From Planctomycetia bacterium (GTDB lineage Bacteria; Planctomycetota; Planctomycetia; Gemmatales; HRBIN36): a stretch of 33,487 nt of DNA. Both the position numbers and the translations under genes were made by a program. Location: positions 1-33,487 of the forward strand of contig JAEUIE010000011.1 in assembly GCA_016795155.1 (NCBI GenBank), in the 5' to 3' direction. Shown here piece after piece: positions 1-33,487 of this stretch (position 1 is its first letter; each line of letters begins with the position of its first letter). The notes under the pieces are model-generated. The model saw only the letters and a list, made by a program, of their open reading frames with translations. It made no database searches and had not been told where the DNA came from.

Positions 1-468
1 CCCCACCAGTGCTGCAGACCAATCAGCAATTTTCCCTGGGGCATACCGCCAAATTTTTCCAGGTCCACGAGCGCTTGATACTCTCCACGACCCGTGTAGG
101 CGAAGGCGTCTCCTTGTGCAAAGGGTGGCGGAACCGGTCGACTGATCCCCCCCAACACCGAAACCAAACTGGGTGATATTACCACCAATGGTGATTCCCT
201 GCTCCTGCAGACGCGGACGCAATCCGTTCCAGTCACCGGTCAATGTCGGGCGATTCCACAGCGAATCGAACCGTGACTGGCAGAAGGAATCACCAACGTT
301 GCTGTTTGCAGGGGTTGGTGCAGCGTCCGAGTTGGGTGCAATGGCGATCGATTCGGGTTGAACCGGGATACTGCTGGATGGTGTGCTATCGAGCGCGCCC
401 TGAGCCTGGGCTGCGGAGAAGCCTGCAGCGATGCAGCTTGAAGCGAGTAACCAACGAAAGGCATGCAT
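1..468 (-). CDS. OprB-family carbohydrate-selective porin, N-terminal part, frameshifted
   Basis: This is the start of an outer-membrane porin that runs off the left edge of the window. From the ATG at 468 the product opens with a clear signal peptide (MHAFRWLLASSCIAAGFSAA) and a Ser/Pro/Ala-rich linker. A block typical of the OprB porin family follows, containing LTGDWNGLRPRLQEQGI and NITQFGFGV. At codon 106, inside a run of seven C on the plus strand (147-153), the frame breaks. The family-like continuation (AFAYTGRGEYQALVDLEKF) lies in a neighbouring frame and would be restored by six or nine bases in the run. This is either a real frameshift or a homopolymer sequencing error. OprB proteins form sugar-permeable outer-membrane channels; the substrate cannot be told here. 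I read the family from remembered sequence patterns. Confidence 0.7.
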   Translation of the reverse strand, partial: MHAFRWLLASSCIAAGFSAAQAQGALDSTPSSSIPVQPESIAIAPNSDAAPTPANSNVGDSFCQSRFDSLWNRPTLTGDWNGLRPRLQEQGITIGGNITQFGFGVGGDQSTGSATLCTRRRLRLHGSWRVSSARGPGKIWRYAPGKIADWSAALVG

Positions 469-912
469 TTTCGGGATCCATCCATGGAATCGAAAAAAGT
501 GGGGAAGTTAGCTAATTCATCGTCTGCCCCACGGGATCAATCCTGGCCATTTATGGATAATGAGTTCGTGATCATTCAGTACATGACATCAGAATGCAAA
601 TATGTTCGGCATAACCGTTATGCACAGAGGATTCGATATACTCGCGCAAATCGCTTGCTTATGCTCTGACGATAATGTTGTCATTTGGCGTAGTCGCAGT
701 TCACGCTCTTCACGGCATCCACTTAACTGTGGCCGGAGCAGTCAACTGTGGCATGGCTGGTGTCTCTACAGCCAAGCCTGTGGATGCGCTGGGTGCCAAG
801 TTCTCGAACCTGATCGCCAGCAGCAGCGGATAGCACGTTGCAACGTTGGACCTCCGAGGTCGAAGCCGGACCTCAGAGATCGAAACGCTGCATTCACACT
901 CAGCGGATGAAA
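469..912. other. intergenic stretch between porin start and ettA end
   Basis: No convincing gene. It should contain the porin promoter, but I see no clear -35/-10 pair. A 52-codon ORF on the plus strand (675-833; begins MLSFGVVAVHALHGI, ends FSNLIASSSG) has a plausible composition but no ribosome binding site, so I do not call it. Near 840-895 there are two related short palindromes (GACCTCCGAGGTC and a degenerate copy) just beyond the ettA stop. They have no T-run, so I do not call them a terminator. Confidence 0.5.
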
Positions 913-2577
913 TCAACTTAACTTCCGGTACCTCATCCGTTTCGGCACGTTCGCGCTGGCTCCCAGCCTGGCATGTCGTTGCTCCTCATACACCTGGAAG
1001 TTCCCGTCGCACCAGACGACTTTGCTATCCCGTTCGAAGGCCAGGATGTGGGTGGCTACGCGGTCGAGGAACCAACGGTCGTGGCTGATGATCACTGCAC
1101 AACCACCGAAATTCAAGAGCGATTCTTCGAGCGCTCGCAACGTGTCCACGTCGAGGTCGTTTGTCGGTTCGTCTAGAAGGAGCAGGTTCCCGCCACTGCG
1201 AAGCAGCTTGGCCAGGTGGATGCGATTGCGTTCTCCGCCGGAGCAGTTGCCGACGATCTTCTGTTGGTCTGACCCTTTGAAGTTGAAGCGTGCACAGTAA
1301 CCGCGACTCGCCACCCGTTGTTTGCCGAGCATGATGTGATCCGTGCCGCCGGTGATCTCCTCGAAGATAGTGTTCGTCGGATTCAGCGCATCGCGGTTCT
1401 GATCCACGTGTGCCGGCTTCACCGTCGGGCCGATGGTGAGCGTCCCGCCATCCGGTTTCTCTTGTCCCACAATCATCTTGAACAGTGTCGTCTTGCCCGC
1501 ACCGTTCGGCCCGATGATGCCGACGATGCCCCCCTTCGGCAGGTTGAAAGTGAGATCGTCGAAGAGCAGATTCTCGCCGAACGCCTTCTTCACCCCCTCG
1601 GCACGCACCACCAAGTCGCCCAGCGGTGGGCCGGGCGGAATCTGTATCACGAGCTCGTCTTCACGCTCTACGAACTCCATCGACTGCAACTTGTCGATGT
1701 TGGCAAGGCGGGCTTTGTTCTTGCCCATCCGGCCACGCGGAGCCATGCGTGCCCATTCGAGTTCACGGTCGAGTTGTTTCTGGCGAGCGGAGACAATTTT
1801 CTCTTCGAGTTCCAGCCGCCGCTTCTTCTTCTCCATCCACGAGGTGTAGTTACCCTCGAACGGATAGCCGCGACCGCGATCCAGTTCGAGAATCCACTGC
1901 GCGACGTTATCAAGGAAGTATCGATCGTGGGTGATGGCCACTACAGCACCCTTGTAGTCCTTCAAGAAGTGTTCGAGCCACTCCACGCTCTCCGCGTCCA
2001 GGTGGTTCGTCGGTTCATCGAGGAGGAGCAGGTCGAAGTTCTGCAACAACATCTTGCAGAGGAAGACACGCCGCCGTTCGCCCCCGGAAAGATGTTCGAC
2101 ACCCGCATCCGGTGGCGGCAACTGCATCGCGTCCATCGCCATCTCGACGCGGCGATCGATGTTGTAGGCATCCACAGCGTCGATCTGTGCTTGAAGTCGT
2201 TCCATCTGGTTCGAGAGTTTATCGAAGTCGGCAGCCGGGTCCGCGAACTTCTCGCTCACAGCCTCATATTGAAGAATGAGATCACGAAAGGGCTGAACGG
2301 CCTCCTCCACGTTTTCCAGCACCGTCTTCCCTGGCGTGAGCATCGGTTCCTGCGGTACGTAGCCAATGGTCAGCCCGTTCTCCGGCCTTGCTTCGCCCAT
2401 GAAGTCTTTGTCTTCGAGAGCCATGATGCGCAGCAGCGTTGACTTCCCGGAGCCGTTCGAGCCGATGACACCGATTTTCGCTCCGGGGTAGAATGCAAGT
2501 TGGATGTCCTTGAGGACCTCGCGTTTGCCATAGTGTTTCGTGAGGTTGTCGATAGTGAAGATGTACCGCTCGCTCAT
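913..2577 (-). CDS. ettA: energy-dependent translational throttle protein EttA (ABC-F ATPase)
   Basis: ABC-F protein with two ATPase domains and no membrane segments. Family members bind the ribosomal E site and gate entry into elongation according to ATP/ADP status. The first domain has Walker A GSNGSGKST, signature LSGGERRR and Walker B LLLLDEPTNHLD. The second has GPNGAGKTT, signature CSGGERNR and LLLLDEPTNDLD. The linker between them carries the EttA-type segment RMGKNKARLANIDKL followed by IPPGPPLGD. I chose the ATG at 2577 (MSERYIFT): it gives 554 aa, matching the usual EttA length of about 555, and has a GGAG box five bases upstream. A longer frame to 2775 exists but its extra N-terminus looks random. 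The second signature has Cys where Leu is usual. The gene appears to stand alone. Confidence 0.95.
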   Translation of the reverse strand: MSERYIFTIDNLTKHYGKREVLKDIQLAFYPGAKIGVIGSNGSGKSTLLRIMALEDKDFMGEARPENGLTIGYVPQEPMLTPGKTVLENVEEAVQPFRDLILQYEAVSEKFADPAADFDKLSNQMERLQAQIDAVDAYNIDRRVEMAMDAMQLPPPDAGVEHLSGGERRRVFLCKMLLQNFDLLLLDEPTNHLDAESVEWLEHFLKDYKGAVVAITHDRYFLDNVAQWILELDRGRGYPFEGNYTSWMEKKKRRLELEEKIVSARQKQLDRELEWARMAPRGRMGKNKARLANIDKLQSMEFVEREDELVIQIPPGPPLGDLVVRAEGVKKAFGENLLFDDLTFNLPKGGIVGIIGPNGAGKTTLFKMIVGQEKPDGGTLTIGPTVKPAHVDQNRDALNPTNTIFEEITGGTDHIMLGKQRVASRGYCARFNFKGSDQQKIVGNCSGGERNRIHLAKLLRSGGNLLLLDEPTNDLDVDTLRALEESLLNFGGCAVIISHDRWFLDRVATHILAFERDSKVVWCDGNFQVYEEQRHARLGASANVPKRMRYRKLS

Positions 2578-2665
2578 TATTGCTCCGTGAGTGTGGTAAC
2601 GGAATGATAACGGATTTCCGTTCGGAACGAAGATCGTGCCTGCGAGAGTCGCCGTTAACCCCACG

Positions 2666-2691
2666 GTACTCTCTCTCCAGAGATAGAGAGA
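2666..2691. repeat. CT/AG-rich imperfect hairpin, REP-like
   Basis: Short inverted repeat made of CTCTCTC and GAGAGAG arms about 90 bases upstream of ettA. It resembles the copy at about 10,261-10,303 in composition and in sitting between genes, but the two are not close matches. Such CT/AG-rich repeats are often scattered between bacterial genes. No function can be assigned. Confidence 0.4.
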
Positions 2692-2800
2692 GGGTTTCGA
2701 TAAATTTTGGGTTATTGGCTCCGACTCAATACAGAATCCATGTTCTCTTGGCCGTTCTTTCAACCGGCTGTGCAACTACATAACCCACAAGATTCAACGC

Positions 2801-2827
2801 AAAAACGCCAGGCTCTCTGCCTGGCGT
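2801..2827 (-). terminator. intrinsic terminator candidate
   Basis: Perfect 8-bp stem (ACGCCAGG with CCTGGCGT) and a 7-nt loop. Read on the minus strand it is followed at once by five T residues. It would stop transcripts coming leftward from the kinase operon, or from an unannotated RNA gene between 2,830 and 3,259, before they reach ettA. Confidence 0.65.
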
Positions 2828-3259
2828 GGTGCGTGAACCGTGTTGTAGATAAAGCCTCGATGAAGGCTTGCAAGCTCCCCGAATAGGGCGCGCTTCAAGA
2901 AATTCTCTGCATTGGGTAGAGAGAAATGATGTCGATCCAAAATGTTATGGCGTAATGAGTTATGGAATGAGTTTCGAAATTGCTGTTAACCCGCTCACTT
3001 GTCTCTCTAGAAGATGGGGAGATGTTTTGGGTGGAAACATCTCTATGGAGGGGGTTGGTGTTTACCGTCATGTATTAGAGAAGTACGTTTCTACACCGCG
3101 GCTGGGCGGGTTTTGATGAGCGACCATCGCCGGGCAGCGTGATTTGGTAGCAATTCGCCAGTCTTCGCCAAGATTTGATTCAGTCTCGTTCTCATGTTGA
3201 CTCGTGAACGGGTCTTCGTGTCTCTTTGTTCAGTTCTGGCTTTTCAGGCACCTCTATTT

Positions 3260-5821
3260 TTACTGATTAGCATTCCAGAGAATCGACAGTACGGGATCCT
3301 GTGATAGCGACTTTTTAAGCTGACCATCGGCTTGTTTATAAAGTTTGGCACAAATGGCTTTGATATTTGTATTCATCTGCTGGGTGACCTCATCAGGCCG
3401 TTTGTCGTGCTGGTAAATGACCGCAACTAATCGAAAGAGGTAAACTAATTCATCATTGGTGAGTTCTAATTCTGCTAACGATGAGATTTCCTTGTTAGCC
3501 TGGCTCCACTGAGAAGCTCGTGTCAGGCTGTTCAGACGCATAAAACGATACTGGCGATTATGCGGAGCGCTTCGGCTCACTACTTCATCCCAATAGGGCA
3601 CTGCCAGTATTGGGCGTCTCGTCTGATCGTACAGATTAGCTATGGAACCATTCAGCGATATTTGCATTCGCTTGGCATCAGCGTAACCTGATTCTTGTTT
3701 CAATACCTGCTCAATCAGTTTCAGTCCAGCCTGATACGAAGTCAGGGCAAAGTCAACAAAGCCCTGGCTACCCTGCATATTGCCTTTGTTCAAAAGCAGC
3801 GATGCCAGAGAGACCTGAAACTCCAGGGTCTCTGGAACGGTATTCACCAAGTGCTTTAACAGTGTTTCCGCCTCGTTAAGATGACGATGTGCCGGTACAA
3901 GCTTTGTCGATAACTGTTCGACCAAAGCCAGATTCACTAGGCTCTCTGCCAACTGCGACTGAATCTCTGGATTGTTCGCATTTCTGGTTCGTAAGGCTTG
4001 TCGAAGAAGTACCGCTTGTTCGAATTGCATTCCAGCTTCCCTCTGCTGCCCCAGTTGAAGCAATGCCACTCCCAGATTATGGTGTGACCATGCAAGATCA
4101 TGCTGAAGTGCCAATTGCTCCGGATTGCCCTCAATCAGTTGCCTGGCAAGCTTTTGCGAATGCGAGTAACTCTCAGCAGCCTGTTTTGCCTTACCTTGAG
4201 ACATTTGAGCGCTGCCAAGCTTGTTCCAGGCAGCCATGCGCATCCCCCCAAGTTCTGTTTGGTTCCATTCCAATTTCTCCAGCAGCGAAATTGCTCGTGT
4301 GAGTGATGCCTCGGCCTGGTCATTTCGTCCTAGGATCGATTGCAGTGTGCCTGCGGAGGTCAATGTTACAGCCGTATCAAACTGCACTTCAGGCTTGTCA
4401 TCATCTGCATCAGCAAGAATGCTCTCGTAGAAAGCCAACGCCTCATCGAGCTGCTTGCTCTGCAGTTGCCGAGCGCCTTCCAGTTGGCTTGAAGGCATAC
4501 CATTGATTCTGGAAAGCATCTGCTGGATGGTCTGTCTGGCTTTACGGTAGTTCGCGTCAGCTCGCGACTTTTCTGTTTCAACACGGGTGATCGCTTTCTG
4601 CAACTCAACATTGTGGACTATCAGGCCAGTAATAACTGCAGCAATCATGACGGTGAGCAGGCAAAGGAGCGCAGTAGGCCAGGGGTGCCGCCTCATCCAT
4701 TTGACACTGCGTTCCAATGGCGTTGCGTGACGAGCCAGAATGGGCTGGTGCTGACGATACCGCTTGAGATCCTCTGCCAGGTCCAATGCGCTGCCATATC
4801 TCTTGTCAGGTTCCTGCTGCAGACATTTCAGACAGATGGCTTCGAGTTCCTTTGATATTCCGGGGGTCAATTGTCTGAGCGGCGTCGGATCATACTTCAG
4901 CACAGCTTCCAGCGAAATCCAGTTTGAATCCTTCGCATAGGGCGCTTTGCCAGTCAGGCATTCATAAAGGATAGCGCCTAAAGCAAATACATCCGTTGGC
5001 GCGGACATGCGTTCGACATCACCCCGGATTTGTTCAGGAGCCATGTACCCCGGCGTGCCCATCATCGCCCCTGCAGCCGACATGGTCTGCGCTTCTTGCC
5101 CCTGCAGCAGCTTGGCTAATCCAAAGTCTGCGATCTTCGGAACCAGAGTGCTCAGTACTTTCTGTTGAGCACCGAGCACTGAGTACTGAGCACTTAACAG
5201 GATATTTGCAGGCTTGAGATCACGGTGCAGAATGCCCAGGACATGTGCCTCATGAATGGCACGTGCTATCGTCTCAATCAAATCTGCTGCCACCGGTTCA
5301 GACAACGGCCCTCGTTCAAGCAATTGTGCCAGCGATTCGCCTTCCACCAGTTCCATCGCGAAGTACGGAACAGGCAACCCTTCCTCGGTGGCACTTTCCC
5401 CTACTTCGTAAATCTGAACAATGCCCGGATGTACAAGCTTGGCGACAATCTCCGCTTCACGCAGAAACCGCTTTTGTTCGCTGTAGTTCGCTAGTGAGCC
5501 GTTCTTGATCTTCTTGAGAGCTACCAGTCGGTTGAGTTTGCGGTCTCTCGCGCGGTAAACAACTCCCATGCCGCCCTGGCCCAGTTCGTCAAGAATTTCG
5601 TACCCCGATTGCTGTTTGACAGACTTGCTGTTCGATGCTACAGGCAATGATCGAAAGAGTTGTGTAAAGCGATCATCAGGCAAGTCTGCCACATAAGCCT
5701 GACATTTTTCGCAATGGCACAAATGCTCTTCAACCAGGGCATGAGCATCGCCATTGAGCAGTCCGTTGCCGAAGTCAGCCAAAGTCTGTGCAACAGGATG
5801 TTCTGAAGTCATGGTAGGCAT
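3260..5821 (-). CDS. Ser/Thr protein kinase with N-terminal zinc-finger, one TM segment and C-terminal TPRs
   Basis: Membrane-anchored Hanks-type kinase of about 853 aa. Residues 33-40 (HLCHCEKC) match the HxxxCxxC zinc-binding motif of anti-sigma factors. The kinase domain spans about 73-360, with GQGGMG loop, VALKK lysine, HRDLKPAN catalytic loop, DFG, and YMAPE. A hydrophobic segment lies at about 380-401, then a long helical TPR region that is probably extracytoplasmic. An 18-residue insert between HRDLKPANILL and PKIADFGLAK matches a palindromic DNA repeat (5148-5193). I chose the ATG at 5821 because AAGAGG, overlapping the stop of the preceding gene, lies upstream; an in-frame start at 5857 and another ATG at 5812 are possible. 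In planctomycetes such kinases often sit near ECF sigma genes, and this one shares the strand with the ECF gene at 14.3 kb. Confidence 0.9.
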   Translation of the reverse strand: MPTMTSEHPVAQTLADFGNGLLNGDAHALVEEHLCHCEKCQAYVADLPDDRFTQLFRSLPVASNSKSVKQQSGYEILDELGQGGMGVVYRARDRKLNRLVALKKIKNGSLANYSEQKRFLREAEIVAKLVHPGIVQIYEVGESATEEGLPVPYFAMELVEGESLAQLLERGPLSEPVAADLIETIARAIHEAHVLGILHRDLKPANILLSAQYSVLGAQQKVLSTLVPKIADFGLAKLLQGQEAQTMSAAGAMMGTPGYMAPEQIRGDVERMSAPTDVFALGAILYECLTGKAPYAKDSNWISLEAVLKYDPTPLRQLTPGISKELEAICLKCLQQEPDKRYGSALDLAEDLKRYRQHQPILARHATPLERSVKWMRRHPWPTALLCLLTVMIAAVITGLIVHNVELQKAITRVETEKSRADANYRKARQTIQQMLSRINGMPSSQLEGARQLQSKQLDEALAFYESILADADDDKPEVQFDTAVTLTSAGTLQSILGRNDQAEASLTRAISLLEKLEWNQTELGGMRMAAWNKLGSAQMSQGKAKQAAESYSHSQKLARQLIEGNPEQLALQHDLAWSHHNLGVALLQLGQQREAGMQFEQAVLLRQALRTRNANNPEIQSQLAESLVNLALVEQLSTKLVPAHRHLNEAETLLKHLVNTVPETLEFQVSLASLLLNKGNMQGSQGFVDFALTSYQAGLKLIEQVLKQESGYADAKRMQISLNGSIANLYDQTRRPILAVPYWDEVVSRSAPHNRQYRFMRLNSLTRASQWSQANKEISSLAELELTNDELVYLFRLVAVIYQHDKRPDEVTQQMNTNIKAICAKLYKQADGQLKKSLSQDPVLSILWNANQ
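5148..5193. repeat. palindromic element inside the kinase gene
   Basis: Two 12-base arms (GTGCTCAGTACT at 5148-5159 and AGTACTGAGCAC at 5182-5193) form a perfect inverted repeat around 22 bases that themselves contain related GAGCAC/GAGCACT words. On the minus strand it is read through in frame and encodes QYSVLGAQQKVLST, exactly the extra residues between the catalytic loop and DFG. It looks like a small mobile palindrome that landed in a tolerant loop. Confidence 0.75.
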
Positions 5822-5831
5822 GCTGAAATTG

Positions 5832-6497
5832 TTACCTCTTCGGAGGCATCTCGCCAATCACTTTTTTGCCATCACGATAGGGGCTTATCGTCCAGACATA
5901 GAAGCCAAATGTTTTGTCGTTCCGTTCCTTGATGGGATCAACCGAAAAACGATAGGGTTTGCCCCAGGGATCATTGACTCCATCAGGTGAAATATTGGAT
6001 GCTTTATTCTTCATTTTTATGATGTCATCGAGCGTTTGAGGCACACAGTCTTCCAGTTTATTATTCGGGTCTTTCAAGTGTTCCTGAATGTATTGTTTTA
6101 TCGCTGAAGAAAAATGCCCGACGTCCATCCGGGCAAAAAACTCATCGCGCCCCTCCAGCATGCGGATTATTTCCGTTGGTGACACGTGTCGATAGAGGTC
6201 GGGACGCTTTCTAAAAAGCAGTTTGAATGCACGAATAGTGTCGTCTTCTGCTTTCTCCAGAGCCATAATGCGCCCGCTCTGCGGGTTAGTCTCTTGCAGA
6301 TTCTTGGCTTGTATATCCAGGGCAATCATTTTTTCGTGAATCTTGTCCAGCTGTTGCCTGGCATGCAGAGCTGAAGCTGTATCTCTTATCGAGTTTAGAG
6401 CCTCCGCAGTATCTTGAGTCAGCATTACCCTCTGTTTGATGTACTCTGCTGAAATGCGTGGTGGTACATCAGAATATATGGTGAGGCTGAATATCAA
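5832..6497 (-). CDS. secreted protein with pseudopilin-like C-terminus; signal peptide cut by an in-frame TGA
   Basis: The function is unknown. The C-terminus (DPWGKPYRF, FYVWTISPYRDGKKVIG, ending MPPKR) is closely related to the end of the 881-aa protein at 7598 and resembles the DPWG.PY block of type II secretion major pseudopilins. The middle is helical and charged. The start is problematic. An ATG at 6527 with a good GGGAG box would give MRSLGTLF, then TGA (6501-6503), then CLIFSLTIYSDVPP, together a convincing signal peptide. So the natural start seems lost to a nonsense codon or sequencing error. The frame after the TGA begins at a TTG (6497). The ATG at 6425, with GAGGG close upstream, is a possible internal start giving a protein with no export signal. 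It lies 10 bases before the kinase start, so it is probably co-transcribed with it. Confidence 0.7.
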   Translation of the reverse strand: MIFSLTIYSDVPPRISAEYIKQRVMLTQDTAEALNSIRDTASALHARQQLDKIHEKMIALDIQAKNLQETNPQSGRIMALEKAEDDTIRAFKLLFRKRPDLYRHVSPTEIIRMLEGRDEFFARMDVGHFSSAIKQYIQEHLKDPNNKLEDCVPQTLDDIIKMKNKASNISPDGVNDPWGKPYRFSVDPIKERNDKTFGFYVWTISPYRDGKKVIGEMPPKR

Positions 6498-6567
6498 ACA
6501 TCAAAAAAGAGTTCCCAAGCTGCGCATCGGTCTAACTCCCATCGTTTCATTCCTTTAGCTTAAAGTG

Positions 6568-7572
6568 TTACCTGGCAATTTGGATAAGAGCGCGGAGTGA
6601 TGCCTCCGCGACACGGATATCCTTGTCGTCCAGCAACTCTGTCAGGCTCGGAATAGCTTCAGCGGCTGGAGGACCGATCTTGCCAAGTTCGTGCGCTGCC
6701 AACTCACGCGTTTTAGGATTTGAGCTTTTAAGAGCGGATATTCTGTCTCTGACATCCTGCAAAGTCAAACGCGTTCCTAATTCTGACGGACGGTTGTCCT
6801 TCGGAAGCCCACCTTTGATGAGCCTTATTCGAGTGGTACGAGTGATCTCAACTTCGTCATAACCCAGTGCAAGCATGCGTACAGGCGGCGCCATTTGGAT
6901 CCGTCGATTTCGAAGCTGGCCTGCCTCTGTGGCCTTAATATACTCCTCAGCCGCGGCGAGTTGGGATTTTTCAACCTCAGCCCGTGTTGACAGCTTGCCG
7001 TTTTCAAAGTCTCGCTGAGTATTTCGATAAGCCTGCAGGATAACTTCCAGGGCCTTCACCTTGCAACGAAGCAAGACTTGCTGATACACCTCGGCTGGTG
7101 GAACCAGCTGCCATACACCCTCGTGACGTTTAGCAACCTGCGTACGAAACCACCGCATGTCGATATCGTCTTTCTCGGTAATTCGAAGCACGGCTCGATC
7201 CTGACTGGACTCATCGACAAGCACCACGATTTCCAGGACCGCTTTAATGGACTTGTGCCGTACTCCGGCCGTTGCAATACGGATCACCACGCCAGCATGT
7301 TCGTTCACGGGCCTCTCGCCGAACTTGCCATGAAGCTGTTTCTCCAATGCAGCGCTTACTTTCGACAGCTCATCCTGCAGTTGGATAAGTTTCAGCAGTT
7401 CAGCCTTAAACGGCTCAGGGTATAATCTGGCAATAGTGGCGGAATCACCAGTGCCAGCCGCAGTTTCCAGGCGTTTGATCAGATTCGTGAGAGTATCAAC
7501 CTTGGGCGGATCATCAGCACTCAGCGTTTGCACGAAGACCAAGGTGAGGCAAAGGGTCAGGACTTTCAACAT
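6568..7572 (-). CDS. exported protein with C-terminal HEAT-like repeats, function unknown
   Basis: About 334 aa. The N-terminus (MLKVLTLCLTLVFVQTLSA) is a clear signal peptide. Residues from about 25 to 170 resemble in layout the repeated domain of the 881-aa neighbour: a helical segment ending near a Leu-rich stretch, then beta strands where charged residues alternate with V/L/I, ending in W.LVPPAE. The C-terminus has one or two HEAT-like helices (TRELAAHELGKIGPPAAEAI, then RVAEASLRALIQI). I chose the ATG at 7572, preceded by AAGGAG at a seven-base spacing. The longer frame to 7716 overlaps the neighbour and has no signal sequence. The stop of the upstream gene is 25 bases away, so the two are in one operon. 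Confidence 0.85.
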   Translation of the reverse strand: MLKVLTLCLTLVFVQTLSADDPPKVDTLTNLIKRLETAAGTGDSATIARLYPEPFKAELLKLIQLQDELSKVSAALEKQLHGKFGERPVNEHAGVVIRIATAGVRHKSIKAVLEIVVLVDESSQDRAVLRITEKDDIDMRWFRTQVAKRHEGVWQLVPPAEVYQQVLLRCKVKALEVILQAYRNTQRDFENGKLSTRAEVEKSQLAAAEEYIKATEAGQLRNRRIQMAPPVRMLALGYDEVEITRTTRIRLIKGGLPKDNRPSELGTRLTLQDVRDRISALKSSNPKTRELAAHELGKIGPPAAEAIPSLTELLDDKDIRVAEASLRALIQIAR

Positions 7573-7597
7573 CGCAATCTCCTTGTGATATGCAGCA

Positions 7598-10243
7598 TTA
7601 CTTCTTCGGCGGCATCGTGCCCAGCACCTTCTTGCCATCGCCAAACTGACTGATTGTCCAGACATATGGTGTAGACTTGCTGTCATCCTTTTCACCAGTG
7701 ACGTTGACAATTTCAAACTGGTAGGGCTTGCCCCACGGATCGCTCACGGAACCTTCGTGGTATTTTTTCAGCGATTCAAGTGAGGCAGGCCAATGCCTGT
7801 TCGCCTGGTAGTAAATAGTGATCGCCAGTTTGATCCTCATTACGTCGCTTTGAGCAATAGCCTCCAAACTAGCTTCGCCGACCTTGATCAGCTCAGCATC
7901 TTCAAGAATTCGATATGTCGCTGGTCTTTCCGCATGTAGTTGCTTGAAAGCTGAAGCAAATGCTTCCTTGGCAGGTTCCATCTTTTCCTGGAACATCAGC
8001 ATCAGTCCTTTTTGCTGGTCGCTCGAAAGCTTTAACGATTTCATGACCTTGCTAATGTCTGCAAATTTCTTGTCAAGTTCCATGAAGCGTGGCTTGATTT
8101 TGCTTGCCGAAGCAAAGTCTGTTGCCTGGTTCATCAGCTTGGCCCCTTCGAGATAAATGCCATTCAGGTCCTTGATGGCATCCTGAGCTTTGGTCAGCTC
8201 GTCCTGTTCGCCAGCAGGTTTTTGCTCGGACTGTTTCTTACTCTGTAGTTCAGTGATTTTGCCCCGACTTTCGGCGACCGTTAGGTTGGAGGCATCCTCC
8301 TTCGAAGCGTCCCCAAGTCGGCGCATCATTTCAGGGGTTAGCTCTGTCACGCGTTGGCTTCCACTGAACAATTTGGGATCGATCTTGATTTTCAATTCGC
8401 CTGAATCATCTCCTATTGTCCTGGTGAAAGCCGAGTAAGCTGCTTCATAGGCAACCTCACGGGTGCGATGTTTTCCAGCCAGGATATCGGCTGTGATGGT
8501 GTCGTAGGCTTTTGCAAGGGACTTCATGCTGTTTTGCCAGGCCGGGGTAGTGCCCAACTCAGCGAAGACGCTGGCGGTGCGTAGCCACAACCGCCAGGAA
8601 TCGCCAAACCGGTGAGCCACGATTTTCCATTTTTCTTTAGTGCCCGTGGTCATCTTGGCTTCCACGTTCATGGTAACGACCTTGCCCAGGGATGTGTCAT
8701 AATCGAGCACGGTGAGAGTGCTTACCTGCTTCATCTGACCGCGCAGAAAGCCAGCGTCGATACCGAAAGGAAAGAACTCGTTCTTCTGGCCAAATTGCCG
8801 GTCCATGGCAGCCAACATTTTTTGCTTAGATTGTCCGACAGCTTTGGCGAGCGTGAAGCCCTCGTCATACAGGGTGTTGAATGGCCCCGCAGTCAACTTG
8901 ATGATGCAATCGAAATCGCCAGCCTTCAAGGCGTCTTCATACTGCTTGACAATATCCTGAATGGCCTTCTTGTCAGTGTCCGTCAATGCTTTACCTTCAT
9001 CCTTTTGCTTATACTGCAAAGGCACTGATGACGCATCACGAGAGAACAACTCGATAGCTTTAGCCTGAGCTAAGCGTTTGAACTGATCTTCTTTCGATGA
9101 ACTCTCCTGAATCTCATGCTTCACACCCTGTTGTGAAACAGACTGATAAGCTTTGAATGCAGCCTCCTTGACTGCTTCGCGCGAGGAATATTTACCATTC
9201 AATACGTCGCGGGCAACCTGTTGGTACAGTCCCGCGAGCTTGTCGAGTGTATTCTCGGCTGCCTTGGTCAGGATCACAGCCTCCTTGTTATCAGCCAACT
9301 GAATCCAGAGCTTCCATTGGTCATACTGTTTGCTCGCGATGATCTTCCAGGATTCAGATTTTCCTGTGGATAGCTCTGCCTCCACATAGAGTGTCACGCT
9401 CATCTTGCCTGCATTTTCAATGCTGCGAACCGTCAGAGCTTTGGTTCGCATCATCCGCTTTTGCAGTGTCTCATCATCGGAGCCGTAAGGAATGTTGTCG
9501 TCCTGGCGACCGAATTGACTGTCCATGGCAACAAGAATCAACCGTTTCGCATCGCCTACTTTGGCTAGAGCCAGCAGCGAGAAGCGGAGTTTAGTCTTTT
9601 CCGGTTCGGAGGTGAGTTTCAAGTACTGGTTAAGGTCGCCCGTCTTGAAGGCTGTTTCGTAGCCGCGAACCGCCTGTTCAAGGGCCTGCTTGTCAGCTTC
9701 AGTGAACGATGGCGACAGGACGGCTGGCTGATTGAAATCTGCATACAACACCTTGCGGCGTTCTGCTGATACGGCACCGGGCAAGGCAAGTTTCAAATCC
9801 TTCACGACTTCTTCAATTTTAAAGAAACCTTCCATCCGATAGCATTCCGTGAGTGCATCCGTTCTGGGCTCGATAATGCTTACGGTGGGATAAACAGTCA
9901 GCTTCAAATGAGATGCCATTCGTCGGGCATACTCGTCCTCATGTGCAAACCCCTTGGCAAAAATGGCTTTACCTTTGAACATCAGCAATTCCTTGCTGTT
10001 GAGCACTACCTGGAAATCATTGCTGAGGTTGCGTTGGTTTTCATAGCGGTCTTTGGGATTAGCGAGAAAGACCACAACCAGAGGCATCTCCTCTTCCACA
10101 GCTTTCACGAAGGCATCGAGAGTATTCAATTCCCATTGAATGTGATTGGGCTCAGCTTTGGCTTGAGGTTTGTCATCAGCGCGAATCGTGCCAGTGCAGG
10201 CAGAAATAATGATGAGGCTGAGATATCGAATGCAGGGTTTCAT
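7598..10243 (-). CDS. large exported protein: thioredoxin-fold-like N-terminus, duplicated middle domain, pseudopilin-like C-terminus
   Basis: 881 aa, function unknown. A signal peptide at the start contains a possible lipobox (IIISACTG). Residues about 40-150 look like a thioredoxin fold (VVVFLANP, later LTVYPTVSIIEP) but lack a CxxC, so redox activity is unlikely. A domain of about 170 residues then occurs twice, at about 180-355 and 430-600; compare AMDSQFGRQDDNIPYG with AMDRQFGQKNEFFPFG, and SWKIIASKQYDQWKLWI with KWKIVAHRFGDSWRLWL. The last 50 residues (SDPWGKPYQF, PYVWTISQFGDGKKVLG) match the end of the gene at 5832. GGGAG lies eight bases before the ATG. The family appears planctomycete-specific, but I cannot check that here. 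Confidence 0.85.
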   Translation of the reverse strand: MKPCIRYLSLIIISACTGTIRADDKPQAKAEPNHIQWELNTLDAFVKAVEEEMPLVVVFLANPKDRYENQRNLSNDFQVVLNSKELLMFKGKAIFAKGFAHEDEYARRMASHLKLTVYPTVSIIEPRTDALTECYRMEGFFKIEEVVKDLKLALPGAVSAERRKVLYADFNQPAVLSPSFTEADKQALEQAVRGYETAFKTGDLNQYLKLTSEPEKTKLRFSLLALAKVGDAKRLILVAMDSQFGRQDDNIPYGSDDETLQKRMMRTKALTVRSIENAGKMSVTLYVEAELSTGKSESWKIIASKQYDQWKLWIQLADNKEAVILTKAAENTLDKLAGLYQQVARDVLNGKYSSREAVKEAAFKAYQSVSQQGVKHEIQESSSKEDQFKRLAQAKAIELFSRDASSVPLQYKQKDEGKALTDTDKKAIQDIVKQYEDALKAGDFDCIIKLTAGPFNTLYDEGFTLAKAVGQSKQKMLAAMDRQFGQKNEFFPFGIDAGFLRGQMKQVSTLTVLDYDTSLGKVVTMNVEAKMTTGTKEKWKIVAHRFGDSWRLWLRTASVFAELGTTPAWQNSMKSLAKAYDTITADILAGKHRTREVAYEAAYSAFTRTIGDDSGELKIKIDPKLFSGSQRVTELTPEMMRRLGDASKEDASNLTVAESRGKITELQSKKQSEQKPAGEQDELTKAQDAIKDLNGIYLEGAKLMNQATDFASASKIKPRFMELDKKFADISKVMKSLKLSSDQQKGLMLMFQEKMEPAKEAFASAFKQLHAERPATYRILEDAELIKVGEASLEAIAQSDVMRIKLAITIYYQANRHWPASLESLKKYHEGSVSDPWGKPYQFEIVNVTGEKDDSKSTPYVWTISQFGDGKKVLGTMPPKK

Positions 10244-10260
10244 GGCTGATCTCCCGAGTT

Positions 10261-10303
10261 ACTCCCTTCTCCCATGGTGAGAGAGGGGTTGGGGTGAGGG
10301 GGT
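10261..10303. repeat. REP-like CT/AG-rich intergenic element
   Basis: The stretch runs CCCTTCTCCC, ATGG, TGAGAGAGGGG and then TTGGGGTGAGGGGG, the layout of a common bacterial intergenic repeat with an imperfect hairpin and a G-rich tail. It fills most of the gap between the stop at 10310 and the ribosome binding site of the 881-aa gene, so it will be transcribed as part of that leader. Confidence 0.6.
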
Positions 10304-10309
10304 ATTTTT

Positions 10310-10609
10310 TCAGACGCTTTCAGTAGTGTTGTTTCTTTGGAAGTTGAACACCATCCAGAGGAAGCCGATGGTAAGGACTCCACCCGACTTGCAATGGGTG
10401 GTTGCTGAACCAAAAAAGTACGAATGGTATTTCATCGCTGAGGTCTTGATGTAGGGTGCACGCTCACCTAGTGCTTCCTCTTCCATGGTGGGGATGCCTG
10501 TGGTCGTCGCCAGCTTTCCGCTATGCCGATCCTGTGAAGGGTTAGAAATCGCGAATATCAATAACACGAATGCTATCCCCAGAATGAACTGGCTGAAGTG
10601 TTTTTTCAT
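10310..10609 (-). CDS. small membrane protein, function unknown
   Basis: 99 aa with a hydrophobic helix at residues about 7-22 (FILGIAFVLLIFAIS) and a second near the C-terminus (VLTIGFLWMVFNF). It has a polar central part and Cys92-type residues only sparsely. The ATG overlaps the stop of the preceding gene by four bases (ATGA) and GGAG lies eight bases upstream, so the two are translationally coupled and probably act together. I do not recognise a family. Confidence 0.75.
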   Translation of the reverse strand: MKKHFSQFILGIAFVLLIFAISNPSQDRHSGKLATTTGIPTMEEEALGERAPYIKTSAMKYHSYFFGSATTHCKSGGVLTIGFLWMVFNFQRNNTTESV

Positions 10610-11151
10610 GTCAAGTCTCCACCCAGTGTTCGTGACAGGAACTTCATTACACTGGCGCCTTCTCGGAGCGAGCGAGCAACGATCTCTGCTTTTTCATTTC
10701 CAAACTCCAGTTGCCAGGCTGTGGTAACCGGAACGTGATTGATCCTCTTCGTCAGTTTGGTGACTAGCGTAATACTGATCCACGAATGGTAGCTTCCATT
10801 CCGGAGGGTGATGCCTTGCATGTCCAGTCGCCTGGGAAAGCGGCGTGAAGCAAGCCAGAAGAACAAGCCGAAAGTCCCGAAAGTAATGATGCCGAAACCG
10901 AACATCATCACCAGGTAATTCAAGCTCAGGTGAACATCAAAACCGTTCTGCAGTTCCGATTCCGAAACAGCTCGATAAGCCAGCTTCCGTGAAGACCTCC
11001 ACACAACGCCTGCCACAACTAAACCAATGGCGAGAATGATCACTGCAACCACATCCATGTGAGCGCTGAAGAAGGAATGCAAGGCAAGCCATGTCAGCAC
11101 AAACACCGTGAGGATTCCACTGACCAGACCTAAGACAATGCGTCCAAACAT
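10606..11151 (-). CDS. membrane protein with PH-like C-terminal domain, function unknown
   Basis: 181 aa. Three hydrophobic helices are visible at about residues 4-27, 33-50 and 75-103, followed by a soluble C-terminus of about 75 residues rich in short beta strands (LDMQGITLRNG, WISITLVTKLTKR, WQLEFGNEKAEIVARSL) and a final helix. This resembles bacterial membrane proteins with a PH-like domain, but I am not certain. GAGGA lies 11 bases before the ATG. It is followed with a four-base overlap by the 99-aa membrane protein. Confidence 0.8.
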   Translation of the reverse strand: MFGRIVLGLVSGILTVFVLTWLALHSFFSAHMDVVAVIILAIGLVVAGVVWRSSRKLAYRAVSESELQNGFDVHLSLNYLVMMFGFGIITFGTFGLFFWLASRRFPRRLDMQGITLRNGSYHSWISITLVTKLTKRINHVPVTTAWQLEFGNEKAEIVARSLREGASVMKFLSRTLGGDLT

Positions 11152-11177
11152 GATGGCTTGTGTCCTCGCGTTTGAGA

Positions 11178-11795
11178 TCAGTTATTGACCTTGCTGGTTG
11201 AAGGATTAATCTTCAGCAGTGCACCACTGGCTGCTTGACGAACTTCTTTATCTTCATCCTGCAAGAGCTTCTGCAAAGCAACCGTGCTGCTTTCAGCATC
11301 AGTTCCCATAAGCCCCAGCAAAGTTGCAGATCCCCAGCGAATGCTCTTCTTGGAGTTGCTCAAGCCTTGAACCACTTTGCTTAATACCGGCTTGCCGTTT
11401 TTGTGAAGTTCCAGAAGTGTATCCACCTCTCTGCCGGTGGCATTCATGCAATTGACTATGGCCTGAACAGCCTCTTCTGTTCCGATGTGTTTCAGAGCCC
11501 AAAGGCAGTTCTCGCTGGCGTGTAATTTGCCTTCCAAGGTTTTCTTCATGAGTGCGTCGATGGCAGGTGAAGCATCCGGGCCAAGCCGGGCAAGCAGCCG
11601 AGTCGCGCGCATGCAGATGATTTTGTCATCACTGCCAACAGCAGTGATCGCATGAGGCAGAACTGCCTTCCCGGCCCTATGCAGTTCGATTAATGCATCA
11701 ACCCGCCAATCGGTTGCGACAGATGCATCAGAATCTTCAAGAGCTTTGAATATTGCTGGCACTGCTTCATCCACCTGCCAGTATGCAAGCAACAT
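11178..11795 (-). CDS. HEAT-repeat protein, downstream fragment after in-frame TGA
   Basis: 205 aa of HEAT-type repeats (for example RATRLLARLGPDASPAIDAL and GSATLLGLMGTDAESSTVAL). It is in the same frame as the gene at 11808-12389; only a TGA (11808-11810) and four more codons separate them. The joined reading, AVAWRGPD-stop-RAPCMLLAYWQVDEAVPAI, runs smoothly through one HEAT repeat. The ATG at 11795 has no ribosome binding site, so this half is probably poorly translated by itself. It most likely belongs to a single broken 403-codon gene. Confidence 0.65.
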   Translation of the reverse strand: MLLAYWQVDEAVPAIFKALEDSDASVATDWRVDALIELHRAGKAVLPHAITAVGSDDKIICMRATRLLARLGPDASPAIDALMKKTLEGKLHASENCLWALKHIGTEEAVQAIVNCMNATGREVDTLLELHKNGKPVLSKVVQGLSNSKKSIRWGSATLLGLMGTDAESSTVALQKLLQDEDKEVRQAASGALLKINPSTSKVNN

Positions 11796-11807
11796 GCAAG
11801 GTGCTCT

Positions 11808-12389
11808 TCAATCAGGCCCACGCCAGGCAACCGCTTCCAACAACGATGGAACAGCGACTTTCGCCTTCGGCCCAATGGCCCCTAATATGTTGATTGCCAA
11901 TTGTTGATGCCGTTCTGTTAATCGCCACTTTCCGAGCAAAGGCAGAAGCTGTGGAACGGCTTTCTCAGCAAGTGGCCCCATCTTAAAAAGGATCTCGCCT
12001 GACCTTCTGCGGAAATCTTCGTTTTTGGAATCGATATTCAGTTCTGCAAATGTTTCTGCCAGCACTGGAACGGCTTCGCTTGCAGACGCGCCCATTTCCA
12101 CCAGAGCCTTCGATGCTTCTATGCGAAACGCATCATAATAATCACCTTTTTTGGTCACGATCTCCACAAGCATGGGCACGGCATCAGAACCACCCTGGCA
12201 TAACTGTCTGAAATCCTCCCAATCCCACTTACCTTCTACATCGTTCCAGTTACTCATCGGCTTGCCAGCAATGAACTGTTCACCACGCAGCCAACCCACC
12301 AATGGATATCGCACGCCCGGTAGCAGCAGCAATGCTCCAGCGAACAGTGTCAGCAATGCAATGGAGATTACAAGAGTTCGTTTGGACAC
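11808..12389 (-). CDS. membrane-anchored HEAT-repeat protein, upstream fragment
   Basis: About 193 aa if started at the GTG (12389). A hydrophobic helix follows (LVISIALLTLFAGALLLLPG), then HEAT-type helices (RIEASKALVEMGASASEAVP, KMGPLAEKAVPQLLPLLG). HEAT repeats form curved helical scaffolds for protein binding; the partner is unknown. Upstream of the GTG is only a weak GGTGG; the longer frame from 12461 adds an N-terminus that overlaps the upstream gene. The frame ends at a TGA in mid-repeat and continues directly into 11178-11795, so the pair is probably a disrupted gene, or a sequencing error mimics a stop. Confidence 0.7.
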   Translation of the reverse strand: MSKRTLVISIALLTLFAGALLLLPGVRYPLVGWLRGEQFIAGKPMSNWNDVEGKWDWEDFRQLCQGGSDAVPMLVEIVTKKGDYYDAFRIEASKALVEMGASASEAVPVLAETFAELNIDSKNEDFRRRSGEILFKMGPLAEKAVPQLLPLLGKWRLTERHQQLAINILGAIGPKAKVAVPSLLEAVAWRGPD

Positions 12390-12415
12390 GTTACACCACC
12401 ATGAATAACAGGGTC

Positions 12416-13000
12416 TTACAAGCTGGAAGCAGATTGCGATTGAGTGCTGGAGCGGAACCACGATATGAAGATGACAACCAGGCTGATGAAGCCAAACAAC
12501 AGCGAAATGGTTTTGGCGAACCAGAGAATCATGACGACTTTCTGCCCATGGTATTGCACACTTTCGTTATCTACTCTGCCTGTTTTGGCATCGCCAAAGA
12601 CGTGCACGCTGTAATCATCAGGCAGATAGGTCACCGGAAAGGTGCTGCTTTTCTTCGAAAAATAGTCGGTGTTGGGCGGCGTGCGACCTGATTCAAAATA
12701 CTTGGTATCTCCATCCACTTTGAAGCAATACTTGAACGTCGTGTAACCGCCTCGACCACCAACTCGCACAGCTAGCGTCTGTCCCGTCAATTCAGCGGTT
12801 GTCACGATGCCTTCTTCATGAAGCTGCTCCAGGGCACTGTCTCGCGTAAAGCGTAGTGCAAGGTATTCCACCACAAAAATCGCACCGATGACCAGTGCCA
12901 GGGTGAAGATCGATTTGAAGAGCCAAACGGTATCGTTCTCAACTTTCGTTGGAAGTTCTTCAGTAGGTGCAGAAGAAAAGTGCTGCTGAGAAAGGCTCAT
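12416..13000 (-). CDS. DUF3592-like membrane protein
   Basis: 194 aa. It has a hydrophobic segment at residues about 32-52 and a second near the C-terminus (VVMILWFAKTISLLFGFISL). Between them is a soluble beta-rich domain with a pattern like DUF3592 proteins: GIVTTAELTGQ, a YTTFKYCFKVDG strand pair, then FPVTYLPDDYSVHVFGD. The role of that family is not known to me. I chose the ATG at 13000 (MSLSQQHF), with CTGGAG about ten bases upstream; the frame extends to 13183 but that part overlaps the promoter-like motif. Its own upstream motif (13038-13068) suggests regulation by the nearby ECF sigma factor. Confidence 0.8.
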   Translation of the reverse strand: MSLSQQHFSSAPTEELPTKVENDTVWLFKSIFTLALVIGAIFVVEYLALRFTRDSALEQLHEEGIVTTAELTGQTLAVRVGGRGGYTTFKYCFKVDGDTKYFESGRTPPNTDYFSKKSSTFPVTYLPDDYSVHVFGDAKTGRVDNESVQYHGQKVVMILWFAKTISLLFGFISLVVIFISWFRSSTQSQSASSL

Positions 13001-13037
13001 GAGATGGACTCCAGAAGCTAACGATTGACTTCTGGAA

Positions 13038-13068
13038 TGAAAATGCGCGAGAAACTGAATCCTTTCAA
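13038..13068 (-). promoter_or_regulatory. ECF-type promoter candidate, copy A
   Basis: Read on the minus strand: TTGAAAGG, seven variable bases, TTCTCGCGCATTTTCA. The same two boxes with the same seven-base spacer occur before the LRR gene (14269-14299). This copy ends 37 bases before the ATG of the DUF3592-like gene. The spacing and GC-rich downstream box fit a promoter used by an alternative sigma factor. Confidence 0.65.
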
Positions 13069-13179
13069 TAATTCTCCCAAAAGTGCTTACAATCAGGCAG
13101 GCCGACGTAACTATTTGATGGATAAGAAGATCTGGTTCGGCAACACCAGTAGTGGATTTGAACCGTAAAACTGTATGAA

Positions 13180-14232
13180 TCACTTTTTGAGTGATTTCAA
13201 TAGCCCCTGGATATTCATGGCAGGATCGCTGGTGATTCGCAGGTTCGGACAGGCCTTTCTCAGTTCATCGACACCCTGCGGAGTGACTGCTGTGCCATTC
13301 AGAGAGAGATTTTCCAGTTCTTTGAACTGAGGGATTATCTTTAAGGCTTTGTCGGATATCTTGGGGCATCTAAACAGTAGCAACGACTGGAGATGCTCTA
13401 TCTCCTTGAGTGATTCAATACCAGCAGCAGTCACCTGAGTTTCACTCAGATCGAGGCTGGTCAACTTCTTGCATGCTGCAAGTTCGCTGAGGCCTTCGTC
13501 ATGAACAGCTGAACGACGAAGGTCAAGGTATACCAGATTGTTTAAGGCAGCGACATCCTTCAACCCAGCACTGTTTACCTGAGTGCAAGCGAGTCGCAGT
13601 GTAGTGAGCTTCGTGAATCCCTTCAACTGCTTAAGCCCCCAATTGGTGACCCTGGTTCCATCGAGAGAAAGAGATTCCAGTTGTTTCATTTTTTGCAGAT
13701 GCTTGAGCCCTTCGTCGGTAACTCGCGTGCCGTAAGTTTCTAATGGGTGGGCGCCAAGCATGAGCGAGCGCATCTTTTGAAGGTTGGCGATTTCCTTGAT
13801 CCCCTCATCGCTTATGTCCGTAATACATAGGTTTAATTCTTCGAGATTCACCAGTTTACCAATACTCTTCATCGCTGCATCGGTAATGGGCGCCCGATCG
13901 AGATTAAGAAAAGCCAGCTGTTGCAATCCAGCTAATTCATTTATGACTTCATCGGTCATCTCACTTTTCTTAGGCCAGCGAGAAGACACTTCCAATGATC
14001 GAAGTTGAGGGAAAACCTTCATTTGCTTGAGTAACGAGGCTGGCGCTTTTGAAAGGATGATGTTGATACCGATAATCGGCTTACCCTGAGCATTTTCATC
14101 CCGTTCTATGCTGGCCCCATGTTTCACCAGTTCTTCGAGCACCTTGTCGTGTGATTCATCTGCATGCAAAGCAACAGGAAAAAAAAGCAGTACCAGGGCG
14201 ACAAGTGACAAACTGCGCACAACAGCATGCAT
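13180..14232 (-). CDS. exported leucine-rich-repeat protein
   Basis: About 350 aa. A signal peptide (VVRSLSLVALVLLFFPVALHA) is followed by a run of roughly ten LRR units of the ribonuclease-inhibitor-like type; examples are LAFLNLDRAPITDAAMKSIG, LEELNLCITDISDEGIKEIA and LTSLDLSETQVTAAGIESL. LRR proteins of this kind serve as binding scaffolds; the ligand is unknown. I preferred the ATG at 14232 because AAGGA lies eight bases upstream. The ATG at 14241 sits directly on the AAGG and is less likely. A promoter-like motif lies 36 bases upstream, between this gene and the sigma factor. Confidence 0.85.
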   Translation of the reverse strand: MHAVVRSLSLVALVLLFFPVALHADESHDKVLEELVKHGASIERDENAQGKPIIGINIILSKAPASLLKQMKVFPQLRSLEVSSRWPKKSEMTDEVINELAGLQQLAFLNLDRAPITDAAMKSIGKLVNLEELNLCITDISDEGIKEIANLQKMRSLMLGAHPLETYGTRVTDEGLKHLQKMKQLESLSLDGTRVTNWGLKQLKGFTKLTTLRLACTQVNSAGLKDVAALNNLVYLDLRRSAVHDEGLSELAACKKLTSLDLSETQVTAAGIESLKEIEHLQSLLLFRCPKISDKALKIIPQFKELENLSLNGTAVTPQGVDELRKACPNLRITSDPAMNIQGLLKSLKK

Positions 14233-14268
14233 GTAGATCATCCTTGCTCGAATGAACGAATACCGTTT

Positions 14269-14299
14269 TGAAAATGCGCGAGAACGAAGAACCTTTCAA
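14269..14299 (-). promoter_or_regulatory. ECF-type promoter candidate, copy B
   Basis: Read on the minus strand: TTGAAAGG, seven variable bases, TTCTCGCGCATTTTCA. It matches copy A (13038-13068) in both boxes and in spacing, while the spacers and flanks differ. It ends 36 bases before the preferred LRR start and lies just downstream of the ECF sigma gene. Confidence 0.65.
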
Positions 14300-14311
14300 C
14301 TGACTGCATAA

Positions 14312-14899
14312 TTAATCAAGCAGCCCCTGGCTTAATTCGCGTAACCTTTTGAGCACACGAGACTTGGCAATCAATACCGCATTAACGCTTAGTTCCATGG
14401 CCTGAGCAGTTTCACGGGCTGAAACGCCTTCAACTACCTGTCGTCGAAACGCCTGCCAGGTGGCCGGAGAAAACTCTGTTTCCATTTGAATCAGCAGTTG
14501 CTCAGCTACATGAGCATCATGCTCTCGATCCCACTGCAGGCTTAAGGGGCTTTGCGAATCAGCCAATTGTTCAAGTGCACCCAGGAAGGCCCCCTCATCC
14601 GTTTCCGAAACAGGTCGTTTTTGTCGCCACATCAACCGCAACCGGTTCACCGTCGTCGTTCTCAGCCAGGCACGAAATGCACCAGTGCGCTGTGAATGTT
14701 CAAATTGATTCAATTTGTTGAAAACCGTCAGCAACACGTCTTGAACAATGTCATCCATGTCCGATTCTGAACGGGAATGCGTTTTCAACCACTTGCGAAT
14801 GAGCGGCTGATAGATGGCTGCAAACCGGTTCCACGCCTGGTCATCAGGCGATTGACAGAGCCTTTCCAGCAAACTCAACGATGTTATCTTGGATGTCAT
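14312..14899 (-). CDS. RNA polymerase sigma factor, ECF subfamily
   Basis: 195 aa with the two-domain ECF layout. Region 2 is at about residues 25-95 (RFAAIYQPLIRKWL, then MDDIVQDVLLTVFNKL and RAWLRTTTVNRLRLMWR). Region 4 is at about 135-190 (ATWQAFRRQVVEGVSARETA, then ELSVNAVLIAKSRVLKRL). It recruits RNA polymerase to a specific set of promoters. No separate anti-sigma gene is adjacent, but a kinase with an anti-sigma-like zinc motif lies on the same strand. AAGG sits six bases before the ATG. The two motif copies just downstream are probable targets. Subfamily assignment would need a profile search. Confidence 0.92.
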   Translation of the reverse strand: MTSKITSLSLLERLCQSPDDQAWNRFAAIYQPLIRKWLKTHSRSESDMDDIVQDVLLTVFNKLNQFEHSQRTGAFRAWLRTTTVNRLRLMWRQKRPVSETDEGAFLGALEQLADSQSPLSLQWDREHDAHVAEQLLIQMETEFSPATWQAFRRQVVEGVSARETAQAMELSVNAVLIAKSRVLKRLRELSQGLLD

Positions 14900-15684
14900 G
14901 CAGCCTTATCTTGATGGGATTCAAGTGACTTATTGAGAAATCGATTTTTCTTTTGCAGTGATGCCATAGCTATTATATTTCTTTCAATCATAATAAACGA
15001 TCGCGTATGCTTGAAATCAGTGCGTGCTCAAATCCCTGACACCCTTCCTATATTAAAAATACAGGAACTCTTGGGAAGGAACATGAATGCCTCGGCGAGA
15101 GGAATGAGCACGACATTTCATCTGGATGCGTGTAATCCTCGTGCAGATGAATTTCCGACTTAAAATCTTGAATTGACACCGGGTTAATTGATTAATTTGT
15201 GACGCCTTCCCGTGAAGATTATCATGAATGCCCGTTTGAATGATCCAGATGAATCGCAGAAATGATGCGGATGGGCTACACCTTCTTACCAAACCAAAAC
15301 GGCAAATCTAAGAATAAATCCATGAATTTTTGTCTGGTAACTCTATGTACCAGCAAACATACTGCTTCATATTCTTAAGCGTAAAGTTGATGTCGTTTGT
15401 CGGAAAAAAATGGAAATATTTTCGCTGCATTAGTTCTCCGGGAACCCCAACACCACAGCAGCGAAACAGCAGTAAAATGCGACACCCTAAAACCGCGTAA
15501 AACCCCTAGATTTCTCGAGGTTTTTGAAAACGCGTGATACGTTTTGAGACGGTTTTCACCCTTTTTCCGACCAGCCCTCTACTAACTGTTTTTTACTAAC
15601 ACCATTATCAGCCACTCTCTGCGATTGCACCACTCCATAACCATGCCATTTTTAGTCGCAATAAGCGCTGGTTAACATCCAATT
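14900..15684. other. long intergenic region between host genes and mobile element
   Basis: 785 bases without a supportable gene; the ORFs at 14933-15163 and 15053-15292 lack ribosome binding sites and protein-like composition. It contains the sigma factor promoter region (A+T-rich around 14,930-15,000) and, at 15489-15556, a dense set of palindromic words. The left border of the integrated element probably lies in the second half of this stretch, but I cannot place it. Confidence 0.5.
15489..15556. repeat. nested palindromic block near the left end of the element
   Basis: AAAACCG (15489-15495) pairs with CGGTTTT (15550-15556). Inside are AAAACG/CGTTTT (15527-15532 with 15540-15545) and an imperfect AAAACCCC/GAGGTTTTT pair. 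On the minus strand it reads as variants of ACGCGTTTT and ACGCGGTTTT. It could be a terminator region for the leftward operon, an attachment site flank or a replication site. Confidence 0.45.
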
Positions 15685-16383
15685 TCAACGTTTATCAATA
15701 CTAATGGACTCGGAAGGTTCTGCAAATCTATCAGGTGTCGTTGTTATTGCTGATGTCACTTGAGCCGGGATGGATTCGTGAACATTCCCCATGCGATGCG
15801 CTTCCGCATAAAGCTGGCGAAGGATAGCTGCATAGGTTGCCGCATCGTGACTGCGGCCATCCCGATCCTTCAGCTCAGTTCGCAACGAGTCCAGCGACTG
15901 CCTGGGTGCTACTTCTTCCAGCATCTGCCGCAGGTCTGATTCGGAATGACGGTGGAACCACCCTGTGAGGAACTCCCATTCTGACAGCGTGACAGCCGGG
16001 ATGCCATCACTGACACGACAATACATGCCGATAAGCCAGGCGAGAGCCTGCTGTACTTCCCGATGCTTGCCATGAATCCGCCAGAACCGTCGTCGCCGAA
16101 TTTCCGTTTCGTGGGGCATGAAAGTAGAAGGTGGCAGCCAGGTGCCTGATTCCCTGGCACGCTCCATGGCCTGTTCATATTCATGCAATGCCTGGGGGAA
16201 GTCCGGTTCATTACGGAAGTATCCCTTCTGGTGATAGAGGCGGAAGTGGGATAACCATTCTTCGTCCGCAATCTGCTCGTCGTCGGGGACCTCTGGTTCG
16301 GGAGGGGCCAGTAATCGTTCCAGCCGTGCCAGGCGTGATGCGATACTGGCGGACCGGCTCACTCTGCGGAAGGTTTTGGACAT
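15685..16383 (-). CDS. hypothetical protein of the mobile element
   Basis: 232 aa, mostly charged and helical, with no signal peptide or membrane segment. The N-terminus is basic (MSKTFRRVSRSASIASRLAR) and could bind nucleic acid. An acidic stretch (PEPEVPDDEQIADEE) follows, then helical segments with many Trp and Arg residues. It starts six bases after the stop of the HTH gene (16390-16773), so it is the last gene of the three-gene leftward operon. I do not recognise the family. By position it could assist the methyltransferase or the HTH protein, but nothing in the sequence proves this. Confidence 0.75.
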   Translation of the reverse strand: MSKTFRRVSRSASIASRLARLERLLAPPEPEVPDDEQIADEEWLSHFRLYHQKGYFRNEPDFPQALHEYEQAMERARESGTWLPPSTFMPHETEIRRRRFWRIHGKHREVQQALAWLIGMYCRVSDGIPAVTLSEWEFLTGWFHRHSESDLRQMLEEVAPRQSLDSLRTELKDRDGRSHDAATYAAILRQLYAEAHRMGNVHESIPAQVTSAITTTPDRFAEPSESISIDKR

Positions 16384-16389
16384 ATGGCT

Positions 16390-16773
16390 TTAAGTCAGGA
16401 CGTGGTTACCATCTTCAAACCGTTCTTCGATAGACCGCAATCGGGCATCGAAGTCTTCATGGTCGCGAAGTTTACAGCTCAGTTCGATAATGGCCCGTGC
16501 AGCACCTAACCGGGCGGAAGACGAATGGGCCGTACCCAGCAACTGGATGAGTGTTCTTGCTGCTTCACTGGTGGCAGCATTCAATACCGAGAGGGTGCGG
16601 AAGATGATTTCACGGCGTACGTCCTGCAGGGTTTTCTGGAAGTCGGGGGCTGCAACACGGCGGAAGGCAGTAGCACGACTGATACCAGCACGTCGGGCAG
16701 CAGTTTCCACGTTGGCACCGCACGCCATGGCCTGCAGGAAGAGTTCATCTGATTTCCGTCGGCGCTTGGCCAT
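16390..16773 (-). CDS. helix-turn-helix protein, similar in layout to small terminase-like regulators
   Basis: 127 aa. The N-terminal half has a homeodomain-like HTH (NVETAARRAGISRATAFRRV), the second half a long helix pair (SEAARTLIQLLG, then ARLGAARAIIELSCKLR) ending in a charged coil. Proteins with this layout occur in mobile elements and can resemble small terminase subunits, but no large terminase is present, so a DNA-binding regulator is more likely. The start overlaps the stop of the methyltransferase by one base (TGATG), which implies translational coupling. Confidence 0.8.
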   Translation of the reverse strand: MAKRRRKSDELFLQAMACGANVETAARRAGISRATAFRRVAAPDFQKTLQDVRREIIFRTLSVLNAATSEAARTLIQLLGTAHSSSARLGAARAIIELSCKLRDHEDFDARLRSIEERFEDGNHVLT

Positions 16774-18068
16774 CAGTTCCCTCCTGGTCGCACTGCCTTC
16801 TTACCCGTGAACTGCTCCCAGCGCTGCACAATAATATCGCAGTAAAGTGGGTCCAGTTCCATCAGGTAGGCTTTGCGTCCCAGTTGCTGACAGGCAATGA
16901 GCGTGGAACCACTGCCACCGAAGAGGTCGAGAACGTTCTCCCCTGCTCTGCTCGAATACTCAATAGCACGGGCTGCCAGTTCCACGGGCTTCTCCGTCAG
17001 ATGTACCATGCTCTGGGGATTGACCTTCTTGATGGCCCACAAGTCGGTGGCATTATTGGGTCCGAAGAACTGGTGAGCTTTCCCCTCTTTCCAGCAGTAG
17101 AAACACCACTCATGCGCTCCCATGTAGTCTTTGCGGGTCAGCACCGGATGCTGTTTGTCCCAGATGATGGCCTGGCTGAAGTAGATACCATGGCGTTTGA
17201 GTGGTGCTGGATAGTTGGCCACGTTCGCATAACCGCCCCAGATATAGAGACTTCTCCCCGGATCCAGCACACGGGCCATATTACCAAACCAGGCGTCAAG
17301 CAGGCGGTCGAACTCCTGCTCGGACACAAAGTCGTTCGCCAGCGGTCTGTCCTTGGCCCTTAGCTTCTTATGGGTGGCTTGAGCTTTCTCGGGGTGTCGT
17401 GCCACGTCCAGTTTCTGATGATTCATTGTCTCAAACGAAGACAGCCCCGCCGCAATCGCATTATTGCTTCTCGGTTCGACTTTGACGTTGTACGGCGGGT
17501 CGGTGTTTACCAGTTGAATCGTTGCGCCACCAAGCAGCTTGTCCACATCAGTGGCGGAAGCCGAATCGCCACACAAAAGCACATGGTCACCCAGGATAAT
17601 GCGGTCACCAGGTTGGGTGATAGCGGCATCGGGTGGTTCGGGGATGGCATCAGCATCGGTTACTCCCTCCATGGGTGTGTTGAGCAATTCGTTAAGTTGT
17701 TCCTGGTCAAAGCCAATCAGGTCGAGGTCATAGTCCTGCTTCTGCAGTTCCAAGAGTTCTTCTGTCAGCTTGTCATCGTCCCAACTGCTTAACGTGGCAG
17801 TCTGGTTGTCCGCAATGCGGTAGGCCTGAATCTGGGACTGGGATAACCCTGTCGCGACATGTACCGGCACTTCCGTCATGCCCAGCTTCTGGGCAGCCTT
17901 GTAGCGGGTATGGCCCACCACGATGACACCAGCTTCATCCACGACGATAGGTTGTCGCCAGCCATATTCCCGGAGGGATTCGGCTACCGCATCGATGCCG
18001 TTATCGTTATGGCGGGGGTTGTTTTCGTAGGGACGAATACTGTCGAGCGGACGGAGTTCTACTTTCAT
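16773..18068 (-). CDS. ParB-domain DNA methyltransferase (N4/N6 type)
   Basis: About 431 aa. Residues 1-100 form a ParB/Srx-like N-terminal domain (LDSIRPYENNPRHND, then VVVGHTRYKAAQKLG). From about 150 on is an amino-methyltransferase with DPPYN (about 190) before the SAM-binding FGGSGST (about 384), the order of the beta class. It transfers a methyl group from SAM to adenine N6 or cytosine N4. Such ParB-methylase fusions are common in phages and integrated elements, usually without a partner nuclease; none is seen here. I chose the ATG at 18068 (MKVELRPL), where the domain begins; a GTG at 18095 would add nine residues. Neither has a strong ribosome binding site. Confidence 0.9.
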   Translation of the reverse strand: MKVELRPLDSIRPYENNPRHNDNGIDAVAESLREYGWRQPIVVDEAGVIVVGHTRYKAAQKLGMTEVPVHVATGLSQSQIQAYRIADNQTATLSSWDDDKLTEELLELQKQDYDLDLIGFDQEQLNELLNTPMEGVTDADAIPEPPDAAITQPGDRIILGDHVLLCGDSASATDVDKLLGGATIQLVNTDPPYNVKVEPRSNNAIAAGLSSFETMNHQKLDVARHPEKAQATHKKLRAKDRPLANDFVSEQEFDRLLDAWFGNMARVLDPGRSLYIWGGYANVANYPAPLKRHGIYFSQAIIWDKQHPVLTRKDYMGAHEWCFYCWKEGKAHQFFGPNNATDLWAIKKVNPQSMVHLTEKPVELAARAIEYSSRAGENVLDLFGGSGSTLIACQQLGRKAYLMELDPLYCDIIVQRWEQFTGKKAVRPGGN

Positions 18069-18474
18069 CGGGATACCGGCACCAGGTGAAAGCACCTATT
18101 GTGCGGGGTACCGCATTACGCTCAAAACCACCCAAAACTGCATGATGATATAGGGTTTATCCTCAATTTCCACACTCATAACCCGTCCACGATTTACGTC
18201 CATTTTATTTTCGTTTTGACCACTTTCCAATTCATCGAAGTCACTTATCTTCCAAATTAATGGAGCACATTTTCGCCATCAAAGTACGGAGACTTACCCA
18301 TTCTCGAAGTTCATCGTCGTCTCAAGTTCGTTCATCTCAGGGCCGTATTACCCATCTCCTTCATTCAGAAAAAACACACCCTCGCGGTACGCTTTATCAT
18401 CGTAGTGCAGTCCCAATGTTCTACACGAGGACTGACACGATGATTTCTGGCTGTGCAACTACAGGAGACAGCAG
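18069..18474. other. divergent control region of the mobile element
   Basis: About 406 bases between the leftward methyltransferase and the rightward gene set, so it should hold two opposite promoters. I see A+T-rich stretches around 18,150-18,270 and a GC-rich palindrome near the methyltransferase start. The last part ends with AGGAG before the gene at 18475. No gene is supported in it. Confidence 0.5.
18102..18115. promoter_or_regulatory. operator-like palindrome upstream of the methyltransferase
   Basis: TGCGG-GGTA-CCGCA: a perfect five-base inverted repeat around four bases, 34 bases before the chosen ATG and just before the alternative GTG. It could be an operator bound by the element's own HTH protein, or a leader hairpin. 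It is short, so chance is possible. Confidence 0.3.
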
Positions 18475-18798
18475 ATGGCAGTGACGAAGAAGCAGTTATC
18501 CCCTCCCAGGCTGCGATTATTGGAGCTGATGCAGAAAATGAACTTCTGCAAAATCAGACAACTCCACGTCCACAACGGTGAACCTGTATTTGAACCAGCA
18601 CCCGAAGTAGTTCAATACCTCAAAATCGGTGGCAACAACGACCCACGAGTCGAAATCCATTTACGAGACTATGCACTGAAACAGTCTCATCTCGAACTGT
18701 TTCAGCATTTCAGCGACTTGCAGAGCGGCATCATCGACGAACTCGAAGTTCGTTATGGCCTGCCTCAGGTCCTTCGTATTCAACGTGCCGTTGCCTAG
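18475..18798 (+). CDS. hypothetical protein, first gene of the rightward series
   Basis: 107 aa, soluble and charged, with no recognisable family. The N-terminus (MAVTKKQLSPPRLRLLELMQ) and the segment NFCKIRQLHVHNGEPVFEP suggest a small fold with a helix followed by strands; the rest is helical (DLQSGIIDELEVRYGLPQVL). AGGAG lies eight bases before the ATG, a good site. As the first gene past the control region it may be an early regulator of the element, but this is only a guess from position. Confidence 0.75.
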   Translation: MAVTKKQLSPPRLRLLELMQKMNFCKIRQLHVHNGEPVFEPAPEVVQYLKIGGNNDPRVEIHLRDYALKQSHLELFQHFSDLQSGIIDELEVRYGLPQVLRIQRAVA

Positions 18799-18868
18799 CT
18801 GACGGCTGAGTATTTCCTGATGTGGTGCATGATCGATACCGTCATGGCACCAGGGTGGAGACAAGAAC

Positions 18869-19264
18869 GTGGTCAGTAAAACCCTTTTCAGTTCGGCTTC
18901 CGACCGCTGGGCAACGCCCCAGGCGGTCTATGCTGCGCTGAATAAGGAGTTTCGCTTTAACTTTGACCCGTGCCCGCTCGATGGGAATGGCGATGGCCTC
19001 TCCCCCTTGTTCTGTCCCTGGCGGGGCAAACGGGTGTTCTGCAATCCACCGTACGGACCTGGTATCGGAGATTGGCTCGAGCGGGGCATGGAAGCCAAGG
19101 TAGCGGTCTACCTGCTTCCGGCACGCACGGATACCAAGTGGTTCCATCAACAGGTATTACCACACGCCACGGATATTCGGTTTATCAAGGGCCGACTCAA
19201 GTTTGGCGATGCTCGAAATTCTGCTCCGTTCCCCTCGATGATTGTGGTTTTGGGAAAACCCTGA
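18869..19264 (+). CDS. phage-type DNA N-6-adenine methyltransferase
   Basis: 131 aa, short like other members of the phage N-6-adenine methyltransferase group. Visible signatures are DRWATPQAVYAALNKEFRF, FDPCP early on, then VFCNPPYGPGIGDW with the NPPY catalytic motif, followed by VYLLPARTDTKWFH and a C-terminal FIKGRLKFGD. It would methylate adenine N6 in the element's or the host's DNA, possibly as protection from restriction. I chose the GTG at 18869 because GGAG lies nine bases upstream and the conserved part begins ten residues later. It is the second methyltransferase of the element. Confidence 0.88.
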   Translation: MVSKTLFSSASDRWATPQAVYAALNKEFRFNFDPCPLDGNGDGLSPLFCPWRGKRVFCNPPYGPGIGDWLERGMEAKVAVYLLPARTDTKWFHQQVLPHATDIRFIKGRLKFGDARNSAPFPSMIVVLGKP

Positions 19265-19356
19265 GGTCAGGGGCAGCGTTCCGGTTCACTTGTTTAACCC
19301 AAATGCGGTGCATGACGGGGTCCGTCCACGGTCCGCGGTGCGCGCAGAGGATGCTC

Positions 19357-20283
19357 ATGACCAAACGAGTCAACAAGCTATTTCGATATGGGGCAGCAAT
19401 TCATCCAGGCTTGGAGAAGCTCGGGCTTACCCCTAATCAATATCGCATTTATTGTTATTTGATTTTCAGAACGGGAAATAATGAACAGTGCTGGCCCAGC
19501 ATCTCCACCATCGCGGCGGACTGTCGAATGGGCAAAACTACGGTAAAAAAGGGACTCGCTGAACTCAGAACTTTAGAACTGGTAAAACCATTACCCTGCT
19601 GTGAAAAATCTGGGCGACGAACTTCCAATCGCTACGTGCTTCTGGGTATTTCTGGCAAACACCAGGGGTCGCCAAACGACTGGGGGACTGGTCGCCACGC
19701 GACTGGTCACCGGTCGCCAGACGACCACAAATATATATCAGATGAATGTATTACAAAAGAAATAATACATCATCATTCCAATCCATCAAAAACCAGACAA
19801 TGTACAGCTCTTCTAACCAGTGAATCCCTTCCAGAATCGCTGTATCCCTTTGAGGGAGCCTATACCGCTTCTACCCTGAATGAAGCCTGGAAGCTCACCA
19901 AGTCTTATTACCCGTTACATACGTTTGCCAAGACGCGCAAGGCAATGAGACAATGTGTCAGTGCCTTTGCTGCGCAAATCCAGTCCAACAGCCGGTTTGG
20001 CAATCACTTGCAAGCGTATCTGAAGCGCTTCAGTTCATTACCCCCGGAATCGTTGCAAGAACAGATTCGACAAGGCCAACTACTTTCCCTCCAAACGACT
20101 CCGTGGGAATTGGTAAAGCATATCAATCGAAATTACAAATCTGCCTCTCGACCCATCCCTAATGCCAGTAACAGCAGTGTCCTTGCTGGTCGCGCCCAAC
20201 GACGCCATGCAGCTCAGACGAAACCGCAAGCTCAATCTGAAACATTGACCCCAGAAACACTCAAGGAGAACCTACATGTCTGA
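19357..20283 (+). CDS. HTH_36-type protein, probable replication initiator or regulator
   Basis: About 308 aa. The N-terminal part contains a winged-helix/HTH pattern known from plasmid and phage replication proteins (LTPNQYRIYCYLIFRTG, CWPSISTIAADCRMGKTTVK, GLAELRTLELVKPL). The centre is polar and low in complexity. The C-terminal half is helical and basic. The start at 19357 has AGAGG six bases upstream; an ATG at 19351 and a longer frame from 18970 are less likely because they overlap the methyltransferase gene. Its stop overlaps the start of the DnaB-like gene by eight bases. An initiator followed by a DnaB-type helicase is a common replication pair, so this protein may load the helicase. 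Confidence 0.8.
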   Translation: MTKRVNKLFRYGAAIHPGLEKLGLTPNQYRIYCYLIFRTGNNEQCWPSISTIAADCRMGKTTVKKGLAELRTLELVKPLPCCEKSGRRTSNRYVLLGISGKHQGSPNDWGTGRHATGHRSPDDHKYISDECITKEIIHHHSNPSKTRQCTALLTSESLPESLYPFEGAYTASTLNEAWKLTKSYYPLHTFAKTRKAMRQCVSAFAAQIQSNSRFGNHLQAYLKRFSSLPPESLQEQIRQGQLLSLQTTPWELVKHINRNYKSASRPIPNASNSSVLAGRAQRRHAAQTKPQAQSETLTPETLKENLHV

Positions 20284-21643
20284 GAAGTCAGTTACACTGA
20301 GAACGGAACGTATGCCGCATGACCTGGAAGCAGAAAAAGAGCTCATCCGCAGCATTCTGGTCAATAACCAGGTCCTGGATGACGTTCGGAGACTCATTTC
20401 ACCCAATGATTTCTATGACTATCGCCACCAGTTAATCATGCGGGCTATTCTCAATCTGGCGGATCGCCAGGCGAGTACCGGGATAGATTTGATTACCCTG
20501 ACCCATGAATTAGAAAGGGAAGGTCAGCAAAAGGAACTAGGCGGTTGGCAGTACCTCCATGAGCTTGCAGATTTGGCTTTGCACAGTGTACATGCGACTC
20601 ATTACGCTCGGATTGTCAGCGAGAAATCAATTCAACGCATGCTGCTGCAGGCTGCTCAATCAATTCACCGCGAAGCATCATATCCTTCCGACCCTGAACA
20701 GCTATTGGAACACAGTGAACAACTCATCCTGCGTATTCGTGATGCGTCAAACGCCTCCGAAATCAAACCTCTTCAAGTCGGTTTACATAAGCTGTTGGAC
20801 CGTGCCGATGAACAGTGCTCTGGAAAAATTGAACGATGGTATACCGGGTTCCAGGAACTCGACAGTCTGGTGAAACTGTCTGCGGGAAAACTCATTATTA
20901 TTGCAGCACGCCCTTCGGTCGGAAAAAGTTTGCTCGCCACGCAGCTTGCCAAGCAAATCTCCGACCATGCTTCGGGCCGTCGTGCCGTTTATCTTTCCAG
21001 CCTGGAAATGGAAGATGAGGAAATTGCAGCTCGATTCGTAGCTTCATTCGGCAATGTCCCCATGGATGTTGCAAGTGTGGAACGTGTTCTCAATCGTCCC
21101 GAATCAGAACAATTAAGCGACGCTGTTCATCTGCTTGCTGACATACCCATCTTTATCAATGATTCCGGCACGCAGTCCTTAACGACGATTGCCGCTGATG
21201 CACGAAGGTTGAATCGCAAGCATGGACTTGGTCTGGTGGTCGTCGATTATCTGCAGTTAGTTACGTGCGAGACGAATCGGAACAAGAACCGTGCCGAAGC
21301 CATGGGAGAAATCTCCAGCGGCTTAAAGCGATTGGCCAAGGAGTTACAATGCCCGGTGATTGCGTTATGCCAGCTCAATCGCGAAGCAGATGATGTCAGC
21401 GAGCCACAATTACGCCATATCCGTGAAAGCGGAAATATCGAACAGGACGCTGACACGGTCTGGCTTCTCTGGCGTGAAGCCAAGGAAGTCATCGACCCTA
21501 ATGCTGACCAGGAAGTGTTCCTGAAGATAGCAAAGAATCGCCAAGGTCCCATTGGAACCATCAAACTTCTCCATCGCAAGGAATACATGCGATTCGAGGA
21601 ATTACTGTCTTATGACCAGCCATCCGTCATGAATGCTGAATAA
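20276..21643 (+). CDS. dnaB: DnaB-like replicative DNA helicase
   Basis: 455 aa, the usual length for DnaB. The N-terminal domain begins with MPHDLEAEKELIRSILVN and PNDFYDYRHQLIMRAILNL. The RecA-like domain has Walker A AARPSVGKS (about 211), GLVVVDYLQLV as Walker B, and the late ALCQLNREADD and HIRESGNIEQDADTVWLL motifs. It is a ring helicase that unwinds DNA ahead of the replisome. Given the neighbours, this copy probably serves the mobile element rather than the chromosome, but no other dnaB can be seen in the window for comparison. The ATG lies within the last codons of the preceding gene, so translation is coupled. Confidence 0.93.
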   Translation: MSEKSVTLRTERMPHDLEAEKELIRSILVNNQVLDDVRRLISPNDFYDYRHQLIMRAILNLADRQASTGIDLITLTHELEREGQQKELGGWQYLHELADLALHSVHATHYARIVSEKSIQRMLLQAAQSIHREASYPSDPEQLLEHSEQLILRIRDASNASEIKPLQVGLHKLLDRADEQCSGKIERWYTGFQELDSLVKLSAGKLIIIAARPSVGKSLLATQLAKQISDHASGRRAVYLSSLEMEDEEIAARFVASFGNVPMDVASVERVLNRPESEQLSDAVHLLADIPIFINDSGTQSLTTIAADARRLNRKHGLGLVVVDYLQLVTCETNRNKNRAEAMGEISSGLKRLAKELQCPVIALCQLNREADDVSEPQLRHIRESGNIEQDADTVWLLWREAKEVIDPNADQEVFLKIAKNRQGPIGTIKLLHRKEYMRFEELLSYDQPSVMNAE

Positions 21644-21655
21644 CGAGGAAATTAC

Positions 21656-21724
21656 ATGTGGACGCGAGAACTTAAAGGATATGGCTGGTGGTACGCTTCT
21701 GACTATCCGCCACCCATGACCTGA
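21656..21724 (+). CDS. possible 22-residue micro-ORF
   Basis: ATG with GAGGA seven bases upstream, then MWTRELKGYGWWYASDYPPP and MT before a TGA. It lies 12 bases after the DnaB stop in the same direction, with an unusual Trp/Tyr content. It is too short to prove by sequence alone; coupling with dnaB translation is plausible. Confidence 0.4.
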   Translation: MWTRELKGYGWWYASDYPPPMT

Positions 21725-21788
21725 CCGCATCGAAACGGAATCCCATGTCACCATTCACACTTTTCATGTTTCCCCGGAGGTAACTTCA

Positions 21789-22298
21789 ATGGACGTACCA
21801 CATCAGTTCACCGCAAACGACAGCCAGTCAGCATCCGTGTGGCCGAAAAAGCCCAAGATGACCATTCTCGGCAAAAGCCTACGAGGAATGGACGAAGCGT
21901 TGCGACGCGACAGGCTCCTCTATCTCCTTGGAGTCATCGAAGGCATCGCCTTTGAAACGGTCTATTTCATTGATGAACTCATCGACCATGGTAATTATCT
22001 GAAAGTAGTCTTGGAAACCACGCCTTCCCTTGAGCATATGGCCTGTGTCCTGGATGCCTGGAAGCAGTATTCCGTCAGCGGCGACGGAGCTGTTGAACAT
22101 ACCGTTCGGACCAAATCATCCTGCTTTACAGCAGTCTATGCACATTCTCTAACTGACCTGCAGTTGCACCGCACTGCATTCCCTAGCAGAACGATTGCAC
22201 TGAACATCGAGCCAGAAGATGAACCATCTCACCATTCCGAAATGGATGAAGATGAGTCCCTGGTTGAAGAGCAGGACAGTGAACAATTACCCTTCTGA
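21789..22298 (+). CDS. hypothetical protein with SSB-like acidic C-terminal tip
   Basis: 169 aa. GGAGG sits seven bases before the ATG, one of the strongest sites in the window. The core (residues about 25-130) has a helix-rich beginning (MTILGKSLRGMDEALRRDRL, LLGVIEGIAFETVYFIDELI). The last 35 residues are very acidic and end in EEQDSEQLPF. An acidic tail ending in hydrophobic-Pro-Phe is the hallmark by which SSB proteins recruit replication partners. The body does not look like a standard OB-fold SSB to me. Its place right after the helicase gene supports a replication role, but this is inference. Confidence 0.78.
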   Translation: MDVPHQFTANDSQSASVWPKKPKMTILGKSLRGMDEALRRDRLLYLLGVIEGIAFETVYFIDELIDHGNYLKVVLETTPSLEHMACVLDAWKQYSVSGDGAVEHTVRTKSSCFTAVYAHSLTDLQLHRTAFPSRTIALNIEPEDEPSHHSEMDEDESLVEEQDSEQLPF

Positions 22299-22310
22299 CA
22301 ACAGGTTGAC

Positions 22311-22331
22311 GAGCGATGGCGTTCATCGCTC
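22311..22331. promoter_or_regulatory. hairpin before a small gene
   Basis: GAGCGATG-GCGTT-CATCGCTC: perfect eight-base stem, five-base loop, in the 58-base gap after the SSB-tail gene. No T-run follows, so it is not a standard terminator. It could shield mRNA ends or tune translation of the following gene. Confidence 0.45.
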
Positions 22332-22356
22332 ACACCTACTTCCTGGAGAGTATGAA

Positions 22357-22680
22357 ATGAAGATTCCGCTGGTTATTCGGAACAATGAGTCGCATGAAAC
22401 GTCATGTATTGACAACGAACCGTTAGCTCGCCAAATGCTGGCTCAGCTGCAGAAAATCTCTCCGGAGAGCCTTGCTGGTATCCGGCTGGTTGAGATTACC
22501 TCTCAAGCGATAGTGCTGCATTGGGCCAAAGTACCTGAACCATGGCACTTTGAATCTCTGAGCGATTGGTGGAGTGCATCAGCCTCGGAGTCGAAGGTAC
22601 AGATGCACTGGTATTCCGAATCCGTAGCTCCAACTTACAACCGGAAAGAGATACCTACTTTGCGCCGTGTCTATTCCTGA
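22357..22680 (+). CDS. hypothetical small protein of the mobile element
   Basis: 107 aa, soluble. It begins MKIPLVIRNNESHETSCIDN and has a helix (LARQMLAQLQKISPESLAGI), then a strand pair (RLVEITSQAIVLHWAKV) and a Trp-rich region (FESLSDWWSASASESK). GGAG lies eight bases before the ATG at 22357. The longer frame from 22219 overlaps the preceding gene and lacks a site. No family is recognised. Confidence 0.72.
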   Translation: MKIPLVIRNNESHETSCIDNEPLARQMLAQLQKISPESLAGIRLVEITSQAIVLHWAKVPEPWHFESLSDWWSASASESKVQMHWYSESVAPTYNRKEIPTLRRVYS

Positions 22681-22768
22681 TGTACTTCTGCATTCAGTGT
22701 CGGCTTCATGCCAACATTGGTCATGGCCATCAGAAGCCACCTGCATCAACTTCTTTGAACGGAATCTC

Positions 22769-22954
22769 ATGGTATTTGACTACACACAAGTGAACCGGCA
22801 AGAATTAGCATCTCTCCTCGCCCTGGTCACCTACCGCATTCTGACCCGGCAGAAGTTACCGCATTCCAGCCAACATTCCCTTGATGTCCTTCCAAAAGAA
22901 GTGCTCAGTGTCTCCAAGACGGTTAACGCCCACGGAGAACAAGGAGACGCATGA
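22769..22954 (+). CDS. small protein preceding the recombinase operon
   Basis: 61 aa. It begins MVFDYTQVNRQELASLLALV and ends with GEQGDA. Its TGA overlaps the first ATG of the DUF2924 gene by four bases (ATGA), which suggests it is translated and coupled to it. Only a weak GGA site is present at its start. The helix after residue 9 and the polar tail do not show a known domain. Small proteins are often found just upstream of DUF2924-recombinase pairs, so it may belong to that module. Confidence 0.6.
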   Translation: MVFDYTQVNRQELASLLALVTYRILTRQKLPHSSQHSLDVLPKEVLSVSKTVNAHGEQGDA

Positions 22955-23412
22955 TGGACTTGAAGCAGAAACTGACCTCACTGCCACACCTGCGGGTGAC
23001 TGACCTGCGACAGATGTACGCCGAGGTCTTTGGCGAACCAACGAATGCGAACAACCGCGACTGGCTGACCAAACGGCTTGCCTGGCGATTGCAGGCGCAG
23101 GCCATGGGTGGTCTTTCGGAACGGGCGATGGCACGAGCTAAAGAACTGGCTCGCGAAGAAGACCTGCGAGTGACACCACCACCGGTAGCCACGATACCCA
23201 TTTCCCAGCCACGGGATACCCGACTGCCAACGCCCGGTGCCGTTATTACCCGCACCTACAAAGGCGTCCAACACCATGTCGAAGTGCTGGCCGACGGCTT
23301 TATCTGGAACGGGAATACTTACACGACACTGACTGCTGTGGCTAAGGCCATCACGGGCCAGCACCTCAACGGCTTCGCCTTCTTCGGCATCAAGCGGGGA
23401 GGGAAGCAATGA
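22951..23412 (+). CDS. DUF2924 protein, partner of the serine recombinase
   Basis: 153 aa. The N-terminal half has the DUF2924 pattern (LRVTDLRQMYAEVFGEPTNA, NRDWLTKRLAWRLQAQAMGG). The C-terminal half has the matching small beta domain (GAVITRTYKGVQHHVEVL, DGFIWNGNTYTTLTAVAKAI, then FAFFGI). DUF2924 genes are known to lie directly before large serine recombinases in mobile elements; the role is unproven, and DNA binding or a directionality function is plausible. AAGGAG lies five bases before the ATGATG. The stop overlaps the recombinase start by four bases. Confidence 0.9.
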   Translation: MMDLKQKLTSLPHLRVTDLRQMYAEVFGEPTNANNRDWLTKRLAWRLQAQAMGGLSERAMARAKELAREEDLRVTPPPVATIPISQPRDTRLPTPGAVITRTYKGVQHHVEVLADGFIWNGNTYTTLTAVAKAITGQHLNGFAFFGIKRGGKQ

Positions 23413-24968
23413 ACAAGCCTCCCAAACGAATCCGCTGTGCCATCTACACCCGCAAATCGACTGAAGAAGGACTGGAGCAGGAGTTCAACAGCCTCGATGC
23501 CCAGCGGGAATCAGCCGAAGCGTTCATCAAGAGCCAGGCTCACGAAGGCTGGGTGTGCCTGCCAGCCAAGTACGACGATGGAGGCTTCACGGGTGGCAAC
23601 ATGGAACGCCCTGCCCTAAGGCAATTACTCGCAGATATTGAATCGGGTCAGGTTGACTGTGTTATCGTTTACAAGGTAGACCGGTTATCCCGCAGCCTTC
23701 TCGACTTTGCCCGCATGATGGAGATATTTGACCGCAAAGGCATCTCGTTTGTAAGCGTGACACAGCAGTTCAATACCACGCATTCCATGGGACGATTGAC
23801 GCTCAACATCCTGTTGTCCTTCGCCCAGTTTGAACGGGAAATCATCTCTGAGCGAACGAGGGACAAGATTGCAGCCACCCGGCGTAAAGGCAAATGGTCA
23901 GGTGGACGGCCGATTCTGGGCTACGATGCCGATCCGGTCACCAACAAGCTCATCATCAACCACGAAGAAGCACCACGCGTGCGTGCCATCTTCCGGCTTT
24001 ATGCCGAGCATGGTTCTCTATTACCCGTTGCCCAAGAACTGAACCAGCGTGGCTGGCGGAACAAACTTTACAACACTCGGAAGGGCATCTCCAAGGGTGG
24101 CATGGAGTTCACTCGCACCAGCTTGTGGAACCTGCTCACCAACCCGCTGTACTTCGGTCAGGTACGTCACAAAGACAACGTCTATGCCGGTGAACACGAA
24201 GCCATCATTGATGAAGTACTCTGGCAGCGGGTGCAGACTCAACTGGAACGTAATGGCATTCATGGTGGCCGGGAAATCAAGAACCGGCATGGCTCGATTC
24301 TGAAAGGCTTGCTGCGATGCGTTCCCTGCGGGTGTGCCATGACACCTTCTTACTGCTGCAAGAACGGCAAGGTGCAGTATCGCTACTACACCTGCACCAA
24401 AGCTCAGAAACAAGGCTGGGAGAAATGTTCTTCCAAGAGTGTTCCCGCAGGTCAGATGGAACAGTTTGTCGTTGAACGTATTCGGGGTATTGGTAGCGAC
24501 CCAGCTTTACAAGCTGAAGTACTCACCATCATCCACCAACACCATGAGGAACACCGGCAAACCATGCAGTCCGAACAAGCACTTCTCATGCGTGAGCTGA
24601 AACGCTGGCAGCAGGAAGCACGCAACCTCATCGGACAGGTTAAAGCAGGTGAAGTCAACACTCTAGTAACCAGCCGATTGGCCGAAGTACAGGAACGGAT
24701 CGCCCACGAAACGCCACGGTTGGCCCAGATTCGCGAGGAACTCGAACGCTTGGCCGATTGGACCATCACCGCAGAATCCGTGGCCACAGTGCTAGGCCGA
24801 TTCGATGAACTCTGGAAAGCCATGAACATAGTCGAGAAGCAGAAGCTGCTGCAACTGCTCATCGACCGCATTGATTACGATGGCAAGGTGGGCCAGGTGA
24901 CCATTCATTTCCATCCGACTGGCCTGGAATCGCTGCTCACTGAAACCATCACGGAGAACGCTGCATGA
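23409..24968 (+). CDS. large serine recombinase
   Basis: 519 aa, a site-specific integrase/excisionase of the resolvase superfamily. The catalytic domain covers about residues 8-165, with the nucleophile Ser17 in YTRKST, DGGFTGGN, VYKVDRLSRSLLDF and the helix LLSFAQFEREIISERT. The recombinase domain follows (GYDADPVTNKL, EAPRVRAIFRLYAEHGSLL, FTRTSLWNLLTNPLYFGQVR). A zinc ribbon follows with Cys pairs in RCVPCGC and YYTCTKA..., then a coiled coil (about 365-465) and a short C-terminal domain. All expected active-site regions are present, so it should be functional. The junctions with both neighbours are four-base ATGA overlaps, giving a tightly coupled operon. Confidence 0.95.
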   Translation: MNKPPKRIRCAIYTRKSTEEGLEQEFNSLDAQRESAEAFIKSQAHEGWVCLPAKYDDGGFTGGNMERPALRQLLADIESGQVDCVIVYKVDRLSRSLLDFARMMEIFDRKGISFVSVTQQFNTTHSMGRLTLNILLSFAQFEREIISERTRDKIAATRRKGKWSGGRPILGYDADPVTNKLIINHEEAPRVRAIFRLYAEHGSLLPVAQELNQRGWRNKLYNTRKGISKGGMEFTRTSLWNLLTNPLYFGQVRHKDNVYAGEHEAIIDEVLWQRVQTQLERNGIHGGREIKNRHGSILKGLLRCVPCGCAMTPSYCCKNGKVQYRYYTCTKAQKQGWEKCSSKSVPAGQMEQFVVERIRGIGSDPALQAEVLTIIHQHHEEHRQTMQSEQALLMRELKRWQQEARNLIGQVKAGEVNTLVTSRLAEVQERIAHETPRLAQIREELERLADWTITAESVATVLGRFDELWKAMNIVEKQKLLQLLIDRIDYDGKVGQVTIHFHPTGLESLLTETITENAA

Positions 24969-25372
24969 TTGCCAAGACATGGAATGTATCGTTTGAAACG
25001 CATCGCAAGGGTCAGCGGGTGATGACTACCCGCAAGCAGTCCCCTGCTCTGCACGAAGGTCGCATACCACGTATCTCCCGGCTCATGGCGCTGGCTCATC
25101 ATCTGGAACGCCTGGTGGTAACAGGCGTGGTCAAGGACTACGCAGAGCTGGCACGATTGGGCCATGTCAGCCGGGCACGTATCAGTCAGATCATGAACCT
25201 GTTACTGCTGGCACCGGAAATTCAGGAGGAGATCCTGTTCCTGCCGAAGACGATGTCGGGCCATGACCCCATCAAACTGAAGCATCTACAGCCGATCTGT
25301 CTGGAGATGGATTGGGGGAGGCAGAAGGAGAAGTGGGTGCTAATGTCATCTCCAATTAAAAGCATTCGATAG
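24965..25372 (+). CDS. HTH protein, third gene of the recombinase operon
   Basis: 135 aa. The middle carries a helix-turn-helix (DYAELARLGHVSRARISQIM) followed by NLLLLAPEIQEEILFLP. Then comes HDPIKLKHLQPICLEMDWGR, the stretch repeated downstream as R1. The same organisation, DUF2924 then recombinase then a small HTH protein, is seen in related mobile elements; the HTH protein is probably a regulator or accessory DNA-binding factor. The start overlaps the recombinase stop (ATGA). The last dozen residues (LMSSPIKSIR) fall after the R1 homology ends and overlap the convergent gene by 17 bases, so the original C-terminus may have been replaced at insertion. Confidence 0.85.
   Translation: MIAKTWNVSFETHRKGQRVMTTRKQSPALHEGRIPRISRLMALAHHLERLVVTGVVKDYAELARLGHVSRARISQIMNLLLLAPEIQEEILFLPKTMSGHDPIKLKHLQPICLEMDWGRQKEKWVLMSSPIKSIR
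25259..25334 (+). repeat. R1a, in-gene copy of the R1 repeat
   Basis: 76 bases in the 3' part of the HTH gene, from the GGCCATGA word to GGAGAAGT. By hand count it differs from R1b (31048-31123) at six positions with no gap. R1c (33220-33292) is more diverged but still codes for nearly the same peptide. This is the only copy attached to an intact gene, and it ends where the cargo region begins. Confidence 0.85.
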
Positions 25373-25688
25373 TCGTATCTTCCAGGTCAAGGACTAGGTC
25401 AGCGATGGTCACTTTAAACCATGCCTGAAACATCTCCCAAGTTCTCACTTTCGGCCACTTGCTTTTTTCCGTCCACCATGATTCTAATTCCTCTACAAAG
25501 ATTCGCTTGTAGTGTTTTTTGATAAGTTCTACTCCTACCGTTTGGCCATCTTCATTTTCTGCCAAGTAAACAGTCGGGGTGTGTTCACTTTCCTCAATAC
25601 TCGTATCCTCCTCCACCGATCTTGCCCAGACAAAGTAGGGTTCTTTGGCTTCTACCATAAACGCAACTCGATTTAAGCAATTCATCAT
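25356..25688 (-). CDS. small acidic conserved-type protein, cargo between R1a and R2a
   Basis: 110 aa, acidic, no signal peptide. Visible features are NRVAFMVEAKEPYFVWARSV at the N-terminus, TVYLAENEDGQ, then IFVEELESWWTEKSKWPK, TWEMFQAWFKVTIADLVLDL and a short tail. The EELxxWWTxxxxWP and WF.....LVLDL patterns recall a widespread family of small acidic proteins of unknown function. The best start is the ATG at 25688, with GGAG eight bases upstream; the frame extends to a TTG at 25709. It runs opposite to the recombinase operon and overlaps its end by 17 bases, sitting alone between two repeats. Confidence 0.8.
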   Translation of the reverse strand: MMNCLNRVAFMVEAKEPYFVWARSVEEDTSIEESEHTPTVYLAENEDGQTVGVELIKKHYKRIFVEELESWWTEKSKWPKVRTWEMFQAWFKVTIADLVLDLEDTTIECF

Positions 25689-25735
25689 GAGTATATTCTC
25701 CGTAGACAATGAAAGAATACAGATTCCTCAATCAC

Positions 25736-25928
25736 TCCTCCTCCCTTTTCCCCGTCATGCTCTAACTGTCATCCTGTGTAGCCAGCATCATGGTGATGCC
25801 AGCACGCACCAAGAGACAGAGAGATGGCAAACAAGAAACTGAAGGTTGGTGGATCGAGTGACCTGCGGTTACCAATCAAGAAGGTCAAAAGCGATAAAAA
25901 GCCCAAGTGGCAGGCCAAGACTGGTGGT
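25736..25928 (+). repeat. R2a, leader repeat with hairpin and ORF start
   Basis: 193 bases that align without gaps to R2b (28852-29044); the first 80 also match R2c (31798-31877). It comprises a C/T-rich start, GTCATGCTCTAACTGTCATC, a hairpin centred on GCATCATGGTGATGC, a purine-rich ribosome-binding stretch, and the start of a small Lys-rich ORF. Homology stops after the codons for KTGG. Confidence 0.85.
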
Positions 25929-25937
25929 ATTAGGTAA
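25824..25937 (+). CDS. truncated Lys-rich small ORF of R2a
   Basis: 37 aa, beginning MANKKLKVGGSSDLRLPIKK and ending AKTGGIR. It corresponds to the first 35 codons of the ORF at 28940, after which the sequences diverge and a TAA follows. Differences between the two copies are mostly silent or conservative, so the peptide was under selection before truncation. It is probably the 5' end of a gene from a related element. Whether it is translated now is unknown. Confidence 0.5.
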   Translation: MANKKLKVGGSSDLRLPIKKVKSDKKPKWQAKTGGIR

Positions 25938-26027
25938 TTAGTAACGTAGATTGATTATTTTAATGATCTATCACTAACATCATGTTAGAGTGCGGTTGTC
26001 TAATCAACTGTATAACTCGTACTTGCC

Positions 26028-28733
26028 ATGAAAAAATCGATGTTACTTATTCTCATACTGATTATTTCCTCGACTACAATCGTGACTGGCGATGAAGTGA
26101 TCATGCCGTCAATTCAATTCAAAGGCTCGCCACTATTTGTACCATATGATTTTCCGGTGGCTGCTTCGTTAGACGGCAAGTACATTGCAACAGCTTCCAA
26201 AACGCCTGGGTGTGCTGTCTTGATCGATACTAAATCCGGCGCAGAAGTCATGGAATTAAAAGGTGGGAAGTCGCCAATTACTTCGATTCGATTTACGCCT
26301 GATGATCATACTCTTCTTGGCGGTGACGACCGACGGGTATACATGTGGAGGCTGAAATCCAGGAGCCTAGTGGCCACATGCCCAGCCAATGATGAATCTC
26401 CGGGTTCAACAAAGCTGATGCAATTTGCCATTGCAGGTAACGGCAACAGATTTGTCACAGCCATCTCTCGTCATGTGCAAGGCGAGGGTTCAAAAGGTGT
26501 GACATATCAAAGTTGGAATCTAGATAGCGGAGCAGAGGAATGGTCTCGGCATTTACCAGAACCGCCATACCAACTTCGATATCTGATGAATGTATCGTAC
26601 GATGGCACAGTATTAGCGCATTGGCCAGGTATTACCTCAAGTCAGAATGGATCAACAACGATTCACTTCTGGAAGATCGTTCCACGAGTGGGTGGCATCC
26701 AAAAAGAACTGGAGCAAGATAGGTCACTGAACATCAAGGAAATATCCCCAGTTCAGTGTGTAGCATTCACCCCAAGTGGCAAAGAATTGATAGTCACTGG
26801 ATCTCGTAATCTGCGTGCTACGGGGCCCAATAAGTTAGCTCAGTCTTCCCCAGACAAGGATCCTCTTTTATTGGTATATCGTTCGGACAGTCTTCAAGAG
26901 AGTGCCAGATGGAATACCCGAATGTCCATGCCGATGTCCCAATTGGTTTTCAATCGTGATGGAAGTCTAGTGGCTGGGTTTGATTCCAATTGGTATGAAC
27001 TGGGAATATGGGAAACGAGCAGCGGGAAGTCTCTAGGGATTGCAAAGCGAGATCCTTATAAAACAATTTCTTGGCCAAAAATATGGGAACTTCGATTCAA
27101 CCAAAAGAACCAGCTTCAATGCTCTTATTCGAACATCCAAGCTGGCAAATGCATTTTTCAACCCCGACAGGACGGCGGATTACTTGAGTTTCCCGCCCCT
27201 GGCCCGCCAGCGATTCGACCCCACAGTGCTTACATTAATACGGTTGCATTTTCACGGGATCAGAAGCAATTATTAACGTATGACGGAGGAATGCTCTGCA
27301 CGTGGGATCTGAAAAACTTGGAGTTAGTGAAAAGTAAACGTGTCGGCCCAGCGATTCGAAAGTTTAACATGAAGCGAGGAGGCTTATTGTCGCCAGGAGG
27401 CTGGGCATCACTGAGGCCGATAATCTCGTCTGATGGCATGCTTTTGGTTACTCAAGGACTCAATGCGCACCTCATCCTAACCCGCCTACAGTCAAATGAA
27501 GAAATTCAACTGAATCTGGATCTCGTTGAAAAACAGGGGATGGAATTGGCACTTCGTGTCGGAATTACCCCGGACGGGAAGCGAGTGGTTGCTGAGTGGA
27601 CGGAGTTCCTGGGCTATGACCAAAACCCTCAGAAATCTGGAAAAGTCGAAGCTTGGGATACGGCAAATGGCAATCGCCTGTGGTCACAACCAGTGCTGCA
27701 GCTTGCTCCTGATGAAATGCGTCCTTTTCGAAATAACATTGTGAACGAACCACTCAGCATTTCAACGGATAGTAAATCGGTAGTAATTTCTGGCGGAATA
27801 CTCGATGTGGCTACGGGCCAACTGCAGAGTGATTGGACTGCACCAATTCCACAAATTCGGAATGGATTCTTGGACTCAACCGGGAAGCGATTGGTAAATC
27901 TTGAAGGCAACCAATTTGGATTCTGGGACATGCAAACTGGCAGATTATTGGAAAGATGGGTGCTTCCAGATGTTAGCGACTCCAGACTAATCAACATCTT
28001 ACCTGATGGAAGAACTGCTCTGGTATCGGTTAAGTCTCCATGTTCGACTGACGTTGCCGGGAGTATCATTCTCTGGATCGAATTGGCAAGTCAACAGGTT
28101 CGTGCAAGATTTGCATTTGAGCATCACTTCCCATTCGCCGTCATCGGCGTCTCACCGGATGGTAATACGCTAATAGGCACAAATAAATCGAATGCGTTTG
28201 CAATCTGGAAACTACGTACGTTACCAAGACAGAATCGATTGGTATCAAAACCCGAAATGGAACAGCATTGGAAGAAAATCTGTGGATTATCGGCAGACGG
28301 TGGTTGGAAAGCAATGCAGGCGCTAGCAGAAGACCCAAACCAGACGATTCCATTTGTGATGGAGCATCTGAATCAGCGTCCCACCAGCGAGCAGGTGAAT
28401 GCATGGATTGAAGAATTGGGTCATTCCGACTTCAATCGCCGTGAAAAAGCCTTTGAGAACTTAGCCGCCTTAGGCAAGAGTGTTGAAGAGAAGCTAAAGA
28501 AGGCATCCAAGTCTGATTCACTGGAATGGCAACGGCGCGCGGAGAAACTGTTGCAGGCATTCCAGGGTGTGGACCTTGGTCACATTCGCGATGTACGAGC
28601 AGTAGAGCTATTGGAAATGATTGGGAATGCTGAGGCGAAGAAGATGTTGTCGCAGCTTGCTGGTGGAAATAGCCAGGACTGGTTGACCCAAGAAGCACAG
28701 ATAGCGATTAAGAGATTGACACTCAGGAAGTAA
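26028..28733 (+). CDS. exported WD40-type beta-propeller protein with C-terminal helical domain
   Basis: 901 aa. A signal peptide (SMLLILILIISSTTIVTG) is followed by many degenerate WD40-type blades; examples are ITSIRFTPDDHTLLGGDDRR, VQCVAFTPSGKELIVTGSRN and INTVAFSRDQKQLLTYDGG. There may be two propellers. The last 120 residues form a helical domain (WIEELGHSDFNRREKAFENL, then LEWQRRAEKLLQAF, RAVELLEMIGNAEAKKMLSQ) that resembles the C-terminus of many Gemmata-type WD40 proteins. Propellers of this kind bind other proteins; the partner is unknown. No ribosome binding site is seen before the ATG, so start choice rests on the signal peptide. It is the only gene between R2a and R2b. Confidence 0.88.
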   Translation: MKKSMLLILILIISSTTIVTGDEVIMPSIQFKGSPLFVPYDFPVAASLDGKYIATASKTPGCAVLIDTKSGAEVMELKGGKSPITSIRFTPDDHTLLGGDDRRVYMWRLKSRSLVATCPANDESPGSTKLMQFAIAGNGNRFVTAISRHVQGEGSKGVTYQSWNLDSGAEEWSRHLPEPPYQLRYLMNVSYDGTVLAHWPGITSSQNGSTTIHFWKIVPRVGGIQKELEQDRSLNIKEISPVQCVAFTPSGKELIVTGSRNLRATGPNKLAQSSPDKDPLLLVYRSDSLQESARWNTRMSMPMSQLVFNRDGSLVAGFDSNWYELGIWETSSGKSLGIAKRDPYKTISWPKIWELRFNQKNQLQCSYSNIQAGKCIFQPRQDGGLLEFPAPGPPAIRPHSAYINTVAFSRDQKQLLTYDGGMLCTWDLKNLELVKSKRVGPAIRKFNMKRGGLLSPGGWASLRPIISSDGMLLVTQGLNAHLILTRLQSNEEIQLNLDLVEKQGMELALRVGITPDGKRVVAEWTEFLGYDQNPQKSGKVEAWDTANGNRLWSQPVLQLAPDEMRPFRNNIVNEPLSISTDSKSVVISGGILDVATGQLQSDWTAPIPQIRNGFLDSTGKRLVNLEGNQFGFWDMQTGRLLERWVLPDVSDSRLINILPDGRTALVSVKSPCSTDVAGSIILWIELASQQVRARFAFEHHFPFAVIGVSPDGNTLIGTNKSNAFAIWKLRTLPRQNRLVSKPEMEQHWKKICGLSADGGWKAMQALAEDPNQTIPFVMEHLNQRPTSEQVNAWIEELGHSDFNRREKAFENLAALGKSVEEKLKKASKSDSLEWQRRAEKLLQAFQGVDLGHIRDVRAVELLEMIGNAEAKKMLSQLAGGNSQDWLTQEAQIAIKRLTLRK

Positions 28734-28851
28734 AGACTCACAGATCGCAGACAAACCAGAATAGACTCCTCCAATGCCCATTATTCAAAACACCGACTAA
28801 TAATTATGCAGAATTTGTACTTTTGGAAGATCATTCACATTCTTGATCTCC

Positions 28852-29044
28852 CCCTCCTCCCTTTCCCCCGTCATGCTCTAACTGTCATCCTGCGTAGCCA
28901 GCATCATGGTGATGTCTGCACGCACCAGGAGACTGAGCGATGGCAAACAAGAAACTGAAGGTTGGCGGATCGAGCGAACTACGGTTGCCAACCAAGAAGG
29001 CCAAGGGCGAAAAGAAACCCAAGTGGCAGGCCAAGACGGGTGGT
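28852..29044 (+). repeat. R2b, leader repeat with hairpin and ORF start
   Basis: Second complete copy, gapless with R2a over 193 bases and 3116 bases downstream of it. It keeps GTCATGCTCTAACTGTCATC, the hairpin words TGCGTAGC / GCATCATGGTGATG / GCACGCA, CAGGAGAC, and the ORF start. It lies about 120 bases after the WD40 stop, with nothing R1-like in between. Confidence 0.85.
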
Positions 29045-29191
29045 AAAAAAAAGGGCAAAGAGTCGATGGTCGAGACACCGCTGGCCGTTCAAGAAGAGCA
29101 GGCTCTCCCACCAGAACCAACCGAAACGCCCGACGTGGCGACAACTACCGAGGCTGGGGCAATGAGCAAGCCACGACGAACGAGGAGGTAG
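28940..29191 (+). CDS. Lys-rich then acidic small protein of R2b, probably frameshifted
   Basis: 83 aa as read. The N-terminus (MANKKLKVGGSSELRLPTKK) is Lys-rich and shared with R2a; the part after codon 35 is rich in Glu, Pro and Thr. It ends at a TAG (29189-29191). A neighbouring frame continues the same acidic composition (TTNEEVEASDAVAPAEEPMT) to beyond 29,250, so one frameshift between about 29,150 and 29,180 probably shortened it. AGGAG is eight bases before the ATG. The Lys-rich start suggests nucleic-acid binding; in a full element it may be the first gene of the recombinase operon. Confidence 0.6.
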   Translation: MANKKLKVGGSSELRLPTKKAKGEKKPKWQAKTGGKKKGKESMVETPLAVQEEQALPPEPTETPDVATTTEAGAMSKPRRTRR

Positions 29192-29344
29192 AGGCTTCTG
29201 ATGCCGTAGCACCTGCCGAGGAGCCAATGACGCCCGAAGCAGAAGTCCCAACCACAATTCGCTTCGCACTGGTACCATGCCCAAAACGCATGCGCAGAAT
29301 AGATTACCATGTATACTTATCGCTTCGTATACGAGTAAATCAAA

Positions 29345-30970
29345 ATGCGGCTGTTCATCCTGATTGCTGTTTTCCAATGGATGATTCCACTCCAAGCTGA
29401 CGATTGGAAAGGCCAGGTAGTCTTTCCCCGAGAAGCAGACTTAATGCTCCGTGACAAGGGCGATGTGATTGGTCGTTTCCTGCATGATGGAAAAGTAGTA
29501 CGTGACAACGGAGAGACCTTGGAGATCGTTCAAAGCGACCCCTTTGCCAAACGAGACCGGCAGGGAGTTGTCTCCAAGAAAGAAGCCATTCTTGCCAGCG
29601 AGGCAGTAGACTACTTTACCGGGTTAGTGACTAAGGAACCGCGTACCGTATTTCCCCTATTACAGCGAGCACGTGCCTATGAATTGGCAGGCAAACAATC
29701 TTTGGCTTTCGCTGATCTCAAACAGGCAGTCAATCTATCTGGCCAAGCTGCGGCACTTCACAAGGCTGGTATAGCACTGCACAATCAGAAGAAATATCCC
29801 GAAGCCATTGCCAAATATACCGAGGCACTGAAGTTTGACCGCAGCACCGCCTTAATCTACCACAATCGCGGAATTGTTCATAATAACTTGGGCAACCACG
29901 ACGAATCACTGGCCGACATCTCTGAAGCCATCTGGCTTCAACCCAAAAAGGAGAGCTACTATTACGATCGTGGACTTCGCTGGAATGCATTGAAGAAACA
30001 TGACCGAGCCATCAGCGACTTCACCAAGTGTATTGAGCTGAATAACTCCAAGGGTCAATACTTTTTCTACAGAGGAAAAAGTCACTCGAATGCTGGCAAT
30101 ACCAAGGCAGCCATATCAGATTACAGTGCTGCCCTCCATCGAGATCGCAACGATTTCTTTTCACTCTTCAATCGGGGCTTGCTTTACAAAAAGGAAGGTG
30201 ACCTGCGCAAAGCCTTGGCCGACTTTGAACAGGCGGAGAAACTCAAGCCTGATCATGAAATGGCGTTGATCAACCTCGTCCACATCCACATGCAAATGGA
30301 GAAGTACTTCAAGGCACAGCCCATAGCGGAAAGGCTGGTGTACATGCATCCCAACAATGCTGAGAATTTCGTGGAATTGGCAATGTGTCAGCGCGCACAA
30401 GGTCATGACGTTTTTTCAGCAACGCTGGAGAAGGCACTGGTGCTCGATCCCGATAACGCCTGGGCTCGACATGAACGTGGCCTCTGGCATCTTGATCACT
30501 GCCGTTGGCAGCAGGCGCTGGAGGATCACACGCGCGCGATTACCAAGGCACCTAAGAAGGTGGATGCCTATGCAGCACGCGCCTGGGCCTATGCCGGTCT
30601 TAAAAAATGGAACGAGGCTATGAAAGACCTGGATGAGGCACTTACGATCGACCCCAAAGCGGTTTTGCCTTTATGTGTGAAGGCTACATTGCTGGTTACC
30701 GACGACAGCACGAAGAAGAACGTGGAACAGGCCATGGATCTTGTGGAGAATGCGATCAAAATTGCCGGAGAGCGAAATCCGGATGTACAAGCGGCTCGTG
30801 CTGCGGTTCACGCTTGGCGGGGGGAATGGAAATTGGCGAAGCAATACCAGTCAAATGCCTGCATCGGTAACAGTAATAGTATCAGCCGCTTTGATCGTAC
30901 CTTTCGTTATCGGGCCCGGCTTTATTCCCAGAATCAACGCGTCCAGTTTCCCGAAAAAAGTAGTCCCTGA
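29345..30970 (+). CDS. exported tetratricopeptide-repeat protein
   Basis: 541 aa. A signal peptide (MRLFILIAVFQWMIPLQA) is followed by a short beta domain of about 60 residues, then about ten TPR units between residues 95 and 510. Examples are ALHKAGIALHNQKKYPEAIA, LIYHNRGIVHNNLGNHDESL and YYYDRGLRWNALKKHDRAIS. TPRs are protein-binding helical hairpins; the protein probably scaffolds a periplasmic complex. Its start has only a weak GAG site. It is the only full-size gene between R2b and R1b and shares no sequence with the TPR region of the kinase at 3260 that I can see by eye. Confidence 0.88.
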   Translation: MRLFILIAVFQWMIPLQADDWKGQVVFPREADLMLRDKGDVIGRFLHDGKVVRDNGETLEIVQSDPFAKRDRQGVVSKKEAILASEAVDYFTGLVTKEPRTVFPLLQRARAYELAGKQSLAFADLKQAVNLSGQAAALHKAGIALHNQKKYPEAIAKYTEALKFDRSTALIYHNRGIVHNNLGNHDESLADISEAIWLQPKKESYYYDRGLRWNALKKHDRAISDFTKCIELNNSKGQYFFYRGKSHSNAGNTKAAISDYSAALHRDRNDFFSLFNRGLLYKKEGDLRKALADFEQAEKLKPDHEMALINLVHIHMQMEKYFKAQPIAERLVYMHPNNAENFVELAMCQRAQGHDVFSATLEKALVLDPDNAWARHERGLWHLDHCRWQQALEDHTRAITKAPKKVDAYAARAWAYAGLKKWNEAMKDLDEALTIDPKAVLPLCVKATLLVTDDSTKKNVEQAMDLVENAIKIAGERNPDVQAARAAVHAWRGEWKLAKQYQSNACIGNSNSISRFDRTFRYRARLYSQNQRVQFPEKSSP

Positions 30971-31047
30971 CTGCCTTCTTGAGTCACTTGCAAACGGGCT
31001 TTCACCATAGAGCAGCTGCTAACGATCGCAGACATGGGGTGGTTGCA

Positions 31048-31123
31048 GGCCATGATCCGATCAAACTGAAGCATCTACAGCCGATTTGTCTGGAGATGGA
31101 TTGGGGGTGGCAGAGGGAGAGGT
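31048..31123 (+). repeat. R1b, detached copy of the R1 repeat
   Basis: 76 bases, gapless with R1a, about 78 bases after the TPR stop. It still reads as GHDPIKLKHLQPICLEMDWG and stays open to 31164, but there is no upstream HTH or recombinase. The upstream flank keeps only slight similarity. It is therefore the 3' tail of an HTH gene without its body. Confidence 0.85.
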
Positions 31124-31230
31124 TTAAGGCTATTCGCTCTTATCACAAGACTCTAAACTCTTAACTGACTGCTCATCTGAACTATTTCCATTCATCTCTG
31201 TCTTATTCGTACAACATCACTCCTCAGCCT

Positions 31231-31764
31231 ATGTTGGATTCTGGCATGGTTAGTATACGACGGTCTACAGAGACAGATGTTCCCACCATTTTGGCCCTCT
31301 ATCGGAAAGTAGCCGCCATTGAAGGCGGTTTAGCCCGTATCCAAGAGGAGATTTCCCATGAATATGTTCGCTCCTTCGTGGCAAGAGCAATGAAATCAGG
31401 ATTCTCATTTGTCGCTCAGTTACCTTCAAGAGAGGCTGTTATTGGAGAAATCCATGCCTATGCCTTAGGGCCGAAGGTCTTCTCACATGTCTTGGGAGAA
31501 CTGACCATCGCTGTCGATCCAGACACTCAAGGCAAAGGAATAGGACGGCTACTCTTTGAGCATTTGTTACATAGTGCTAAGCATGAACGTAAAGACATTC
31601 TTCGGGTAGAGTTAATTGCACGGGAAAGTAACCACAAAGCCATAGCCTTTTATCAGAAGCTTGGCTTCCAGATAGAAGGCAAAATGGCTGGCAGAATCCG
31701 AGGTACAGATGGTAAGCTGGAAGCTGACATCCCTATGGCTTGGTTCCGCCAGCATGCGTATTAA
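31231..31764 (+). CDS. GNAT-family N-acetyltransferase
   Basis: 177 aa, the usual size for GNAT enzymes, which move acetyl from acetyl-CoA to an amino group. The acetyl-CoA loop appears as VDPDTQGKGIGRLLFEHLL (the Q/R-x-x-G-x-G motif). The earlier strand pair (FVAQLPSREAVIGEIHAYAL) and the late ARESNHKAIAFYQKLGFQIE segment complete the fold. The substrate is unknown. The start is uncertain: ATG at 31231 or 31246, neither with a clear ribosome binding site. It is the only gene between R1b and R2c, which fits the one-gene-per-interval pattern of this region. Confidence 0.88.
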   Translation: MLDSGMVSIRRSTETDVPTILALYRKVAAIEGGLARIQEEISHEYVRSFVARAMKSGFSFVAQLPSREAVIGEIHAYALGPKVFSHVLGELTIAVDPDTQGKGIGRLLFEHLLHSAKHERKDILRVELIARESNHKAIAFYQKLGFQIEGKMAGRIRGTDGKLEADIPMAWFRQHAY

Positions 31765-31797
31765 TTGCATGATTATTATCCTACATTCCTGCTGAAT

Positions 31798-31877
31798 GCT
31801 CCTCCCTTCCCCCGTCATGCTCTAACTGTTATCCTGCGTTGCTAGCATCATGGTGATGCGGCACGCATTAGGAGACA
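31798..31877 (+). repeat. R2c, short leader repeat without the ORF
   Basis: 80 bases matching the front part of R2a and R2b, with one base fewer in the right arm of the hairpin. The hairpin is strongest here: TGCGTTGC pairs with GCACGCA around GCATCATGGTGATGC. The AGGAGAC box is kept but the ATG and Lys-rich codons are absent, so the leader, not the peptide, is the common part. Confidence 0.8.
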
Positions 31878-32051
31878 GAAACATAACGAATATTAAGGAG
31901 TGGCGCAATAACTTCCTAGGTATTTGTTTCCAAGATGGAGCAAGAGGCGAATAAACAATAACTGGACTTCGCCCTGATGGGAGGGTAGATTGATGCCTAA
32001 TATCGTATCCGTGTTTCGGGATAATGCTCTTCCGGGAAAGATCGGTGCAAC

Positions 32052-33203
32052 ATGCGCTCTGGATTGATTTGGGTTGCAGTTTTTATCATTCCCGGTGTCT
32101 GCTTTGGCCAGTATGGGTTCCAAAAACTTGTGACCACGAGCGGAACTTACGACGCAACCTGGCCGCCCGCACTAAATGATACGGGTGCGATTTCTTTTAA
32201 GGGAGTGAAGGGTTCGACATCAGGAATCTATCGCGTAACTTCTGGATTAACGCAAACAATCGCCTCTTCCCCAGGAACTTTTTCCTCTTTTGATGAAGTG
32301 ACGAGCATCAACAATCTCGGCAACGTAGCCTTCTATGGCTCCTCCTCCTTGCATGGCATTTATGTAGGCAATGGCATCAGCATAACAACGATTGCTGACA
32401 CGAGCGGTCCCCTGAGTCCCTTTATGGGACCACCGAGTATCAACAATCTGGGTCAGGTTAGCTTTCATTCCAGTCGCGATGCTGGGGGCAACGGTGTCTT
32501 TCGAGGCGTAGGTGTACCGGTTTCTCCTGTCAACATCGCTCTCACGGGCGCAACGTATTCTGGATTCGGGCGTAACACAGCCAATAATGAATCCGGCCAA
32601 GTGGCGTTTCGTGCTGGAATCGTATCGGGTGGAGATGCGCTACTAATCGGAAATGGAATCAGCACGATTACTGTCGCCACGACAAGTGGCCCCTTTTTTG
32701 CCTTCGATGCCCTGTCCATCAACGACAGTGGCCAGGTGGCTTTCAGTGCAATGAATGATGATGGCTCTTTTGGGGTCTACTTTTACAACGGTTCGACCAT
32801 CTCAACGATTGCTACGACCAGCTCCTATTCCCGGTTCGGCAGCGTAAATCTCAGTAATTCTGGCATGGTCGCGTTTTATGCGGAAGTGGCCAACAGCATC
32901 GACCAGGGAATCTTCTTTGGCCCCAATCCGGCAATCAACAAATTGATTCGGGTAGGCGACAACCTCGATGGTGGCATTGTCGGTAACATCGCGTTCAGTC
33001 CATTTGGCCTCAATAATAACAATCAGTTCGCCTTTACCGCCAGCGTCGGCAGCGGTACCGGCATTTACCTCGCTACCGCTGTTCCAGAACCCGTCACCAT
33101 TGCATTAGTGTTCTTGATCGCTGCAGGTGCAGGAGCCGCATGCTGGCGAACACGTGCGATATTCCATCGTATGATCCATCAGGAAGTTGAACTGCCCGAA
33201 TAA
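32052..33203 (+). CDS. PEP-CTERM protein with seven NxxGxVAF-type repeats
   Basis: 383 aa. A signal peptide (LIWVAVFIIPGVCFG) is followed by about seven repeats of roughly 50 residues, each with a strand such as INNLGNVAFYG, INNLGQVSFHS, NNESGQVAFRA or INDSGQVAFSA, with TIADTSGP-like spacers. The C-terminus is a typical PEP-CTERM sorting signal: VPEP, a hydrophobic segment (VTIALVFLIAAGAGAACW), then basic residues. Such proteins are cut by an exosortase and end up in the envelope or extracellular matrix; no exosortase is in the window. Only a weak site precedes the ATG. It is the sole gene between R2c and R1c and stops 16 bases before R1c. Confidence 0.88.
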   Translation: MRSGLIWVAVFIIPGVCFGQYGFQKLVTTSGTYDATWPPALNDTGAISFKGVKGSTSGIYRVTSGLTQTIASSPGTFSSFDEVTSINNLGNVAFYGSSSLHGIYVGNGISITTIADTSGPLSPFMGPPSINNLGQVSFHSSRDAGGNGVFRGVGVPVSPVNIALTGATYSGFGRNTANNESGQVAFRAGIVSGGDALLIGNGISTITVATTSGPFFAFDALSINDSGQVAFSAMNDDGSFGVYFYNGSTISTIATTSSYSRFGSVNLSNSGMVAFYAEVANSIDQGIFFGPNPAINKLIRVGDNLDGGIVGNIAFSPFGLNNNNQFAFTASVGSGTGIYLATAVPEPVTIALVFLIAAGAGAACWRTRAIFHRMIHQEVELPE

Positions 33204-33219
33204 TCCAGCCCACTCTATT

Positions 33220-33292
33220 CATGACCCGATCAAGCTCAGGCATTTGCAGCCGATCTGCTTGGAGATGGATTGGGGGAGGCAGTGGGAGAGGT
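33220..33292 (+). repeat. R1c, detached copy of the R1 repeat at the right border
   Basis: 73 bases coding HDPIKLRHLQPICLEMDWGR. Against R1a nearly all differences in the first 20 codons are silent (for example CCC/CCG, AAA/AAG, CTA/TTG), with one Lys/Arg change. It ends 20 bases before the 3' end of a resident gene, so it probably marks the right end of the island. Confidence 0.85.
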
Positions 33293-33312
33293 GGGGGCGT
33301 TTACTCTCCTGA

Positions 33313-33487
33313 TCACTTTTTGTCTGGAGCTGCCTTGGGCAACTTCTCCTTCTCCGCCTGCCACTTCTTCACTTCCTCAGGCTTGTTGGTTTCGGTGTAG
33401 AGCTGGATGAGGCGGTCAAGGGCTTCGGGGAGGCGGGTGCTGCTTCGTGGCGGGATGGTTTTCTCGCGCTGCTTCAGGCCTTCGTAG
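33313..33487 (-). CDS. C-terminal end of a TPR-type protein, possibly a Ser/Thr kinase
   Basis: The last 58 codons of a gene that enters from the right edge. It reads YEGLKQREKTIPPRSS, then RLPEALDRLIQLYTETNKPE and VKKWQAEKEKLPKAA. This matches the pattern I know from the C-terminal TPR of planctomycete protein kinases with TPRs, but only the tail is visible, so the kinase part is not shown. It ends with TGA and converges with R1c. I take it as host chromosome flanking the island. Confidence 0.75.
   Translation of the reverse strand, partial: YEGLKQREKTIPPRSSTRLPEALDRLIQLYTETNKPEEVKKWQAEKEKLPKAAPDKK

Follow-up and report, generated by a model that had tools for sequence, protein, structure and literature searches.

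Two identical bipartite sites stand directly downstream of a gene for an ECF-type sigma factor in the stretch of planctomycete DNA analysed here (33,487 nt, called the window), each a short distance before the start of another gene. Judged from their sequence and placement, they appear to form a genuine and specific pair of regulatory sites confined to this locus, and promoters are their most likely function. We assign a probability of about 0.5 to the reading in which they are promoters, possibly overlapped by an operator, of a local regulon of two units, with the adjacent sigma factor recognising them and a kinase controlling that factor.

A pair of bipartite sites beside a sigma factor gene

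The window holds exactly two copies of the pattern TTGAAAGG-N7-TTCTCGCGCATTTTCA, both on the minus strand. The number remains two when as many as three mismatches are allowed, whereas 100 dinucleotide-preserving shuffles yield none. The features that matter for the argument are as follows.

14312..14899, minus strand: ECF-type sigma factor gene, 195 aa (Pfam Sigma70_r2, NCBIfam sigma70-ECF)
14269..14299, minus strand: copy A of the bipartite site, 12 nt past the sigma stop codon and 36 nt before the ATG at 14232
13180..14241, minus strand: leucine-rich-repeat (LRR) protein gene with a signal-peptide-like start, beginning at ATG 14241 or 14232
13038..13068, minus strand: copy B of the bipartite site, 37 nt before the ATG at 13000
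12416..13000, minus strand: gene for a 194-aa protein with two hydrophobic spans, with copy B upstream
3260..5821, minus strand: Ser/Thr kinase gene (HxxxCxxC N-terminus, TPR repeats), last gene of the same-strand cluster

The two copies are direct repeats, 1231 nt apart, that flank the LRR gene on either side. An initial annotation of this DNA had described two identical boxes with a gap of seven bases, differing surroundings, distances of 37 and 36 bases to the preferred starts and no third copy in the window, and each of these statements was reproduced. The boxes agree at 24 of 24 positions and the 7-nt spacer at 1 of 7, while the 30-nt flanks agree at 7 positions upstream and 13 downstream. 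The next best place in the window matches only 16 of 24 positions, which is the level of first-order Markov sequence (16-17 in 6 trials). Because the limits of the boxes were picked after the match was seen, the contrast between boxes and spacer is suggestive and not a clean test.

Both copies contain TTGAAA-17-CATTTT, or alternatively TGAAAG-16-CATT, which is the geometry of a promoter. A simple sigma-70 consensus scan calls neither copy, and CATTTT is poor as a -10 element. ECF promoters of the Bacillus SigW/SigM type read TGAAAC-16-CGTA or CGTC. The window sites have equal geometry and likewise precede genes next to a sigma gene, and their -35 part resembles ECF promoters. They differ in the poor -10 match, in conservation that runs through half of the spacer and in the lack of a site before the sigma gene. 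The eight bases TTCTCGCG upstream of the presumed -10 element are also identical in both copies, which suggests an extended contact or an overlapping operator.

The starts of the two genes affect how the distances are read. In the LRR frame, the earlier ATG at 14241 lies only 27 nt past copy A, and 14232 is the second in-frame ATG of the leader. For the 194-aa gene, ATG 13000 is preceded by GGAG approximately 10 nt upstream; its frame extends without a stop as far upstream as a GTG at 13183, and use of that GTG as the real start would place copy B within the coding sequence. A terminator-like stem (13149-13132) separates the LRR gene from copy B; structures of this type are only mildly enriched (6 found versus 3.2 expected). 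The leader of the 194-aa gene (12998-13037, minus strand) also carries an 11-bp hairpin, CCAGAAG...CTTCTGG, directly after copy B, which covers the GGAG before ATG 13000 (z -1.85; 10 of 200 shuffles as stable); the LRR leader has no such hairpin.

Searches for further copies

The genome from which the window derives (5,277,399 bases in 68 contigs, approximately 97% complete) contains only the two known sites when the full motif is searched with up to three mismatches. At the same setting, the motif is absent from 60 other genomes and from 101 other genomes of the order, two overlapping sets in which the nearest relatives searched belong to other genera. Given that no close copy was found elsewhere in the assembled genome, the twin sites are probably a small private switch. 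The exact pattern is also missing from viral contigs, and a phage origin of the motif was rejected on this basis.

Half or core patterns, again with up to three mismatches, gave more sites than their reversed-pattern controls in three sets (46 versus 32, 95 versus 17 and 77 versus 48). At face value, the second excess counts against a tiny regulon. Part of the surplus over the controls in these sets stems from word composition and a repeated element. We viewed 88 of these loci in context (30 of 46, 30 of 95 and 28 of 77), of which 84 are not the known sites. The 28 non-self loci of the 95-site set score 13-17 of 24 for the full motif, and several of them are one repeated element (L126, L142, L149); among the 56 non-self loci from the 46- and 95-site sets, none exceeds 17/24. 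Open frames of 150 aa or more enclose most of the loci viewed (25/30, 26/30 and 21/28 in the 46-, 95- and 77-site sets). This class wrongly captures known sites (one in the 46-site set, both in the 95-site set), since in both genes the open frame continues upstream beyond the start codon.

Only two of the 88 loci lie clear of long frames and precede a start by 15-80 nt, namely copy A itself (L092) and L157, a weak match with three mismatches that is the sole such case among the 84 non-self loci. The initial annotation had expected more copies before exported-protein genes, and this expectation failed, with none present genome-wide at up to three mismatches. The opposite outcome that it had envisaged, copies scattered without relation to genes, was likewise not observed. 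A wider regulon is thus rejected at the sensitivity used, that is, the full motif with up to three mismatches and the half or core loci viewed in context. Within the window, the half motif occurs three times, two of these being copies A and B, compared with 0.49 expected from dinucleotide shuffles. The repeated element mentioned above begins CTAGAGCATTTTCAGTTCCATTC and is found at several places in the genome, including L126, L142 and L149.

The sigma factor, its probable partner kinase and the genes between them

The sigma factor matches Pfam Sigma70_r2 (E 3.7e-11) and NCBIfam TIGR02937 (sigma70-ECF; 63.8 bits, cut-off 42.9), both above cut-offs. The region upstream of its gene lacks the motif (best score 12/24); autoregulation through a site before the sigma gene is common in ECF systems and is not required. 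For comparison, 20 sigma loci were assembled from the best matches of 89 of 149 genomes, comprising 4 paralogues from the same genome and 16 loci from other genomes. Beside these 20 genes, nothing comparable to a repeated bipartite site in non-coding DNA was recognised, and most high-scoring repeats there look coding. The window motif scores at chance level in 39 of the 40 regions before and after them, the exception being the region downstream of L089 (18/24 versus a maximum of 16 in 60 shuffles). The initial annotation's proposal of a dedicated promoter is partly supported: geometry, free spacer and fixed distance to the starts fit it, whereas the presumed link to the ECF sigma factor gains nothing from the region upstream of the sigma gene or from the 16 homologues and 4 paralogues.

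The kinase gene stands 8.5 kb downstream of the sigma gene on the same strand. A search of the same genome with the sigma-adjacent kinase of L077, a locus from another genome of the same class, placed the window kinase first of 45 matches (426 bits versus 370 for the next). Compared with the proteins of the 20 sigma loci, the window kinase is in turn most similar to kinases encoded next to the sigma genes in L083 (394 bits) and L077 (385 bits). At the sigma loci themselves, a kinase lies downstream on the same strand in 13 cases, upstream on the same strand in 3 and divergently in 1; it was not seen at the remaining three of the 20 (L079, L080 and L089), of which L079 and L080 are near contig ends. 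The window kinase is the probable partner of the sigma factor. The motif-bearing genes are thus enclosed between the sigma gene and a kinase gene of the usual sigma-partner kind that follows it on the same strand. The N-terminus of the window kinase reads HLCHCEKC, and HxxxCxxC occurs in 17 of 18 aligned kinases, the sole exception (L072b) having no sigma-gene neighbour. HxxxCxxC is the signature of zinc anti-sigma domains, and the kinase N-terminus may be zinc-anti-sigma-like. The sigma factor of L077 is as near to a paralogue from the window's genome in L071 (191 bits) as to the window sigma factor (189 bits), so that the latter is only a possible orthologue of the kinase-linked sigmas. A further sigma-kinase pair, at L003, has a sigma factor with 47% identity and comes from a record titled Candidatus Kuenenia stuttgartiensis MAG, a title that may not fit the contig.

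In six ECF groups, according to PMC8999054, the sigma gene occurs alongside a Ser/Thr kinase gene, and phosphorylation has been proposed as their mode of activation; the acidic DAED motif of region 2.2 is absent from ECF43. The window sigma factor resembles the kinase-linked ECFs covered there (EcfK/PknS, EcfP/PknT and ECF43) in that its relatives mostly adjoin a Ser/Thr kinase gene. It differs from them in the approximately 8.5 kb of other genes that separate sigma and kinase and in the HxxxCxxC N-terminus of the kinase. In the region 2.2 alignment it carries DMDD where the DAED motif would stand, which sets it apart from ECF43 as there defined.

Of the two genes with upstream sites, the LRR gene fits the exported products that the initial annotation had in mind, whereas the 194-aa product, with two hydrophobic spans judged by eye, looks like a membrane protein. 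The latter has no homologue in the 60 other genomes and only a sub-threshold Pfam match to SUR7/PalI. Further downstream on the same strand are HEAT-repeat genes, genes for small membrane proteins and for proteins of 881 and 221 aa, and lastly the kinase gene. The gaps between these genes are mostly short, so that one long transcript is possible and the same-strand cluster may be co-transcribed. In one HEAT-repeat gene (approximately 12389 to 11178), an in-frame TGA at 11808-11810 (minus strand) breaks the reading frame, which continues beyond it with HEAT repeats; this is either a mutation or a sequencing error. The 221-aa and 881-aa genes have a common 69-nt end (5832-5900 and 7598-7666, minus strand; 77% identical) that encodes a DPWGKPY...YVWTIS...GDGKKV-like C-terminus.

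Proposed dedicated promoters and competing explanations

If the sites are promoters, the adjacent ECF sigma factor would guide polymerase to TTGAAAGG as the -35 element and CATTTT as the -10 element, and transcription would start approximately 30 nt before the LRR gene and likewise before the membrane-protein gene. The second unit could extend through the same-strand genes as far as the kinase. The kinase, with its possibly zinc-anti-sigma-like N-terminus, would keep hold of the sigma factor, or modify it, pending a signal. Two conserved boxes at promoter spacing, with an unconstrained spacer and a constant distance to the gene starts, are consistent with a dedicated promoter. From position only, it is plausible that both sites are read by the adjacent sigma factor.

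In favour of promoters we count the exact boxes with their free spacer, the distances of 36 and 37 nt, the stem at 13149-13132, the same-strand kinase and the confinement of the only two genomic sites (at up to three mismatches) to the DNA directly downstream of the sigma gene. Against them we count the lack of a copy before the sigma gene, the lack of a footprint in relatives, a sample of two, the identity of TTCTCGCG beyond what a sigma site alone would need, the miss by the sigma-70 scan, the poor -10 element, a sigma factor that is only a possible orthologue of the kinase-linked ones and the GTG at 13183 that, if it is the real start, would make copy B coding. A stricter version of the promoter reading is doubtful. 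It would have sigma factor and zinc-anti-sigma-type kinase bracket surface-protein genes in a closed regulon with only two promoters genome-wide, the second also driving the kinase, so that the module regulates itself and little else.

Kinase-linked ECF sigmas are numerous in Planctomycetota. A limited literature survey, including PMC8999054, PMC8103513, PMC11032199 and PMC8567305, yielded no mapped target promoter of a planctomycete kinase-linked ECF sigma, and one may be in print. The sites are ordinary in kind; what adds interest is that a sigma gene and a kinase gene enclose the genes that carry them. If the promoter reading is true, they supply a defined promoter candidate that comes in two natural versions differing in the spacer, and their regulon would be small enough for one experiment.

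A separate DNA-binding regulator might instead bind the boxes and control both genes, with transcription left to another sigma factor or a sigma-70-like polymerase. The 24 constrained bases, including a 16-base block, exceed sigma contacts, the sigma gene has no copy, and the motif is bounded by a 5-bp inverted repeat (TGAAA, TTTCA), although this dyad is short and may be chance. The neighbouring gene nevertheless encodes a sigma factor, no dedicated regulator gene lies beside the sites, and the boxes occur at promoter spacing. We consider such an operator pair somewhat unlikely; it keeps a sizeable share because TTCTCGCG is also identical before the -10 element.

Recent local copying, in which a short stretch was duplicated or converted and identity reflects common history instead of function, would account for there being only two copies at a distance of 1231 nt, for the 13/30 agreement of the downstream flanks and for a local alignment upstream of the two copies (p 0.033 against shuffles). 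Neutral decay would not spare the boxes alone, and with boxes at 24/24, a spacer at 1/7 and upstream flanks at 7/30, plain recent duplication is improbable.

Least probable of all is a repeat without a role in transcription, be it an RNA element in the leaders, for which an internal hairpin was ruled out since the motif is no more stably folded than its shuffled versions (z 0.61 and 0.80 for the two copies), or a pair of recombinase sites around the LRR gene, a reading favoured by the direct repeats on both sides of it and by a serine recombinase gene in the window (23409-24968). Recombining sites must have identical central bases, and here these are precisely the ones that differ; the recombinase gene is also 9 kb away, amid other mobile-element genes.

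That region (16773-24968) contains genes for ParB_N/DNA methylase, HTH_36, DnaB helicase, DUF2924 and serine recombinase proteins, a content that suggests a mobile element adjoining the sigma locus. At the right end of the window, positions 33461-33476 hold a word that recurs near the beginning of a second contig from this genome (C54:12-27), and thus the two contigs may overlap.
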